A DNA stretch of 64,000 nt, taken from positions 1 to 64,000 of the forward strand of contig CAMZFV010000007.1 of assembly GCA_947306175.1 (NCBI GenBank), in the 5' to 3' direction. The position numbers and the translations under genes were made by a program. Within the stretch, counting starts at the first letter, position 1. Every line of letters starts with the position of its first letter. The notes under the pieces are model-generated. The model was not told the DNA's origin. It saw only the letters and a program-made list of their open reading frames with translations, and searched no databases. Source of the DNA: an uncultured Prevotellaceae bacterium (GTDB lineage: Bacteria; Bacteroidota; Bacteroidia; Bacteroidales; Muribaculaceae). Below are positions 1 through 64,000 of this stretch, piece by piece.

Positions 1-130
1 GCAAGTCGAGCACAATAACAAGAAAAAAGACATTTTTTCTTGGATTGTCGAGACGCAGCCTACCTTCGCCAACGGCAGCGGTAGTGCAAGTCAAGCACAA
101 TGGCAAGAAAAATACAACCCGTTTTTGAAC
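1..130. repeat. GACTTGCACTACC-family interspersed repeat, edge copy
   Basis: On the minus strand this stretch reads as a tandem of a repeat also found at 7790-7946. It has CTTGACTTGCACTACC, then GAAGGTAGGCTGCGTCTC, then a variable A/T hairpin core, then GCTCGACTTGC running off the window edge. The flanks are conserved while the hairpin cores differ, as in mobile or REP-like miniature elements. No protein-coding signal is seen. Confidence 0.6.
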
Positions 131-299
131 TATAGATAATTAAACACTCAGAACAGAATATTTTTTATAAAAAAGTTGCAAGATTAGAAAAAAAGTGGTT
201 ATTTTGCACAACCTTAAATCAAACTTTTATTCATACTATTTTTTCCTAGGCATCTTCGTTGTGAAACGGGATGCTTATTTGTTTTCAGACAATTATAAA

Positions 300-390
300 C
301 TACGAATTACACGAATTATACTAATTTGACTGACGCGTTCTTTCTACTGCCTACGAATTACGCGAATTTATCTAATTGGGCTGACGCGTT
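300..390. repeat. Direct pair of CTACGAATTAC repeats
   Basis: Two about 40-nt copies (300-339 and 351-390) share CTACGAATTAC, CGAATTTA, CTAATT and the end CTGACGCGTT. The same core recurs as inverted pairs at 2065-2141, 7668-7750, 31105-31187 and, in shorter form, near 21320 and 61549. Confidence 0.65.
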
Positions 391-404
391 TTTAATAAAA
401 TAAA

Positions 405-484
405 AGGAAAACAATAAATACAATAAACACAATTTATTGCTAATCAAGCAACTAGATTGTAACTATTGTATTTATTGTTTTCCT
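405..484. repeat. Palindrome of the AACAATAAATACAA family, perfect 20-bp arms
   Basis: AGGAAAACAATAAATACAAT (405-424) is the exact reverse complement of 465-484, around a 40-nt centre. Related sequence occurs at 25859-25887, 29056-29098 and 29141-29226. It could fold into a long hairpin and act as a bidirectional terminator; the recurrence suggests a repeat family. Confidence 0.7.
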
Positions 485-530
485 TATTTAACGATGTTAT
501 TGTATCGTCGTTGCTGTCTGATAGACTGGA

Positions 531-2012
531 TTAGTAATTGCGGGCGAAGATTACGCGGCGATGGCTGGGCTTGCCTGTGTAGATGCACTTGCCTTCCTCA
601 TCCTCGGCGTCCAGGGGGATGCAACGGATGGTCGCCTTGGTCTCTTCTTTGATTTTCTCTTCGGTCTCGGTGGTACCGTCCCAATGGGCAAGGATAAAGC
701 CGCCCTTCTCGATCTGCTCCTTGAACTCGTCCCAGGTATCTACCTTATAGGTCATGCGCTCACGCTGGTTGAGGGCCTTGGTGAAGATGTTCTGCTGGAT
801 TTCCTCAAGGAGTTCCTTGACGCGGTTCTCGATGCCTGCCAGCTGCTCGCTGCTCTTCTCGAGGGTGTCGCGACGCATTACCTCGACGGTGCCTGCCTCG
901 ATGTCACGGGCTCCGAGCACGAGACGAACGGGCACGCCCTTAAGCTCATAGTCGGCAAACTTGAAGCCGGGACGCTTGTTGTCGGCGTTGTCATACTTCA
1001 CCGAGATGCCCATGCTGCGCAAGTTGTTGACGATAGGCTCAACGACCTTGTTGATTTGGTCGAGCTGTTCGTCGGTCTTATAGACGGGCACGATGACCAC
1101 TTGGATAGGAGCCAAATGCGGAGGCAGCACGAGGCCGTTGTCATCGCTGTGGGTCATGATGAGGGCACCCATCAGTCGGGTCGAAACGCCCCACGAGGTG
1201 GCCCATACGTCCTGCAGCTTGTTCTCCTTGTCGATGAACTTCACGTCAAATGCCTTAGCAAAGTTCTGACCCAGGAAGTGGCTGGTACCCGACTGCAGGG
1301 CCTTGCCGTCCTGCATCATCGCCTCGATGGTGTAAGTCTCGAGGGCGCCAGCAAAGCGCTCGTTGGCGGTCTTGATGCCCTTGATGACGGGCAGCGCCAT
1401 GTATTTCTCGGCAAAGTCGGCATAGACATTGAGCATCTCAATGGCCTTGGCCTCGGCCTCTTCCTTGCTGGCATGGGCGGTGTGACCCTCTTGCCACAGG
1501 AACTCGGCGGTGCGCAGGAACATGCGGGTGCGCATTTCCCAACGGAAGACATTGGCCCACTGGTTGATGAGAAGGGGTAGGTCACGGTAACTGTTGATCC
1601 AGTTGCGGTATGTGTTCCAAATGATTGTTTCGCTGGTGGGGCGGATGATGAGCTCCTCTTCCAGACGCGCGGCGGGATCGACGATGACACCCTTGCCGCC
1701 AGGATCATTCATCAGGCGGTAATGGGTGACCACGGCGCACTCCTTGGCGAAGCCTTCCACATGGCTGGCCTCACGGCTCAGGAAGGACTTGGGAATGAGG
1801 AGGGGGAAATAGGCGTTCTGCACGCCCGTGGCCTTGAACATGTCATCCAGCTGGCGCTGCATCTTTTCCCAGATGGCATAGCCATAGGGCTTGATGACCA
1901 TACATCCACGTACTGCCGACTGCTCAGCGAGGTCGGCTTTCACTACCAGTTCATTATACCATTGAGAGTAGTTGTCGGCTCTCTTGGTTAAATCTTTAAG
2001 CTCTTTTGCCAT
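531..2012 (-). CDS. proS: Prolyl-tRNA synthetase, archaeal/eukaryote-type
   Basis: Charges tRNA-Pro with proline in the cytoplasm. At 493 residues it is the short ProRS type without the editing insertion of the long bacterial enzyme. Class II signatures are visible: RPTSE near residue 124, [20 protein letters not shown] as motif 2, and [19 protein letters not shown] as motif 3. The anticodon-binding domain follows, then a C-terminal extension with two cysteines ([15 protein letters not shown]) ending in RNY, as in archaeal-type enzymes. ATG at 2012 gives the canonical [19 protein letters not shown] start. A heptad-repeat leader and a palindrome separate it from the OmpA-like gene upstream. 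The 339-aa ORF on the other strand is a shadow. Confidence 0.97.
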
Positions 2013-2014
2013 TG

Positions 2015-2064
2015 TTGTATTTAGTTTTTAGTTTTTAGTTTTTAGTCCTTAGTTGTCAGTTTTT
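2015..2064. repeat. 7-nt TAGTNNT array in the proS leader
   Basis: Units TAGTTTT (three times), TAGTCCT, TAGTTGT and CAGTTTT follow one another with a strict 7-nt period directly upstream of the proS start. On the coding strand this reads as AACTAAA/GACTAAG units. Confidence 0.7.
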
Positions 2065-2141
2065 AAACTACGAATTACACGAATTTAACTAATTTTTTAT
2101 TCTGCTAAGCCACTTAGTGTAATTGGCGTAATTAGTAGTTT
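2065..2141. repeat. ACTACGAATTACAC inverted repeat
   Basis: AAACTACGAATT (2065-2076) pairs with AATTAGTAGTTT (2130-2141) with one mismatch; the centre also holds GAATTTAACTAATT and TAAGCCACTTAGTG. It lies just beyond the stop of the OmpA-like gene and could serve as its terminator while belonging to an interspersed family. Confidence 0.6.
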
Positions 2142-2145
2142 GTTG

Positions 2146-2796
2146 TTAGTTTTTAGGGAGATTGCTGATGTTGATGTTGCCTTTCTTGGCTTGCTGGAGC
2201 ATGGTTTTCTCAGGGACGAGATAAATTTCCAGACGGCGGTTGCGCTTGCGGTTCTCTACAGAGTTATTGTCCACAACGGGATCAGTATCCCCTAACGCAT
2301 AGGGTACCACATAATCTACACTGGCATTCTCATCAAACCAGTCAAATATTGCGTTCACACGCTGTCGCGTGAGGTTAAGCGTGTATTCCGAACTGCCCGT
2401 GTTATCGCTGTGCATGACCAGCAACATTTTATAGAAGCCCGGATTCTTCAGCATTTTCAGGAATGGCTTGAGTTGAGTTTCACCCAACTTGGAAAGCGCC
2501 GTGTCGTTAGGTTCAAACAGCTGACTGGCAGGAATGGTGATGACGATCACCTCGTCATCTCGCATGATTTCCACCTCATAGTTGGAACGCTTGAAGGCGA
2601 CAGCCATTTCGTACTGGAAATCCTGGATCTTATCGGCCTGCTTGTCATTTTTGATTTCGGGGGTTTCCAGGTTTTCATCAAGTGACAATTCGTAAATGTC
2701 CACCTCGTGTTCCCTCGCCTGTGACTGTAGCGGCCACGTCATGAGAGACATCATGGTTAGTGAAAAAATCAATATATCTATAACACGTCGTTCCAT
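2146..2796 (-). CDS. OmpA-family peptidoglycan-associated protein
   Basis: A 216-residue exported protein. A hydrophobic signal segment (about residues 7-28, LIFSLTMMSLMTWPLQSQA) is followed by an acidic linker and a C-terminal OmpA-like domain from about residue 85. Typical elements are HSDNTGSSEYTLNLTRQRV and NRKRNRRLEIYL, which in the family bind the diaminopimelate of peptidoglycan. No N-terminal beta-barrel is present, so it is likely periplasmic or signal-anchored. It starts 8 nt after the rimM stop, suggesting co-transcription with rimM. The precise role is unknown; OmpA fold is confident. Confidence 0.85.
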   Translation of the reverse strand: MERRVIDILIFSLTMMSLMTWPLQSQAREHEVDIYELSLDENLETPEIKNDKQADKIQDFQYEMAVAFKRSNYEVEIMRDDEVIVITIPASQLFEPNDTALSKLGETQLKPFLKMLKNPGFYKMLLVMHSDNTGSSEYTLNLTRQRVNAIFDWFDENASVDYVVPYALGDTDPVVDNNSVENRKRNRRLEIYLVPEKTMLQQAKKGNINISNLPKN

Positions 2797-2804
2797 GTCA
2801 TTTT

Positions 2805-3344
2805 CTATTTTTCGTTCAGGTCAAGAAGCCCTTGCGGGAGATCCATGACCATCACTTTATTGTCCAAATCAAATTCAACAATCAGGTCGTCGCAGGCAGG
2901 TACCATCAGTTCATCGTCGCCACGTGACACCATGAAGATGGCATTCTCGGTCTGCTCATCAACGTCGGTGATTTCCCCTACCCTGGTACCGTCACTGTCA
3001 TGCAGTTCAAAGCCGATGAAAAAGTCAAGAGGATAACCGTCGGCATCGGCGTCATCGCTCTCTTGACGGTAATCACGCTTGAGGGCATAAATGTCGTGAT
3101 TGACCAGCTTGGCCGCTTCCTGTTCACTGTCGATACCATCAATCGTGAGCAGCACGGTCTCAAGCGACTTGGGGCGGCAAGCATTGACAAAGAAGGGAAC
3201 AAAAATCCCATCAATATCGCTCACCAGGCAGGAAAGTCCCTTCAACACATCAACATCCACATCGACAGTTGCGGAGATTTCCCCGCTAACCCCGTGTGGC
3301 TTATTGTAGTGCCCTATCGCTATGAGTTCCTCACGCGTGATCAT
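2805..3344 (-). CDS. rimM: 16S rRNA processing factor RimM
   Basis: Assists maturation of the 30S subunit by binding ribosomal protein S19 (family knowledge). The 179-residue length is normal. The N-terminal RimM barrel opens with IAIGHYNKPHGVSGEISA, the usual G-x-I-x-K-P-H-G type signature. The C-terminal PRC-barrel begins near residue 100 (FFIGFELHDSDGTRVGEI). It lies downstream of the DUF4290 gene, separated by a palindromic repeat, and immediately upstream of the OmpA-like gene. ATG at 3344 is preceded by an A/T-rich leader. Confidence 0.95.
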   Translation of the reverse strand: MITREELIAIGHYNKPHGVSGEISATVDVDVDVLKGLSCLVSDIDGIFVPFFVNACRPKSLETVLLTIDGIDSEQEAAKLVNHDIYALKRDYRQESDDADADGYPLDFFIGFELHDSDGTRVGEITDVDEQTENAIFMVSRGDDELMVPACDDLIVEFDLDNKVMVMDLPQGLLDLNEK

Positions 3345-3359
3345 ACTTTTGTATTATTT

Positions 3360-3427
3360 GTAGAGACGCAAAATCTTGCGTCTCATTTCATTCATTTGTT
3401 GAGAGACGCAAGATTTTGCGTCTCTAC
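3360..3427. repeat. GAGACGCAAGATTTTGCG palindromic element, intergenic copy
   Basis: Two 25-nt arms, 3360-3384 and 3403-3427, are exact reverse complements around an 18-nt spacer, and each arm is itself a near-palindrome (GACGCAAAATCTTGCGTC). The element fills the gap between DUF4290 and rimM. A second complete copy lies inside the coding sequence at 24334-24400, and a half copy is at 44282-44301. Confidence 0.85.
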
Positions 3428-3431
3428 CGCA

Positions 3432-4028
3432 TTATTTCTTTTTCTTCTTTTTGCCAACTGGTTGGGTCGGTTTGATGATCTGGTACTCGTGCAGGTGATG
3501 TGTCTCCGGGTCAAGGCGGATCTTACCATGACTGTAATAGGCCAGATCCTTAAAAATCTTGGCATCGTCCACATCCTCGTTGTTGATTTGGAAGATGAGT
3601 TTCTTCATGTGGTTGGCCAGCAGCATGACCAATGCGTCACGCTCTTCGCCCTCGGGGTACTCTGCTGCACGTTCAATCATGCGCTCAATGTTCTTACCAT
3701 AGTGGCGCAACTTGATCGGTTCCAACTGATAAGGGATGGGGATCGGCTTGGTGTCCAGATTCTCTTCCTTGATAATGTCATCAAAGGGGAAGTCCACATC
3801 AAGCTGAAAACCGCTCATGATCATCAGGTGATCCCACAATTTATGCTGGTAGTCCGCTTCAGTGCGAAGCTGAGGGAACATATTAGCCATATTTTGAACG
3901 ATCGTGTAGGCACAATGGGTGCGCTCATCGCGGTCTTCAATCGTCAGGCAATGATCCACCATCTGCTGGATGTTGCGGCCATATTCGGGCAACACCAGTT
4001 TCTTTAGAAGTGAGTTATATGTCAACAT
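3432..4028 (-). CDS. DUF4290 domain-containing protein
   Basis: A 198-residue cytoplasmic protein resembling DUF4290, a Bacteroidetes family of unknown function. It is largely helical, with conserved-looking YGRNIQQMVDHCLTIEDRDER at the N-terminus, a second similar unit YGKNIERMIERAAEYPEGEER, and a lysine-rich tail (GKKKKKK). The ORF track starts at a TTG (4037); I prefer the ATG at 4028 because a -7 box TATTTTTG lies at 4042-4035, which would make the transcript nearly leaderless. The pair of similar units suggests an internal duplication. Function is not assigned. Confidence 0.8.
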   Translation of the reverse strand: MLTYNSLLKKLVLPEYGRNIQQMVDHCLTIEDRDERTHCAYTIVQNMANMFPQLRTEADYQHKLWDHLMIMSGFQLDVDFPFDDIIKEENLDTKPIPIPYQLEPIKLRHYGKNIERMIERAAEYPEGEERDALVMLLANHMKKLIFQINNEDVDDAKIFKDLAYYSHGKIRLDPETHHLHEYQIIKPTQPVGKKKKKK

Positions 4029-4034
4029 AATCGG

Positions 4035-4042
4035 CAAAAATA
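4035..4042 (-). promoter_or_regulatory. -7 promoter box of the DUF4290 gene
   Basis: TATTTTTG on the minus strand ends 6 nt before the ATG at 4028, so the start codon would lie at or very near the transcription start. No clear TTTG -33 box was found. Confidence 0.5.
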
Positions 4043-4057
4043 ATACTTTTTTTTGAA

Positions 4058-4079
4058 CTGCGAAAATCCTTTTTCGCAG
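4058..4079. other. Short perfect hairpin between tsaB and DUF4290
   Basis: CTGCGAAAA and TTTTCGCAG pair around a TCCT loop. On the minus strand the stem is followed by an A-run rather than a T-run, so it is not a canonical terminator for tsaB. Confidence 0.4.
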
Positions 4080-4094
4080 CCAAGCGCCCCACCC

Positions 4095-4799
4095 TTACAA
4101 GTTAAGGATGGGATTTTTAGGCTTAGTTGCCTGAAAATCTTTTAAATAGAGAGGTGTGCTATAGGCCACATCAATAAAGTCCTGTTCACGATAGGCCTTC
4201 TCGGATAGTGCCAGCATATCAACGGCGACAGGCTTGACGCCGTCAACAAAGCGGATGCGATCGTGCTTGAGCACCTGACGGGTCTTGTCACTGCCGTTAC
4301 CCATCACCACGAGTGTATAGCCCTGACCGAGGAGGTTACCGAATGAGTTCTCGTCAAGAATCATCGCCTGAGGCTCCAGAACAGGCTCCAACGCAGGGTT
4401 GTAGGCGGCGGTGTATACTTCCATACGGCGCGCGTCAATCATCGGTATATACAACACCTTTTCATCCTCAACAAAGTGATGAAACATGGTGCTCACCGTT
4501 AGCAGTTTCAATGTGTTTACCCCGATGAGAGGCACTTGCAAGCCGAAAGCCAACCCCTTGGCTTCGCTCAGCCCGATGCGCAGGCCCGTATATGACCCGG
4601 GACCAATGCTCACCGCGATAGCATCCAGTTTGATTTCCCGGCTTCGGGCATAGTCCAGCATCTCTTTCACATACTGGCTCAACAGTGTGGCATGTGTCTG
4701 ACCCTCGTAGTTCTCACGGTGGTCAAGCACCTGTCCCTCACTGGTCAAAGCCACCGAGCAAACATCAGTCGAAGTCTCTATGTTCAGGATTACAGCCAT
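4095..4799 (-). CDS. tsaB: tRNA threonylcarbamoyladenosine biosynthesis protein TsaB
   Basis: A 234-residue member of the ASKHA-fold TsaB/TsaD family. TsaB is the non-catalytic scaffold that dimerises with TsaD during synthesis of t6A37 on ANN-reading tRNAs. The N-terminal signature ILNIETSTDVCSVAL and the region AIAVSIGPGSYTGLRIGLSEAKGLAFGL are diagnostic. It lacks the HxxxH iron-binding motif of TsaD, as expected. A YciO/YrdC/Sua5-family protein lies at 31.2 kb. Translation starts at ATG 4799; the gene stands 71 nt from the threonine aldolase stop. Confidence 0.95.
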   Translation of the reverse strand: MAVILNIETSTDVCSVALTSEGQVLDHRENYEGQTHATLLSQYVKEMLDYARSREIKLDAIAVSIGPGSYTGLRIGLSEAKGLAFGLQVPLIGVNTLKLLTVSTMFHHFVEDEKVLYIPMIDARRMEVYTAAYNPALEPVLEPQAMILDENSFGNLLGQGYTLVVMGNGSDKTRQVLKHDRIRFVDGVKPVAVDMLALSEKAYREQDFIDVAYSTPLYLKDFQATKPKNPILNL

Positions 4800-4870
4800 C
4801 TCTTATTTTAAAAACGCGCAAAGTTACTCAAAATTGTCGAAATAGCTGCTAAATCGGTGAAAAAGCACAT

Positions 4871-5899
4871 TTACAGGGCTGCGATAAGGGCATCGACGTC
4901 ACTGGGGAGTGTTGCCCAGCTGGTGACAAAGCGGCAATTCATCAGGTCTCCCACGGGATACCACTCCTCAAAAACAAATTCTTTTTTCAGGCGCTCAATG
5001 GTTTCCTGGTCCAACAGAACGAATTGCTGGTTTGTCGGGGAATTGCTGTACATCTTATATCCCTTGGATATGAATGCGTCACGCAAACGCATGGCCTGCT
5101 CAACGGCATGGCGGGCAATCTTGAAGTAGAGGTTGTCCTGCATCAAGGCGTCGAACTGGATACCCAACAGACGACCTTTGGCCAACAAGGCGCCATGCTG
5201 CTTGACAATGGTAAAGAAATGCGCTGGTGCCGGAGCATTAGGATTGGGAAAGACAACCGCCTCGCCGCATAGGGCGCCGCACTTAGTACCGCCAAGGTAA
5301 AACACGTCGCACAAGTCGGCCAACTGCGGCAAGGTCACATCCCCACCCTCTGCCATCAGGCCGTAACCCAGCCGGGCTCCATCGATGAACAACGGCAGGT
5401 TGTATTGCCTGCACACATCGCTTATGGCTGTAAGTTCAGCAAGAGTATAGATTGTGCCCATCTCGGTGGCGAAGGTGATATAGACCATGCCGGGGAAAAC
5501 CATGTGGTCATAGGTAGGGTCAGCGTAGAAGTCATGGAGCCACTGTGACAGCTCATGCACATCCATTTTCCCGTCATGGGAAGGCAGCGCCAGTACTTTG
5601 TGGCCGCCAAACTCAATGGCGCCACTCTCGTGGACGTTGATGTGACCCGTATCAACGGCCAACACACCTTGATAAGACAGCAACATGGCATCAATGACGG
5701 TAGCATTGGTCTGTGTGCCTCCCACGAGGAAAAACACATCGGCATCAGGCTTAGCGCATGCTTTGCGGATTCTTTCTCTGGCAGCCGTGCAGTAGTCGTC
5801 AAGACCGTAACCCGTGGCGCGCTCGTCATTGGTCTCTATCAGCCGCCTGAGGATGGCCTCGTGGCAGCCATTGTTGTAATCGCTTTCAAATGAAATCAT
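4871..5899 (-). CDS. ltaE: Low-specificity L-threonine aldolase / beta-eliminating lyase family
   Basis: A 342-residue PLP enzyme of fold type I, expected to cleave L-threonine or L-allo-threonine to glycine and acetaldehyde. Features include FESDYNNGCHEAILRRL at the N-terminus, YGLDDYC, VGGTQTNATVID, LFIDGARLGYGL with the PLP-binding aspartate, and LGGTKCGALCGEA containing the Schiff-base lysine (about residue 206). It is divergent from the GH13 gene; its -7 box on the minus strand is at 5991-5984 and the leader carries a heptad-repeat array. The symbol is by family resemblance; substrate range is inferred. Confidence 0.88.
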   Translation of the reverse strand: MISFESDYNNGCHEAILRRLIETNDERATGYGLDDYCTAARERIRKACAKPDADVFFLVGGTQTNATVIDAMLLSYQGVLAVDTGHINVHESGAIEFGGHKVLALPSHDGKMDVHELSQWLHDFYADPTYDHMVFPGMVYITFATEMGTIYTLAELTAISDVCRQYNLPLFIDGARLGYGLMAEGGDVTLPQLADLCDVFYLGGTKCGALCGEAVVFPNPNAPAPAHFFTIVKQHGALLAKGRLLGIQFDALMQDNLYFKIARHAVEQAMRLRDAFISKGYKMYSNSPTNQQFVLLDQETIERLKKEFVFEEWYPVGDLMNCRFVTSWATLPSDVDALIAAL

Positions 5900-5902
5900 T
5901 GT

Positions 5903-5972
5903 CTGTAAGTTTTAAGTTGTCAGTTTTAAGTTTTAAGTACGGATACTACCGCCTAAAACCTGACTACTGACG
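5903..5972. repeat. 7-nt repeat array in the threonine aldolase leader
   Basis: TAAGTTT/TAAGTTG/CAGTTTT-type units lead into a centre ACGGATACTACCGCC and then an opposing arm CCTGACTACTGAC. The layout (heptads, GGATRCTACC centre, opposing heptads) matches 48573-48645. Confidence 0.55.
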
Positions 5973-5983
5973 CATTAGTGTTG

Positions 5984-6011
5984 CAAAGGTAATGAAAATG
6001 AACTATCTTTG
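5984..6011. promoter_or_regulatory. Back-to-back -7 boxes for threonine aldolase and GH13 genes
   Basis: On the minus strand TACCTTTG (5991-5984) faces the threonine aldolase; on the plus strand TATCTTTG (6004-6011) lies 4 nt before the GH13 start chosen at 6016. The two boxes are only 12 nt apart, so opposite polymerases probably compete. Confidence 0.6.
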
Positions 6012-6015
6012 TGGC

Positions 6016-7665
6016 ATGAAAGGGAAGAAAAAAACGATTATCTACCAGTTGATGCCACGGTGGTTTACCAATCTCAATGACCATTGTGTGCCCAATGGCA
6101 GCATCCGTCAGAACGGCTGCGGCAAATTCAATGAAATTGACGAGTCAAAATTGCGTTCCATCAAGTCGCTGGGAGCGACTCACGTGTGGTACACGGGCAT
6201 TATTGAGCACGCCACAGCCACCAATTATGCCAAACAAGGGATTGTGCCATGTGACCCTCACGTTGTCAAGGGCATTGCAGGCTCTCCCTATGCCATCCGC
6301 GACTACTATGATGTGTGTCCTGATTTTGCTGTCAATGTAAAAAACCGCATGGCAGAGTTTGAGGACCTTGTCAAGCGCACTCATCACGTGGGGCTCAAGG
6401 TGATTATCGACTTTGTACCTAACCATGTGGCTCGCGAGTATGAGAGCGATGTCAAGCCCGCAGGCGTTCAAGACCTAGGCGAAGGAGACAATCCTATGAT
6501 GTTCTTTGACCCGAGGAACAATTTCTACTACATCACCGGGCAGGAATTCGCTCCTCATGGCATAGAATTAGGCACATATCATGAATTTCCTGCACGTGCG
6601 ACTGGCAATGACTGCTATACGGCATCTCCCAACTGTGATGATTGGTACGAGACCGTCAAACTCAACTACGGTATCGACCCATGGAATGGTAGCACCCACT
6701 TCGACCCCGTGCCAAACACCTGGAAAAAGATGCTCGACATCCTCAAGTTCTGGACTGCAAAAGGTGTCGATGGCTTCCGCTGCGACATGGCACATATGGT
6801 GCCCGTAGCCTTCTGGCAGTGGGCCATCAAGCAAATCAAGGAGATAAATCCCGATTTGATTTTCATTGCTGAGATTTATGACACGGCGCTTTACCGTAGT
6901 TACATCTTCGATGGCGGCTTTGATTACCTGTATGACAAGGTCACATTATACGATACCCTGCGCGGCATCATGTGTAACGGATGGTCCGCCAGTGACCTCA
7001 CCCGCTGCTGGCAGACGGTGGAAGGCATCAACGACCATATGCTTAATTTCCTCGAAAACCATGATGAGCAACGCATAGCATCTCAACAATTCTGCGGCAA
7101 CCCGTTAAAAGCCTTACCAGCCCTTGTGGTCAGTGCCACCATATCCAAGGGACCATTCATGATATATGCTGGGCAGGAATTAGGCGAGCCTGCGGTCGAT
7201 GCCGAGGGTTACAGTGGCCATGATGGACGCACTACTATTTTTGATTACTGGAGCGTCCCCACCCTGCGCCGATGGCACCAGGGCAAGCCCACTACTGAAG
7301 AGCGTCGATTGCGCTCCATATATCGCAAAGTCTTAGTGTTGTGTAATAGTGAGAAGACCCTTGCTTGCGGCCAATTCTTCGACTTAATGTACGTCAATCA
7401 AGAAACACTCAATCCCTATCGCCATTACGCATTCCTGCGCCATGTTGAAGGAGAAATGACGCTGGTGGTGGCCAGCTTTGATGACAATGAAGTGAAAACC
7501 GCCATCCGCATCCCTCAGCACGCTCTCGATTGTGCTCACATGCATCCCGGAAGGCATATTGCCAAGAATATATTTGAAAATCAGGAGGTAGAAGTCACAT
7601 TATCAGGCGACACGCTGTTTCCTGTTCATATCGAGGCTAATTCTTTCGTGATCTGGCATTTCTAA
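6016..7665 (+). CDS. GH13-family alpha-amylase-type glycosidase
   Basis: A 549-residue protein of the alpha-amylase clan acting on alpha-glucans. The four conserved regions are seen: VIIDFVPNHVA (about 130), GFRCDMAH with the nucleophilic Asp (about 257), IAEIYD with the acid/base Glu (about 285) and LENHDEQR with the third acid (about 348). A C-terminal beta domain follows. No signal peptide is visible, so it is probably cytoplasmic, consistent with the phosphorylase at the window end. The ORF track starts at 5992, but the -7 box TATCTTTG at 6004-6011 would then lie inside the gene; ATG 6016 gives MKGKKKTIIYQLMPRWF. Exact specificity is not predictable here. Confidence 0.88.
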   Translation: MKGKKKTIIYQLMPRWFTNLNDHCVPNGSIRQNGCGKFNEIDESKLRSIKSLGATHVWYTGIIEHATATNYAKQGIVPCDPHVVKGIAGSPYAIRDYYDVCPDFAVNVKNRMAEFEDLVKRTHHVGLKVIIDFVPNHVAREYESDVKPAGVQDLGEGDNPMMFFDPRNNFYYITGQEFAPHGIELGTYHEFPARATGNDCYTASPNCDDWYETVKLNYGIDPWNGSTHFDPVPNTWKKMLDILKFWTAKGVDGFRCDMAHMVPVAFWQWAIKQIKEINPDLIFIAEIYDTALYRSYIFDGGFDYLYDKVTLYDTLRGIMCNGWSASDLTRCWQTVEGINDHMLNFLENHDEQRIASQQFCGNPLKALPALVVSATISKGPFMIYAGQELGEPAVDAEGYSGHDGRTTIFDYWSVPTLRRWHQGKPTTEERRLRSIYRKVLVLCNSEKTLACGQFFDLMYVNQETLNPYRHYAFLRHVEGEMTLVVASFDDNEVKTAIRIPQHALDCAHMHPGRHIAKNIFENQEVEVTLSGDTLFPVHIEANSFVIWHF

Positions 7666-7667
7666 AA

Positions 7668-7750
7668 ACTACAAATTAGACAATTATATAAATGATTAAA
7701 TAATTTGTTTAATTTGCTTCGCCGAGCTAAAGGTTAGTGTAATTCGTAGT
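7668..7750. repeat. ACTACAAATT...AATTCGTAGT inverted repeat
   Basis: A diverged copy of the CTACGAATT family, with arms at 7668-7677 and 7741-7750. It directly follows the GH13 stop codon. Confidence 0.5.
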
Positions 7751-7789
7751 GAGAAAATGAAAACAATTTATTACCGTTGACCTTCGGTC

Positions 7790-7946
7790 GAAGGTAGGCG
7801 GCGTCTTGGGAATGCCAATGAAAAAAATGATTTTTTCTTTGGCATTTCGCTCGACTTGCACTACCTTTGCCTGTGGCTAAGGTAGGCTGCGCCTCAACAA
7901 AATCAAAGTATATTTTGCTTTTGTGTTCGACTTGCACTACCTTTGC
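7790..7946. repeat. GACTTGCACTACCTTTGC element, tandem two-unit copy
   Basis: Two consecutive units start with AAGGTAGGCGGCGTCTTGG or AAGGTAGGCTGCGCCTC, pass through a variable hairpin core, and end in TCGACTTGCACTACCTTTGC. Each unit ends in a promoter-like TACCTTTG box; the second is positioned to drive prs. This element and the repeat before it account for most of the 307-nt gap between GH13 and prs, where I see no gene. Confidence 0.65.
7914..7945 (+). promoter_or_regulatory. Promoter of prs within a repeat element
   Basis: TTTG (7914-7917), a 20-nt spacer and TACCTTTG (7938-7945) fit the Bacteroidetes sigma-ABfr consensus. The ATG of prs is 28 nt downstream. Confidence 0.65.
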
Positions 7947-7972
7947 AAAAAACAAATTAATGGAATACTGTT

Positions 7973-8908
7973 ATGGCTGAAATGAAGGTTTTCTCGGGCA
8001 CGAACTCACGTTACGTTGCCTTGAAGATAGCAGAACAACTGGGTGTGGAACTGGGAAGAGTCAATATCTCACACTTTGCCGACGGCGAGTATGAGGTATG
8101 CTATGAGGAACCCGTGCGTGGTGCTGAAGTCTATCTTGTGCAGTCCACATTTAATGCGAGCGAGAACTTAATGGAACTGTTGTTGATGATTGATGCAGCC
8201 AAAAGAGCGTCGGCCCATTCTGTCATAGCAGTCATCCCCTATTTCGGGTGGGCGCGCCAGGACCGCAAAGACAAGCCCCGTGTGTCCATTGCTGCCAAGT
8301 TGGTCGCCAACCTGTTGACTGCAGCTGGTATCGACCGCCTGATCACGATGGACTTGCATGCCGACCAAATTCAGGGTTTCTTTGACATCCCCGTCGATCA
8401 CCTGTATGCTTCCACGATGTTTGTTCCTGACATTGCTTCCCTCGGCCTTAAGGACATGGTCATTGCCTCGCCCGATGTGGGAGGTGCCAAGCGTGCCAAT
8501 TCCTATGCCAAATATTTCAACGCCCCCTTGGTGCTGTGTCACAAGCAGCGTTTGCGCGCCAACGTGGTAGAGAACATGACCATCATTGGCGATGTTAAGG
8601 ATAAGGACGTTATTTTGATCGATGACCTGGTGGACACTGCTGGCACTATCTGCAAAGCCGCCTCGCTGATGAAGGATAACGGTGCACGCAGTGTGCGTGC
8701 CTACATCTCCCATGCTGTGATGAGCGACCCTGCCAGCGAACGTGTCATGGCCAGCGGACTTGACGAGCTGATCATCAGCGACAGCATCCCCTATGACACC
8801 GACCGTTGTCCCAAGGTGAGGGTGCTGAGCTTGGATAAGATGTTTGCTCATGCCATCAAACATGTAAACATCAAGCAGTCCATCAACGATCTATTCCTAT
8901 TCAAATGA
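7973..8908 (+). CDS. prs: Ribose-phosphate pyrophosphokinase
   Basis: Makes PRPP from ribose 5-phosphate and ATP for nucleotide, histidine and tryptophan synthesis. The 311-residue length is standard. Visible signatures are the phosphoribosyl-pyrophosphate loop VILIDDLVDTAGT (about 205-217), the metal/ATP region MDLHADQIQGFFDIPVDHLY (about 126-145), and PYFGWARQDRK in the flexible loop. The gene is monocistronic, with the promoter in the repeat element upstream and a hairpin terminator downstream. Confidence 0.97.
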   Translation: MAEMKVFSGTNSRYVALKIAEQLGVELGRVNISHFADGEYEVCYEEPVRGAEVYLVQSTFNASENLMELLLMIDAAKRASAHSVIAVIPYFGWARQDRKDKPRVSIAAKLVANLLTAAGIDRLITMDLHADQIQGFFDIPVDHLYASTMFVPDIASLGLKDMVIASPDVGGAKRANSYAKYFNAPLVLCHKQRLRANVVENMTIIGDVKDKDVILIDDLVDTAGTICKAASLMKDNGARSVRAYISHAVMSDPASERVMASGLDELIISDSIPYDTDRCPKVRVLSLDKMFAHAIKHVNIKQSINDLFLFK

Positions 8909-8928
8909 GGTGGTATTAATAATGATTA

Positions 8929-8966
8929 TTATAGGGTCGGAGTGCGCTTCGTCCCTATTGTTTTTA
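8929..8966 (+). terminator. Terminator after prs
   Basis: ATAGGGTCG pairs with CGTCCCTAT (one mismatch) around GAGTGCGCTT and is followed by TGTTTTTAT. Confidence 0.65.
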
Positions 8967-9025
8967 TAGACCTAATCAAGAAAACCAAAAGTTATTATCA
9001 AATTAATGATTTTAAACACATTTTT

Positions 9026-9057
9026 CTTGTTTTTTACATTAGCTTGCATTAATTTTG
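9026..9057 (+). promoter_or_regulatory. Promoter of propeller gene A1
   Basis: CTTG (9026-9029), a 20-nt spacer and TAATTTTG (9050-9057). A leader of about 50 nt follows, ending in TTTTTACCTTTATG like that of copy A2. Confidence 0.5.
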
Positions 9058-9109
9058 CTGCAATATATTACATTATATTTAATATTAATAACTTTAATTT
9101 TTTACCTTT

Positions 9110-10009
9110 ATGATGAGAAAACTACTATTTTTCGCATTGACGTTAGGTTTCTCGTTGTGTGCTTCTGCCCAGGTATTGAATGTGACCTCGATTGACAAGG
9201 TCAACCTGCCTGAGCAGGCAGCCGTGGCTGCCATCAGCCCGCAGGGCGACTACCTGCTGCTGACCAGCGCCACCAACCAGGGCCTGACTAAGCTGGACCT
9301 GGCCACGAGCCAGACCCAGGTGTTGAGTACCGCACCCAGTGCCGGTCACAACGTGAAGATCTCGCCCGACGGCCAGACCGTCGTGTATCGAGAGGGCTCG
9401 TTCAACGAGAAGCATCTGCGCATGTCTTCCCTCAAGAGCGTCAACCTCTCTACAGGCCAGAGCCAGGTGCTGGTAAAGCCCACGCGCGACCTGCAGGGTT
9501 ATGACATTAATGGCACCAGCGCAGGTGTTGTGAACAAGGGCAAGTTCAGCAAGAAGGCCATTGGCAATGCCAAGGCCCAGAATCTGCCTGTGCTGTCCAT
9601 TGACAAGGGCCAGCTGATGATCACCGTAAATGGCAAGACCCGCAACCTGTCGCCTAACGGCAGCGGTTTCAGCTACATGTGGCCCTCGCTGTCGCCTGAT
9701 GGCACCAAGGTGCTCTTCTATCAGGCAGCCCATGGCGCATACGTGTGCGACCTTGACGGCAAGAATGTCCGCAAGGTGGGCAAGATGCGCGCCCCGGTAT
9801 GGTATGACGACAATACCGTAGTGGGCATGATCGACCTCGACGACGGCGAGTTCATCTACGCCTCGACCATTGTTGCTGCCACGCTCGACGGCACGACCCA
9901 GACTTTGACGGGCGATGAAACCGTCGCCATGTATCCCCACGCTGCTGCCGGCAAGATTGTATTCAGCACACCCGCTGGCGAGGCATATATTATTAATGTA
10001 ACCGAATGA
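9110..10009 (+). CDS. Secreted WD40/TolB-like beta-propeller protein, copy A1
   Basis: A 299-residue exported protein. The signal peptide (MMRKLLFFALTLGFSLCASA) precedes a series of propeller blades: AAISPQGDYLLLTS, VKISPDGQTVVYREG, WPSLSPDGTKVLFYQAA and APVWYDDNTVVGMID. The SPDG-type motifs resemble the TolB/PD40 repeat. No catalytic motif is seen. Its stop overlaps the start of B1 (ATGATGA), implying translational coupling, so A and B proteins may be needed together. The nucleotide sequence is identical to A2 at 14002 apart from a 3-nt indel and a few bases in the signal peptide. Function unknown; a binding role at the cell envelope is inference. Confidence 0.8.
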   Translation: MMRKLLFFALTLGFSLCASAQVLNVTSIDKVNLPEQAAVAAISPQGDYLLLTSATNQGLTKLDLATSQTQVLSTAPSAGHNVKISPDGQTVVYREGSFNEKHLRMSSLKSVNLSTGQSQVLVKPTRDLQGYDINGTSAGVVNKGKFSKKAIGNAKAQNLPVLSIDKGQLMITVNGKTRNLSPNGSGFSYMWPSLSPDGTKVLFYQAAHGAYVCDLDGKNVRKVGKMRAPVWYDDNTVVGMIDLDDGEFIYASTIVAATLDGTTQTLTGDETVAMYPHAAAGKIVFSTPAGEAYIINVTE

Positions 10010-13000
10010 TGACTGCTATGAAAAAGATATTATTACTTGCCGTAGCCGCCATCATGGCAGCAGGCGCAATGCAGGCCAAGACGGCCGACGAGATCCGCAT
10101 TTATCTGAATCCCGGTCACGGCAGCTGGGGACCCAATGACCGTCCGATGGCGACCATTCCCTACCCCATGCTTGCCGAGACGGGACGTCCCGACACCAAC
10201 GGTTTTTACGAGAGCAACACGAACCTGTGGAAATCCTTCCAGACGCGTGCAACCCTCATCAGGATGGGTATCAAGCCCGAGAACATCACCATGTCGAGGT
10301 ACTACAATGGTCCGTACCCTTATGTTGCGGGAGCACCCGATGCTGAGATGTATAACCGTCCCTTGTCAGAGATATGCGAGGAGGTGGAAGTGGGCAACTA
10401 CGATATGTTCCTGTCGCACCACTCCAACGCTTCAACCGACGGCACATCGACCAACTATCCGCTGATTCTGTATCGTGGCAAGGACGGAGCTGGTGGAGAT
10501 TATGCTCCTAGTAGCCGCGACATGGCATCAGTATGCTGGCCGCTGTTCTATACCAACGAGATTGACCCGATGAACTATTATGGTCCCAACAATCCCAACA
10601 TCCGTGGTGATATTGATTTCTACGGCAGTTCATCGACCCGTGTCGATCCCAATACAGGTCAAGCCTACACTGGTTATCTGGGCGTGCTTAAACATGGCGC
10701 CCCCGGTTTCCTGATTGAGGGTTATTTCCATACCTACCAGCCCGCTCGCCATCGTGCGTTGAATAGTGACTATTGTCACCAGGAAGGTATGCGCATCGCT
10801 CGCGGTATCGGTCAATATTTCGGTCTCACTCCCGATGACAAGGGCTATATCATGGGTACCGTCAAGAACGTGCATGAGCATTTGATTCACAACCTGTACA
10901 AGTACAATGCCACATCAATGGACCAGTGGGCTCCCGTCAATGGCGCCGTTGTCATCCTGTATAAGAATGGTGAGGAAGTGGCACGCTATACCACCGACCA
11001 AAACTACAATGGTGTGTTCGTGTTTGAGGATCTGAATCCCGGCACTTATACGCTGTCCGTTGAGGCAGAGGGTTACAAGCCCCTCGGTGAATATACTGAA
11101 GCCACGGTTGATAGCCAGTGGCAAGAACTCATCACTAAAGCCGCAGGAGACATCGTTGTTGAGGCCAACAAGACAAGTTATGCAGTTCCCCTGCTGGAGG
11201 CCGAAGACTATGAAATCCCCACTGACTTATACCAGAATTATCCTGAGCCCGAATTGCCCGGTTATGTGAAAGCTCCAGTTAAACTGGAACTCACCCGAGA
11301 CAATGGTACGGATTATGAGTTTGACGGCACCATCAAGCGTATGCTCGTTCGCGGCGACAGCACCGTTGTGCTGACCAATGCCGAGGACGGAACGCCTCAC
11401 GTTTACCTGATCAACAATATCAACAAGGTTATCGTTAAGGAACTGAGCATTGTCAATGTAGCTCCCGCCGAGCCCAACAATGCCGGTTACTACAGCCGCC
11501 TGAACGATATCGCCTTCACTGCTGACGGACAACTTGTGGGCGTCAACTGCTTACAGACCCAGTTTAGTGACGGTCAGGTGAATGAGGGCTTTGAGCGCGG
11601 CACGCTGCGCCTGTACAAGTGGGCAGACTTTGACAGTGATCCCATCGAATGGGTAACCACTCAGAACTCAGCCAACTTCTATTACTACCGCGCCCAGTCG
11701 ATCGCTATCGATGGTGAAGCCAATAACTGCGTTGTGACCTTGATGGGTACCAATGATGCGGCTTCCAGCGCAGGAGGCATGAGGTTCCTCAAACTGAATA
11801 TCACCGGTGGCCAGATTGCCAGCACGGTTTACACCGAGAAGACCATTGCGGCCAGCAGCAATTTCACCAAGACGAAAATCGGTGAGCCGCAGATCGTACT
11901 CTCGCCCCGCAACGATGATCAAGTGATGCTCGATGGCGAGAATACGCTGATCATGGAAGTTGCTACCGCCAATGCCAATGGCACCGACAGCGAAGTCGTT
12001 GGTCGATTTGCCGGAGAGGATCGCGACATTCCCGTTAAGGGCGCATCCTTCTTCAAGTATGCCCAGCACCAATTCATGGTAATGCCATACATTGCCGAAA
12101 GTAATGACAATGCTGTCAATGTCGGCGGTATCAAGTTGTATGACATCACGGCTGGTGTTGACCAGGCAGCACTTGTTGCCACCACCAACACCGACCTTGA
12201 GCCACTCGCTTGCCAGTTCATGTCAACGGGTGCCTATGTCAAGGGCGAGGACATCAACCTGTACCTGATGCAGGACAACAAGATGACCAAGTGGCAGGCC
12301 TTTGCAGAGCAGCAACCTGTTGAGCCTGGCGTATTTGCTTACGACTTGAGATTCACCAATGACAACAATATCTATACATTCTTCTTCAATGCCAATGCTG
12401 CAGCACAGACTGCCTATATCACATTCTATGATATTGACGGCAATGAGGTAACCACTATTGAGGTGCCTAATGTTGTTGCTGGAGAGAACAGTATCGAGAT
12501 TGATTGTAAGACGTTGCCCGAAGTTACCGATAACAAGTTGCACTGGACGGTTACCCTTGAGGGTAATCCCATTACGACCATCAGGCGCATCAATCCGCTT
12601 GAACAGAACTACAGCGGTCAGCTGTTTGTCGCTGTTGACAAGTCACCGTCGAGTCCTAAGATGGGTACCATCTACACCGGTAACCGTATTTCCAGTGGCA
12701 GTGCCAGCAACGGTGTTTATGTTTGTGACGTGATGGGTCAACGCGCTAGCGATGATCTTTACCGTGGTGCCCACAACTGGAGCGCCAACTACCGTATGGC
12801 TCTGGATGCACAAGGTAAACTTTACGTACCCGATTGGGGCGATGGCACTTCTGGTGTATTCATCGCTGATCCATTGAATATGGATGGTATCTGGACCGAG
12901 TTCTTTGTTGGAACGCGCAACAGCGATGGTTTGATCACCAACAATGGCGTGAACATCGGTTCGTCTACACCCGGTGTAGCCATTGGCGGAACCGGTGCCG

Positions 13001-13761
13001 ACACCAAGCTGTATGTATATCTTGAGGACTTCGGCAATGGTGTGGGCGTTTACAACATCGGCCAGCCCGACGGCAGTGTCGTTGATACATGGACAACCGC
13101 TCCTAACCAGTATTTTGATGTGGGTTACCTGCAGCTCAACACTAACGGTAACGTTATTGCCGATGCTCAAGGCCGTGGCGTCTGGATTGCACAGTACCGT
13201 GCTGCCGACAAGAATGACGCTAGTGTTCCCTCACTCATCTTCGTTGACAATGAGGGTAACCTGACCTTCAACTCGGGTCGCTCGCCTTACATTGACATGC
13301 TGAATGGTAGTGACCGTGCTGGATTTGCCGTGAATGACGCTTGTGACATGCTCGTTGTCAATGACGGTACCGGCATTCTCCAGTTCTATGACCTGACCTG
13401 GGAGGGCAACACGCCTGCTATCGCACCCAAGTACTCCTATAGGGCCGATGCCCGCAACTCAGCCGGATCCATCTTCCAGATGGCGTTTGACTATGCTGGC
13501 AACCTGGTTTGTGCTGGTGGCAACATCGGTATCTACTCGTTGCCGACGGAGGAGAACATCCACACCACGCCTGCATGTGGAGAATTTGAGGTAGTAGTCG
13601 TTCCCAGTGCTGTCAATGAAATCAATGTGAACAAGACCATTGTGAGTGAGCGTTACTTCGATATCCGTGGTATTGAATACCGTCAGCCCATTGATGGTGT
13701 GAACATTATTGTCCGCACTTACAGCGACGGAACCTCCGACGCCATTAAAGTCATCAAGTAA
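10006..13761 (+). CDS. Secreted amidase_3/beta-propeller protein B1 with T9SS-like C-terminus
   Basis: A 1251-residue secreted protein; the signal peptide is best from M at 10018 (MKKILLLAVAAIMAAGAMQA). Residues about 28-275 look like a zinc N-acetylmuramoyl-L-alanine amidase: LNPGHGSWG and FLSHHSNAS provide the metal histidines and FLIEGYFHTYQ the catalytic-type glutamate. A carboxypeptidase-regulatory-like domain follows (about 280-380; NGAVVILYKNGEEVARYTT), then long propeller-like regions. The tail YFDIRGIEYRQPIDGVNIIV...IKVIK resembles a type IX secretion sorting domain. Presumably it acts on peptidoglycan or muropeptides outside the cell. Overlaps A1 by 4 nt; paralogue of B2. Domain order is seen; substrate is inferred. 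Confidence 0.8.
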   Translation: MMTAMKKILLLAVAAIMAAGAMQAKTADEIRIYLNPGHGSWGPNDRPMATIPYPMLAETGRPDTNGFYESNTNLWKSFQTRATLIRMGIKPENITMSRYYNGPYPYVAGAPDAEMYNRPLSEICEEVEVGNYDMFLSHHSNASTDGTSTNYPLILYRGKDGAGGDYAPSSRDMASVCWPLFYTNEIDPMNYYGPNNPNIRGDIDFYGSSSTRVDPNTGQAYTGYLGVLKHGAPGFLIEGYFHTYQPARHRALNSDYCHQEGMRIARGIGQYFGLTPDDKGYIMGTVKNVHEHLIHNLYKYNATSMDQWAPVNGAVVILYKNGEEVARYTTDQNYNGVFVFEDLNPGTYTLSVEAEGYKPLGEYTEATVDSQWQELITKAAGDIVVEANKTSYAVPLLEAEDYEIPTDLYQNYPEPELPGYVKAPVKLELTRDNGTDYEFDGTIKRMLVRGDSTVVLTNAEDGTPHVYLINNINKVIVKELSIVNVAPAEPNNAGYYSRLNDIAFTADGQLVGVNCLQTQFSDGQVNEGFERGTLRLYKWADFDSDPIEWVTTQNSANFYYYRAQSIAIDGEANNCVVTLMGTNDAASSAGGMRFLKLNITGGQIASTVYTEKTIAASSNFTKTKIGEPQIVLSPRNDDQVMLDGENTLIMEVATANANGTDSEVVGRFAGEDRDIPVKGASFFKYAQHQFMVMPYIAESNDNAVNVGGIKLYDITAGVDQAALVATTNTDLEPLACQFMSTGAYVKGEDINLYLMQDNKMTKWQAFAEQQPVEPGVFAYDLRFTNDNNIYTFFFNANAAAQTAYITFYDIDGNEVTTIEVPNVVAGENSIEIDCKTLPEVTDNKLHWTVTLEGNPITTIRRINPLEQNYSGQLFVAVDKSPSSPKMGTIYTGNRISSGSASNGVYVCDVMGQRASDDLYRGAHNWSANYRMALDAQGKLYVPDWGDGTSGVFIADPLNMDGIWTEFFVGTRNSDGLITNNGVNIGSSTPGVAIGGTGADTKLYVYLEDFGNGVGVYNIGQPDGSVVDTWTTAPNQYFDVGYLQLNTNGNVIADAQGRGVWIAQYRAADKNDASVPSLIFVDNEGNLTFNSGRSPYIDMLNGSDRAGFAVNDACDMLVVNDGTGILQFYDLTWEGNTPAIAPKYSYRADARNSAGSIFQMAFDYAGNLVCAGGNIGIYSLPTEENIHTTPACGEFEVVVVPSAVNEINVNKTIVSERYFDIRGIEYRQPIDGVNIIVRTYSDGTSDAIKVIK

Positions 13762-13790
13762 CCATAATACTGGTTTCAACCTCAAAAGAT

Positions 13791-13825
13791 CAAGCGGCCC
13801 ACTCAAAACGGGTCGCTTGTTTATT
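13791..13825 (+). terminator. Terminator after B1
   Basis: CAAGCGGCCC pairs with GGGTCGCTTG around ACTCAAAAC, followed by TTTATTTG. Its stem resembles the terminator after B2 (CAAGCGGCC / GGCCGCTTG), so the terminator was duplicated with the module. Confidence 0.75.
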
Positions 13826-13895
13826 TGAAACAAGGATATATTCATGAGTTTGCAGGAATTATCATTTTTAACGGATTAATTATCATTGAATTTTA

Positions 13896-13924
13896 TTTGT
13901 TGTTTACATTTTTTAGTATCTTTG
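13896..13924 (+). promoter_or_regulatory. Promoter of propeller gene A2
   Basis: TTTG (13896-13899), 17 nt, then TATCTTTG (13917-13924) followed by CTGCAAT as at A1. It lies downstream of the ORF-track start (13825), which supports the shorter A2 start at 14002. Confidence 0.55.
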
Positions 13925-14001
13925 CTGCAATCATTATATTAAGCAAATATCGTATAGATAGTTTAATAACCATTTTGTTTAACTTTAAGTTTTTACCTTC
14001 T

Positions 14002-14898
14002 ATGATGAGAAAACTCCTTTTCGCATTGACGTTAGGTTTCTCGTTGTGTGCTTCTGCCCAGGTATTGAATGTGACCTCGATTGACAAGGTCAACCTGCCT
14101 GAGCAGGCAGCCGTGGCTGCCATCAGCCCGCAGGGCGACTACCTGCTGCTGACCAGCGCCACCAACCAGGGCCTGACTAAGCTGGACCTGGCCACGAGCC
14201 AGACCCAGGTGTTGAGTACCGCACCCAGTGCCGGTCACAACGTGAAGATCTCGCCCGACGGCCAGACCGTCGTGTATCGAGAGGGCTCGTTCAACGAGAA
14301 GCATCTGCGCATGTCTTCCCTCAAGAGCGTCAACCTCTCTACAGGCCAGAGCCAGGTGCTGGTAAAGCCCACGCGCGACCTGCAGGGTTATGACATTAAT
14401 GGCACCAGCGCAGGTGTTGTGAACAAGGGCAAGTTCAGCAAGAAGGCCATTGGCAATGCCAAGGCCCAGAATCTGCCTGTGCTGTCCATTGACAAGGGCC
14501 AGCTGATGATCACCGTAAATGGCAAGACCCGCAACCTGTCGCCTAACGGCAGCGGTTTCAGCTACATGTGGCCCTCGCTGTCGCCTGATGGCACCAAGGT
14601 GCTCTTCTATCAGGCAGCCCATGGCGCATACGTGTGCGACCTTGACGGCAAGAATGTCCGCAAGGTGGGCAAGATGCGCGCCCCGGTATGGTATGACGAC
14701 AATACCGTAGTGGGCATGATCGACCTCGACGACGGCGAGTTCATCTACGCCTCGACCATTGTTGCTGCCACGCTCGACGGCACGACCCAGACTTTGACGG
14801 GCGATGAAACCGTCGCCATGTATCCCCACGCTGCTGCCGGCAAGATTGTATTCAGCACACCCGCTGGCGAGGCATATATTATTAATGTAACCGAATGA
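14002..14898 (+). CDS. Secreted WD40/TolB-like beta-propeller protein, copy A2
   Basis: A 298-residue duplicate of A1. The ORF track extends it to 13825, but that adds a non-signal leader and crosses the promoter, so ATG 14002 (MMRKLLFALTLGFSLCASA) is chosen. After the signal peptide the DNA matches A1 base for base as far as I can read, and even the two antisense shadow ORFs are identical. The match continues into the first 80 nt of the B gene. Upstream sequence is only loosely similar, so expression may differ. The stop overlaps the B2 start by ATGA, as in the first module. Function unknown. Confidence 0.8.
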   Translation: MMRKLLFALTLGFSLCASAQVLNVTSIDKVNLPEQAAVAAISPQGDYLLLTSATNQGLTKLDLATSQTQVLSTAPSAGHNVKISPDGQTVVYREGSFNEKHLRMSSLKSVNLSTGQSQVLVKPTRDLQGYDINGTSAGVVNKGKFSKKAIGNAKAQNLPVLSIDKGQLMITVNGKTRNLSPNGSGFSYMWPSLSPDGTKVLFYQAAHGAYVCDLDGKNVRKVGKMRAPVWYDDNTVVGMIDLDDGEFIYASTIVAATLDGTTQTLTGDETVAMYPHAAAGKIVFSTPAGEAYIINVTE

Positions 14899-17800
14899 TG
14901 ACTGCTATGAAAAAGATATTATTACTTGCCGTAGCCGCCATCATGGCAGCAGGCGCAATGCAGGCCAAGACGGCCGATGAGATCCGCATTTATCTGAATC
15001 CCGGTCACGGCAGCTGGGGACCCAATGACCGCCCAATGGCAACCATTCCCTACCCCAACCTGCCTGAGACGGGACGTCCCGACACCAACGGTTTCTACGA
15101 GAGCAACACGAACCTGTGGAAATCCTTCCAGACGCGTGCCACGCTGATTAAGATGGGCATCAAGCCAGAGAACATCACCATGTCGAGGTACTACAACGGC
15201 CCGTATCCCTATGTTGCGGGAGCAGCCGATGCTGAGATGTACAACCGTCCTCTGTCAGAGATTTGCGAGGAGGTGGAAATCGGTAACTATGACATGTTCC
15301 TGTCTCATCACTCCAATGCCTTAACAGACGGCACCTCGACCAACTATCCGCTGATACTTTATCGCGGTTATGATGGCTCTGGTCAAGATCTCTCTCCTGG
15401 CAGTCGTGATATGGGATTAACTTGTTGGCCTATATTCTATACTAACGAGATTGACCCGATGACAAACTACAGTCCTACTAGCAGTAATGTGCGTGGTGAT
15501 ATGAGTTTCTATAGCAGTTCGGGCACCCGTGTGGATCCCAACACCGGTATTTCTTACACTGGATCCCTGGTCGTGTTGAGGCATGGAGTTCCCGGTTTCC
15601 TGATTGAAGGCTACTTCCATACCTACCAACCTGCACGTCACCGTGCATTGAATATGGACTATTGCCATCAGGAAGGTGTTCGCATTGCCCGTGGTATTGC
15701 CCAGTACTTTGGCCTCACGCCAGAGAGCAAGGGATACATTATGGGTACGGTGAAAGATGTTCATGAGCATCTTGTTCATAACCTGTATAACTACAACCCC
15801 TCATCGATGGACCAGTGGGCACCCATTAACGGCGCCGTAGTTATCTTGTATAAGAATGGTCAAGAGGTGGCACGTTACACTACCGATCAGAATTACAACG
15901 GTGTGTTCGTATTTGAGGATCTCGATCCCGGCACCTATACACTGGCAGTACAGGCCGAAGGATACAAACCCCTGGGAGAATACACCGAGGGTACTGTTGA
16001 CAACGAGTGGACGGCACTGATTGCTAAGGCTGCTGGTAATCTTGTTGTCGAAGCCAACAAAACGACCTATGCTGTTCCCTTGCTCGAGGCTGCTGAATAT
16101 GAGCCTTCTACAGATCAGTATCCTAACTATCCTGAGCCCGAATTGCCCGGATATGTCACTGCACCAAGCAGCCTTGAACTCACGCATGATGCAGGTACCG
16201 AGTATGATATTGACGGAACCATCAAGCGTATGCTCGTTCGCGGCGACAGCACCGTTGTGCTGACTAACTCAGCCGATGGAACGCCTCACGTTTACCTGAT
16301 CAACAATATTGATAAGGTGATTGTGAAGGAACTGAGCATTGTCAATGTTGCTCCCGCCGAGCCTAATAATGCTGGTTTCTACAGCCGCTTGAATGACATC
16401 GCCTTCACTGCTGACGGACAACTCGTGGGTATCAACTGCGTGCAGACCCAGTATGGCCCGGATTATGTCAATTCAGGCTTTGAGCGTGGCACGCTGCGCC
16501 TGTACAAGTGGGCAGACTTTGACAGTGATCCCATCCAGTGGGTAACCACCCAGAGTTCAGCCAACTTCTTGTACTATCGCGCCCAGACGCTCGCCATCGA
16601 TGGAGCAGCCGACAACTGCCTGGTAAATATCATGGGTACCAATGATGGCGCTTCCAGCGCTGGTGGCATGAGATTCCTGAAACTGAGTATCATCAATAAT
16701 CAAATTGCCGGCTCGATCTATACCGAGAGTACAATTACTGCAGCCAGCAACTTCACTAGGGACAAGATCGGTGTGCCGCAGATTCTTATCTCACCGCGCA
16801 ACGATGACCAAGTGATGGTCGATGGCGAGAACACTCTGATTATGGAGGTAGATCCCGCTGATGTTGATAAAACCAACAGCGAAGTTGTTGGTCGCTTCAA
16901 CGGTGACGCCACCGATACTCCTGTAAAGGGTGCTTCATTCTTCAAGTATGCTCAGCATCAGTTCATGGTAACACCTTATGTTGCTGTAAGCAGGGATGAT
17001 GCAGTCAATGTGGGCGGTATCAAACTGTATGACATCACAGCAGGTTTGGACCAGGCCGCACTCGTTGCTACCACCAATACTGACCTTGACCCGCTCGCTT
17101 GCCAGTTCATGGGCACAGGTGCTAATGTTAAGGACGGTGACATCTACTTGTACTTGATGCAAGATAACAAGATGACCGAGTGGCAGGCCAACTCGGCAGC
17201 ACAGCCCGTAGTCAAGGGTATCTATGCTTATGGCCTGAAGATGGAGGGCGATCAGTTCACTTTCAATTCTAATGACGCTGCTAAGAATGCCTACATCACT
17301 TTCTATGATGAACAGGGCACACCTGTTGCTACCGTCAATGTACCTAATGTACAGGAAGGCGAGAACACTGTCACCATCAACGTCAGTGAACTTGAGGGCG
17401 TAGAACCTGGCAGCACATTGACTTGGGCTGTTACCGTTGAGGGTGATCCCATCACCACCATCCAACGCATCAACGAGGTTGGTCCCACCTACAGTGGCCA
17501 GCTTTATGTCGCTGTAGATAAATCACCGGCAAGTCCCAAGATGGGTACCATCTATGCAGGTAACCGTATCAACAGCACCAGCACTTCAAACGGTGTCTAT
17601 CTGTATGACGTCAACGGCACCCGCGTAAGTAGCCAGGTTTACAGGGGCGACCATGCATGGCGCAACAATTGCCGCATGGCGCTTGATGAGAACGGTAGGC
17701 TCTATGTTCCTGATTGGGGAGATCCCACCTCAGGAGTGTACATTGCAGATCCTGAGAATCTTGAAGGAACTTGGACTGAGTTCTTCAAAGGCATACGTGA

Positions 17801-18686
17801 CGGTAACGGTTTAATCACCAAAGACGGCGTGGCCGTTGGTTCTTCGACACCTGGTGTAGGCATCTATGGCACTGGCGCCGATACCAAGTTATATGTTTAT
17901 CTTGAGGACATGATTGGTGCAACGTCAAATAAGGGCAACATCGTTGGCGTTTACAACATTGGCCAACCTGATGGCAGTGTAGTAGATACCTGGTCAACAG
18001 CTCCCAGCCAAATCTTTGACATCGGTGCGTATGAAGCCAATGGTAATGGCAATGTTATTCCCGACGGTCAGGGCCGTGGCGTTTGGGTAGGCCAGTATCG
18101 TTCTGCCGGCCAGAACACTTCTTCCGTTCCTTCGCTGCTCTTCTTGGATAACAATGGAAACATTAAGTTTAACTCAGGTCTCTCACCCTATCCTGATATA
18201 CTCAATGGTAGCGAACGCTCATTTGCCATCAACGACGCTTGCGACATGCTTGTCGTTAATGACGGTAGCGGTATCTTGCAGTTCTTCGACTTGACTTGGG
18301 ATGGCGACACTCCTGACATCACGCCCAAGTACTCTTACAAGGCTGATGCCCGCACCAGCGCCGGCTCTATCTTCCAGATGGGATTTGACTATGCCGGAAA
18401 CCTGGTTTGCGCCGGTAGCAATATCGGTATCTATTCGATGCCTACCGATGAGAACATCCACACCACTCCTGGTATGGACGTGATCATCATTCCTGCCGAT
18501 CAGACTGGTTTTGACATCAACTGCGATGGCACCACGAGCATTGCCGATGTCACCACGCTCATTGACTACTTGTTAGGTGCTGATCCTCAGCCCATCAACC
18601 TGGATGCTGCCGATGTAAATGGCGATACTGTTGTATCGGTAGCTGATGCTACGACATTGATTGACCTGCTTCTTGAGGGTCTTTAA
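14895..18686 (+). CDS. Secreted amidase_3/beta-propeller protein B2 with dockerin-like C-terminus
   Basis: A 1263-residue paralogue of B1. The signal peptide and amidase region are the same (LNPGHGSWG, FLSHHSNAL, FLIEGYFHTYQ), followed by the same regulatory-like domain and propellers. Much of the protein is diverged from B1, with small indels. The end differs completely: two dockerin type I-like calcium loops, DINCDGTTSIADVTTLIDYL and DVNGDTVVSVADATTLIDLL, replace the T9SS-like tail. Dockerins usually bind cohesins; in Bacteroidales their partner is often unknown. Like B1 it probably acts on cell-wall material outside the cell, attached by another route. Preceded by A2 with a 4-nt overlap and followed by a strong terminator. 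Confidence 0.8.
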   Translation: MMTAMKKILLLAVAAIMAAGAMQAKTADEIRIYLNPGHGSWGPNDRPMATIPYPNLPETGRPDTNGFYESNTNLWKSFQTRATLIKMGIKPENITMSRYYNGPYPYVAGAADAEMYNRPLSEICEEVEIGNYDMFLSHHSNALTDGTSTNYPLILYRGYDGSGQDLSPGSRDMGLTCWPIFYTNEIDPMTNYSPTSSNVRGDMSFYSSSGTRVDPNTGISYTGSLVVLRHGVPGFLIEGYFHTYQPARHRALNMDYCHQEGVRIARGIAQYFGLTPESKGYIMGTVKDVHEHLVHNLYNYNPSSMDQWAPINGAVVILYKNGQEVARYTTDQNYNGVFVFEDLDPGTYTLAVQAEGYKPLGEYTEGTVDNEWTALIAKAAGNLVVEANKTTYAVPLLEAAEYEPSTDQYPNYPEPELPGYVTAPSSLELTHDAGTEYDIDGTIKRMLVRGDSTVVLTNSADGTPHVYLINNIDKVIVKELSIVNVAPAEPNNAGFYSRLNDIAFTADGQLVGINCVQTQYGPDYVNSGFERGTLRLYKWADFDSDPIQWVTTQSSANFLYYRAQTLAIDGAADNCLVNIMGTNDGASSAGGMRFLKLSIINNQIAGSIYTESTITAASNFTRDKIGVPQILISPRNDDQVMVDGENTLIMEVDPADVDKTNSEVVGRFNGDATDTPVKGASFFKYAQHQFMVTPYVAVSRDDAVNVGGIKLYDITAGLDQAALVATTNTDLDPLACQFMGTGANVKDGDIYLYLMQDNKMTEWQANSAAQPVVKGIYAYGLKMEGDQFTFNSNDAAKNAYITFYDEQGTPVATVNVPNVQEGENTVTINVSELEGVEPGSTLTWAVTVEGDPITTIQRINEVGPTYSGQLYVAVDKSPASPKMGTIYAGNRINSTSTSNGVYLYDVNGTRVSSQVYRGDHAWRNNCRMALDENGRLYVPDWGDPTSGVYIADPENLEGTWTEFFKGIRDGNGLITKDGVAVGSSTPGVGIYGTGADTKLYVYLEDMIGATSNKGNIVGVYNIGQPDGSVVDTWSTAPSQIFDIGAYEANGNGNVIPDGQGRGVWVGQYRSAGQNTSSVPSLLFLDNNGNIKFNSGLSPYPDILNGSERSFAINDACDMLVVNDGSGILQFFDLTWDGDTPDITPKYSYKADARTSAGSIFQMGFDYAGNLVCAGSNIGIYSMPTDENIHTTPGMDVIIIPADQTGFDINCDGTTSIADVTTLIDYLLGADPQPINLDAADVNGDTVVSVADATTLIDLLLEGL

Positions 18687-18710
18687 TCAATAAAGTCTAA
18701 TCTTTAACTA

Positions 18711-18744
18711 CAAGCGGCCTTGTCTTTCAGGGCCGCTTGTTTTG
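18711..18744 (+). terminator. Terminator after B2
   Basis: CAAGCGGCC (18711-18719) and GGCCGCTTG (18731-18739) pair perfectly around TTGTCTTTCAG and are followed by TTTTG. Confidence 0.8.
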
Positions 18745-18798
18745 TGAATTTTTTATAAATCAGTAGTTGGATGTGATGTCCGTTAAGTGGTTTTTTTG

Positions 18799-18806
18799 TA
18801 TTTTTG
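18799..18806 (+). promoter_or_regulatory. -7 promoter box of lon
   Basis: TATTTTTG lies 49 nt before the lon ATG; no good TTTG -33 box is seen at the usual spacing. The leader contains the palindrome at 18818-18833. Confidence 0.5.
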
Positions 18807-18817
18807 CGCGCTAAATG

Positions 18818-18833
18818 TGCCGACATGTCGGCA
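18818..18833. promoter_or_regulatory. Perfect 16-bp palindrome in the lon leader (possible operator)
   Basis: TGCCGACATGTCGGCA is a perfect dyad located just after the expected transcription start of lon. Position and symmetry fit a homodimeric repressor site; as RNA it would be a short loopless hairpin. It does not match CIRCE. The regulator is unknown. Confidence 0.45.
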
Positions 18834-18855
18834 ATAGGCTTAATATTGACTGTAT

Positions 18856-21300
18856 ATGATTGATTTATTCGATAATATTGATGCTGACTTTAATGATGGT
18901 GGAGCTCGTGTTGTTCCCATCATTACTGAGATTCACGAAGTGAATGACGGCACTGACATACAAGATAATAAGGCTGAGGACATCCCTATCTTGCCACTGC
19001 GCAACATGGTCTTGTTCCCTGCTATGACCATGCCTGTCAGCGTGGGACGCGAGAAATCGATGCGCCTCATCAAGGAGGCAGAGGAAAGGCACAATTCGAT
19101 TGCTGTAATCTGCCAACAGGACAACCGCATTGATGACCCCATGGAGCGCGACCTGTACCGATATGGCACCATCGCTACCATCGTCAAAATCCTGGAACTG
19201 CCTGATGGTTCTACCAATGTCATCCTGCAAGGACGTTCGGCATGTAAGCTGGACCATATTGCTCAGGTAGTGCCTTACCTGCGCGGTTCGGTCATGCTGG
19301 TCGAGGACAAGTTGCCGCTGGCTGGTGACAAGGAGTTTGAAATGTTGATGCAGTCAATCGCCGAGGTCACCTTGCGCATGTTGCGCAATATGGGCAATAA
19401 CGGGCGTGAATTGGCCTTTGCGATGAAGAACATCGATAATCCCATGTATCTGATGAACTTCCTGGCAACCAATATCGCCTTTGATCCCGACCAGAAACAG
19501 CACATGCTGGAAGAGCGTGACATCAAGAAACGCGCTTACCTGCTCTATTCGTTGCTGACCCGAGAAGAACAACTGGTGGAAATCAAGGCCAATATCCAGT
19601 CCCGCACCCGCGAAGACCTGTCACAGCAGCAACGCGAACATTTCCTGCAACAGCAGATCCGCACCATCCAGGAAGAACTTGGTACCGACATCGATGACAT
19701 CGAGGAGTTGCATGAGCGCAGCACCAAGATGAAATGGAGCGAAGAGATTCAGAAGCAATTTGACAAGGAATTGCGCAAACTGGAGCGCCTCAATCCTCAG
19801 ACGCCTGATTATTCAGTTCAATACGCCTATCTCGATGTCATGCTCAACCTGCCCTGGGAGACCTACACCGAGGACAATTTCGACCTCAAGAAGGTGGAGG
19901 AGAAACTCAACAATGACCATTATGGCCTGGAGAAGGTAAAAGACCGCATCCTTGAGCATCTGTCAGTGCTCAAGCTGCGTGGCGACCTCAAGGCGCCCAT
20001 CCTGTGCCTCTATGGCCCTCCCGGTGTCGGCAAGACCTCGTTAGGCAAATCCATTGCCGACGCCCTTCACCGTGAGTATGCCCGCATTTCGTTGGGTGGC
20101 TTGCATGATGAGGCCGAGATACGTGGACACCGTCGGACATACATCGGCGCCCTGCCTGGACGTATCATCGCCGCATTGGGTAAGTGCGGCAGCAACAACC
20201 CCGTCATCGTGCTCGATGAGATTGATAAGGTGGGTCAAGACTTCAAGGGCGACCCTTCATCGGCATTACTTGAGGTACTGGATCCCGAACAGAATGGCCA
20301 CTTCCATGACAATTACCTTGACGTGGATTATGACCTGTCAAAGATTTTGTTCATTGCTACGGCCAACAGTCTGGCGACCGTAAGCCGTCCCTTACTCGAC
20401 CGTATGGAGGTGATAGAAATCAACGGTTATATTCCCGAGGAGAAACTGGAGATTGCCAAGCGCCATCTCGTCCCCAAGGAATTGACCGAGAATGGTTTCA
20501 AGAAGAATGAAATCAAGTTTGGAAAACAAGTCATCTTAAAAATGATCGAGGATTATACCCGCGAGTCGGGCGTACGCCAGCTGGAGAAGAAAATCGCCAC
20601 GGTTCTGCGCCGTGTCGCCCGCCACAAGGCTAGTGGTGATCCCTACCCCACAAGCATCAAGGTGGAAGACCTGAAGGAATACTTGGGAGCTCCGGATTAC
20701 AGCCGCGACAAGTATGAGGGCAACGAATTTGCCGGCGTGGTGACTGGTCTTGCCTGGACCGCCGTAGGTGGCGAAATCCTGTTTGTGGAGTCTTCGCTGG
20801 CGCGAGGCAAAGGCGAAAAATTGACCTTGACGGGAAATCTGGGTGACGTGATGAAGGAATCGGCCGTGATTGCGTTACAATACCTGCGTTCGCATTGCTC
20901 GCTTCTAGGCATTGACCCAAACCTGTTTGACAAGTACAATATCCACATCCATGTGCCTGAGGGCGCCATCCCCAAGGACGGCCCGTCGGCAGGTGTGACA
21001 ATGGTGACCTCGCTGGCCTCATCGTTCACTCAGCGCAAAGTGAAAGACCATCTGGCCATGACAGGCGAAATCACCCTTCGCGGCAAGGTATTACCCGTTG
21101 GCGGTATCAAAGAAAAAATCCTTGCTGCCAAACGTGCCGGCATCAAGGACATTATCTTGTGTAAGGATAACCGCAAGGATATCGAGGAAATCAACGAGGT
21201 TTATCTGAAAGGATTGACCTTCCACTACGTCAACACCATTAAAGATGTGCTTGACTTTGCTCTCCTGCCCGAGAAGGTCAAAGACGCAATAGAGTTGTAA
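18856..21300 (+). CDS. lon: ATP-dependent protease La (Lon)
   Basis: Degrades damaged and regulatory proteins in the cytoplasm. The 814-residue protein has the LonN substrate domain (about 45-250, starting [20 protein letters not shown]), a coiled-coil linker, an AAA+ module with Walker [14 protein letters not shown] (about 387) and Walker [11 protein letters not shown] (about 452), and the protease domain with catalytic Ser in [10 protein letters not shown] (about 709) and Lys in [14 protein letters not shown] (about 752). The start at 18856 gives an acidic extension before LonN, as in other Bacteroidetes. Monocistronic; the palindrome in its leader may mediate regulation. Confidence 0.98.
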
Positions 21301-21319
21301 CACAACCTATATAAACAAC

Positions 21320-21359
21320 AAATTACGCCAATTATACAAATATGTAATTGGCGTAATTT
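21320..21359. terminator. Bidirectional terminator between lon and luxS
   Basis: AAATTACGCCAATTA and TAATTGGCGTAATTT form a perfect 15-bp stem, with T-rich sequence on both sides. Its arms match the AATTACGCGAATT repeat family, so a repeat may have been recruited as terminator. Confidence 0.7.
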
Positions 21360-21375
21360 ATAGTTTTATTATATC

Positions 21376-21861
21376 TCAATCTTCGGGATATACGAGGTTT
21401 TCGGGTTGGATGTTCTGGAGGACTTCGATGTAGTATTTGCGGGCTTCCCACTTGGCCATGGGCAGGTTGTTGAGCATGTAGTTGCCGCAGTCGTGGGCAT
21501 TGGCACCGGGAATTTCACCGTCAAATTCTGAGACCCAGTGGAACAATTCCTGCATCAGTGGCACGATGTCATGACTCTCTAGATCGCCCTTGAGCAGCAG
21601 ATAATTGCCTGTGCAGCAGCCCATGGGTCCCCAATAGATGATCTTGTCACCCCACTGCTTGTGGTTGCGCAGGTAGGTAGCTGCCAGATGCTCAATGGTG
21701 TGTAGGGCACTTTGGCTCACAGCGGGCTCACGATTGGGCAACTTCATGCGGATGTCAAACGTTGTCACCACATCACCACCCTCCAAGTAATCTTTGCGGG
21801 AAACATAGATGCCCCGCAGCAGACGCGTGTGGTCAATCTTGAAACTTGCGATTTTTTCCAT
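21376..21861 (-). CDS. luxS: S-ribosylhomocysteine lyase
   Basis: Converts S-ribosylhomocysteine to homocysteine and DPD, the precursor of autoinducer AI-2. The 161-residue length is typical. The metal site is visible: HTIEHLAATYLRN gives the HxxEH motif (about residue 53) and GCCTGNYLL the third ligand cysteine. It lies next to mtnN, which makes its substrate from S-adenosylhomocysteine, so the two form an activated-methyl-cycle pair. A heptad-repeat array fills the 48-nt gap to mtnN. Confidence 0.97.
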   Translation of the reverse strand: MEKIASFKIDHTRLLRGIYVSRKDYLEGGDVVTTFDIRMKLPNREPAVSQSALHTIEHLAATYLRNHKQWGDKIIYWGPMGCCTGNYLLLKGDLESHDIVPLMQELFHWVSEFDGEIPGANAHDCGNYMLNNLPMAKWEARKYYIEVLQNIQPENLVYPED

Positions 21862-21865
21862 ATTG

Positions 21866-21897
21866 AGTTGTAAGTTTTTAGTCCTTAGTCCTTAGTT
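21866..21897. repeat. 7-nt TAGTCCT array in the luxS leader
   Basis: TAAGTTTT, then TAGTCCT twice, then TAGTTGA, immediately upstream of the luxS start. Confidence 0.6.
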
Positions 21898-21909
21898 GAT
21901 AGCAGCTGG

Positions 21910-22587
21910 TTATAGTTCAGTTATGATGTCTTTTACAATGTTGAACGATTCGCGGGGGGCGTCATCCCAAAAGTCAAGGTATTGGCGTGTATTGTCGTGG
22001 CTGGCGCCTGGAGAATCACTGATGACACGCAGGGCCAAGAAGGGCACTTTGCACAAATGACACACCTGGGCGATAGCTCCCGACTCCATATCCACGGCCA
22101 AAGCATCGGGGAAATTGCCCTTGATGCGATCCACGTCCTCTTTCTTGTCGATAAACTGGTCGCCAGAGCAGATAAGGCCCTTGTGGATGTCATCACGGTC
22201 TGGAATAAGATCAAGCAAACGCTGGGCGCCCTCAAAGTATAGGGGCAAGCCCTGAACGCGTCCCAATTCGCTCTCTGGACCGCACCACACGTCATGATAG
22301 GCGACGCGAGCACCGGCCACCACGTCCATCACATTGACTGACGGGTCTGCGCCTCCGGCCACACCGCTGTTTATGACATAGTTTGGGGCAAAATGGTTGA
22401 CCAGCATCAATGCGCCCATAGCGGCATTCACCTTGCCGATGCCACATTGCATCACCATCACGTCATGCTTCCCCACCGTGCCGCGGTGGAACTCAAAGCC
22501 GCTCATGCAGCTCTCCTCACTGTTGTGCAGCAACGGCAGGAGCAAGTCCAGCTCTTTGCGCATCGCCACAATGATTCCAATTTTCAT
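21910..22587 (-). CDS. mtnN: 5'-methylthioadenosine/S-adenosylhomocysteine nucleosidase
   Basis: Hydrolyses MTA and SAH to adenine plus the thioribose products, feeding luxS next to it. The 225-residue protein shows the PNP/UDP fold signatures: KIGIIVAMRKELDLLLPLL at the N-terminus, NSGVAGGADPSVNVMDVV, AVDMESGAIAQVC with the ribose-binding Met-Glu, and RVISDSPG with the catalytic Asp. It lies between prfA and luxS on the same strand, with heptad-repeat arrays on both sides of the gene. Confidence 0.95.
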   Translation of the reverse strand: MKIGIIVAMRKELDLLLPLLHNSEESCMSGFEFHRGTVGKHDVMVMQCGIGKVNAAMGALMLVNHFAPNYVINSGVAGGADPSVNVMDVVAGARVAYHDVWCGPESELGRVQGLPLYFEGAQRLLDLIPDRDDIHKGLICSGDQFIDKKEDVDRIKGNFPDALAVDMESGAIAQVCHLCKVPFLALRVISDSPGASHDNTRQYLDFWDDAPRESFNIVKDIITEL

Positions 22588-22589
22588 TT

Positions 22590-22633
22590 ATTATAGTTGT
22601 TAGTTTTTAGTCCTTAGTCCTTAGTTGTTAGTA
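22590..22633. repeat. 7-nt repeat array in the mtnN leader
   Basis: TAGTTGT, TAGTTTT, TAGTCCT, TAGTCCT, TAGTTGT, TAGTACG: six consecutive 7-nt units between prfA and mtnN. Confidence 0.7.
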
Positions 22634-22652
22634 CGATTACAATCGATAATGC

Positions 22653-23762
22653 CTATAGTTCGGCTTCCTTGAGTTTCTCGGCGTTTTCGGCCACGATGAG
22701 GTGGTCGATGCAGTCCTGGATGTCGCCGTCCATAAAGGCAGGCAGGTTGTAGATCGTGTAACCGATACGGTGGTCGGTGATACGGCCCTGCGGATAGTTG
22801 TAAGTGCGGATTTTGGCGGAACGGTCACCTGTCGAAACAAGGGTCTTGCGACGCGAGGCAATATCATCCACATACTTCTGATGCTCGTGGTCGTAGATGA
22901 AGGTGCGCAATCGTGCCAGTGCCCTCTCCTTGTTCTTGGGCTGGTCGCGGGTCTCGGTACACTCGATGAGGATTTCCTGTTGCTCGCCCGTGTTGGGGTT
23001 CGTCCACATGTAGCGCAGACGCACACCACTGTTTACCTTGTTCACGTTCTGACCACCGGCACCGCCGCTGCGGAAGGTGTCCCACTTGATTTCGCCCTCG
23101 TTGATGTGGACATCAAACGGCTCTGCCTCGGGCAACACAGCCACACTGGCGGCCGACGTATGAACACGTCCCTGGGTCTCGGTGACGGGAACACGCTGCA
23201 CGCGGTGAACACCCGACTCATATTTCAACGTGCCATACACATTATCGCCAGTGATACTGAAAACGACTTCCTTAAAGCCGCCCACAGCCCCCTCACTGCA
23301 AGATGACATCTGCACGTTCCAGCCCTTGGTCTCGCAATAGCGGGTGTACATACGGGCCAGGTCACCGGCAAACAGCGCCGCTTCATCGCCACCCGTGCCA
23401 CCACGTATCTCGAGCACCACGTTCTTACTATCCTCAGGATCCTCGGGAATGAGCAAGAGCTTGATTTCCTCTTCCAGCTTGGGCACTTCGGCCTGATTAG
23501 CATCGATTTCCTCGCGTGCCATCGCTCTCAAATCCTCATCGGTCTCATTGTCAAGCACGGCTTTGGCCTGCTCAATGTCCTCGAGCAGTTTGCGGTAGCG
23601 GTGAGTGGCATTAAGCAGGGTTTCCAGGCTCTTATATTCTTTGGTCAGTTTGACATAACGGCGTTGGTCAGCGATGACATTGGGGTCAGTAATCAGTGTC
23701 CCGATTTCCTCAAATCGGGCATCCAAGCCGTCAAGGCGTTGTAGTAATGCGTTTTCAGCCAT
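22653..23762 (-). CDS. prfA: Peptide chain release factor 1
   Basis: Terminates translation at UAA and UAG. The ORF track gives 395 residues, but the 26 extra N-terminal residues overlap a -7 box (TAATTTTG, minus 23793-23786); ATG 23762 gives MAENALLQRLDGLDARFEEI and a normal 369 residues. GGAGGQNVNKVNSGVRL carries the GGQ peptidyl-hydrolysis motif, and PVT in VQRVPVTETQGRVH is the RF1-type codon-recognition tripeptide. It is divergent from the LTA-synthase-like gene, with transcripts starting close together. Confidence 0.97.
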   Translation of the reverse strand: MAENALLQRLDGLDARFEEIGTLITDPNVIADQRRYVKLTKEYKSLETLLNATHRYRKLLEDIEQAKAVLDNETDEDLRAMAREEIDANQAEVPKLEEEIKLLLIPEDPEDSKNVVLEIRGGTGGDEAALFAGDLARMYTRYCETKGWNVQMSSCSEGAVGGFKEVVFSITGDNVYGTLKYESGVHRVQRVPVTETQGRVHTSAASVAVLPEAEPFDVHINEGEIKWDTFRSGGAGGQNVNKVNSGVRLRYMWTNPNTGEQQEILIECTETRDQPKNKERALARLRTFIYDHEHQKYVDDIASRRKTLVSTGDRSAKIRTYNYPQGRITDHRIGYTIYNLPAFMDGDIQDCIDHLIVAENAEKLKEAEL

Positions 23763-23785
23763 TGTGAAGTATCTTATTTTGGCTG

Positions 23786-23824
23786 CAAAATTAATTAAAA
23801 TCTCGGAATTCTGCACTACCTTTG
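23786..23824. promoter_or_regulatory. Divergent -7 boxes for prfA and the LTA-synthase-like gene
   Basis: TAATTTTG on the minus strand (23793-23786) serves prfA. TACCTTTG on the plus strand (23817-23824) ends 4 nt before the ATG of the membrane phosphotransferase, so that mRNA is probably leaderless. TGCACTACCTTTGC matches the promoter end of the repeat upstream of prs. Confidence 0.65.
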
Positions 23825-23828
23825 CACC

Positions 23829-25871
23829 ATGAAACGACATCTTCCCATATCATCGTCTCCAGTTTTGTGGCTGTTGTGGAACCTGCTGGTGGTCTATCTT
23901 GCCTACACGCTGTGCCGCGTTGTGTTCCTCGCTCTCAACTGGCCGCTCTATGCGGGCACCCTGACGCTGGGACATGGTTTGGAACTGTTTGGCGCCGGAT
24001 TGCTGTTTGACACGCCCGCTATCCTCTATACCAATGCCATCATTCTACTGATGTTCCTCTTGCCGTTGCACTGGAAGGAGCGGCCTGGCTTCTATCGGGT
24101 GGCAAGATGGATATACACGATTGTGAACAGCATCGCCGTGTATATGAATCTGATGGACTGCGTCTATTTCCCGTTTACGGGCAAGCGCACCACAGCATCG
24201 GTGTTTGCCGAGTTCAGTAACGAGGAAACAAGCGAAATGTTGAAAATCTTCGGCGGTCAGTTCCTGAGTCATTGGTATCTGGTACTGCTGGCAGCCCTGG
24301 TGACCTGGGCGTTCTGGAAATTGTTCAGGCCCTGTAGAGACACAAAATCTTGCGTCTCTGTCAACGCCCAAACGGGAGACGCAAAATTTTGCGTCTCTAC
24401 AGTAAGATATTACATCGTTCAAATTGTTGCCTTGCTGGTGGCTGTCCCGTTGTGCATTGGTGCGATACGTGGCGGATTTACCAAGGCGACCCGCCCCATC
24501 ACCATCAGCAATGCCAATCAATATGTCAACCGGCCGGCCGAGACGGGTATCGTGCTGAACACGCCATTTTCCATCTTCCGCACTTTGAAGAAAACGCCTT
24601 ATGTTGTACCTGACTACATGAGCGATGAGGAAGCCGCAGCCCTCTATACCCCACTCCACACGCCTACTGGCCAAACTGCATTCACACCCCGTAACGTGGT
24701 GGTGATAATTCTGGAGAGCTACAGCAAGCAGCACATCGGTTTCTATAACAAGACGCTGAGAGATGGCACTTACAAGGGCTTCACGCCTTTCCTGGATTCA
24801 CTTATCGAGGCGAGCGCTATGACCTATAGGTACTCTTACGCCAACGGCCGCAAGAGCATCGAGGGCATGCCCTCGGTACTGTCATCGCTGCCAAATTTTG
24901 TCGAGCCGCTGTTCCTCACGCCCGCCTCGCTGAACAGCATGTCGGGACTGGCCCGTGAACTGGGCGAGAACAAGGGGTACACCACTGCCTTCTTCCATGG
25001 AGCGCAGAACGGTTCGATGGGTTTCCAGGCCTTTGCACGCGCTACAGGGTTCCAGCGATATTATGGCCGTGACGAGTACAATGCCGACCCCAATTTCAAC
25101 GGGAATGAGGATTTTGACGGCACATGGGCCATTTGGGATGAGGAGTTTTTCCAGTTCTTCGCCGAGCAGTTGGGCAAGATGCAGGAGCCGTTCATGACCG
25201 CCTTGTTCAGCGCATCATCCCACGATCCCTTTGTTGTGCCCGAGAAGTACCAAGGTCGTTTCCCCCATGGTGAACGCCCCTTGCAGCAGTGCATCGCCTA
25301 TACCGACTATGCCTTGAAGCGCTTCTTTGAAACTGCTAGCCAGCAACCGTGGTTCAACAACACATTGTTTGTCATCACTGCCGATCACGTGAGCCAGCAG
25401 ATCGACCCCTTCTACTGCACTACATTGGGCCACTATTGTGTACCCATCATCCTCTATGCCCCAGGCGACCCGTCACTGCGCGGCTATGACGAAGAGCAGG
25501 TGGTACAACAGATTGATATCATGCCGACGGTGCTTGGCTATCTGAACTATGATCAGCCATATATCGCCTTTGGGCGCGACATGCTCCACCCCTCCGCCAA
25601 TGAGGGCTTTGCCCTTCACTGGCTGCCCGAGTCCAGCAGCTATGAGTATGTTTGGGGAGATTACGCCCTGCACTTCGACGGCAAGCAGGTCACCGCTGCC
25701 TACAAATACCGCACCGACTCCACCTTTAGCCATAACGTCCTCCCGATCATGCCTTCTGACACCCTCGACAGCATGCAGCGCCACATGAAATCCTTCATCC
25801 AGCAATACATGCAACGCATGACCACCGACAACCTCATCATCAAGCCACAACAGCTAAAAGGAAGACAATAA
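23829..25871 (+). CDS. LTA-synthase-like membrane sulfatase/phosphotransferase
   Basis: A 680-residue inner-membrane protein with about five N-terminal transmembrane helices (LWLLWNLLVVYLAY, YTNAIILLMFLL, WIYTIVNSIAVYMNL, WYLVLLAALVTWAFW, IVQIVALLVAVPLCI) and a periplasmic alkaline-phosphatase-fold domain from about residue 285. Metal and active-site elements include VVIILESYSKQHIGF, ANGRKSIEGMPSVLSSLP and FVITADHVSQQ. In Gram-negatives this family transfers phosphoglycerol or phosphoethanolamine, or has unknown donors. About residues 169-191, between helices 4 and 5, are encoded by a palindromic repeat (24334-24400) and include TKSCVS and DAKFCVST. An AACAATAAACACAAC repeat begins at the stop codon. 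Confidence 0.85.
   Translation: MKRHLPISSSPVLWLLWNLLVVYLAYTLCRVVFLALNWPLYAGTLTLGHGLELFGAGLLFDTPAILYTNAIILLMFLLPLHWKERPGFYRVARWIYTIVNSIAVYMNLMDCVYFPFTGKRTTASVFAEFSNEETSEMLKIFGGQFLSHWYLVLLAALVTWAFWKLFRPCRDTKSCVSVNAQTGDAKFCVSTVRYYIVQIVALLVAVPLCIGAIRGGFTKATRPITISNANQYVNRPAETGIVLNTPFSIFRTLKKTPYVVPDYMSDEEAAALYTPLHTPTGQTAFTPRNVVVIILESYSKQHIGFYNKTLRDGTYKGFTPFLDSLIEASAMTYRYSYANGRKSIEGMPSVLSSLPNFVEPLFLTPASLNSMSGLARELGENKGYTTAFFHGAQNGSMGFQAFARATGFQRYYGRDEYNADPNFNGNEDFDGTWAIWDEEFFQFFAEQLGKMQEPFMTALFSASSHDPFVVPEKYQGRFPHGERPLQQCIAYTDYALKRFFETASQQPWFNNTLFVITADHVSQQIDPFYCTTLGHYCVPIILYAPGDPSLRGYDEEQVVQQIDIMPTVLGYLNYDQPYIAFGRDMLHPSANEGFALHWLPESSSYEYVWGDYALHFDGKQVTAAYKYRTDSTFSHNVLPIMPSDTLDSMQRHMKSFIQQYMQRMTTDNLIIKPQQLKGRQ
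24334..24400. repeat. GAGACGCAAAATTTTGCG palindromic element inside a coding sequence
   Basis: Arms 24334-24358 and 24376-24400 match those of the intergenic element at 3360-3427 with one or two changes; the spacer is 17 nt instead of 18. The reading frame stays open through it. The encoded peptide sits in a loop between two membrane helices, where an insertion is likely tolerated. Confidence 0.85.
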
Positions 25872-25887
25872 ACACAACAAATACAAC
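25859..25887. repeat. AGACAATAAACACAACAAATACAAC repeat at the gene end
   Basis: A copy of the AACAATAAATACAA family overlapping the last codons and stop of the LTA-synthase-like gene. Compare 405-484 and 29056-29226. Confidence 0.55.
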
Positions 25888-25918
25888 GGCATCCGCATTC
25901 TTTTTGAGTGCGGATGCC
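25888..25918. terminator. Bidirectional terminator between convergent genes
   Basis: GGCATCCGCATTC pairs with GAGTGCGGATGCC (one G-T pair) around a TTTTT loop, between the LTA-synthase-like gene and the LRR gene. Confidence 0.75.
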
Positions 25919-25941
25919 ATCTATCATATATTATCTATTAA

Positions 25942-28923
25942 CTAGTTAGCCCATGCTCCGCTCAGGAGGTAGTCGATCAGGGAGGTGACGTCGGAAATGG
26001 TCACGCCGCTATCCAAGTTGCAGTCGGCAGCGCTGAAATTGATCAGGCTGGCATCTCCACCAAGCAGATAGTCGATGAGTGATGTCACATCAGCAATGGT
26101 CACACCACCGTCATTGTTCACGTCGCCACGCAAATATTGAGGCTTCTCGCTGAAGTAGCCGGGGTTGCTGGATCCACCGTCGATGTGGGCATAGGCGGCA
26201 TTAACATGACTTGCATTATAAGTCGTGCCCATGCTACCGACAAGGCTAGTGCAGTTATAGAACATGTTTGATGAATTGGTCACGCCTGCCGTACTCCAGC
26301 CATCGCCCACATAAATGGTCTGCAGGCTGGTACAACTGGTGAACATGGTGCCCATATTCGTCACCTGCTGAGTGTTGAAGGAGGTCAGATCGAGTTCCGT
26401 CAAACTGCTGCAGTTAATAAACATACCCATCATCGTTGTCACACTTGACGTGTTCAAGCCAGTCATGTCAATACTTTCAAGTCCATTACAATAGCCAAAC
26501 AGCCAACTCATGTTTTCAACCTTGCTTGTGTTCAAGTTGCTCAAGTCAAGGCTTGTCAAGCTACCACATTGCCAGAACATGCGGCTCATATTTACAAGCT
26601 TATACGTATTGAAATGGCTGAGGTCTATACTCTCAAGGCTTGAACAGCCAGCAAACATCTGCGACATCGTTGTCACCCCACTTGTGTTCAAGTTTTCGAT
26701 GCCCGAGATGCTTTCCAAAAGGCTCATCCCGTTAAACCAGTTGGCGGTCGTTGTTGGACGTGCCGCTGCAAACGAGGAATCGAATACTACAGCCGTGACA
26801 TTTGAATAGCTGCCGTCACTATACCAATCAGGATTCTGTTCCGCCTCGTTCAAGTAGTATGTTGTCCCAGTGCGCATGTCCATCTCGGTATCATAATAGA
26901 AAGTTAACGTCTTACCATCATCCGAGAGCACAGCATATGGCTCAAAGTAGTAGGGGTCATATATCCACATAAAGTCTTTCCACACATCGGCTACCTTATA
27001 AATACCCTTAGTGCCATCGGGAACATACAGTCCCTGATTGGTTCGGTTGGGGAAGGCATCGGCAGGAACGAAAATTGGAGTAGCCCAATTGACAGTGACT
27101 GTCTCTAAATCGGGGCAATTAGCAAAAGCGTTGCTCTGAATGGAGGTCACAGTAGAAGGGATATTGATGCCTGTAAGCTCTGTGCCCTGAAAAGCGCTCT
27201 CGCCGATTAATAGCAAACCATTGGGAAGATTAATTTTGGTTAGCGAAGAGCAGTCCTTAAATGTGTTATTGATAATGTATTTCGTACCCGCCCTAAACGT
27301 AACTGACGACAACGATGTACAACCCTCAAAACCACCTATGCTAACGACATTTCCTGGAATGATAATGTTTGTCAGTGTTATACAATCCTTGAATGCACCT
27401 TCTTGAATGCCAGTCACCTTGTTCCCCAAAGTCACGGAGTTAAGGCTAGTGCAACCCATAAAAGTATTGTTTTTGATTGTGGTTGCATTATAGTTGACTG
27501 TCGTCACTCCCGTACAACCCTGGAAAGCGCTACTCTCGACTGTAGTATTATTCGTGATTTCAATGGATGTCAAGCTCGTACAGTTAGCAAAAGCCCTCTC
27601 TCCAATCGATGATATTGTAGAGAAATTATTGATGGAAGCCAAACTAGAGCATCCCTCGAATGCACTATTGCCGATGGTTTTCACTAATGTTGGGAAAACT
27701 ATGGAGGATAGACTTGAGCACTCTAGAAACGCATTGTTGCCGATGGCTTTCACACTTTCAGGCAAGGTGATGGCCGTCAGATTGCTGCAACCAGCAAAGG
27801 CATCATCAGGAATCTTACTTATTCCTGTGAAATGATTCAATTCATTGAAGGAAGTGATTTGCGTTAATCCTTGGAAGCTTAATCCTATGTCAGCCACCAT
27901 ATATGCCTCCAATTGGTCGAGATAGCCATTACCATCAGTATCCCAATTAGCTACACAGATAGCCTCTACCTGAGGGTCTGCAAATAATAATCTATTCGGT
28001 TCCCTGATTTCCTTGAACTCGTTCCACACTTCAGCGGAAGCATAATTGGATAACGAGCCAACAGGGACATAGAGAATCGCGTTGCTACGGAATGGGAAAG
28101 TACTTGAATCCACCTCTGGTGGTGCCACCATTTCAGCAACAACCGTTGTAATCTTAGTGACACCATCAAAAGCTCCCGTGCCAATGCTGTAGATGCCGCT
28201 TGGAAGAATAATCGATCTCAAACTATCACATTGCCTAAAGGCATATTCTCCAATACTTGTCACATTTGATGGGATGTGAATAGATTTTATCCAACTACTA
28301 CTGACAAAATGATCAGGTATATGCTCAACCTCATTGCCAATAATCACCTCACAATTGCTCCCAAGGTTAAAAGGACCATAGTAAAGTGGTTTATTAGGAT
28401 AAGGCCAATATGTGTGCCCACTACCTTCTGCATGCCTAGCATTATAATAGAGAGTCCTTAAACTAATACTTGGATTATTATAATCATTAGAAACAGCACC
28501 ATAATCGATTTGTTCTACACTCTCGGGTATAGTTAAACTTGTTATACCACAACCAGCAAATGCTTCTTGTCCAATGGATATAATTGTATTGGGCAGTGTA
28601 ACCGAAGTGACATTAGATCCATGATAAAAAGCCTTTTCGCCGATACGTGTTACAGTATAAGTGAACCCACCGTATTCCACTGTGCTTGGGATTACATAGT
28701 CGCCAGAAAAATACAGCGCATAGCTTAATGTACCATCATTTGTGACCTCCAAAGTATGAGTTCCTGTAATAATGTTATAATAGATTTTTTTACCATCTGC
28801 ATTCAAGGCATAAAAACTATAGGCTAATGCTGATGGGGTGCAAAGTAGTGCCATCAACAGTAGCATGAGGCAGCGGCCCGTTGTCTCACGAAGGAGACGA
28901 TTGAATAGTCTTGGATGTTTCAT
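25942..28923 (-). CDS. BspA-like LRR surface protein with DUF285 repeats and dockerin-like end
   Basis: A 993-residue secreted protein. Signal peptide (about 1-34, LMLLLMALLCTPSALA); then BspA-type leucine-rich repeats (about 75-640) of the form AFAGCSNLTAITLPESVKAI; then DUF285-type repeats (about 660-915) such as MFAGCSSLESIDLSHFNT; and finally two dockerin-like loops, DVNNDGGVTIADVTSLIDYL and NLDSGVTISDVTSLIDYL. BspA proteins take part in adhesion in oral and gut Bacteroidetes; the role here is inferred. The LRR part is visibly richer in A/T than the dockerin end, suggesting a mosaic. The -7 box TATATTTG on the minus strand (28981-28974) precedes a 50-nt leader. Confidence 0.88.
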   Translation of the reverse strand: MKHPRLFNRLLRETTGRCLMLLLMALLCTPSALAYSFYALNADGKKIYYNIITGTHTLEVTNDGTLSYALYFSGDYVIPSTVEYGGFTYTVTRIGEKAFYHGSNVTSVTLPNTIISIGQEAFAGCGITSLTIPESVEQIDYGAVSNDYNNPSISLRTLYYNARHAEGSGHTYWPYPNKPLYYGPFNLGSNCEVIIGNEVEHIPDHFVSSSWIKSIHIPSNVTSIGEYAFRQCDSLRSIILPSGIYSIGTGAFDGVTKITTVVAEMVAPPEVDSSTFPFRSNAILYVPVGSLSNYASAEVWNEFKEIREPNRLLFADPQVEAICVANWDTDGNGYLDQLEAYMVADIGLSFQGLTQITSFNELNHFTGISKIPDDAFAGCSNLTAITLPESVKAIGNNAFLECSSLSSIVFPTLVKTIGNSAFEGCSSLASINNFSTISSIGERAFANCTSLTSIEITNNTTVESSAFQGCTGVTTVNYNATTIKNNTFMGCTSLNSVTLGNKVTGIQEGAFKDCITLTNIIIPGNVVSIGGFEGCTSLSSVTFRAGTKYIINNTFKDCSSLTKINLPNGLLLIGESAFQGTELTGINIPSTVTSIQSNAFANCPDLETVTVNWATPIFVPADAFPNRTNQGLYVPDGTKGIYKVADVWKDFMWIYDPYYFEPYAVLSDDGKTLTFYYDTEMDMRTGTTYYLNEAEQNPDWYSDGSYSNVTAVVFDSSFAAARPTTTANWFNGMSLLESISGIENLNTSGVTTMSQMFAGCSSLESIDLSHFNTYKLVNMSRMFWQCGSLTSLDLSNLNTSKVENMSWLFGYCNGLESIDMTGLNTSSVTTMMGMFINCSSLTELDLTSFNTQQVTNMGTMFTSCTSLQTIYVGDGWSTAGVTNSSNMFYNCTSLVGSMGTTYNASHVNAAYAHIDGGSSNPGYFSEKPQYLRGDVNNDGGVTIADVTSLIDYLLGGDASLINFSAADCNLDSGVTISDVTSLIDYLLSGAWAN

Positions 28924-29249
28924 TGTTCATTGGTTTTAAAGGTTATTATTGCTCGATATTTGTTATTTTGTTGCAAATATAGCCATTATCTCGTCATAAA
29001 CCTAATAAATAGCCCACATTTCGTAAAAAACAACGTAATGAAACCATAAAAAAAAGAAGACAATAAATACAACAAATACAATGCTATCCATTGTGTAACG
29101 ATGATATAAAACAACGAAATGCAGCCCACATAAAGAAAAAGAAGACAATAAACACAACAAATACAATGCTATCCAGTGTGTAGAGGGGAGCAATTTTGTA
29201 TTTATTGTACTTATTGTTTTCCTTCTATAAAAAACGTTGTTGTAGTTGT
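28924..29249. other. Spacer with promoter and AACAATAAATACAA repeats
   Basis: Contains the LRR-gene promoter (minus -7 box 28981-28974) and repeats at 29056-29098 and 29141-29226. The short minus-strand ORF 29002-29193 reads through repeat sequence and has no gene-like features. Confidence 0.6.
29056..29226. repeat. Two-copy AACAATAAATACAA repeat with opposing arm
   Basis: GAAGACAATAAATACAACAA followed by ATACAATGCTATCC occurs at 29056 and again, nearly identical, at 29141. The opposing arm TTGTATTTATTGTACTTATT...TTCC is at 29196-29226, so the second copy forms a palindrome like that at 405-484. Confidence 0.65.
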
Positions 29250-30365
29250 TTACAGGACTCCGAGGATGGAATAGACTTGGTTGACCATGGCGAGGCGGTC
29301 GATGTCGGGGCGGGTTGAGAAGAAGAGGAAGATGAGGTCTCGCTCGGGGATCTTGCCTGCGTAAATCGTGAAACCGCCGTTGTCGCCCAAGTGATAGACG
29401 TGGGTGGGACGCTGCGGCAGGTCCTGCACGAAGAAGCCGTAGCCATAGCCCGTGTTAAGCTGGTAGCCGTACTCGGCATCCGCTGGAATCTGAATCCAGG
29501 GATTGTAAGCCAAGCGCTTGCTGGCCGCTGTCCACACCTTGTTGTCACGCAGGGCACGTTCCCAATTCACGAAGTCGTTGATGGAGCAGTACAGCGCGCC
29601 ATCGGCCTTGGTGCCAAAGAAACTCTCTTCGCCGTAGTCATACTCCTGCCACTGGGCCATATCATCACGCTCGTAGCCGTGTGCCATGCAGGTTATGTTG
29701 CGGTCAGGCTCAAAGTAACGGCAAGTCAGCATGCCCGCCTTATTGAAGACGTTCTCTTGCATATAGGTCTCGAAGGGGATGCCCGTGGCGCGTTCCACAA
29801 TCTGGTAAATCAACTGGAACGTGGGGTTGATGTACTCGTATTGCGTACCCGGCTGGAAATTCAGGTGATCAAGCGTCTTCATGTAACCCACCGAAGTGAC
29901 ATCGGTGCTATATAGGACGAAATTGCGGTCGTTGCGGGGACGCGCATCGGGGATGCCCGACGTATGGCTCATGATGTGATGCAAGGTGATATCCTTGAAA
30001 AATGGTGCCTGGAACTCAGGGAAGAACTTCGACAAGGGGTCATTAAGCGATAAGACACCCTGCTCGGCCAGTTGCAGCAATGCCACTGCTGAGAACTGCT
30101 TGGATACCGAGGCGATGCAGAAGTTGGTCGCAAAGGTCACGGGAGACTTGGTCTCCATGTCGGCCAGGCCAAAGCAATGGCTGTAAAGGGTGTCATTGCC
30201 CTGCATGATGAGCACGGCGGCGCCCGGCTCATCGGGGTTGTTATACACTGCACCGAAGACCTCGTCGATGCGTTTGGTTGTCTCTTCTGATAACATATTC
30301 TTTGCCTGCATGGTGGAGGCCACAGCCATCAACACCATAAATATTACTATTGCCTTTTTCATCAT
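29250..30365 (-). CDS. Serine hydrolase of the class C beta-lactamase/PBP4* family
   Basis: A 371-residue exported protein with a signal peptide (MKKAIVIFMVLMAVASTMQA). Active-site elements of the serine beta-lactamase-like family are present: SVSK (86-89) with nucleophile and base, YIN near residue 178, and HLGDNGG near residue 324 at the KTG position. Such proteins are usually peptidases or esterases acting on D-amino-acid or ester substrates rather than true beta-lactamases. A -7 box TAATTTTG on the minus strand (30378-30371) ends 5 nt before the start, giving a nearly leaderless mRNA, back to back with the B3/B4 gene promoter. Confidence 0.87.
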   Translation of the reverse strand: MMKKAIVIFMVLMAVASTMQAKNMLSEETTKRIDEVFGAVYNNPDEPGAAVLIMQGNDTLYSHCFGLADMETKSPVTFATNFCIASVSKQFSAVALLQLAEQGVLSLNDPLSKFFPEFQAPFFKDITLHHIMSHTSGIPDARPRNDRNFVLYSTDVTSVGYMKTLDHLNFQPGTQYEYINPTFQLIYQIVERATGIPFETYMQENVFNKAGMLTCRYFEPDRNITCMAHGYERDDMAQWQEYDYGEESFFGTKADGALYCSINDFVNWERALRDNKVWTAASKRLAYNPWIQIPADAEYGYQLNTGYGYGFFVQDLPQRPTHVYHLGDNGGFTIYAGKIPERDLIFLFFSTRPDIDRLAMVNQVYSILGVL

Positions 30366-30370
30366 AGGGA

Positions 30371-30407
30371 CAAAATTAGTTTATTTTATCTAAAAGTAGT
30401 AACTTTG
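30371..30407. promoter_or_regulatory. Divergent -7 boxes (serine hydrolase / B3-B4 gene)
   Basis: TAATTTTG on the minus strand (30378-30371) and TAACTTTG on the plus strand (30400-30407) serve the two divergent genes. Confidence 0.6.
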
Positions 30408-30430
30408 CGGCGAAAATTTGAACGATAGCA

Positions 30431-31102
30431 ATGATTCAAGTCAAAATTGATCCACGAATACTGGATGCGTGCCCTGCATGCCGCATCGGACTTATCAGCG
30501 CGGATGTGGTCAACGACCCCACCTGCGATGAACTGTGGGCCGAGATTGAGGCGGCTGCCAGCGAAATCAATGAGCGCTACGAATTGCTGGAAATCAACCA
30601 GCGACCTGCCATTGCAGGCACTCGACATTTGTATAAAACGTTGGGCAAAGATCCCAGCCGCTACCGCGTGTCGAGCGAAGCCCTGTGCCGCCGCATCATC
30701 CGAGGCTTGGGCATCTACCGCTTGACTACACTCATCGACGTGGTCAATCTGGTGTCCATCAAGAGCGGATATGCCATCAGCGGTCTGGATGGTGACCGCA
30801 TCGTGGGCGACACCTTGACCATGAGCGTGGGCACCGCCGAAGATGTGTATAACGGCATCGGGCGTGGCGTGCTCAACATCGAAGGGATGCCTGTCTATCG
30901 GGATGCGATGGGTCCCATTGCCACCCCGACGAGTGACGAGGAACGCACCAAGTTCACCGAGCAGACCGTCAAGGCGCAGATCAACATCAATGCCTTCGCT
31001 CCCGAGATGCCGCTTGAAGAGGCCGTGGACTGGATGGCAGCTCTGCTCAAGAAATATGCCCACGCGACCAATGTGGAAACTGGAATCATAGACTTTAGCT
31101 AA
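30431..31102 (+). CDS. B3/B4 domain (PheRS beta-like) protein
   Basis: A 223-residue cytoplasmic protein made of the B3/B4 domain that in phenylalanyl-tRNA synthetase beta performs editing. The family-like core is NQRPAIAGTRHLYKTLGKDPSRYR, then EALCRRIIRGLGIYRLTTLIDVVN and GYAISGLDGDRIVGDTL. Stand-alone versions are common in bacteria and may hydrolyse mischarged tRNA or act as ligases; no experimental function is known to me. Followed by a palindromic repeat before the Sua5-family gene. Confidence 0.85.
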   Translation: MIQVKIDPRILDACPACRIGLISADVVNDPTCDELWAEIEAAASEINERYELLEINQRPAIAGTRHLYKTLGKDPSRYRVSSEALCRRIIRGLGIYRLTTLIDVVNLVSIKSGYAISGLDGDRIVGDTLTMSVGTAEDVYNGIGRGVLNIEGMPVYRDAMGPIATPTSDEERTKFTEQTVKAQININAFAPEMPLEEAVDWMAALLKKYAHATNVETGIIDFS

Positions 31103-31104
31103 GT

Positions 31105-31187
31105 AAACTACTAATTACACGAATTTTTACGAATTAATTGTTTTGTGTAACCAATTTAATTAGTTTAATTAGCGAAATTAGTAGTTT
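31105..31187. repeat. AAACTACTAATTACACG inverted repeat
   Basis: AAACTACTAATT (31105-31116) is the exact reverse complement of AATTAGTAGTTT (31176-31187); the interior has ACACGAATTTTTACGAATT. Same family as 2065-2141. Confidence 0.65.
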
Positions 31188-31205
31188 AATAACAGATAAC
31201 TGAAT

Positions 31206-31811
31206 ATGGAAATTTTACAGATTATTGAAAAGAACATCAACCAGCGCTACATCGATCAGGTGGTGGAGACCCTCAAGGATGGCGGCCTCATCATCTACCC
31301 GACCGATACCGTGTATGCGTTGGGCTGTGACGCACTCAACAACCAAGCCATCGAGCGCATCTGCTCCATGAAGGAGATGAAGTCGGCCAAGACCAATCTG
31401 TCCATCATCTGTGATGACATCTCACAAGTGGCTCAGTATGCCAAGTTTGACAACACCCAGTTCAGGATGATGAAGTCCAACCTGCCCGGCCCGTTTACCT
31501 TCATCTTCCCTGCTTTATCCAAGTTGCCAAAAGCCTTCAAAGGCCGCAGAACTGTGGGTATCCGTATCCCTGACAATGACATCGCCCTGTCGATTGTCCG
31601 CACGCTGGGAGGACCCATCCTCACGACTTCGGTGCCTGGGGACGACGAGGATTACCGCTGCGAGCCAGGACTGATGGCCGAAGCTTTTGAGTCACAAGTG
31701 GATATCGTCATTGATGCCGGACGTGGCCAACTCATGCCTTCGACCATTGTGGATTGCACTAGCGGCGAACCCACAATTACCCGTCAAGGAAAAGGGAAGC
31801 TGGTTAGTTAA
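31206..31811 (+). CDS. YciO/YrdC/Sua5-family protein (L-threonylcarbamoyladenylate synthase-like)
   Basis: A 201-residue YrdC-fold protein. The family makes threonylcarbamoyl-AMP for tRNA t6A; TsaB for the same pathway is encoded at 4.1 kb. Visible are LIIYPTDTVYALGCDALN (about 27-44), the segment MKEMKSAKTNLSIICDDISQ at the ATP/threonine pocket, and PGPFTFIFPA. The KTNLS segment and downstream DN-FRMMKSNLPG resemble E. coli YciO more than TsaC, so catalytic competence in t6A synthesis is uncertain. The gene lies just upstream of the thioredoxin lipoprotein. Confidence 0.85.
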   Translation: MEILQIIEKNINQRYIDQVVETLKDGGLIIYPTDTVYALGCDALNNQAIERICSMKEMKSAKTNLSIICDDISQVAQYAKFDNTQFRMMKSNLPGPFTFIFPALSKLPKAFKGRRTVGIRIPDNDIALSIVRTLGGPILTTSVPGDDEDYRCEPGLMAEAFESQVDIVIDAGRGQLMPSTIVDCTSGEPTITRQGKGKLVS

Positions 31812-31845
31812 TAGTTTATAGTTAACAGTTTATAGTTAATAGATA
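31803..31845. repeat. 7-nt TAGTTTA/TAGTTAA array
   Basis: TTAGTTAA, TAGTTTA, TAGTTAA, CAGTTTA, TAGTTAA, TAG: a heptad array that overlaps the end of the Sua5-family gene and fills the gap to the thioredoxin gene. Confidence 0.65.
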
Positions 31846-31850
31846 CAAGA

Positions 31851-32312
31851 ATGAAGAAGTTATTGATATGCTTGACGGCACTGCTTACACTTGCCGCATG
31901 CAACAACAAGACTGACAATCAGGACAATAACGCCTCTGACCAAGCTCAAGCCAACCAGAGTGAAATGATCGCCCCTGGTGAAGATGTTGAAAGCCAAGGC
32001 GAATGGGCCAAGCAGACCACCATCATGACCACTAAACCGATGGTCGTTGATTTCTATGCTACCTGGTGCGGTCCCTGCAAGCAGTTGGCACCCATCCTTG
32101 ACGAAATCGAGAAGAACCACAAGGGAGAGGTAATATTTAAGCGCGTGGATGTTGATCAGGAGCCTGATTTGGCACAGGAATTCCGTGTAGAGGCTATTCC
32201 CATGCTGATGTTCATCACGCCCAAGGGCGAATACCAGACCATCATGGGACTGCAGGAACCACAGGTCATCGAGGCCAAGATTGCAGACCTGCTCAAGCGC
32301 AGTGCAAAATAA
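31851..32312 (+). CDS. Thioredoxin-domain lipoprotein
   Basis: A 153-residue periplasmic lipoprotein. The signal peptide ends in a lipobox (LTLAAC, Cys 17), followed by a Gln/Asn/Asp-rich linker and a thioredoxin domain from about residue 50. The active site is WCGPCK (about 72-77), the classical thioredoxin sequence, and the cis-proline is in AIPMLMF. Probably a membrane-tethered disulfide reductase or oxidant-handling protein. Followed by a strong terminator and then the lipid A operon. Confidence 0.9.
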   Translation: MKKLLICLTALLTLAACNNKTDNQDNNASDQAQANQSEMIAPGEDVESQGEWAKQTTIMTTKPMVVDFYATWCGPCKQLAPILDEIEKNHKGEVIFKRVDVDQEPDLAQEFRVEAIPMLMFITPKGEYQTIMGLQEPQVIEAKIADLLKRSAK

Positions 32313-32341
32313 AGCCCCAATCGCGGCCATTGCAAAGTACT

Positions 32342-32375
32342 AAAAGGACAATATATTGTCCTTTTTGGCTTTTTA
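32342..32375 (+). terminator. Terminator after the thioredoxin gene
   Basis: AAAAGGACAATATATTGTCCTTTT is a perfect palindrome of 24 nt followed by TGGCTTTTTATTT. (Only its first half, AAAAGGACAATA, need be read to see the dyad.). Confidence 0.85.
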
Positions 32376-32410
32376 TTTAATAATGTATGGCTAACATCAT
32401 GATTTTTTCG

Positions 32411-32418
32411 TAATTTTG
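32411..32418 (+). promoter_or_regulatory. Possible upstream -7 box for lpxD
   Basis: TAATTTTG lies 118 nt before the lpxD start without an exact -33 TTTG. It may be a second promoter or chance. Confidence 0.35.
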
Positions 32419-32460
32419 GCGCCGCCGAAATTACTTAGCACTCGGAAAAGCTCAAATTAA

Positions 32461-32492
32461 TTTGGCTTTCCCCTCATTTTTCAGTAATTTTG
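32461..32492 (+). promoter_or_regulatory. Promoter of the lpxD-lpxC/fabZ-lpxA operon
   Basis: TTTG (32461-32464), 20 nt, then TAATTTTG (32485-32492), 44 nt before the lpxD ATG. Box sequences and spacing fit the Bacteroidetes consensus. Confidence 0.7.
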
Positions 32493-32536
32493 CGCCCGAT
32501 TTTGAAATATTAGACTAGTCAATATATAACTACATC

Positions 32537-33559
32537 ATGGAGATTACTGCACAACAACTTGCAGCGATGGTTAATGGCACGGTCGATGGCGATGCCTCTA
32601 CTGTGATTAACAACTATGCAAAAATCGAGGAAGCCACGCCAGGTTGCCTGACGTTCCTTGCTAATCCAAAATACACGCATTTCGTTTATACCACCCAGGC
32701 ATCGGCTATCCTGGTGAGAAAGGATTTTGTGGCTGAACAAGAGGTTAAGGCTACACTCATACGCGTGGACGACCCTTACAAGACGCTGGCCGACCTGCTG
32801 AACTTCGTCAACAGTCAGCGCCCCGAGAAACATGGTGTAGAGCAGCCCATTCACGTGGGACAGGGCACTACCCTGCCCGATGACGTTTATGTCGGCGCAT
32901 TTGCTTACATCGGAGAGGGTGTCACCATTGGCAAGAACGTGAAGATTTATCCGCAGGTCTATGTGGGTGACGGTGTGACCCTGGGTGACTATGTGATCCT
33001 CTATCCCGGCGTGAAGATTTATCATGGCTGTCGCATCGGCAACCGCTGCATTGTGCAGGGCGGTGCTATCATCGGTGGCGACGGCTTCGGCTTCGCTCCT
33101 AAGGAGGACGGCACATACGAGAAAATCTCTCAGGTGGGTATCGTCATCCTGGAGGACGATGTGGAAATCGGTGCCAACACGACTATCGACCGTGCCACCA
33201 TGGGTGCAACCGTGGTCAAGAGAGGCGCTAAACTTGATAACCTCATCCAGATTGCCCACAACGTCGAAGTCGGCGAAAGCACCGTCATGGCTGCCCAAGT
33301 GGGCGTTGCCGGCTCGACAAAGATCGGCAAATACAATATGGTGGGTGGTCAAGTGGGCTTTGCCGGACATATCACCGTTGGTGACAAGAACGGTATCGGT
33401 GCTCAGACCGGCGTTGACAACAGCATCGGCAGCAACGGCAAGTGGCTTGGTGCCCCCGTGCAGCCCGCGATGGAATTTGCCCGCCAGGTGGTTTACCTGA
33501 AGCGCTTGGGCGAGATGTACAGCGACATTAAAGACCTGAAAAAGAAAATCAACAATTAG
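32537..33559 (+). CDS. lpxD: UDP-3-O-acylglucosamine N-acyltransferase
   Basis: Third step of lipid A synthesis: adds a 3-hydroxyacyl chain to the free amine of UDP-3-O-acyl-glucosamine. The 340-residue protein has the N-terminal uridine-binding domain ([34 protein letters not shown]) and a left-handed beta-helix of hexapeptide repeats (about 105-310; [20 protein letters not shown]). The catalytic His lies in [13 protein letters not shown] (about 237). First gene of a three-gene operon with lpxC/fabZ and lpxA. Confidence 0.97.
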
Positions 33560-33668
33560 AGTTTTTAGTTTTAAGTTTTTAGTTTTAAGTATAATTTGTT
33601 TCGCCTATAGCGGAATTGTCAATTCAAGTGATCATACTTAAAACTTACAACTTAAAACTTACAACTTA
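33557..33668. repeat. Opposed 7-nt arrays between lpxD and lpxC/fabZ
   Basis: A left arm of AGTTTTT/AGTTTTA-type units and a right arm of AACTTAA/AACTTAC units flank GCCTATAGCGGAATTGTC. The arms are reverse-complementary, so the 112-nt spacer of the operon could fold into one long hairpin. Confidence 0.65.
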
Positions 33669-33676
33669 AAAAGATA

Positions 33677-35071
33677 ATGAAACAGACGACACTGAAGAAC
33701 GCCTTCACCGTGACTGGCAAGGGATTGCACACGGGCCAAATGTCAACGGCGACTTTTAAGCCTGCCGAAGTGAACACGGGCTATGTGTTCAAGCGCATCG
33801 ATATGGAGGGTCAACCTACCATTCAGGCGCTTGCCGAACACGTCATTGAGACTACCCGTGGTACCGTCATCGCCAGCAAGAGCAACAAGGAGGCCCGCGT
33901 GAGCACCATTGAGCACGCTATGGCTGCCCTGTATGCAGCTGGCATCGACAACTGCCTGATCGAGGTGAACTGTGGCGAGGTGCCTATCCTTGACGGCAGT
34001 GCCATCAAGTGGTGTGAGGAAATTGAGAAAGCCGGCATCGTCGAACAGGAAGCAGACAAGGAATACTATGTCGTGAAGCAGCGCATCAAAGTCGTTGACA
34101 AGGAAACCGGCTCTTCACTTATTGTGTTGCCAGATGATGATTTCTCCATCGACTGCATGGTTGAGTATGATTCTCCTGTGCTGGGCAATCAATTCGCCTC
34201 ATTGACTGACATCCGCCAGTTCAAGAGTCAGATAGCCGGCAGCCGCACCTTTGTGTTTGTGCGCGAGGTGCAGCCGCTTATCCAGTTGGGTCTCATCAAG
34301 GGCGGCGACTTGGATAACGCCATCGTGATCTATGACACGCCCATGAAACAGGACGATCTGGATCGCATGGCCGACGTGATGAACGTACCCCACAAGGACG
34401 CCAGTGAGTTGGGTTATCTCAACAACAAGCCCTTGGCTTTCAAGAACGAGCCTGCCCGCCACAAACTGCTTGATGTGATGGGCGACCTCGCATTGATCGG
34501 CCGTCCCTTGAAGGGCCGCATCGTTGCCACCCGTCCCGGTCACACCATCAACACCCAGTTGTCAAAGAAAATCCGTCAAGAGCTACGTTACCAGAACGTT
34601 CAGGCCCCTATCTATGACCCGAACAAGGAGCCGCTCTATGACGTCAACCAGATACGCCAGATGCTGCCCCACCGCTATCCCATGCTCCTCGTTGACAAGA
34701 TCATCGAGAAGGGTAAGAAGCACATCGTGGGCATCAAGAACGTGACCGCCAACGAGCCGTTCTTCCAGGGACACTTCCCGCATGAGCCCATCATGCCGGG
34801 CGTGCTCCAGGTCGAGGCCATGGCCCAAGTGGGCGGCATCCTCGTGCTGAGCGGCGTGGATGAGCCTGAGAAATACTCCACCTATTTCCTCAAGATAGAT
34901 AATGTGAAGTTCCGCAGCAAGGTCGTTCCAGGTGACACACTCATCTTCCACCTGTCGATGATGACACCCATCCGCCGCGGCACCGCCATCATGAAGGGCT
35001 ATGCCTTTGTGGGCGAAAAGATCGTCACCGAAGCCGAGTTCATGGCGCAAATCGTCAAAAATCCCGAATAA
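33677..35071 (+). CDS. lpxC/fabZ: Bifunctional UDP-3-O-acyl-GlcNAc deacetylase / 3-hydroxyacyl-ACP dehydratase
   Basis: A 464-residue fusion typical of Bacteroidetes. Residues about 1-300 are LpxC, the committed zinc deacetylase of lipid A synthesis, with zinc ligands in STIEHAMAALYAAG and HKLLDVMGDLALIG. Residues about 318-464 are FabZ, which dehydrates 3-hydroxyacyl-ACP, with LPHRYPMLLVDKI and the catalytic GHFPHEPIMPGVLQVEAMAQ. The fusion may link the use of hydroxyacyl-ACP for lipid A with fatty acid elongation. Preceded by a heptad array and followed after 31 nt by lpxA. Confidence 0.97.
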   Translation: MKQTTLKNAFTVTGKGLHTGQMSTATFKPAEVNTGYVFKRIDMEGQPTIQALAEHVIETTRGTVIASKSNKEARVSTIEHAMAALYAAGIDNCLIEVNCGEVPILDGSAIKWCEEIEKAGIVEQEADKEYYVVKQRIKVVDKETGSSLIVLPDDDFSIDCMVEYDSPVLGNQFASLTDIRQFKSQIAGSRTFVFVREVQPLIQLGLIKGGDLDNAIVIYDTPMKQDDLDRMADVMNVPHKDASELGYLNNKPLAFKNEPARHKLLDVMGDLALIGRPLKGRIVATRPGHTINTQLSKKIRQELRYQNVQAPIYDPNKEPLYDVNQIRQMLPHRYPMLLVDKIIEKGKKHIVGIKNVTANEPFFQGHFPHEPIMPGVLQVEAMAQVGGILVLSGVDEPEKYSTYFLKIDNVKFRSKVVPGDTLIFHLSMMTPIRRGTAIMKGYAFVGEKIVTEAEFMAQIVKNPE

Positions 35072-35102
35072 CTAATAGAGTTGTAAGTTTAATAAAGAGA
35101 AT

Positions 35103-35876
35103 ATGGACATTCATCAGTTTGCCGTCGTTCACCCTGACGCTAAAATTGGGGAAAATGTGAAAATCGGTCCTTTTGTGACCATCGACGCCAATGTAGAGAT
35201 TGGTGACGGCACTATCATCGATAGTGGAGCCGTTATCCGTAGTGGTGCACGCATCGGTAAGAATTGCCACATCCATGCCAATGCTGTGGTGTGCGACATC
35301 CCACAAGACCTTAAATTCCAGGGAGAAGACACAGTTGCCATCATCGGCGACAACACTGTTATCCGCGAGTTTGTCACCATTCACCGTGGCACAGCCTCTA
35401 AGGGTAAGACCGTGGTGGGTAACAACTGCCTCATCATGGCTTATTCCCACGTGGCTCATGACTGCGTGGTCGGAAACAACGTCATCATGTCTAATGCCGT
35501 ACAGCTTGCCGGTGAGGTTGTTGCCGACGATTTCGCCATCATCGGCGGCGGTGCACTGGTTCATCAGTTCACACACATCGGCAGCCACGTGATGATTCAA
35601 GGAGGCGCACTAGTGAACAAGGACGTACCGCCCTTCTGCATGGTGGCACGCTACCCCATCGTCTATGAGGGTGTGAACAAGATAGGTCTGCACCGCCGTG
35701 GCTACACCAGCGAGCAGATTGACGCCATCGCCGACGTTTACCGCACCATCTATGACTCGGGCATGAACATCACCCAATCCTTGCCCGAGGTGGAGAAACT
35801 TCCTGCCACCCCCGAACGCGACATGATTCTCGAATTTGTGCGTGGCAGCAAGCGCGGCATCGTCCGCAAGCCATAG
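35103..35876 (+). CDS. lpxA: UDP-N-acetylglucosamine O-acyltransferase
   Basis: First step of lipid A synthesis: transfers 3-hydroxyacyl from ACP to UDP-GlcNAc. The 257-residue protein has hexapeptide repeats (IHQFAVVHPDAKIGENVKIG, IGDGTIIDSGAVIRSGARIG), the catalytic His in MAYSHVAHDCVVGNN (about 120-125), and the C-terminal helical domain starting at about KIGLHRRGYTSEQID. Last gene of the operon; followed by a bidirectional terminator facing the TPR gene. Confidence 0.97.
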   Translation: MDIHQFAVVHPDAKIGENVKIGPFVTIDANVEIGDGTIIDSGAVIRSGARIGKNCHIHANAVVCDIPQDLKFQGEDTVAIIGDNTVIREFVTIHRGTASKGKTVVGNNCLIMAYSHVAHDCVVGNNVIMSNAVQLAGEVVADDFAIIGGGALVHQFTHIGSHVMIQGGALVNKDVPPFCMVARYPIVYEGVNKIGLHRRGYTSEQIDAIADVYRTIYDSGMNITQSLPEVEKLPATPERDMILEFVRGSKRGIVRKP

Positions 35877-35908
35877 TTTTCAGACAACTGAGAATACTTG
35901 ATAAAACA

Positions 35909-35955
35909 AACTTGGACAACTATTATTTAATTAATTGTTGTCCAAGTTGTTATTT
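35909..35955. terminator. Bidirectional terminator after lpxA
   Basis: AACTTGGACAAC (35909-35920) and GTTGTCCAAGTT (35937-35948) pair perfectly, followed by GTTATTTTG on the plus strand; it lies between convergent genes. Confidence 0.8.
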
Positions 35956-35978
35956 TGTTGTCAGTGTTGTTTGATGAA

Positions 35979-37220
35979 TTACTGGGCAGATTCGATGGCT
36001 TGGAGTTTATCGGCTTCGCCCAGCTTGTAATAGATGTCGCGCAGGGCGTTGACGAGTTCCTTATTGCGAGGGTTGATAGCGTAGGATTTTTCCAGATAAG
36101 GTAAAGCCTCACGGTAAATCGGATTGACCAAGTCTGCCAACTTCTTGCCATAGAGGTGGCTGTTCTGGCGTGTCTCCATCGCCTTGTTGTAGAAGAAACG
36201 TCCCACATTGAACAAGCCACTGGCATTGCTGTCGTTCAGCTCGATACAGCGCTGGTAATAGGGGAAAGCCTCGTAGATGTCATCATAGTTCTCCACGACG
36301 AGTCCCTTGAGGTTGTATAACTCGTCGTCATTAGGACTGGCAGCCAGCGCCTCGTCAATCAGGTCATTGGCTCCCGAGAAATCCTCACGGGCGAGGAAAT
36401 TGTTGATCAGAATGCGGATGTATTGCGGGTCACTGGTACCGAACTTAACGAATGCGTCCCAAGCCAGTTTCACCACCTCTTTTTCATTGCCCAAGTCGCT
36501 CAGGCAAACGAGTGCATAGTCATAGGCCTCCTTACGGTTGTAACCCGAATGACGAGCGATGCTGAAAAGACGAACGGCATCGATGGTGTCGGCCTTCTGC
36601 CAAGCGGCAATACCCTGATAATAACGCACCTCGGCAACAATACTGTCGGGCTTCACCCAACGTGGGTCGTCGCTACGGGCTGCCATCTGGCAGTAATAGT
36701 CCCAAGCCTTGTAAGCGCCGTCCCAGTCCTTGATATTATAAAGTTCGCTTCCAGCGATGCGGTAATTGTCGTGGTGCTCCACAAGACGATTGACAACCTC
36801 TTTGCTATACTTAGTCTTCACACTGGGACGCTTAGTTTTCTTATCGATGACGGGTTGGCCCTTCTTGTCCAGCACATGGATGGTATCGAGCTTGAGCGCA
36901 ATCAAGCTGTAGTCGTAGGCATCAATTAGAGTGTGACCCATGGCCTTGATATCAATCTTCTTGCCCACTCGGCGGTTATCCATGTACTTATCGTACAGCT
37001 CCAACTTGATGCGGTTAGCCAGTGCCCAGGTCTCGGCACGATTACGGGTCTCGTCATCGGTGAGCGCGGGTTGCAGCTTGCTGAAGGCCTTGTTGTAACT
37101 GTCCACTGTCATGGTCAGCCCACTGATGGCTTTCTTGGCTTCGTTGACCCGCAATTGCTGACCTGAAGCCCCAAGAGCCAGTAGCATCACAATGGCTAAT
37201 ATAGTGGTTATCTTTTTCAC
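35979..37220 (-). CDS. Exported TPR-repeat protein, paralogue 1
   Basis: A 413-residue exported protein. The ORF track starts at a TTG (37250) that overlaps a -7 box TAATTTTG (minus 37255-37248); GTG 37220 gives a proper signal peptide (VKKITTILAIVMLLALGASG). The rest is helical with several tetratricopeptide repeats (for example DGAYKAWDYYCQMA, DSNASGLFNVGRFFYNKA). It shares KTKYSKEVVNRLVEHHDNY with paralogue 2 next door (KTKYSKEMIGVLTAHMGDI), so the two arose by tandem duplication. No enzyme motif is seen; a scaffolding role is inference. Confidence 0.78.
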   Translation of the reverse strand: MKKITTILAIVMLLALGASGQQLRVNEAKKAISGLTMTVDSYNKAFSKLQPALTDDETRNRAETWALANRIKLELYDKYMDNRRVGKKIDIKAMGHTLIDAYDYSLIALKLDTIHVLDKKGQPVIDKKTKRPSVKTKYSKEVVNRLVEHHDNYRIAGSELYNIKDWDGAYKAWDYYCQMAARSDDPRWVKPDSIVAEVRYYQGIAAWQKADTIDAVRLFSIARHSGYNRKEAYDYALVCLSDLGNEKEVVKLAWDAFVKFGTSDPQYIRILINNFLAREDFSGANDLIDEALAASPNDDELYNLKGLVVENYDDIYEAFPYYQRCIELNDSNASGLFNVGRFFYNKAMETRQNSHLYGKKLADLVNPIYREALPYLEKSYAINPRNKELVNALRDIYYKLGEADKLQAIESAQ

Positions 37221-37305
37221 AATTGTATTCCTTGAAAAATCACGCCGCAAAATTAGTGATTATTCCGCTTGTGTGCAAATGGAGACGGATTTATCAGAAA
37301 GTGAA

Positions 37306-37336
37306 GAGCGGCAAGGCCTAAAAGGTCTCACCGCTC
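37306..37336 (-). terminator. Probable terminator after TPR paralogue 2
   Basis: GAGCGG (37306-37311) and CCGCTC (37331-37336) pair, with an inner GGCC/GGTC stem. It lies between the two TPR genes, ahead of the promoter of paralogue 1. Confidence 0.5.
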
Positions 37337-37359
37337 AATTTACCATTAATATTAAACAA

Positions 37360-38496
37360 TTACTTAACGCCCATCACCTCAAACTTGTAGAGAATATCAT
37401 CAAGGACATTCTTGGCCTTGTTGTCATCGGGATTGAGGTCAGCAGCCTTCTGCAAGAAAGGAATAGCCCTGTCATAGATGGGTTTGAGCTTGGGAACGAG
37501 GTCCTTGTTGGTGGCAGTGGGATTATCATCGATAATCTTCTGAGCCTGCAGATAGAGGCAACGGCCAACATCAAAGAAAGCGTTAGCATAATTGGGATCA
37601 ACCTCGGTAGCCTTGATGTAGAAAGGCAGAGCAGCGTCAATACCATCTACCAGCTCGGTGGTGAAGCCCTTGATGTCATGCAGGGTACCGTTCATGGGAT
37701 CAGCCTTGAGCGCGTTGTCGATGAAATCGTTAGCCTTGTCGTATTCCTGCTTGTCGAGCATACCCTGAACCATGTTGGCCAGCGACGAAGTCTGGAAGTC
37801 AACGATGTTGTTGTCGGTGTAACCCAGCTTGCGGGCCTTAGTAAAGCTATCATAAGCATCAGCAAACTTCTGAATCTGATACTGCGAGTAGCCCTGGAAG
37901 AAACGCACCTGGCTAATCGTGCTGTCGGCAGCTGCCACACCATTCTTGATGGCGAAGTCTGACGATGCAAGGTCAGCATAAGTGCCAAAGGCATCAGCTG
38001 CATTCTCCCAATCGCTGTTCTGCAGATAAACATTACCGGCATTGGCAATGTCACCCATGTGGGCAGTGAGGACACCGATCATTTCCTTGCTGTATTTGGT
38101 CTTCACCTTCTTGGTGCCGTCGCTATTCAGTTTGGGCATACCGGTTTTCTTGTCCATCTCAACAATGGTGTCCAAGGGGAGAGCCTGGAAGAAGTATGAG
38201 TAACCTGCACTCAACAAATCGTTCATCAAGTTGTCATCAACAGGCTGACCGAGCGATTTAGCTCCAAACATGGTGTCATAAAGACTGAAAGCAGCCTTAC
38301 CAGCAGTGTACCAAGTGAGCACGTCTTTTGCACTCTCAGGGTTGGTGAAGGCGGGTTCAATCTTCTCCATCACCTCCATCAGTGCCTGAGGATTGCCAGA
38401 TCCGGCCTTCTTGGAGAGGTCTTTCACGAGGCTCATCTGAGCCGATGCGCCGAACGCCATGATGGCAGCTGCGGCGAAAAGAATCATCTTTTTCAT
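37360..38496 (-). CDS. Exported TPR-repeat protein, paralogue 2
   Basis: A 378-residue exported protein starting at ATG 38496 (the ORF-track start 38508 is a TTG). The signal peptide is MKKMILFAAAAIMAFGASA. TPR-like helices follow, such as DWENAADAFGTYADLA, ADAYDSFTKARKLGYTDNN and ANAFFDVGRCLYLQAQKI. It starts 31 nt after the gyrA stop and may be co-transcribed with gyrA. Architecture and length match paralogue 1. Function unknown. Confidence 0.78.
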   Translation of the reverse strand: MKKMILFAAAAIMAFGASAQMSLVKDLSKKAGSGNPQALMEVMEKIEPAFTNPESAKDVLTWYTAGKAAFSLYDTMFGAKSLGQPVDDNLMNDLLSAGYSYFFQALPLDTIVEMDKKTGMPKLNSDGTKKVKTKYSKEMIGVLTAHMGDIANAGNVYLQNSDWENAADAFGTYADLASSDFAIKNGVAAADSTISQVRFFQGYSQYQIQKFADAYDSFTKARKLGYTDNNIVDFQTSSLANMVQGMLDKQEYDKANDFIDNALKADPMNGTLHDIKGFTTELVDGIDAALPFYIKATEVDPNYANAFFDVGRCLYLQAQKIIDDNPTATNKDLVPKLKPIYDRAIPFLQKAADLNPDDNKAKNVLDDILYKFEVMGVK

Positions 38497-38527
38497 TTTT
38501 GTTAACAATTAAGTTGGTTTATAATGT

Positions 38528-41098
38528 TTATTCGTTGTCGTTTTGTTGGTTCTCTGTATTCTCGGAGTTCTCTGAGATCTCGGAGTTCTCTGAGTTCTCT
38601 GGTTGCTCTGTGAGATTATCTGCAAAGGCGTCGCGTACGCTTTCCTCGTCAGTCGTCTCGGGCTCGGTATCCACCTTGCAAACGCTTGCTATCTCGTCGT
38701 TTTTCTTCTCTAGGTTGATGAGCCTTACACCCTGAGTGGCGCGTCCCATGACGCGGAGCGAGCTAACCCGTAGCCTGATGGCGATGCCGCTCTTGTTGAT
38801 GATGACAAGGTCGTTTTCGTCATTCACATTCTTGATTGCAATTAGCTTGCCAGTCTTGGGAGTAATGTTAATGGTTTTAACACCTTTACCGCCACGGTTG
38901 GTCACGCGATAGTCCTCAAGGGCACTGCGTTTACCCATACCCTGCTCCGAAACGACGAGCACGTTGTCACGGGTGCCGGCACGCATACAGATCATGCCGA
39001 TCACTTCGTCACCCTCACTCAGGGTCATGCCCTTAACGCCAGTAGCGGTACGACCCATAGCACGAACCTTGGTCTCGGCAAAGCGGATAGCATAACCCTT
39101 GCTGTTAGCCATAATCACCTCGCTGTTACCCTCGGTAAGGATAGCACCTACGAGCTGATCGTCCTCAGCGATATTGAGGGCACGCACACCATTGGCACGT
39201 GGACGGGAGTAAGCACTCAGACTCGTGCGCTTCACAATACCCTTCTTGGTGCCAAATACAATATAATGTGACTGGTTGTACTCGGGATCGGTCAAGGCCG
39301 TTGCGCGGACAAAGGCCATGATGCGGTTCTCACTATCCAGATTCAGCAGATTCTGGATGGCGCGACCCTTGCTGTTCTTGGTGCCTTCGGGAATCTCGAA
39401 CACACGCAGCCAGAAGCAGCGGCCCGTAGCCGTGAAGAACAGCATGTAATTGTGGTTGGTGGCTTCATAGACATACTCGATGAAGTCCTCATCGCGGGTG
39501 TCACTGCCCTTGGCGCCCACACCGCCGCGTGCCTGAGCACGGTATTCCTTGAGCGGGGTGCGCTTGATATAACCGAAGTGGGAGATGGTGATGATCATGG
39601 GATCGTCGCTGTAGAAGTCCTCTGCGTTCATCTCCTCGCTGGAATAAACAATCTGGGTACGGCGCTCGTCGCCGAATTTCTCCTTGACTTCGAGCAATTC
39701 CTCCTCAATCACCTTGCGGCACTCGGCGGGATCATCGAGGATAGCCTGCAGGTGCTCGATGGTCTTGCGCACCTCGGCCAACTCGTTGTGGAGCTTCTCC
39801 TGCTCCAATCCGGTGAGCTGGCGCAGACGCATTTCAACGATGGCGCGGGCCTGAATCTCGGTAAGGCTGAAACGCTCGCGCAAGCGCTGGATAGCGTGGT
39901 CGGTCGAGTCACTGCTCTTGATGATGGCGATCACCTCATCGATATTGTCGCTGGCAATAATCAGTCCTTCCAGGATGTGGGCACGCTCCTGCGCTTTCTT
40001 CAGGTCATAGCGGGTGCGGCGGATGACCACCTCGTGGCGGTGCTCCAGGAAGTAGTGGAGCAGCTGCTTGAGGTTAAGCAGCATGGGACGGCCATTGACC
40101 AGACATACGTTGTTCACGCTGAAGGAAGACTGCAACTCGGTCATCTTGTACAGCTTGTTGAGCAGCACGTTGGGGTTGAAGTCCTTCTTCACGTCGATGA
40201 CGATGCGCATACCGTGGCGGTCGCTCTCGTCGTTGATGTCGGCAATGCCTTCAATTCTCTTCTCCTCGACCAGGCGGGCGATGTTCTCAATGAGGTCTTT
40301 CTTGTTGACATTGTAAGGAATCTCATTGACCACGATGCGCTCATGGTTGTGCTCGGTCTCAATCTCGGCCTTGGCGCGCACGACGATGCGTCCGCGACCT
40401 GTCTCAAAGGCGTCTTTCACACCCTGGTAGCCGTAGATAATACCACCCGTGGGGAAGTCGGGCGCCTTGATGTAGTTCATCAGGTCGCTCACCTCCATCT
40501 CGGGGTCTTCGAGCAAAGCCAGGCAGGCATCGATACACTCGCCCAGGTTGTGGGGAGCCATATTGGTCGCCATACCGACGGCAATACCCGTGGCACCGTT
40601 TACCAACAGGTTAGGAATGCGAGTGGGCAGCACCGAGGGCTCTTCAAGCGTGTTATCGAAGTTGGGCACGAAATCAACGGTGTCCTTGTCCATGTCCTCC
40701 ATCATGCTCTCGCCCATCTTGTCGAGACGCACCTCGGTGTAACGCATGGCAGCGGGGCTGTCACCATCCACCGAACCGAAGTTACCCTGTCCGTCAACCA
40801 GCGGGTAGCGCATCGCCCATTCCTGAGCCAGACGGACCATGGCGAAGTAAACCGAAGAATCACCGTGGGGGTGGTACTTACCAAGCACATCACCCACGAT
40901 ACGTGCCGATTTCTTGTAGGGGGCATTGGAATAGTTGCGCAACTTGTCCATGCCGTAGAGTACCCTGCGGTGCACCGGCTTGAAGCCGTCGCGCACATCG
41001 GGTAGCGCACGCGAAACGATGACCGACATCGAATAATCGATGTAACTGGTCTTCATTTCGTTCTCAATGTTGATCTCTAGAATTCGATCGTTGTCCAT
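38528..41098 (-). CDS. gyrA: DNA gyrase subunit A
   Basis: Breakage-rejoining subunit of gyrase, which introduces negative supercoils with GyrB. The 856-residue protein has [17 protein letters not shown] near the N-terminus, the quinolone-resistance region [15 protein letters not shown] (a serine at the key position), the catalytic Tyr in [10 protein letters not shown], and a C-terminal beta-pinwheel with a GyrA-box-like NRGGKGVKT. The tail is odd: [20 protein letters not shown] is encoded by short tandem repeats (38549-38615). The -7 box TAAATTTG on the minus strand (41202-41195) gives a leader of about 95 nt. Confidence 0.97.
38549..38615 (-). repeat. Short tandem repeats encoding the acidic tail of GyrA
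   Basis: On the plus strand, TTCTCTGAG/TTCTCGGAG-type 9-nt units recur (CTCGGAGTTCTCTGAG twice), encoding repeated S-E-N/I triplets. Such units are prone to slippage by 9 nt, which would keep frame and vary the tail length. Confidence 0.65.
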
Positions 41099-41392
41099 TT
41101 GTATGTTTACGTTTTAAATCTGTTCCGGGCACCGCACCGCAGGCAAAATTCCGCCCCAGGCTAGCACGCATGCCACGACATTAGGTTTAACCTACAAATT
41201 TACGCACTTTTTTTCAATCAACAATTCGATTTGCGCCACTTTTTGACTTAATATGGGGCAAAATGTTTAAAACTCATTCAAAATATTCTAAAATTACCAT
41301 TTTTCCTCGTTTTTCATATTTCCTGCACTCTTATAAAACAAAAAATCGCCCGTTTAGGGGCGATTCTTTTTATCTCAAACGAGAGTGTTTCC
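41099..41392. other. gyrA-dnaA spacer
   Basis: Holds the gyrA promoter box and leader and the dnaA terminator (41344-41365). It is A/T-rich around 41200-41340, but I find no DnaA-box cluster and no gene. Confidence 0.5.
41344..41365 (-). terminator. Terminator after dnaA
   Basis: AATCGCC and GGCGATT pair around a short loop; on the minus strand the stem is followed by TTTTTTGTTTT. Confidence 0.7.
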
Positions 41393-42796
41393 TCATTGGG
41401 TCAGGCTGGCAGTAATAGCCTGTACTTCCCGTGAGAAATCCTTCTCGATTGACATGCGCTGCTCGATCTGGATGCAGGCATGGAGCACCGTGGCATGAGT
41501 GCGGTCGAGCTTGGCGCCGATGCTGGTCGATGACATCTGGGCCTCTTTCTTGGCCAGATACATTACCAACTGTCGGGCATCGCTGATCTCGCGCTTGCGG
41601 CTCTTGCCATAGAGTACGTCGGTGGGCAGGTTGTAGTAGTCGGCCACTGTCTCGGCGATGGACTCAAAGGTCACCTGCTTGTCGGCTACCTTGACAGTGT
41701 TGCCGATGATGCTACGGGCCAGATCGACAGTAATCTCCTGCCCCAACATTGTGGCATGGGCCAACAGAGCCACCATCACACCTTCGAGCTCACGCACGCT
41801 GTCTGCGACATGGGTAGCGATGAAGTCCAGTACCTCATCACTGATATTCAAGCCGTCCTGAGCGGCCCGCATGGCGAGGAACTTGCGCCTGAGCACAAAG
41901 TCGGGTTTCTCGAGTTCCACTGTCATTCCCCACTTGAAACGGGAAATCAGCCTGGGCACCATGCCGTCCAGATCGCTGGGGCGGCAATCGCTCGACATCA
42001 CCAGTTGGCGCTGGTGCTGATGGAGATGGTTGAAGATGTGGAAGAAGGTATTTTGAGTGCCCTGCTTGCCTGCAAACTCCTGAATGTCGTCCAGCAGGAG
42101 CACGTCGATGCTCTCATAGAAATTGATGAAGTCGTTGACTTTCTTCTGTACCACGGCAGTCGTATACTGGCTCTCAAATACGCGGGCGGTGACATACAAC
42201 ACCCTCATTCTGGGGAACTGCTCCTTGAGTTTGATACCGATGGCCTGCAACAAGTGGGTCTTGCCTACGCCCGTCGAGCCAAAGACAAATAAGGGGTTAT
42301 AAGTCTTCACTTCGGGGTGCTCGGCAATAGCCTGACCAATGCTCAAGGCCAGTTTGTTGCTCATGCTGCTGCAGTAGTTCTCAAAGGTGTATCGCGGATT
42401 GAGCTGCGGGTCGATATCCTCCAACGCGTCCTCATGATCAAAGGGGTTGGCGACGCGCGGCTTGCGGATCTTGAGTTCCTGTTTGAGTTTAACGCTTGAA
42501 TTGTCCTTTGTCTGCTCGACGGCGCTGGCATCGTCATTAGCCACTACATTATATTTATAAGAGAGCTTGACATTCTCGCCAAAGACCTTTTTCAAGGCTG
42601 CCGAGAGGATGCTGAGGTAGCGTTCCTCGATCTTTTCAACAAAGAACTGCGAAGGCGCCCAAAGCGTCACGTGGTTGTTTTTCTGGTCATAGTCAACGGC
42701 AACAATGGGAGCGAACCAAGCATTATACTGCTCGGCCGGGAGGTTAGCCTTGATGGCGGCAAGGCAACGGTTCCACTGTTGTGCAACGTCAAACAT
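41393..42796 (-). CDS. dnaA: Chromosomal replication initiator DnaA
   Basis: Binds DnaA boxes and melts the origin. The 467-residue protein has domain I (about 1-80; WNRCLAAIKANLPAEQYNAWF), a variable linker, the AAA+ domain with Walker A FGSTGVGKTHLLQAIG and Walker B VLLLDDIQEFAGK, and the C-terminal DNA-binding domain with DRTHATVLHACIQIE, the box-recognition signature. It lies two genes from an MCE gene and next to gyrA. The A/T-rich upstream region (42797-43219) shows no perfect DnaA box, so I do not call an origin there. Confidence 0.97.
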   Translation of the reverse strand: MFDVAQQWNRCLAAIKANLPAEQYNAWFAPIVAVDYDQKNNHVTLWAPSQFFVEKIEERYLSILSAALKKVFGENVKLSYKYNVVANDDASAVEQTKDNSSVKLKQELKIRKPRVANPFDHEDALEDIDPQLNPRYTFENYCSSMSNKLALSIGQAIAEHPEVKTYNPLFVFGSTGVGKTHLLQAIGIKLKEQFPRMRVLYVTARVFESQYTTAVVQKKVNDFINFYESIDVLLLDDIQEFAGKQGTQNTFFHIFNHLHQHQRQLVMSSDCRPSDLDGMVPRLISRFKWGMTVELEKPDFVLRRKFLAMRAAQDGLNISDEVLDFIATHVADSVRELEGVMVALLAHATMLGQEITVDLARSIIGNTVKVADKQVTFESIAETVADYYNLPTDVLYGKSRKREISDARQLVMYLAKKEAQMSSTSIGAKLDRTHATVLHACIQIEQRMSIEKDFSREVQAITASLTQ

Positions 42797-43219
42797 TCTG
42801 TAATATTTTTCTTAGTAATGGTTGGTTTAAAATCGTGCTTCTAGCAGTACAAATTTCGGTCAATATTTTCTTATAAAAAAGTGCTCAAAAAATTTGGAAA
42901 AATCATTTTAAGTGTAACGACATTGAAAAACAAAGGGTTACGACTCCTTTTTATTTTCTTTACAATTTACGTCATTTGTTTTTTATTACTCCACTAGTTA
43001 TCAGCATATTATCTATTATCGGCATTTTGACTGTTCCATTTTTCAAACTCGCAAATGGCTGTTATTACTAGGGTTTGATTTTGCAAATCCCAAAAACAGT
43101 AATTTTCAAAAAAATCTCTATTTGGACTCATTCCAAATAGAGATTTTAGCATGTTTCATTGAGGGATTTTTCTGCCCCGAATTTGATGTTTCTTTGTTAT
43201 TTCTAACCCAGTCAGCACC
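42797..43219. other. A/T-rich region between dnaA and the MCE gene
   Basis: Contains the dnaA leader and the terminator of the MCE gene. TTATCAGCA, TTATCTATT and TTATCGGCA occur within 43000-43030 but none matches the DnaA box TTATNCACA. I see no gene. Confidence 0.5.
43111..43147 (-). terminator. Terminator after the MCE gene
   Basis: AAAATCTCTATTTGGA and TCCAAATAGAGATTTT form a perfect 16-bp stem with loop CTCAT; on the minus strand a T-run follows. Confidence 0.85.
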
Positions 43220-44122
43220 TTAGAATACTTTTACATTAATGTAACGTTTGGGATGGGCCTTGATGTCGGTCAACAACGAGTCAAGGCTGGCGATGGCATG
43301 ATTGGCGTTGTCATAGAGTTCGCGGTCGTTCATGACCTTGCCAAGCGTTGAATTCTTGTCATTGAGCTGCTCGCTCAACTTCTCCAGATTGGCCAGCGTG
43401 GCATTGAGCTTGCCCATTGTCTCGTCCAGCGGCAGTTCCTTCAGCGAGGTGGACAGGTCAGTCAGGTTACCCGTCGCACCAGTCAGATTGTTGGTGATGC
43501 CATTCACATTGTTCATCACTCCAGGCACACTGCGGTTAAGATTGTTCATCAGCACCGTTAGTTGCTGAGCGCTAATCTGCAACTGACGCGTAATTGCATC
43601 AAGCCTGGTCAGCGATGCGGCAAGTGCAGGATCGGCTGTCAACCCGTTCACGTTGTTGAGAATGGAATCCACCACAGGCAACATACCATTGACCACAGGC
43701 ATCACATTATCGGTCACGTTATCCATCAGTCCTGGCACTTTGGTCGTGGGGATGAAACTACCCGTCTTCATCGCGGGACCTTCACCCAGATTGAGCACCA
43801 ACGATGTGCCACCCAGCAAACCAGACACCAAATTCACCGTCGTACCCTCGGGGATGGTCATATCCTTCTCCATCGCCATCATCACAGTGATTTTATGCTT
43901 GCTGTAGTCATAGGTAATTTCCCTCACCTGCCCTACTTGGAAGCCGCTCACTGTCACCGGTGCTGCCTCCAGCAGACCATCGGTATTCTCCACCTCGGTA
44001 TAGAAGTGATTAGCGGGGGTCAGCAAGTTAATGCCTTTCAAGTAATTAACGCCCCAGTACAGGAGCACGAGGCCCAAGAGCACTGTCAGCGCAATCTTCA
44101 CGTTTTTATTCAAAAATTTCAT
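43220..44122 (-). CDS. MCE/MlaD-family protein
   Basis: A 300-residue inner-membrane-anchored lipid-transport protein. One N-terminal transmembrane helix (IALTVLLGLVLLYWGVNYL, about 10-28), the MCE domain (about 38-115; VENTDGLLEAAPVTVSGFQVGQV with the conserved GL and G-x-x-V-G elements), then a long Asn/Leu-rich helical region (NNLNRSVPGVMNNVNGITNN). MlaD-type hexamers shuttle phospholipids between membranes; no MlaE or MlaF gene is next to it here. The -7 box TACCTTTG on the minus strand is at 44162-44155. Confidence 0.9.
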   Translation of the reverse strand: MKFLNKNVKIALTVLLGLVLLYWGVNYLKGINLLTPANHFYTEVENTDGLLEAAPVTVSGFQVGQVREITYDYSKHKITVMMAMEKDMTIPEGTTVNLVSGLLGGTSLVLNLGEGPAMKTGSFIPTTKVPGLMDNVTDNVMPVVNGMLPVVDSILNNVNGLTADPALAASLTRLDAITRQLQISAQQLTVLMNNLNRSVPGVMNNVNGITNNLTGATGNLTDLSTSLKELPLDETMGKLNATLANLEKLSEQLNDKNSTLGKVMNDRELYDNANHAIASLDSLLTDIKAHPKRYINVKVF

Positions 44123-44154
44123 ATCTTTGATCCGTTATTCTCTCATTTAAACGG

Positions 44155-44162
44155 CAAAGGTA
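44155..44162 (-). promoter_or_regulatory. -7 promoter box of the MCE gene
   Basis: TACCTTTG on the minus strand, 33 nt before the start codon; no exact -33 TTTG at the usual distance. Confidence 0.45.
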
Positions 44163-44281
44163 TAAAAAAAATTACCCACAATGCTCCATTTTACAACTTT
44201 TGTAACTACATTTGCAAAAATTTATACTTTAGGCATTAGTAATGTATAGGCTCAGAATCATACTATAGACTGAGAAATAAT

Positions 44282-44301
44282 GCAAGATTTTGTGTCTCTA
44301 C
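44282..44301. repeat. Half copy of the GAGACGCAAGATTTTGCG element
   Basis: GCAAGATTTTGTGTCTCTAC matches the right arm of the elements at 3403-3427 and 24376-24400 with a single change in the shared 20 nt. No opposing arm is present. It lies just upstream of aroE. Confidence 0.7.
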
Positions 44302-44318
44302 AAAACAAATAAGAAGTT

Positions 44319-45092
44319 ATGAAATCTCCACACCAATACGCATGCCTGTACGGACTCATCGGTTATCCGCTGGTCCATTCCTTCTCGCGCGACTTCTTTA
44401 ACCGCAAGTTTGAGGCTGAGGGCATCGACGCCTATTACCTCAATTTTGAGATTCAGGACATCGGCCAACTCATGGAGGTCATCGCCCGTTACCCCAACCT
44501 GCGCGGACTGAATGTCACCGCCCCTTATAAGCAAGTTGTCATCCCCTGGCTCGATTCCCTTGACGAGGACGCCACCGCTGTGGGTGCTGTCAACGTTATC
44601 CGCCTTCACCGTGACCCGATGACGGGCAGTCTCATCGCCTTGAGTGGCCACAATACCGATGTCACGGGTTTTGCCCGCACCGTCCCTGCCATCCTCACTC
44701 CGCAGCGTACCCGTGCGATGGTGCTGGGCACTGGAGGAGCGGCATTGGCCGTTAGTGCTGCGTTGCAGCGCCATGGTGTCGCTGTCCAGTTGGTTTCGCG
44801 TCACAAACGAGAACACATCCTCGTCTATGAAGAGATCACACGGGCAATGGTTGCCGACCACGGCATCATCGTCAATGCCACACCGCTGGGCAAGTTCCCC
44901 GATGTGGACCAATGCCCCGACTTCCCCTTCCGCTTCTTGACGCCTCACCACATCTGCTACGACTTAATCTATAATCCCGAGGAAACCCTTTTCATCAAAC
45001 GTGCTGCCCAGCAGGGAGCAGAGACCAAGAACGGCATCGAAATGCTGCTGCTACAAGCTTTTGACGCCTACGACATCTGGACAAGAGAATAG
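44319..45092 (+). CDS. aroE: Shikimate dehydrogenase
   Basis: Reduces 3-dehydroshikimate to shikimate with NADPH in aromatic amino acid synthesis. The 257-residue protein shows GLIGYPLVHSFSRDFFN (shikimate-binding S-x-S), NVTAPYKQ with the catalytic Lys, GHNTDVTGF with the catalytic Asp, and the dinucleotide loop VLGTGGAALAVSAAL. It is slightly short, as is common in Bacteroidetes. comEC follows after 58 nt on the same strand. Confidence 0.95.
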   Translation: MKSPHQYACLYGLIGYPLVHSFSRDFFNRKFEAEGIDAYYLNFEIQDIGQLMEVIARYPNLRGLNVTAPYKQVVIPWLDSLDEDATAVGAVNVIRLHRDPMTGSLIALSGHNTDVTGFARTVPAILTPQRTRAMVLGTGGAALAVSAALQRHGVAVQLVSRHKREHILVYEEITRAMVADHGIIVNATPLGKFPDVDQCPDFPFRFLTPHHICYDLIYNPEETLFIKRAAQQGAETKNGIEMLLLQAFDAYDIWTRE

Positions 45093-45150
45093 ACATTTGA
45101 TTATAGGCAGTAGGTGACGCACCATTAAGCTAAAAGCATTAGATCCTGAA

Positions 45151-47187
45151 ATGACTTCACCGCTCTCGCGTTTTCCAGTATTCCGCATCCTTGTGCCGTT
45201 TGGCGTGGGAATTCTGGTTCAGGCGGTATTGCCATACTGGTGGATGCCATTGCTGCTTATTGCCGTTGCGGTTGCCATCTATTTTTTCTTGAGCCTACAA
45301 TCCCGCACTCCTGAAGGCCGACTGAGTTGGCGTTCCCATTATATCCTACCAATTGCGATGGGTGCCCTCGCATTGGGATGGTTATCGGCAATCATTCATG
45401 ACCCACCCCGCATAGGCACCGACAAACTAGAAGATCAAATTCTCACAGGCCGTGTAGTCAATCTTGAATACACCGACTTCTCGATGCGTCTAACCGTTGA
45501 AGTGCTCGACAACGACCTTCCGCCATGCAAGGTGCTGGTTTCGACACGGGGCTGTGACTACACCATGCAGGCAGGTGACCTGGTGGCTTGGCCGGCCGAT
45601 CTCCATGAGGTGGGCAATCTGGGCAACCCCGACGAAATGGATTATGCTGCCTATTTGCTTCACAGCGATGGCATCCGTTATCAACAACACCTGCCTGTCG
45701 GCATTGTCAAGAAGATAGGACACTCTCCCACCCTGTTTACCCGCTTGGCGAACGTCAGGCGAGATTTGCAGCTCAAGGTATTCAATACGACTCTCTCTCC
45801 TGCTGCCCAACAATTTGTTGCCGCCCTGTTATTGGGAAATAACAGCTTTATCGACAAGGCGACACGTCAAGAATTCTCAGCGGCGGGTGTGGCACACGTT
45901 TTGGCACTGAGCGGCTTGCATGTAGGCTTTATCGCCCTGATTATCTGGTGGATGCTGTTCCCGCTTGATTACTTGGGCAAGAAGCGATGGCGGCTGCTCA
46001 TCACCCTTGCCGCAATAGCCCTGTTTGCTGTGTTCACGGGACTTTCTTCTAGCGTGGTTCGTGCTACAGTGATGGTTGGCTTTGTATTCGCCTCGCTTAT
46101 TTTCCATAGGCGTTCTGTTTCGCTCAATGCCCTAGGGATGGCAGCATTACTTATTCTTGTGTTCAATCCATCGGCCATCTATGGCGTGGGATTCCAACTG
46201 AGCTTCATCACCGTTGGGGCCATATTGCTATTTGCTCGTTTGCCCCAATCTCTCGAGAGCCGTTACAAATGGGTCAACCGCCTAACCTCAATGGTAATTA
46301 CATCACTGGTGGCGATGCTGTCAACTATTGCGCTGACCGCCCACTATTTTCACACGATTTCCCTGGTATCGGTGCTTTCCAACCTGCTCATTCTGCCAGT
46401 AATGCCCGTTTTCATGGTGCTTGGTGCCCTTTTCCTGCTGGTCACAGCGGCAGGGATGCAATGGCCACTCATTAACTGGGCGTTGGATGGAATCTGCCGT
46501 TATATCCATTGGGCTGCAAAAGCAGCAATTGCGATTCCCGGGTCTCATTTTGGCGGTATCTATGTGAGTGTGTTCGGGGTCATCGCTTGGTTTATAGTCA
46601 TGGTTTTCCTTGTCCTGTGGCTCTACCGCCGTTCTTTCCGCTATCTGTTGGCGGCGGGCGCTGCCCTTGCGGTACTGCTGGCCCACTCGCTGTGGGTGGA
46701 TGCCAACACATCTCGTCAGGGTCTCGTCGTCTTCAGCTCTTTCACCTCAACTCCAATCATATATTATAATGGTGATATCGCCTATGCATGGGTTCCAGAT
46801 GATGAGGATCCCGATTCAGCGGCATTTGCGCGCTTCTACTTGGGCTTTATGGCTCGACAAGGCATTCACGATCTGCATTTCATTGCCAATGGAGACAGCC
46901 TGCGGGAAAGGGATGCCATGATTCGCCCTCCGTTTGCCCACCTCATGGGAAACCGCATCCTTGCTGCGGGAAGCGGCAGATGGAAAAGCATGACGGCATC
47001 GGGGCAGCTGTCGCTCGATGCGGTCATCATCACCAAGCGATTTCACGGCACGATCGCAAAACTCAAGGAACTGTACCAATTCAAGCGACTAATCATTTCG
47101 CCAGCCCATCATGAAAGCGCCAGGCTGCAGCAAGAATGCGACAGCCTGGGCTTAGAAGTCATCAAAGGATATTATCGTTTCAAATAA
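45151..47187 (+). CDS. comEC: ComEC/Rec2-family competence membrane protein
   Basis: The channel that brings single-stranded DNA across the inner membrane during natural transformation. The 678-residue protein has an N-terminal DUF4131-like region with TM helices, and the Competence domain from about residue 210 (FVAALLLGNNSFIDKATRQE, VAHVLALSGLHVGFIAL) with about eight more helices. The C-terminal region (about 535-678) follows the metallo-beta-lactamase-like position but lacks an HxHxDH motif, so no nuclease activity is expected from it. Overlaps glmM by 8 nt, tail to tail. Confidence 0.92.
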   Translation: MTSPLSRFPVFRILVPFGVGILVQAVLPYWWMPLLLIAVAVAIYFFLSLQSRTPEGRLSWRSHYILPIAMGALALGWLSAIIHDPPRIGTDKLEDQILTGRVVNLEYTDFSMRLTVEVLDNDLPPCKVLVSTRGCDYTMQAGDLVAWPADLHEVGNLGNPDEMDYAAYLLHSDGIRYQQHLPVGIVKKIGHSPTLFTRLANVRRDLQLKVFNTTLSPAAQQFVAALLLGNNSFIDKATRQEFSAAGVAHVLALSGLHVGFIALIIWWMLFPLDYLGKKRWRLLITLAAIALFAVFTGLSSSVVRATVMVGFVFASLIFHRRSVSLNALGMAALLILVFNPSAIYGVGFQLSFITVGAILLFARLPQSLESRYKWVNRLTSMVITSLVAMLSTIALTAHYFHTISLVSVLSNLLILPVMPVFMVLGALFLLVTAAGMQWPLINWALDGICRYIHWAAKAAIAIPGSHFGGIYVSVFGVIAWFIVMVFLVLWLYRRSFRYLLAAGAALAVLLAHSLWVDANTSRQGLVVFSSFTSTPIIYYNGDIAYAWVPDDEDPDSAAFARFYLGFMARQGIHDLHFIANGDSLRERDAMIRPPFAHLMGNRILAAGSGRWKSMTASGQLSLDAVIITKRFHGTIAKLKELYQFKRLIISPAHHESARLQQECDSLGLEVIKGYYRFK

Positions 47188-48565
47188 GCGATTGGACGAT
47201 TTTCTTGACGTCACTGCCCAACCGTTGTGCTTCCGGCATGGTGTGGGCCTCGCTGTAGATGCGAATGATGGGCTCTGTGTTGCTCTTGCGCAGGTGAACC
47301 CAGCCATCTTCAAAATCAATCTTCACCCCGTCGATGGTCGTCACCTTTTCTCCCTGGTAGTGCTGCTCAACGGCACGCAGGATGGCATCAACGTCCATAC
47401 CAGGCTGCAACTGCAGCTTATCCTTAGCGATGCTGTACTGCGGATAGGTCTGTTTCAACTGGCTTACGGTTTTGCCGCTATGTGCCAGCAGCGACAGGAA
47501 AAGGGCTACCCCCACAAGGGCATCACGCCCGTAGTGGCTGGCAGGATAAATCACACCACCGTTGCCCTCACCACCTATGACGGCACCAGTGCGGCGCATC
47601 TCGGTGGTCACGTTAACTTCTCCAACCGCAGCTGCGGTATAGGAGCAGCCGTGCTTAAGGGTAACATCGCGCAGGGCACGTGACGAAGAGAGATTGCTCA
47701 CCGTCGCCCCGGGAGTGTGGTTGAGGACGTAGTCGGCAACCGCCACCAGGGTGTATTCCTCGACAAAGAACTCGCCGTTTTCCATCACAATGGCCAGGCG
47801 GTCCACATCGGGATCCACGACAAAGCCCACATCGGCTTTACCCTGGCGCATGAAGTCGCTGATGGCAGTGAGGTTTTCAGGAATAGGCTCGGGCGTGTGG
47901 CCGAAGTTACCTGTCGGGTCACAGTAGAGCTTCTCTACCCGCTTTACACCTAACGCCTCCAGCAGTTGAGGAATGGCGACGCCTCCCACACTGTTTACGG
48001 CATCGACTGCCACGGTGAAGTCGGCACGGCGGATGGCCTCGACATCCACGAGGTCGAGCGCCAATACCTGATCGATGTGGCGGCGCAGCCACGTGTAATT
48101 CTTCTGTTCACGTCCCAAGTGGTCCACATCGACATAGTCAAAGGCCTCGGCCTCGGCGATGCGCAAGACTTCCTTGCCCTCCTCATCTGTGAGGAATTCG
48201 CCACGGTGGTTGAGCAGTTTAAGGGCATTCCACTGGCGTGGGTTGTGGCTGGCGGTAATGATGATGCCACCACAGGCACCCTCACCCACTACGGCCAGTT
48301 CAGTCGTAGGTGTGGTAGCCAAACCGATGTTCACCACGTCAAAGCCCATGCCCGTAAGTGTGCCAACGACATTATTGAGGACCATGCGTCCTGACAAACG
48401 TGCGTCACGACCCACGACAATGACATTACTCTTGACAGGTGATCTATGGCGCATCAGCATGGCAAAAGCCGATGTGAACTTGACGATATCCAGCGGCGTG
48501 AGCCCATCGCCAGCCTTGCCGCCGATGGTGCCGCGTATTCCAGAAATTGATTTAATCAGTGACAT
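47180..48565 (-). CDS. glmM: Phosphoglucosamine mutase-type phosphohexomutase
   Basis: Interconverts glucosamine 6-phosphate and 1-phosphate, feeding UDP-GlcNAc for peptidoglycan and lipid A. The 461-residue protein has the alpha-D-phosphohexomutase signatures: SISGIRGTIGG at the start, the phosphoserine loop TASHNPRQWNALKLLN, the metal loop DPDVDRLAIV, GGEGNGGVIYP for sugar specificity, and RKSNTEPIIRIYSEA for phosphate binding. The assignment of glucosamine over mannose or glucose is by resemblance to Bacteroidetes GlmM. Tail-to-tail overlap with comEC. Confidence 0.92.
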   Translation of the reverse strand: MSLIKSISGIRGTIGGKAGDGLTPLDIVKFTSAFAMLMRHRSPVKSNVIVVGRDARLSGRMVLNNVVGTLTGMGFDVVNIGLATTPTTELAVVGEGACGGIIITASHNPRQWNALKLLNHRGEFLTDEEGKEVLRIAEAEAFDYVDVDHLGREQKNYTWLRRHIDQVLALDLVDVEAIRRADFTVAVDAVNSVGGVAIPQLLEALGVKRVEKLYCDPTGNFGHTPEPIPENLTAISDFMRQGKADVGFVVDPDVDRLAIVMENGEFFVEEYTLVAVADYVLNHTPGATVSNLSSSRALRDVTLKHGCSYTAAAVGEVNVTTEMRRTGAVIGGEGNGGVIYPASHYGRDALVGVALFLSLLAHSGKTVSQLKQTYPQYSIAKDKLQLQPGMDVDAILRAVEQHYQGEKVTTIDGVKIDFEDGWVHLRKSNTEPIIRIYSEAHTMPEAQRLGSDVKKIVQSLI

Positions 48566-48572
48566 AATTTAT

Positions 48573-48645
48573 TTCTTAAATAGGCTTTAGGCTTTAGGTT
48601 TTAGGAAACGGATGCTACCTAATGCCTAACACCTAAAGCCTAATA
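48573..48645. repeat. Opposed TAGGCTT / AAGCCTA heptad arrays
   Basis: TAGGCTT, TAGGCTT, TAGGTTT, TAGG lead to a GGAAACGGATGCTACC centre, then CCTAATG, CCTAACA, CCTAAAG, CCTAATA. The arms are reverse-complementary with 7-nt register, giving a long possible hairpin between glmM and the DUF4827 gene. Confidence 0.75.
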
Positions 48646-48646
48646 A

Positions 48647-49228
48647 CTAGATTTTGCTGTGGTAGTAGCGCACGTGGTAGAAGAACGGCATCACGTAGGA
48701 AATCTCGCCCGTGAAGCCATATTGAGACTTGATGACCAGGTTCACCTCGCATTCGACGCCAAGGAACAGTAGCGGGAACTGCAGGCCGTAGCCCCACTGT
48801 GAAGAGGACGGCAGCGTGTAATCACCATAGTTGAAGCAGCACGGCGTCTGGTCCATCGATGTTTCGTTGCCGCTATAAATTGTCCAAGTCCCGTTGGCAT
48901 ACCACGTCGAAAGATTGTAACGGCTGTAGCGGAAGTAGATGGGCTCGCCCTGCTTTACCTTGTCGTTGGCACGGTCACCTGCATCCAGCACCTGCATATA
49001 AACGTTACCATCCACATCCACGCGATAGAACGGCGCGTCGGGACCCACCTCAAAGACGGAGTCAGCGGGGACATTCATCACCACACGGTGGTTGGCCAAA
49101 AAGGCGTTCACAGAGTTTCGCTCATCGTTGAGGCGATCGGCATAACTCTGGTCGTTATCACAAGCCGCCAGCATCAATACCATTGCCAGCAACCCCATGA
49201 AAAGGCTCTTATTCATTATTTCCTTCAT
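48647..49228 (-). CDS. DUF4827-like lipoprotein
   Basis: A 193-residue lipoprotein; the signal peptide ends in the lipobox LMLAAC (Cys about 23), and the start may be the second methionine (MNKSLFMGLL). The mature part, YADRLNDERNSVNAFLANHR then a beta-rich region (QGEPIYFRYSRYNL, LPSSSQWGYGLQFPLLFLG), resembles DUF4827 and is reminiscent of FKBP-like folds, but no enzymatic residue can be assigned. Lies between nrnA and glmM on the same strand. Confidence 0.78.
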   Translation of the reverse strand: MKEIMNKSLFMGLLAMVLMLAACDNDQSYADRLNDERNSVNAFLANHRVVMNVPADSVFEVGPDAPFYRVDVDGNVYMQVLDAGDRANDKVKQGEPIYFRYSRYNLSTWYANGTWTIYSGNETSMDQTPCCFNYGDYTLPSSSQWGYGLQFPLLFLGVECEVNLVIKSQYGFTGEISYVMPFFYHVRYYHSKI

Positions 49229-49232
49229 ATTT

Positions 49233-49268
49233 CTTTTAGTTGTTAGTTGTCAGTCCTTAGTCCTTAGT
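49233..49268. repeat. 7-nt TAGTNNT array between nrnA and the DUF4827 gene
   Basis: TTTTAGT, TGTTAGT, TGTCAGT, CCTTAGT, CCTTAGT units; it overlaps the last codons of nrnA, so the repeat encodes the end of that protein (ATKD). Confidence 0.65.
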
Positions 49269-50288
49269 TGCAATGCCTAATTCGTCGAGTACCTGATGAA
49301 TCAGCGCTACAGCTTCCTCCATCGTGCACGTCAGTTCCCCGCCTGCCGCATTCTGGTGGCCTCCGCCGTGGAAGTAGCGGGTGCAGATGTCGCTTACCGA
49401 GAAATCACCCTGAGAACGGCATGACACCTTAATCCGGTCAACATCCTCACGCAGGAAGACGCTCCAATACACCTCGGGTATGGCCAACGGCTTGTTCACC
49501 AGCGTTTCGGTGTCACCACGGCAATACTTGAAGCGGGTGAGCTCCTCCTGGTCCAGCGTGATCAATGCGCAGCCATGTTCGGGGAAAATCTGCATCTTCT
49601 CGTTGATGGCATAGCCCTGCAGGCGCAGGCTGTTCTCGCTAAAGGTGTTCAGCGCCTTGTTGTAAAGCCCGATGCGGTCAAAACGACGGCGCATGAGCGC
49701 TGCCAACACCTCATAGAATTCCGGGTTGTCACAGCTGTAGGCGAAGCCACCTGTGTCGGTTAGCATTCCCACATACAGGCAACTTGCCGCGTGGCGGTCC
49801 ACAAGCCTCAACAGCCCCATCTGCATCAGTACTCTGAATACCAACTCGCACGTCGATGAAGCCTCAGGAACCGAGATAGCAACGTCAAAAACGCTCTCAT
49901 CGGGATCCAAGTGATGGTCGATAAGGACTAACTTAGTGGCTAGAGGCGCGATGATTTCACCCAGGCGGTCAATGCGATGCAGTGAGTTATAGTCCAGGCA
50001 GAATATCAGTTGAGCATCTGTCAATTCGCGACGGGCACGTGCCTCATGCTTGGTCAGCACCACCAGCTCACGCACCCCAGGGATAAACTCCAGCGATTTG
50101 GGCGCCATGTCAGGCGTAACGACTACGGCCTGCTTGCCCAGCCTCCTGAGCACATGACACAAGGCCAACGACGAGCCCAGTGCGTCACCGTCGGGAGACT
50201 TGTGACAGGTGATGGCAATGCGTTGCACCCCGTTAATCAGGACACGCAACCGCTCAATCGTATTTTCGTCTATTATTGCGCTGATCAT
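49257..50288 (-). CDS. nrnA: NrnA-type DHH phosphoesterase (oligoribonuclease/pAp phosphatase)
   Basis: A 343-residue DHH/DHHA1 protein expected to degrade nanoRNAs and pAp. Metal motifs are HKSPDGDALGSSLAL (about 29), FCLDYNSLHRID (about 95), and VLIDHHLDPDE (about 120), the DHH box. The DHHA1 domain ends in GGGHQNAAGG (about 308-318). A cyclic-di-AMP phosphodiesterase function is also possible in this family. A heptad array lies in the leader, and another overlaps the 3' end. Confidence 0.93.
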   Translation of the reverse strand: MISAIIDENTIERLRVLINGVQRIAITCHKSPDGDALGSSLALCHVLRRLGKQAVVVTPDMAPKSLEFIPGVRELVVLTKHEARARRELTDAQLIFCLDYNSLHRIDRLGEIIAPLATKLVLIDHHLDPDESVFDVAISVPEASSTCELVFRVLMQMGLLRLVDRHAASCLYVGMLTDTGGFAYSCDNPEFYEVLAALMRRRFDRIGLYNKALNTFSENSLRLQGYAINEKMQIFPEHGCALITLDQEELTRFKYCRGDTETLVNKPLAIPEVYWSVFLREDVDRIKVSCRSQGDFSVSDICTRYFHGGGHQNAAGGELTCTMEEAVALIHQVLDELGIATKD

Positions 50289-50289
50289 G

Positions 50290-50333
50290 CTCGTTTTAGT
50301 CCTCAGTCCTTAGTCCTTAGTTTTCAGTTTTTC
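50290..50333. repeat. 7-nt array in the nrnA leader
   Basis: TTTTAGT, CCTCAGT, CCTTAGT, CCTTAGT, TTTCAGT, TTTTCG in tandem just upstream of the nrnA start. Confidence 0.65.
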
Positions 50334-50451
50334 GTTTATTTCGTCCATTTCGTTTAATGCGTATGAAGCTGATAACCGAAAACTAAGTTGCAAAGATAGT
50401 GCTTTTTTGTCACACTACGGCAAGTATGCAAGTTTAATTAAAGTTAATCTA

Positions 50452-51372
50452 TCAAGGTAATGTCAAGCGTACAAAGACCGGGTAATGGTCAGAGGGTTGA
50501 CGACGTATGTAGTGGCTGAAATCGATCTGTTGTGGCGCGTCATTACCCTTAACCGTTGTATTAGATTCCACATTGGGCACCCAGTAGCTGTTAGTTAATA
50601 TGGCGTAGGCTTCGACCTGGGTTTCAGGCGAAACGAAAACGTGGTCGATACGGCTATCGGAGTATAGGTTGATGTCAAACGAGTTGAATGTACCATTCTC
50701 GGCAAAGCGGAGGCGTGCAGCCTCGAAGGAGTCCTTCAACAGTCCCGATTGGGTGAAAATGCTGTAAATTTCGTCTTTTTGGTCCACATTGAAGTCACCC
50801 GTAACAATCACTGGAGCGCCCTTGGCAATCTCACGGATTTTGCTCACGATCAGCTTTGCCGCCTCACGTCGGGCAACGACTCCCACGTGGTCCATGTGCA
50901 GGTTGAAATAATAGAAGGCCTCGTCGTTGGTGGCCGTCTGACGTGCAAATTTTCCCCAGGTGCAGATGCGGATGCATGCGGCATCCCATCCCAGAGCAGG
51001 CCTGTCGGGCGTCTCGTTAAGCCAGAAGTTACCATAGTCAAGCAGCCTCAATTCGTTGGTCTTGTAAAAGATGGCTGAATATTCACCGCCCGTGACACCG
51101 TCATCGCGGCCAACGCCGATGTAGTCGTAGCCATCCAACCTGTCGAGCATATCGAGTAGCTGCACATGCAAAACCTCCTGGGCACCAAAGATGGCAGGTG
51201 CCATGAAATTGACCTGGTCACACATGACCTGGCAACGCTTGTTCCACACCTCACCCTTGAGGCTGTCGCTGGCGACCTTCAATCGGATGTTATAGGTGCC
51301 CACCAGCATCTGGGCCGATAATAACTGCGATGCAACTAAAACAAGCAACGCGGTAAAATAGATTTTTTTCAT
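50452..51372 (-). CDS. Exported endonuclease/exonuclease/phosphatase-family protein
   Basis: A 306-residue exported protein (signal peptide MKKIYFTALLVLVASQLLSA). The EEP fold is indicated by GTYNIRL, FGAQEVL with the metal-binding Glu, VTGDFNVDQKD with the catalytic Asp/Asn pair, RIDHVFVS, and PSDHYPVFVRL with the catalytic Asp-His. Substrates may be sugar or lipid phosphates or nucleic acids; the fold does not decide. Downstream of tamL on the same strand, with a heptad array between. Confidence 0.9.
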   Translation of the reverse strand: MKKIYFTALLVLVASQLLSAQMLVGTYNIRLKVASDSLKGEVWNKRCQVMCDQVNFMAPAIFGAQEVLHVQLLDMLDRLDGYDYIGVGRDDGVTGGEYSAIFYKTNELRLLDYGNFWLNETPDRPALGWDAACIRICTWGKFARQTATNDEAFYYFNLHMDHVGVVARREAAKLIVSKIREIAKGAPVIVTGDFNVDQKDEIYSIFTQSGLLKDSFEAARLRFAENGTFNSFDINLYSDSRIDHVFVSPETQVEAYAILTNSYWVPNVESNTTVKGNDAPQQIDFSHYIRRQPSDHYPVFVRLTLP

Positions 51373-51408
51373 ATTCAGTTTTCAGTTTTTAGTCCTTAGT
51401 CCTTAGTT
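51371..51408. repeat. 7-nt array between tamL and the EEP gene
   Basis: TTTCAGT, TTTTAGT, CCTTAGT, CCTTAGT, TGGCG: heptads immediately in front of the EEP gene start. Confidence 0.6.
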
Positions 51409-51444
51409 GGCGGATGCCACTCTAAACTGCGGGCGCAGCTCACA

Positions 51445-53760
51445 TCAGAAGGGATAGCCGATGGCCAGGTGGAAGGTCAAACCGTCCTTGAAACTGGGAA
51501 TGTTGTAGTAACCGCTCTTCTCTGTTTTGTAGGGTGCATGTATGCCGATTCCCAGATCAGCCCTCACCACCAGCATTGACATGTCGAAGCGAAGTCCAAA
51601 CCCCGTTCCCAGTGCCAACTCATCAAAGAAATTCTTCATCTTCAATTTTCCGCCAGGGCGACTCTCATCATCCTCGAGCAGCCAGATGTTGCCAGCGTCA
51701 AGGAAGACGGCACCGTGGAAATAGCCCAATATGGGGAAACGGTACTCCACATTGGCCTCAAACTTGAACGTACCCGTCTGGTCAAAATAGGAATTACCTG
51801 TAGTGTCGTTAGAATGGTAACTGCCGGGGCCTATAGAGCGCACGGGAAACGCCCTCACCGAATTGGAGCCGCCCACATAGAACTGCTCCCTATAAGGCAA
51901 CTCGGTACTGTTGCCATAGGCATGGGCCATACCCAGCAGCAGTCTCGTCGCCAAGGCACTCTTGTAGCCCACATATCGCGTCCACACCACCTGACCCTGT
52001 CCTTTAACGAACTGCGAGAACGGCGTGCCCAATACTTCCTTGGTGCCTTTAGCCCCAAATAATGACCACAGTCCTGAAGCGATATTGCCCGCCTCGGATA
52101 CAGTTCCGACAAAGGTGATGTGGTCACGGTAGGTAATGTCGCGGTCAAAGGTATAGGTATATTCAATCTTGGGAATAAAGACGTCCTTGAAACTCTCCCT
52201 CAAGTATAAATTGCGCTGCATCACCGAGTCAAATCTCTCGTTCGTGCTCAGCAAGCGGTTATAGGTCAGCTTGAAGGGCGTGAGCACATGGCTGGAATAA
52301 CGGTCAGCATGCCATTCCCACGTGGCGGCAAACGCAAGCTGCGACATCTTGAAGTATTTTGGACGGTTCATCAGGTCGGCACTGAGCGAGAAGCGGGTCC
52401 AATTGGTGTAACGGCGAGAGGGGTACAGGAATTTCGGTGCCAACAAGCGGGGAAAATCCAGCTTGGACTCTATACCGAACTCGTAGGAATTGAAATCCGC
52501 CCCTTTATAGTCGCCTGCTCCACCCGTCTGCCACTCATAGTCGCCATAGACGTCCACCGAGAATTTCTCCCCTGCCCCAAATGCGTTCTTGTGGGTTGCT
52601 CCGATCTCCACACCGGGGCCAATGTAGCTGCTGCTCTTGGAGGCACCATGCATCTCAAATGTCACCTCCCAGGGTTTATCCAAGATACAGTTGATGGCCA
52701 GGTCAAGCAGGCCTTTGCCATCGGGCGTCACGCTGTCGAGCGGATTTACCTGGATATCCACCGTGCTGAAGATGCCCAGGCGTGACAATGCCGCTTGGGT
52801 ACGGTCGATGCTGTTGACTCGGAACAGACGACCCTTGCGGGTGCGGATGCAGTTGGGAATCACATGGTCCTTGATATAGACGGGTTCATACTTGATGAGG
52901 GTGCAGCGGTCGTTCTTGACGGTGTCGGGCTCACCACGCACATCATCATTGAACACCGATGCCACAATATCGTGGGTGAGATACTGCATTCGGGCATTGT
53001 TGGGAATATCGTTGGATTCCACCAGCCGCAGGTGAATAATGCCTTTGTCCTGCACGCTATCGGCCAGAAACTGGATGTGCTCGGGTTGGAAGTAATAGTA
53101 GCCGTGGTTGCGCACGTAATTGGTGATGTCGATTCTAACGGCACTCAGCGAGTCCAGGCAATAGCGGCTGCCCGGCTGCAGGTAATGGTTCTCGCTGGCC
53201 AGCGAGTCCACCATCATCATGAGGGGGTCTTTGCCACCCGTATAATGCACTTCGCCAATCGTGTAAGGCGGCTTGACATACACGTCGTAGGATATTTTGG
53301 CCTTCTTGGGGTTCTTCTTGGGGTGAATCGTGTAGGTGGCGTTGGAGGTGAAATAACCGTTGTTGGCGAGAATGGTGTTAATCATATCCACTCGTGCCTG
53401 AGGATTCACGCGCTTGACGAGAACAGGCTTGGCGGCAAAATGCTTGTACAGCCAACCCTTGAAGCCCGTGGCATCCTCGTCGATGTTATTGTAGAGCATC
53501 AGGCCAATGGGGAACGGCGTGCGGTAATAAGGAGAATACAGCGGGTTGTTGGGGCGGACGTTGATAGCGGTGAAAATGTCTTCTTTCACTCCAGCGTCCA
53601 GCTTGGTGTCTTCCTCGTGGTATTTGAGGTGTTTCACTCCCGTATATAGCACATCGTTCTCGCCCAGTTTTTTGGTCGTCGAGCAAGACGAGGCCATCAT
53701 GAGCAATAGCCCCACAATAGCCAGCAGCGGGAAAATATGTCGTTTACTCTTCATTATCAT
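51445..53760 (-). CDS. tamL: TamL: lipoprotein-type BamA/TamA outer-membrane protein
   Basis: A 771-residue Omp85-family protein. Like other Bacteroidetes TamL it has a lipobox (LMMASSC) instead of an ordinary signal cleavage site, then POTRA-like domains (about 60-400) and a 16-strand barrel (about 410-771) with SNSVRAFPVRSIGPGSY and a terminal aromatic strand ending LAIGYPF. Works with TamB in moving lipids or inserting outer-membrane proteins. ATG 53760 overlaps tamB by 17 nt (the alternative M at 53754 gives 11 nt), implying translational coupling. Confidence 0.93.
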   Translation of the reverse strand: MIMKSKRHIFPLLAIVGLLLMMASSCSTTKKLGENDVLYTGVKHLKYHEEDTKLDAGVKEDIFTAINVRPNNPLYSPYYRTPFPIGLMLYNNIDEDATGFKGWLYKHFAAKPVLVKRVNPQARVDMINTILANNGYFTSNATYTIHPKKNPKKAKISYDVYVKPPYTIGEVHYTGGKDPLMMMVDSLASENHYLQPGSRYCLDSLSAVRIDITNYVRNHGYYYFQPEHIQFLADSVQDKGIIHLRLVESNDIPNNARMQYLTHDIVASVFNDDVRGEPDTVKNDRCTLIKYEPVYIKDHVIPNCIRTRKGRLFRVNSIDRTQAALSRLGIFSTVDIQVNPLDSVTPDGKGLLDLAINCILDKPWEVTFEMHGASKSSSYIGPGVEIGATHKNAFGAGEKFSVDVYGDYEWQTGGAGDYKGADFNSYEFGIESKLDFPRLLAPKFLYPSRRYTNWTRFSLSADLMNRPKYFKMSQLAFAATWEWHADRYSSHVLTPFKLTYNRLLSTNERFDSVMQRNLYLRESFKDVFIPKIEYTYTFDRDITYRDHITFVGTVSEAGNIASGLWSLFGAKGTKEVLGTPFSQFVKGQGQVVWTRYVGYKSALATRLLLGMAHAYGNSTELPYREQFYVGGSNSVRAFPVRSIGPGSYHSNDTTGNSYFDQTGTFKFEANVEYRFPILGYFHGAVFLDAGNIWLLEDDESRPGGKLKMKNFFDELALGTGFGLRFDMSMLVVRADLGIGIHAPYKTEKSGYYNIPSFKDGLTFHLAIGYPF

Positions 53761-56700
53761 CTTTCTTGCGGGTTACGGTGGGTTTGTCAATGGCCGGACT
53801 GTCATCGAGGGGAACAACGTATGTCTCGTCGTTGGCAATGGCATCGAGAGCCTCTTCCTGCAACTTCAAGGCTGCCTTGCGGGCTTTCTCCAGCGAGTCA
53901 CGTATGAGGTATTCACGCGAGTGCTTGAAGGTGAAGAGGTTCTTCAGGTTAGTGAGTTTGCGCTTGAGCACATAGGCCACACCTGTCTCGACCACCTGGC
54001 CTTCCACCACATTCTCATAGCCCGAATGGCGGAAGAGTTTCAGATATCGGCTGCCGTTGTCGTTGAGGTAATACTCCAGCGAAATGTCGTTAAACAGATT
54101 GTTGGTGATATCCTCATCATTCTTGGCATCGGTGCTGTATTCACCACCCACGACAATCTTGAAGCGGTCGTTGAACAGGGTCTTGGCCAGGCGATAACTG
54201 TAGCTGGTCTCGGTGCCACCGCTGCGGGTGCCCTCATACTGGTTAATGCCAAACGAGAGGTCGATGCCCGGCAAGGTCTCGGCAGCCCAGGCGTTGAGCT
54301 TGGATTGCAGGAAGGAGAACAGGGCCGTGGTGGCCGAGAGATTCTTGAATTGAGTGAGTCCCGCAATGTTACTTAGGTCATTCTTGCCAATATAGGTGTT
54401 ACTGAGCAACAGGTTGATGGCCGCCTGGGAACGTTCGTTGTCGGTCATCGACTGCAATTCATTCTCCACCGAACTTACTTCACCCTCACAGCTCAGGTCA
54501 AATTTCAGGTCGATGTTACTGAGGGTTCCTCCCACGTGGGCATCAATGATGAACTCCACTGGCTTATCCTCACCCTTCACACTGGTCTTGGTGCGCTCGG
54601 TACCGTTGAGGTTCAATTGGGGATTGAGCATTTCTCCCGTCCAGGTGATTGTGCTGCCGTTGGTGATCGAGAAGTTCTTTTGCGACATCAGCGGCGGTGT
54701 GTAGCGCAGGTTGCCGCTGGTAATCGTGTAGCTGCCCGTGAGGTTGTCCTTGCCGGCAAAGTCGAGGCTGTATTTCAGGCGGCCACTGCCATCGACGGTC
54801 GCACGGTTCTGGCCGTCCTCCGACAGGAAAACATTCACCTTGGCACCCTTCTCCACATCAATATTGGCAAGAATATTGGTCGCGCTGCTACCCTTGCCCG
54901 TCACCAGGATGGTGGAGGCTGCAGGCTGATTGAAGTCGATAAAGGTCACCATATTCTCGTCAACAGCGGTTTTGAGCTGGGAGATGTCGTTTTTCATCAC
55001 ATAGGTGATGTTAGACCCTGACAACAGCGTGGCATCGGCCCTCACCGTCATAATGCCGCCATTACTCTTAACAGTCGCGTTGATGTCGGCCAAACCCTTA
55101 CCGAAAATCTCTGTCACATCGTCCTGCTGGCTGTTCATGAACTGCACCTCACGGCCCCTGGCATTCAGGTCAATCACCATGTTATCCAGGTCTCGCAGGT
55201 CAACGGTGCCATTCAGATAAACGGGGCTGCGGTTAGCTCCGGTGAGTTTGTAATTCTCAAAGGTAATCACATTGTCCTCGACGGGAATACGGTCGGAGGC
55301 GAATTTGAGCGAACTGCCGTAGCGGGGCAGGTTCACCGTGGCCGAGTCGGCAATGAGGTAACCGCTCACACGGGGATTGTCGCTGGAACCGCTCACCTGA
55401 AGGTCGCCTATGGCATAACCCTCCAGCCAGATGTAATTGCCGGGGATGAAGGCATTGGCACGTTCCAGCGGGAAGCGGTTGAAGTGGGCTTCCATGTTGA
55501 ACGGTGAGTCGGCATCGGCATCGTTCAGCGAGCCCCGCAGCGTGATGGCGTTCTTGCCGTCAAGGATAAGGTCGGCGGTCAGGCGGGTCGATGCCGTGGC
55601 AGGATCCAGGTCAAAGTCGGCGTTGAGGGTCACATCGCCCTCTGGCTTGCCGTTATAGACAAAGTCCTTGATGTCGATGGTCCCGTCACCGTCGGCGTTG
55701 GTGCCATCCCAGTTGACGTCAATATTGGCATTGACGGTGCCGCTGGTCTTATCGAGCATGGGCACGATGCGGGTCCATTCCTCCAGCTTGAGGTTGTCGA
55801 TGGTGAGCTGCACATTCTCGGTGCTGTCACCCGGCAGGCGGTGGGTCAGCAATTCCACGCTGCTGCTGTCGCTGCGCAGCTGCAGGTTGGCGTCAATCAT
55901 GCGGGTGCGGTAATCCACGTTCACATAATTGTCATCGTTGACGGTCCAGTGCCTGTAGCCGATGACGGGGTCCTTGCCAAAGAGGCGTGCCCTCACCTCG
56001 TTCTCGGTAAGGCAGGCATTGCAGCCCAGGCGGTAACCCGTCTCGCCCTTGATGTTCTGCTGTTGTAGCATGAAATCCACTGCGGGCCCCTTGATGCCAC
56101 CCTCGATGTCAACCTGGGCAAACTCGTCCCAAGTGCCCGGGCGGTTCCCCATGTGGGCGTTGAAGGCGAGGTATTTGTTGTTCAACTCGTTGGCGTGAAT
56201 GGTGATGGTGTCGATGTTGGTCTCGCCATAGCTGATGCCATGTGCCCTACCGTCGAGGAAGAGGCTCGTGTCACGGCTCATTTCGCAGCTGACGTCGCGG
56301 AAGTCGATTTCGTGCTGTTGCAGATAGCGCTGCACCAGTCCGTCGGTGCCCATGTGCATGTCAAAGTCGAAATAAGGCATCGGCTCTTTCAGCTTCTCAA
56401 CGTCTATCCACTTGTCCTTGTACTGGCGCTGGAACTCGCTGGCGGTATTCTTGAAGTCCTCGATAAGCGGCGTCAGGGCGCTGGGCGAGTTCAGGTGGGC
56501 GTAGAAGTCCTCGTTCTCGACCATGATGCAGGTGCTCGACGGCGTGCTGTGCAGCGTGCAGTGTACATCGTCGGCAACGAGGTAGCTGCTGTCGAGTTTC
56601 CAGTTCAGGTCGGTAAGCGTCAGGTCGGCGTCGCACTCCTGGGTGCGCAGGTTGATGTCACCCTCGGCATGGACCTTGGTGGTGCCGTCACACACGCCGT

Positions 56701-58666
56701 CATACATGCCCAGGTAGTTCAAATCCAAATCCCGCACATTGCCATCGGCGGTGAACACATAGTGGTCGTTACAGATGGTGCCGTGGGCATTGGCATCAAA
56801 GTCACAGCCCTTGTTGGCACTCGAAGCATAGACGTCGGCATAGCCGCCACGCAGCTTGCCACGGGCCTTGAGGTTGCCATAGTGCGTGCCGTTATAGCGC
56901 ACGCTGGCCAGGTTGACGGTGGCGTCGGTCCAGGTGGAGCCGCAGTCGGTAAAGTCAAAGCCGTGGCCACGGGCGTTGATGCTGCCCGTGAGGTTATTCA
57001 CATCATATTTTGGCAGGAACGACTTGACGGGGAAGTTGTTGAAGGCGGCATCCACGTCATAGTTCTCGTTGCACACGTCGTAGTAGCCATCGCCACGCAT
57101 CGAGCCGCCACCCGTCGTGACGCGCAGGTTGCGGGCTACCCACTTGCAGCCTTCCTTGTTGATTTTTCCGCTCATCTTCATGGGCGGCAGCTTCACGTCG
57201 TCCAGGCCGAGCATCTTGTTCAGCACGCTGGGGTCACGCAGGTCCACCTCGGTGTCGAGGTCGGCCTTCATGCGGTCCATGTCGGTGGGATTGTAGATGG
57301 TGCCCTTGCCCTTGATGCGGCCTATGCCGGGCACGTCGGCATCGAGCGACTGAACGTCAACGCGCTTGTCGTTGCCACGGGCTTTGGCCTTGACGCGCAC
57401 GGGCTTGTTATGAGGAATATCCTTCAAGGCTTTGCGGGCTTCGGGCACGAGTTTCTCCACCTCGTTGAGGTCGATTTTGCTGTCGGTGTCGATGGTGGCT
57501 TTGCCGTTGGGCTTGCCGTCGAGCATGTCCTGATCCACGTGGGCATCCATCTTGATGTCGCTGCCCTTGGTCTTGAGTTTCACGTCGTTGAGGTCAAGGC
57601 CGTTCTTGTTCTTGTTGACGGTGCCGCTGGCGTCCTTGACCTGCAAGCCGCTGCGTTCCTTGCCACTGAGGTGCTTGACGGGCACCTTGAGGTTATCGCC
57701 GTCATACTCAAAGTTGTCGATGGCGGCGTTCACATCCTCCACCTCGATATTGTCGGGATCCAGCGTGGTGCCGGGCTTGTTGGGCTTCTTGCCCGTCTGC
57801 CCGTATTTGCCCTTGCTGTTGGTCACGCGCACCTTGTCGGCTTTCACCTTCCACGGCTTATCGTCGCCCTTATCCTGGTTGGCATCCTTGGGCATGGGAT
57901 GGTCCTTGCGGTATTGCTTGGCGTCCTTCTCGCTGGGATGCTCATATTTCACGTCAGCCTTATCGACATTGAGTTCGCCCACATCGACGGTCTGTTTGTC
58001 GGTATCGACCTTCACGTCCTTGGCCTCGGCATGGCCCACGTGGGCATCCAGGTTATCGACTGTGGGTTTCATGTCCATCTTGTAGTCCACATCATCGGCC
58101 GTGACCTTGTCGGCGTTGACTTTCCAGGGCTTGCTGGGTTCTTTCTTCGGGTCGGGCTTTTTCTTCTCGGGCTTATAGCTCATCTTGGCCTTGCCGCCCT
58201 TGAGTGCCGCATTGCCCACATCCACCTGGTTGTTGTTCAGGTCCACCTTGGCCTTGTCGATTTTGGCATCATCCACATCCACGTCAAGGTCCATCGAGCC
58301 GTCTTCGGTCTTGATTTGGCTCTTGGCACCCTTCAGGGAGACGTTATCAGCTTCCACCTTCTTATCAATCAATGGTTTGGGCTTGATGTCGGCTTTGACT
58401 TCATCGGCCTTAAACAGGGTGTCGCCATTCTCGTCGATGACCTGCACATCGGTAGCGGTGACGTCGAGCGGGAACCTCACCCTCACGTCGCCCACGCTGA
58501 TGTCCTTGCCGGTCTTCTCGCTGGCATATTCGGCAGCCATGTCGGCCACCTTGTTCTGCACCCACGGGATATACAGGGCAAACGGCAGGGCCGCTACCAT
58601 ACCCAAGACACCTGCCGACACCCAGCCAGCCACCTTGGAGAACATATTTCCCTTCTTCCCGAACAT
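53744..58666 (-). CDS. tamB: Translocation and assembly module protein TamB
   Basis: A 1640-residue AsmA-like bridge between inner and outer membrane; partner of TamL. The N-terminal membrane anchor (VAGWVSAGVLGMVAALPFAL, about 12-31) is followed by about 450 residues of charged Lys/Asp repeats (KVDLNNNQVDVGNAALKGGK, KVNADKVTADDVDYKMD), the long beta-taco region, and a C-terminal DUF490 domain (about 1180-1580). The K/D-rich segment is unusual in composition; it carries the long antisense ORF 56153-58708, which I regard as a shadow. Upstream lies a heptad palindrome. Confidence 0.92.
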   Translation of the reverse strand: MFGKKGNMFSKVAGWVSAGVLGMVAALPFALYIPWVQNKVADMAAEYASEKTGKDISVGDVRVRFPLDVTATDVQVIDENGDTLFKADEVKADIKPKPLIDKKVEADNVSLKGAKSQIKTEDGSMDLDVDVDDAKIDKAKVDLNNNQVDVGNAALKGGKAKMSYKPEKKKPDPKKEPSKPWKVNADKVTADDVDYKMDMKPTVDNLDAHVGHAEAKDVKVDTDKQTVDVGELNVDKADVKYEHPSEKDAKQYRKDHPMPKDANQDKGDDKPWKVKADKVRVTNSKGKYGQTGKKPNKPGTTLDPDNIEVEDVNAAIDNFEYDGDNLKVPVKHLSGKERSGLQVKDASGTVNKNKNGLDLNDVKLKTKGSDIKMDAHVDQDMLDGKPNGKATIDTDSKIDLNEVEKLVPEARKALKDIPHNKPVRVKAKARGNDKRVDVQSLDADVPGIGRIKGKGTIYNPTDMDRMKADLDTEVDLRDPSVLNKMLGLDDVKLPPMKMSGKINKEGCKWVARNLRVTTGGGSMRGDGYYDVCNENYDVDAAFNNFPVKSFLPKYDVNNLTGSINARGHGFDFTDCGSTWTDATVNLASVRYNGTHYGNLKARGKLRGGYADVYASSANKGCDFDANAHGTICNDHYVFTADGNVRDLDLNYLGMYDGVCDGTTKVHAEGDINLRTQECDADLTLTDLNWKLDSSYLVADDVHCTLHSTPSSTCIMVENEDFYAHLNSPSALTPLIEDFKNTASEFQRQYKDKWIDVEKLKEPMPYFDFDMHMGTDGLVQRYLQQHEIDFRDVSCEMSRDTSLFLDGRAHGISYGETNIDTITIHANELNNKYLAFNAHMGNRPGTWDEFAQVDIEGGIKGPAVDFMLQQQNIKGETGYRLGCNACLTENEVRARLFGKDPVIGYRHWTVNDDNYVNVDYRTRMIDANLQLRSDSSSVELLTHRLPGDSTENVQLTIDNLKLEEWTRIVPMLDKTSGTVNANIDVNWDGTNADGDGTIDIKDFVYNGKPEGDVTLNADFDLDPATASTRLTADLILDGKNAITLRGSLNDADADSPFNMEAHFNRFPLERANAFIPGNYIWLEGYAIGDLQVSGSSDNPRVSGYLIADSATVNLPRYGSSLKFASDRIPVEDNVITFENYKLTGANRSPVYLNGTVDLRDLDNMVIDLNARGREVQFMNSQQDDVTEIFGKGLADINATVKSNGGIMTVRADATLLSGSNITYVMKNDISQLKTAVDENMVTFIDFNQPAASTILVTGKGSSATNILANIDVEKGAKVNVFLSEDGQNRATVDGSGRLKYSLDFAGKDNLTGSYTITSGNLRYTPPLMSQKNFSITNGSTITWTGEMLNPQLNLNGTERTKTSVKGEDKPVEFIIDAHVGGTLSNIDLKFDLSCEGEVSSVENELQSMTDNERSQAAINLLLSNTYIGKNDLSNIAGLTQFKNLSATTALFSFLQSKLNAWAAETLPGIDLSFGINQYEGTRSGGTETSYSYRLAKTLFNDRFKIVVGGEYSTDAKNDEDITNNLFNDISLEYYLNDNGSRYLKLFRHSGYENVVEGQVVETGVAYVLKRKLTNLKNLFTFKHSREYLIRDSLEKARKAALKLQEEALDAIANDETYVVPLDDSPAIDKPTVTRKKDDNEE

Positions 58667-58697
58667 ATCTTTCGCAAGATATTAACTTGCTCACTGT

Positions 58698-58782
58698 TGA
58701 TAGTTTAAAGGTTAAAGTTTAAAGACTTGGGGCGCGAATGCCCCTCTAAACTCTAAACTCTAAACCCTAAACTCTAAACTTC
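58698..58782. repeat. Opposed heptad arrays, telomere-like CTCTAAA/CCCTAAA units
   Basis: AGTTTAAAGGTTAAAGTTTAAAG leads to a GGGGCGCGAATGCCCC centre (itself a palindrome), then five 7-nt units CTCTAAA, CTCTAAA, CTCTAAA, CCCTAAA, CTCTAAA. Resemblance to eukaryotic telomere repeats is by motif only. Confidence 0.7.
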
Positions 58783-58974
58783 AAGTTTTTTAAGAGGCGC
58801 AGCCACTTTAAAAACTTGACTTTATCTAGGCTTTAACCTGCAAATTTACAAAACAATTATCGAAAACGGCAAGTTTTTCCCCCAGTTTTTCCATTTTGTC
58901 ATTGCCAAAACGTGAATTCACACGCAATCAGTGAAATTAGCGCAATTCGCATTAGCCCCGCAGGGGGGGCAGGT

Positions 58975-59006
58975 TTTGTGTTTTTCAGGAATTTGAGTTA
59001 CCTTTG
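58975..59006 (+). promoter_or_regulatory. Promoter of the TPR receptor-like gene
   Basis: TTTG (58975-58978), exactly 20 nt, TACCTTTG (58999-59006), 28 nt before the ATG. A strong match to the Bacteroidetes consensus. Confidence 0.7.
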
Positions 59007-59033
59007 TCATCTAAATCTTAACGTGACAAAGCG

Positions 59034-61430
59034 ATGGAAGAGAAATGGGTAAAAAAATTCAGGGTTTTCTTGGCATCGTCCAATGAATTGAGCAATGACC
59101 GAAAAGATTTCGAGAGATTGATCTCCCGATTAAATAATCATTATGAAAGTCGAGGCATCCATTTTATTTTAGATATTTGGGAATACCTTGACCCAACCTT
59201 AATGAACAAACGCAAGCAGGATGAATACAACGGGTACATAAGGAATTGTGACGTTTTTGTGGCGCTCTTCTATCTCAAGGCTGGTGGATTTACACTTGAG
59301 GAGTTTACTGTAGCGGAACAGGAAAACAAGAAGCGCAAACTGCCCTTATTTATCTATTTCAAGGAAGGCGTGAATGGCTCAGATGAAAAAGAGTCATTGG
59401 AATTGACGAAGTTCAAGAATCATATCGAACTCCAATTAAAGCACTTCTGGGGAAGGTATGCCACCACTCCTGAGCTGCACTTGGATTTTGCCTTATGGTT
59501 AGACAATTATCTGTATGGCTCAAGGGGTAATACCAAGATTGAAAATGGCAGTGTGATGTTGGATGACGTCATCATCACTAAGATGTTGCAACTGCCCTTT
59601 GCATCAAACAACGAGGACTTCAAGCGAATGTATCAGGCAGCTCAAGAATTCCCTGCGAAAATCGAGAAATTGCGAAAACGAACGGAGAAATATCCAGATG
59701 ATCAGGAAATTCGTGACGAACTACAAGAGGCTTTAAATGAATACAATGACTTGATAAAGAAGTTTGAGGGGTATCAACAGAATTTGCTGGATACTGCAAA
59801 ACTCATCGCTGACAAAAGCCAGGAGCAAACCAGTGAAAAACTCCAAAGAGCGATTGAAGCTTTTAAGGCTGGTGATATGGCTGGAGCCAATGCCCTACTT
59901 CGTGAAATCGCCATTGACGCCGATAATCACATGGCGCAATTTGACAAATATAAAACACTCATTCTTCAGGATATTGATGCATTTCAACTGCAAGCCAAGA
60001 CTGAAATGACGGACTTGGAAACGCCCATCGAAGAGCGTATCGCCCGTGTTGCAGAAATCTATGCCAAGGCCGACGATTGGGCAAGCCGTAGCGCCTACGA
60101 CAAAGAGAAATACGCAATCCTTCTTTATGATTACGTTAAATTTCTTTTTGACTATGCCTTCTACAATGAAGCAGAGAAGATTTATCTTCGTCAAATTACC
60201 ATTTCCGAAGAAATCTACGGCAAAGAACACCCCTCTACCGCCACCTCCTACAACAACATCGGCTTGGTTTACAGTGAACAGGGCGACTATGACAAGGCGT
60301 TGGAGTACTACTTCAAGGCGTTAGATATCGACAAGAAAGTCTTGGGCAAAAAACACCCCTCTACCGCATCATCATACAACAATATCGGTTTGGTTTATGA
60401 TGAACAGGGCGACTATGACAAGGCATTGGAGTACTATTTTAAGGCGCTAGAAATCTGGGAGAATATCTTGGGTACAGAACACCCCTACACCGCCACGTCC
60501 TACAACAACATCGGTGCGATTTACTATAGCAAAGGCGACTATGACAAGGCGTTGGAGTACTACTTCAAGGCGTTGGATATCCGTGAGAAAGTCTTGGGCA
60601 AAGAGCACCCTGACACAGCCCAATCATACAACAACATCGGCGCAATTTACAATCAGAAGAGCGACTATGACAAGGCGTTGGAGTACTATTCTATGGCATT
60701 GGATATCGTCAGAAAATTTCTTGGTGAGATGCACCCATATACAGCAGCACCCTACAGCAACATCGGTAGGGTTTACGATAGCCAAGGTGACTATGACAAG
60801 GCATTGGAGTACTACTTCATGGCATTAGCTATCAATGAGAAGGTCTTGGGTGCTGATCACCCCTCTACCGCCACTGACTACAACAGCATCGCCACGGTTT
60901 GCTATAGCAAAGGCGACTATGACAAGGCATTAGAATACCATTTTAAAGCGTTAGCTATTCGTGAGGAAGTCTTGGGCACAGAACACCCCGACACAGCGCA
61001 ATCTTACAACAACATCGGCGCAATTTACTGGGAACAGGGCGACTATGACAAAGCATTGGAGTACTATTTAAAGGTGTTGGAAGTATTTGAGAAGGTATTG
61101 GGCACAGAACATCCATCTACCGCTACTGACTACAACAACATCGGCGCGGTTTACGAACGCAAGGGCGACTATGACAAGGCATTAAAGTACCATTTTAAAG
61201 CGTTAGCCATCCGTGAAGAAGTCTTGGGCACATTACACCCAGACACAGCTCAATCCTACAACAACATCGGCACGGTTTACTATAGCAAAGGTGATTATGA
61301 CAAGGCATTAGAGTATTTTAAGAAGGCGCTAGTCATATTTGAGAAAGTCTTGGGTGCTGAGCACCCCACTACACAAACTGTTCTGAGTAATATCGATTTT
61401 TTGAAAATCATAAAGGAATCGGAGGAGTAA
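59034..61430 (+). CDS. Receptor-like protein: TIR/DUF4062-like N-domain plus nine TPR units
   Basis: A 798-residue cytoplasmic protein with no signal peptide. The N-terminus (about 8-165; FRVFLASSNELSNDRKDFER, NCDVFVALFYLKAGGFTLEE) resembles DUF4062/TIR-like domains that head STAND and other sensor proteins; no catalytic Glu can be assigned with confidence. A helical linker (about 190-390) follows, then nine consecutive 42-residue TPR units of the kinesin-light-chain type (YNNIGLVYSEQGDYDKALEY) from 393 to 770 and a capping half-unit. Base composition is richer in A/T than neighbouring housekeeping genes. It stands alone between tamB and glgP. A role as sensor, possibly in defence, is inference. 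Confidence 0.75.
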   Translation: MEEKWVKKFRVFLASSNELSNDRKDFERLISRLNNHYESRGIHFILDIWEYLDPTLMNKRKQDEYNGYIRNCDVFVALFYLKAGGFTLEEFTVAEQENKKRKLPLFIYFKEGVNGSDEKESLELTKFKNHIELQLKHFWGRYATTPELHLDFALWLDNYLYGSRGNTKIENGSVMLDDVIITKMLQLPFASNNEDFKRMYQAAQEFPAKIEKLRKRTEKYPDDQEIRDELQEALNEYNDLIKKFEGYQQNLLDTAKLIADKSQEQTSEKLQRAIEAFKAGDMAGANALLREIAIDADNHMAQFDKYKTLILQDIDAFQLQAKTEMTDLETPIEERIARVAEIYAKADDWASRSAYDKEKYAILLYDYVKFLFDYAFYNEAEKIYLRQITISEEIYGKEHPSTATSYNNIGLVYSEQGDYDKALEYYFKALDIDKKVLGKKHPSTASSYNNIGLVYDEQGDYDKALEYYFKALEIWENILGTEHPYTATSYNNIGAIYYSKGDYDKALEYYFKALDIREKVLGKEHPDTAQSYNNIGAIYNQKSDYDKALEYYSMALDIVRKFLGEMHPYTAAPYSNIGRVYDSQGDYDKALEYYFMALAINEKVLGADHPSTATDYNSIATVCYSKGDYDKALEYHFKALAIREEVLGTEHPDTAQSYNNIGAIYWEQGDYDKALEYYLKVLEVFEKVLGTEHPSTATDYNNIGAVYERKGDYDKALKYHFKALAIREEVLGTLHPDTAQSYNNIGTVYYSKGDYDKALEYFKKALVIFEKVLGAEHPTTQTVLSNIDFLKIIKESEE
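60210..61427 (+). repeat. Nine 126-bp coding repeats (TPR units) plus a partial tenth
   Basis: Units start at 60210 and recur every 126 nt; GGCGACTATGACAAGGC appears nearly unchanged in most of them and TACAACAACATCGG in many. Retained similarity at synonymous positions points to recent unit duplication or gene conversion. Confidence 0.85.
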
Positions 61431-61604
61431 CGGGCTGGAGTGAAGGCTTGGTCCCTGACGGGAGCGGTTGGTGTATTTGTTAATAAACCGTTTAATCGGG
61501 TAAATCTGCCGATGGTTGTCCTCTTGAACGAAATGAACGAAAAAAAATACGCGAATTACACTGATTAGCATAATTCGCGTAATTTGTAGTTTAGAAACAA
61601 TGCC
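61431..61604. terminator. Spacer with palindrome between the TPR gene and glgP
   Basis: ACGCGAATTA (61549-61558) and TAATTCGCGT (61571-61580) pair perfectly; the sequence belongs to the ACGAATTAC family and probably serves as a terminator for the convergent genes. No other feature is seen. Confidence 0.55.
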
Positions 61605-64000
61605 TTAGAACCACTTGAGGTAGGCGAAGTCCTGACGGTGCGGCAGCTTGTCGTTCCAGGGGAAGGCACGGTAAGCGTAGCGGAAAATGCCGTTCTCGCG
61701 GAAAGGTATCTTCACGTTGTAGGTGAGCACGTCGCCGTCCTCGCCGATCACGTCGAACAGGGCTTTGCGGAAGAACTTGGTCTGGCCGTCTTCCTCCTTA
61801 TAGACAACGAGTTCGAGCTGCACGTCACGTCCCAGGCCTGCGGTGTCGAGGCGCATGGTCACGTTGATGTCCTCCTTACCAGCGGCGATGGCGTCACGGT
61901 TACCCATGATCTCGCCCACCAGGTGCACGTCATTCCAGCGCGATGCGACAAGCTCTTTCCACTTCACGATGTCACGGGCAAGGGCATAGCCATTGGCACG
62001 AAGGCTGTTGGCACGCTCGGTCTGCGGGGTGTAGAACTTCTGGAAGTAGTCCTTCATCATGCGCGACATGGTGTAGTTGGGGGCGATGTGAACCATCGAA
62101 TTCTTGATGTACTGGATCCACTCGGGGGAATAGCCCTTGCTGTTCTTGGCGAAGTACAGGGGGATGATCTCGTTCTCGAGCATCGAGTAGATGGTGGCCG
62201 AGTCGAGCTTGTCCTGCTGGGCCTGCTCGGTGTAGGTGCGCTTGCTGGTCAATGCCCAGCCGGCACCCTCGCGGTAACCCTCATACCACCAGCCGTCGAG
62301 CACCGAGAAGTTGAGCAGACCGTTCATCTCGGCCTTCTCGCCCGATGTACCCGAAGCCTCGAGGGGACGCGTCGGGGTGTTCAACCACACGTCAACACCG
62401 GTGATGAGTCGCTTGGAGAGCGTCATGTCGTAGTTCTCGAGGAAGATGATCTTGCCCAGGAACTCGGGCATCTTGCTGATCTCGATGATGCGCTTGATCA
62501 GGCCCTGGCCTGCACCGTCGGCGGGATGGGCCTTACCGGCAAAGATGAACTGCACGGGGTAACGCTCGTCGTTGACAATCTTCTTCAGGCGGTCCAGGTC
62601 GTTAAAGATGAGGTGGGCACGCTTGTAGGTGGCAAAGCGGCGGGCAAAGCCGATGAGCAGTGCATCGGGGTTGATCTTGTCAACAATGTTGGCGATGCGG
62701 GTGGGATCGCCCTGGTTCTTGAGCCAGTTCTCCTTGAAGTCGCGCTTAACGAAGCGGATGAACTTCTGCTTCAAGGTCATGCGCATCTTCCAGATTTCCT
62801 CATCAGGCACGCTCATCAGGGGTGCCCATGCCGATTCCAGCTCCTGGTTATCCATGAAGTTCTCGCCCAGCACCTGATTGTAGAACACCTTCCACTCGCT
62901 GGCGGCCCAGGTGGGCATGTGAACGCCGTTGGTGACATAGCCCACGTGGGATTCCTCGGGGGCATAGCCCTTCCACAGGCCTGCGAACATCTTCTTGCTT
63001 ACCTCGCCATGGAGCCAGCTCACGCCGTTGCTCTCCTGGGTGGTGTTCAGGGCAAAGGAGCTCATGCTGAAGCGCTCGTCGCTGCCGGGGTTCTCGCGGC
63101 CCATGTCCATGAGGTCCTGCCAGGAGATGCCCAGGCGCTTGGGATACTCGCCCATGTACTTGCCGAAGAGCTCCTCGTCAAAGTAGTCGTGGCCTGCGGG
63201 CACGGGGGTGTGAACAGTGTAGAGCGAAGTGGCACGCACGATTTCCATCGCCTCGTTGAAGCTCAGGCCATCCTCCTGCACGTAGTCCACCAGGCGCTGC
63301 AGGTTGAGCAGTGCGGCATGACCCTCGTTGCAGTGATAGATGTCGGCCTTAATGCCCAGGCGCTTGAGCAGCAGCACGCCGCCGATGCCCAGCATATATT
63401 CCTGCTTGATGCGGTTCTCCCAGTCGCCACCGTAGAGCTTGTGGGTGATTTCGCGGTCATAGCCGCTGTTCTGGTCGATATCGGTGTCGAGCAAATAGAG
63501 CTTGACGCGGCCCACGTTGGCCTGCCATACGTTGGCATAGATGGTGCGTCCGGGGAAAGGCACCTCATGCACCAGCTGATGGCCGTTCTCGTCGAGAACA
63601 GGCTCGATGGGCAGCTGGTTGAAGTTCTGGGCCTCATAGTTGGCAATCTGCTGGCCATCCATCGACAAGGTCTGGGTGAAGTAGCCATAACGGTACAGGA
63701 AACCCACGGCAGTCATATTCACGCAACGGTCACTGGCCTCCTTGACGTAGTCACCGGCAAGGATACCCAAGCCGCCCGAATAGATCTTGAGGGCGTTGCA
63801 CAGGCCATACTCCATGCAGAAGTAGGCAACCGACGGGAGGTCGCTGCGCAAGGGCTTCTTCATATATTCCTTGTATAGTTCGTAGGTGCTGTCGATGCGC
63901 GCCAGCATGGCGGTATCGTTCTGGATGGCCTCGATCTTCTCGTTAGAGAGGCGCTGCAGCATCTTCACGGGGTTCTCGCTGGTAGCACGCCAGGTGTCGC
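61605..64000 (-). CDS. glgP: Alpha-glucan phosphorylase (GT35), 5' end outside the window
   Basis: Releases glucose 1-phosphate from glycogen or maltodextrins. The track starts at a GTG (63968), but the frame stays open to the window edge and encodes [18 protein letters not shown], a normal internal part of this family, so the gene is cut. Visible are [20 protein letters not shown] with the N-terminal glycine loop, the glycosyltransferase core, and the PLP region [18 protein letters not shown] with the Schiff-base Lys. The type matches the short archaeal-like phosphorylases. The open ORF of 746 codons on the other strand is a shadow. Confidence 0.93.

Follow-up and report, generated by a model that had tools for sequence, protein, structure and literature searches.

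A doubled propeller-amidase module between prs and lon: homogenised A genes, mostly diverged B genes and a possible role for A in amidase control

How can two adjacent operons share one gene almost to the letter while their next genes differ widely, and what does the shared gene do for its neighbour? The question is raised by a 64,000-nucleotide stretch of DNA (the window), which is contig C7 of the 3.49-Mb draft genome G000 (121 contigs, 86% complete), whose closest relatives are mostly metagenome-assembled genomes (MAGs) from the ruminant gut. Here ORF calling gives the order prs-A-B1-A-B2-lon, that is two head-to-tail bicistronic units flanked by prs (7973-8908) and lon (18856-21300). The explanation that we consider rather probable as a whole is a doubled A-B module, where A controls the amidase of B and where recombination homogenises A but spares most of B.

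Layout and domains of the two A-B units

The features of the two units are collected in Table 1. A listed ORF with a TTG start from 13825 is an upstream extension of A2. The ATGA overlap of each A stop with the following B start, reported in an earlier note on this DNA, is present at both junctions according to the ORF calling. An Rfam search of the window gave no match.

Table 1 Features of the doubled A-B module (positions in the window).
Feature	Position	Strand	Description
A1	9110-10009	+	299 aa, secreted TolB-like (PD40) beta-propeller, Sec signal peptide, without sorting tail
Identical 960-nt tract, copy 1	9129-10088	+	starts in the A1 signal peptide and extends into B1; global alignment
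ATGA stop/start overlap A1-B1	10006-10009	+	ORF calling; 4-nt overlap also in 38 relatives
B1	10006-13761	+	1251 aa, predicted exported amidase, two propellers, T9SS-like C-terminal tail
B1 Amidase_3 domain	10099-10803	+	Pfam alignment range; H38, E69, H139 and E238 present
B1 body	11146-13593	+	two beta-propellers around an Ig/FlgD-like domain; AlphaFold, Foldseek
B1 C-terminal T9SS-like sorting tail	13594-13758	+	homologous to the ends of other G000 proteins
Terminator-like hairpin after B1	13790-13823	+	RNA fold z -5.8; absent from a simple terminator scan
Bacteroidales-type promoter before A2	13896-13924	+	TTTG-N17-TAnnTTTG; motif search
A2	14002-14898	+	298 aa; copy of A1, differing in the signal peptide only
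Identical 960-nt tract, copy 2	14018-14977	+	global alignment
ATGA stop/start overlap A2-B2	14895-14898	+	ORF calling
B2	14895-18686	+	1263 aa, predicted exported amidase, two propellers, dockerin I tail
B2 Amidase_3 domain	14988-15692	+	by alignment to B1
B2 dockerin I domain	18513-18674	+	Pfam, above cut-off
Terminator-like hairpin after B2	18709-18741	+	RNA fold z -7.1; absent from a simple terminator scan

The promoter motif found ahead of A2 occurs 6 times in the window, where 1.0 is expected. A terminator-like hairpin after each unit and this promoter before A2 make it probable that unit 2 is transcribed separately, and units 1 and 2 would be independently expressible. Two near-identical promoter-like elements (..CGACTTGCACTACCTTTG) are located ahead of prs at 7838-7869 and 7914-7945, 76 bp apart. 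The element was counted 19 times in the genome and the reversed control 0 times, and one copy lies 36 nt before an A-amidase fusion on contig C2 (see below).

A1 scores 23 bits with Pfam PD40 (cut-off 20.9), and A carries a signal peptide but lacks a sorting tail; a lipobox was not seen. AlphaFold gives a propeller fold for the C2 homologue of A, which Foldseek matches to TolB/Pal. In sequence the propeller nearest to A is TolB of the Tol-Pal system, which is also one of the nearest in structure, but A lacks the N-terminal TolB domain, no Pal neighbour was seen, and the 27.1 bits of A with the TolB equivalog model TIGR02800 do not reach its cut-off of 343.

The B proteins consist of an Amidase_3 domain, a CarboxypepD_reg-like domain, two propellers around an Ig/FlgD-like domain and an exchangeable tail. 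The body of B1 was modelled by AlphaFold with a mean pLDDT of 89.5 and a pTM of 0.84, and its Foldseek matches are tandem propellers. The zinc and catalytic residues H38, E69, H139 and E238 are kept in 82 of the 83 aligned B proteins; the remaining one is the A-amidase fusion, whose glutamate falls outside the aligned part and is present in a separate alignment. With Amidase_3 (PF01520), B1 scores 15.4 bits, under the cut-off of 27, and B2 has no entry for this family among the Pfam matches listed, whereas homologues in the C2 array and at loci L045 and L052 score 44-63 bits. Likewise, a PDB sequence search with the N-terminal part of B1 gave no amidase relative, but a structure search with the C2 fusion does find CwlD (in the CwlD:GerS entry), AmiC, AmiA and LytH (in the LytH:ActH entry) for the amidase and TolB for the propeller. 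Taken together, B is predicted to be an enzyme, an N-terminal Amidase_3 peptidoglycan amidase with intact zinc and catalytic residues, and the domain make-up proposed earlier, a secreted propeller beside a secreted amidase that itself bears propellers, agrees with this.

Identity of A and divergence of B

According to a global alignment of the two units, A1 and A2 differ by one substitution (9124) and one 3-nt indel (9126-9128), both in the signal peptide, so that the earlier note was right to call the two genes the same in DNA outside the signal peptide; its placing of the first difference after the tract, at 10089 versus 14978 and about 80 nt inside B, was exact. Between A1 and A2 dS is 0.01 and dN is 0. 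The wide divergence of B1 and B2 that was said to follow is real, but it is reached by a stepwise fall and not at once: successive 100-nt windows past the tract show 91, 90, 87, and 76% identity, a drop from approximately 91% to 70-76% across about 350 nt, and further on most values lie at 53-89%, rising and falling locally. Calculated for amino-acid segments, dS between B1 and B2 is 0.42 for residues 28-120 and 0.9-2.0 beyond. A run of 960 identical nucleotides beside sequence of 70-80% identity is far beyond chance. No other close copy of A was found in G000, the C2 array containing two distant A-type propellers.

The same pattern is seen in other genomes, and all genomes that show it, G000 included, are MAGs (draft or metagenome assemblies). 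G059 (CAMYUW01), which belongs to another species, has the order prs-A-B1-A-B2-lon as in G000, and its A copies are also identical once past the indel in the signal peptide, which is that of G000. Comparison of A across the two genomes gives a difference of 16% (dS 0.75), while dS is 0.01 within each, where the few differences are confined to the signal peptide. The more distant L125 (Muribaculaceae UW_MP_MUR1_1) has an A-B-A-B array of its own, with approximately 93% identity (92.7%) between the A copies, about 95% in their core, and 62% between the B copies. The breakpoint varies by genome, being located 83 nt into B in G000 and approximately 248 nt into B in G059, and L125 shows an identity step at the A/B border. 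In the trees, B1 of G000 is sister to B1 of G059, and B2 joins a dockerin-tailed B clade of other species.

Since A1 equals A2 in G000 and in G059 despite a difference of 16% between these species, and since the pattern is repeated in milder form in L125, we conclude that homologous recombination has homogenised A. In both species unit 1 and unit 2 are told apart by the same 3-nt indel, so that the tandem must predate the homogenisation. Gene conversion of A, or its replacement with a breakpoint inside B, had been suggested and is supported by these data, but unequal crossing-over fits equally well and cannot be told apart from conversion here. The left edge of each tract is the end of the upstream homology and its right edge falls where B divergence rises, much as would be expected from ordinary homologous recombination; selection for equal A copies is possible but unnecessary. 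The picture that we propose is that two classes of B alleles have been co-resident since long ago at the core prs-lon site, and that recombination between the A genes would repeatedly equalise A1 and A2 and spill a variable distance into B, with the remainder of B1 and B2, already 20-30% apart, escaping homogenisation.

The identity of A1 and A2 could also follow from a recent duplication of the whole unit, provided that B then diverged very fast under selection. We regard this as ruled out, with next to no probability left to it, by the synonymous divergence of B and by the trees: beyond residue 120 dS between B1 and B2 matches the scale seen between species, and B1 and B2 cluster with different B proteins of other species while A1 equals A2 within both G000 and G059, for which reason the earlier claim that a single recent duplication is insufficient stands. 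An artefact, where a single A gene or two slightly different ones were collapsed by the assembler, deserves a little more weight but is still improbable. Both G000 and G059 (about 120 contigs) are drafts, and short-read metagenome assemblers can fuse near-identical repeats, but unique flanks surround each A copy, the same unit-specific indel appears in two independent assemblies, and L125 retains real differences together with high A and low B identity. An assembler could have merged slight differences between A1 and A2; the differences kept in L125 and the unique flanks argue that it did not make the whole pattern. As to the origin of unit 2, we give an even chance to its acquisition from another species by homologous recombination, with A overwritten later, the alternative being duplication in place; such an acquisition is compatible with the homogenisation of A set out above. 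The position of B2 in the dockerin-tailed clade speaks for acquisition, and so does the distribution of B tails among species, to which we now turn.

Exchange of B tails at the prs-lon site

The order prs-A-B-lon recurs in most close relatives with contigs reaching far enough, a single A-B unit at prs-lon being the usual state among species. The orthologous B genes end in either a T9SS-like tail (..RYYDIRGIEYSQPVEGVNIIVRTYSDGSTQSVKVIK) or a dockerin. The tail type changes 2 times on trees built from the middle and C-terminal segments of B but 7 times on the lon tree, the latter being no fewer than with shuffled labels, and from this comparison it seems that recombination at the core locus carries B alleles from one species to another, although the evidence is moderate as lon may itself recombine. 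For an acquired unit 2 the chance-level number on the lon tree against the low number on the B-segment trees is favourable, as is the placing of G000 and G059 apart from each other on the lon tree, with starred branches between them; the possible recombination of lon and the weak support of the deep forks count against it.

The tail of B1 is common to some two dozen other G000 proteins and matches no T9SS sorting model, including TIGR04183. The position-equivalent B tail of Hoylesella buccalis reaches 34.5 bits with TIGR04183 (T9SS type A, cut-off 23), the tail at L151 falls just under the cut-off with 22.3 bits, and G000 encodes the T9SS translocon protein SprA (SprA_N, 617 bits). Because the tail is shared by these proteins, the H. 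buccalis tail passes the model and SprA is encoded, B is probably exported by the T9SS. In its Sec signal, its CTD-like tail and the presence of SprA in the genome it resembles the T9SS cargo of Bacteroidota, but its tail at prs-lon differs in alternating with a dockerin between species. Similarly, B2 terminates in a dockerin I domain like the proteins of cellulosomes, but G000 has at least 150 dockerin I domains (150 of 286 candidates scored) and no cohesin detectable at E 0.001 in the 86% of the genome at hand, and the cohesins of the genus are few and weak. The idea of dockerins in the absence of any cohesin had to be softened at the genus level, where a weak cohesin passes the cut-off in 35 of 73 genomes. 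Another dockerin of the window lies at 25963-26127. A protein encoded on contig C43 of G000 (L038) bears a dockerin and, further on, a T9SS-like C-terminal tail, and the two types of tail are consequently not mutually exclusive. The role of the dockerins of rumen Bacteroidota in their genetic context has been described as "not defined yet" (PMC7480376), and the alternation of T9SS-like tail and dockerin on one orthologous enzyme bears on this role.

Pairing of A with B and the possible role of A

A survey of A genes gave 83 of them in 79 named loci. A adjoins B on the same strand in 80 of the 83, with a 4-nt overlap in 38, and the remaining three sit at contig ends. Among 295 evenly drawn Bacteroidales genomes A was found in nine and was beside B in all nine, including G310 with a weaker B (2e-22) below the first threshold. 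The sole B without A in these 295 genomes (G332) begins 111 nt from a contig end. Cultured carriers of the pair are Hoylesella saccharolytica, H. loescheii, H. shahii and H. buccalis as well as Prevotella conceptionensis. A lack of co-occurrence in other genomes, which the earlier note had named as a ground for refutation, is clearly contradicted by these counts, and the two genes are obligate neighbours.

A second array in G000 (contig C2, 126.2-131.5 kb) contains a natural fusion, where A and the amidase are joined by a linker in one 645-aa chain with no internal signal peptide. After it comes a further A-B pair, whose amidase has 803 aa and ends in a canonical T9SS tail. In G060 three A-B pairs follow one another, two of them with bare amidases of 345-360 aa and no sorting tail. 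The core of the module therefore consists of A and Amidase_3-CarboxypepD_reg, to which the propellers and tails of B have been added. A single 1515-aa A-B ORF (L103 2955-7502, = L069) was rejected as a working fusion: it has a short deletion and an internal B signal peptide and has lost the end of A, and it is apparently degenerate or an assembly error.

A further type of A-B unit is present in L050 (6260-10216 / 5367-6218), L051, L077, L084, L086, L144 and L146, in reverse order or, strand-wise, with B before A; the distance to the first unit is roughly 2 kb in some species. Its B is approximately 1320 aa and dockerin-tailed, and its A shares no more than about 43% identity with A1 (L050, L051), a level indicating that this A is not homogenised.

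Obligate adjacency and one genuine fusion mark A as a dedicated partner gene for the B amidase. In the mechanism that we propose, A would be made first, translationally coupled to B via ATGA, and exported by Sec to the periplasm as a TolB-like propeller. B, a putative Sec-exported Amidase_3 enzyme acting on peptidoglycan, would be directed to the surface or to a complex by its C-terminal tail. In the periplasm A would bind the amidase part of B and control its activity, either keeping the enzyme competent or switching it on at the right place, as in GerS-CwlD and ActH-LytH, and A may also hold B safe until export. A has its own signal peptide and no sorting tail, and it may part from B at that step. 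We infer the binding of A to B from the genetics only; an AlphaFold model of the natural A-amidase fusion gave no confident contact between the two parts (pTM 0.55, linker pLDDT below 50).

Neither GerS nor ActH is a propeller, and EnvC and NlpD are LytM-type proteins. Several of the amidases found by the structure search rely on a protein partner, and in the case of CwlD the binding of GerS takes place outside the active site and stabilises the zinc; the discovery of such partners goes back no more than about 15 years, and there is no propeller among those that the paper names (PMC8496864). The A-B pair resembles CwlD-GerS of Clostridioides difficile and LytH-ActH of Staphylococcus aureus in having an Amidase_3 enzyme that would need a dedicated extracytoplasmic partner, but B is a very large protein whose tail would sort it to the surface, and A is always encoded by the adjacent gene and is once fused. 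With AmiA/AmiB/AmiC and their partners EnvC/NlpD it has in common the Amidase_3 fold, the zinc site and the principle of control by a periplasmic partner, but A is a TolB-like propeller; on inspection, no obvious inhibitory helix was seen in the AlphaFold model of the fusion. The best reading is that A is comparable in role to GerS and ActH, with an unrelated fold. In the open-access full-text literature we found no paper on the A-B pair and none joining PD40 with this amidase; papers on T9SS and amidases that came up deal with other topics. The earlier statement that no nameable system corresponds to this one holds for the pair as such, but the principle of a dedicated protein partner is known for Amidase_3 enzymes.

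By analogy to these systems A is most likely a dedicated periplasmic partner of the B amidase domain. Roles as an activator, as a restrainer until export and as a folding or export chaperone would all fit, and two observations make us lean to activation or licensing: A occurs fused to the amidase, and a single A sequence serves two B proteins that have diverged. A competing view, which we consider unlikely though not negligible, is that A is an immunity or holding protein that inhibits B in the periplasm and so spares the cell from lysis, while exported B acts on other bacteria, much as in toxin-immunity pairs. The order of A then B with translational coupling, the missing sorting tail of A and the obligate linkage would all suit such a pair, and B alleles that are swapped between species and diversify are reminiscent of antagonistic proteins. 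On the other hand, fusion to the amidase in one chain would be odd for an immunity protein, the minimal amidases of G060 have no sorting tail, and immunity proteins usually track their toxin, whereas A1 equals A2 beside two B proteins 20-30% apart.

Returning to A as a partner that controls the amidase, we suggest only tentatively the bolder version of this reading, that A is the first of a new class of propeller-type obligate regulators of exported peptidoglycan amidases and that the tail of B is a modular address tag, where a dockerin would take over the task of a T9SS sorting domain; the two tails would be swapped between species at a single core locus, with recombination keeping the regulator identical. 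If true, an obligate and sometimes fused propeller partner would widen the list of Amidase_3 partners and give a tractable pair for testing. The tandem itself also offers a clear example from nature of concerted evolution within an operon, where one gene is affected and its neighbour is mostly spared.
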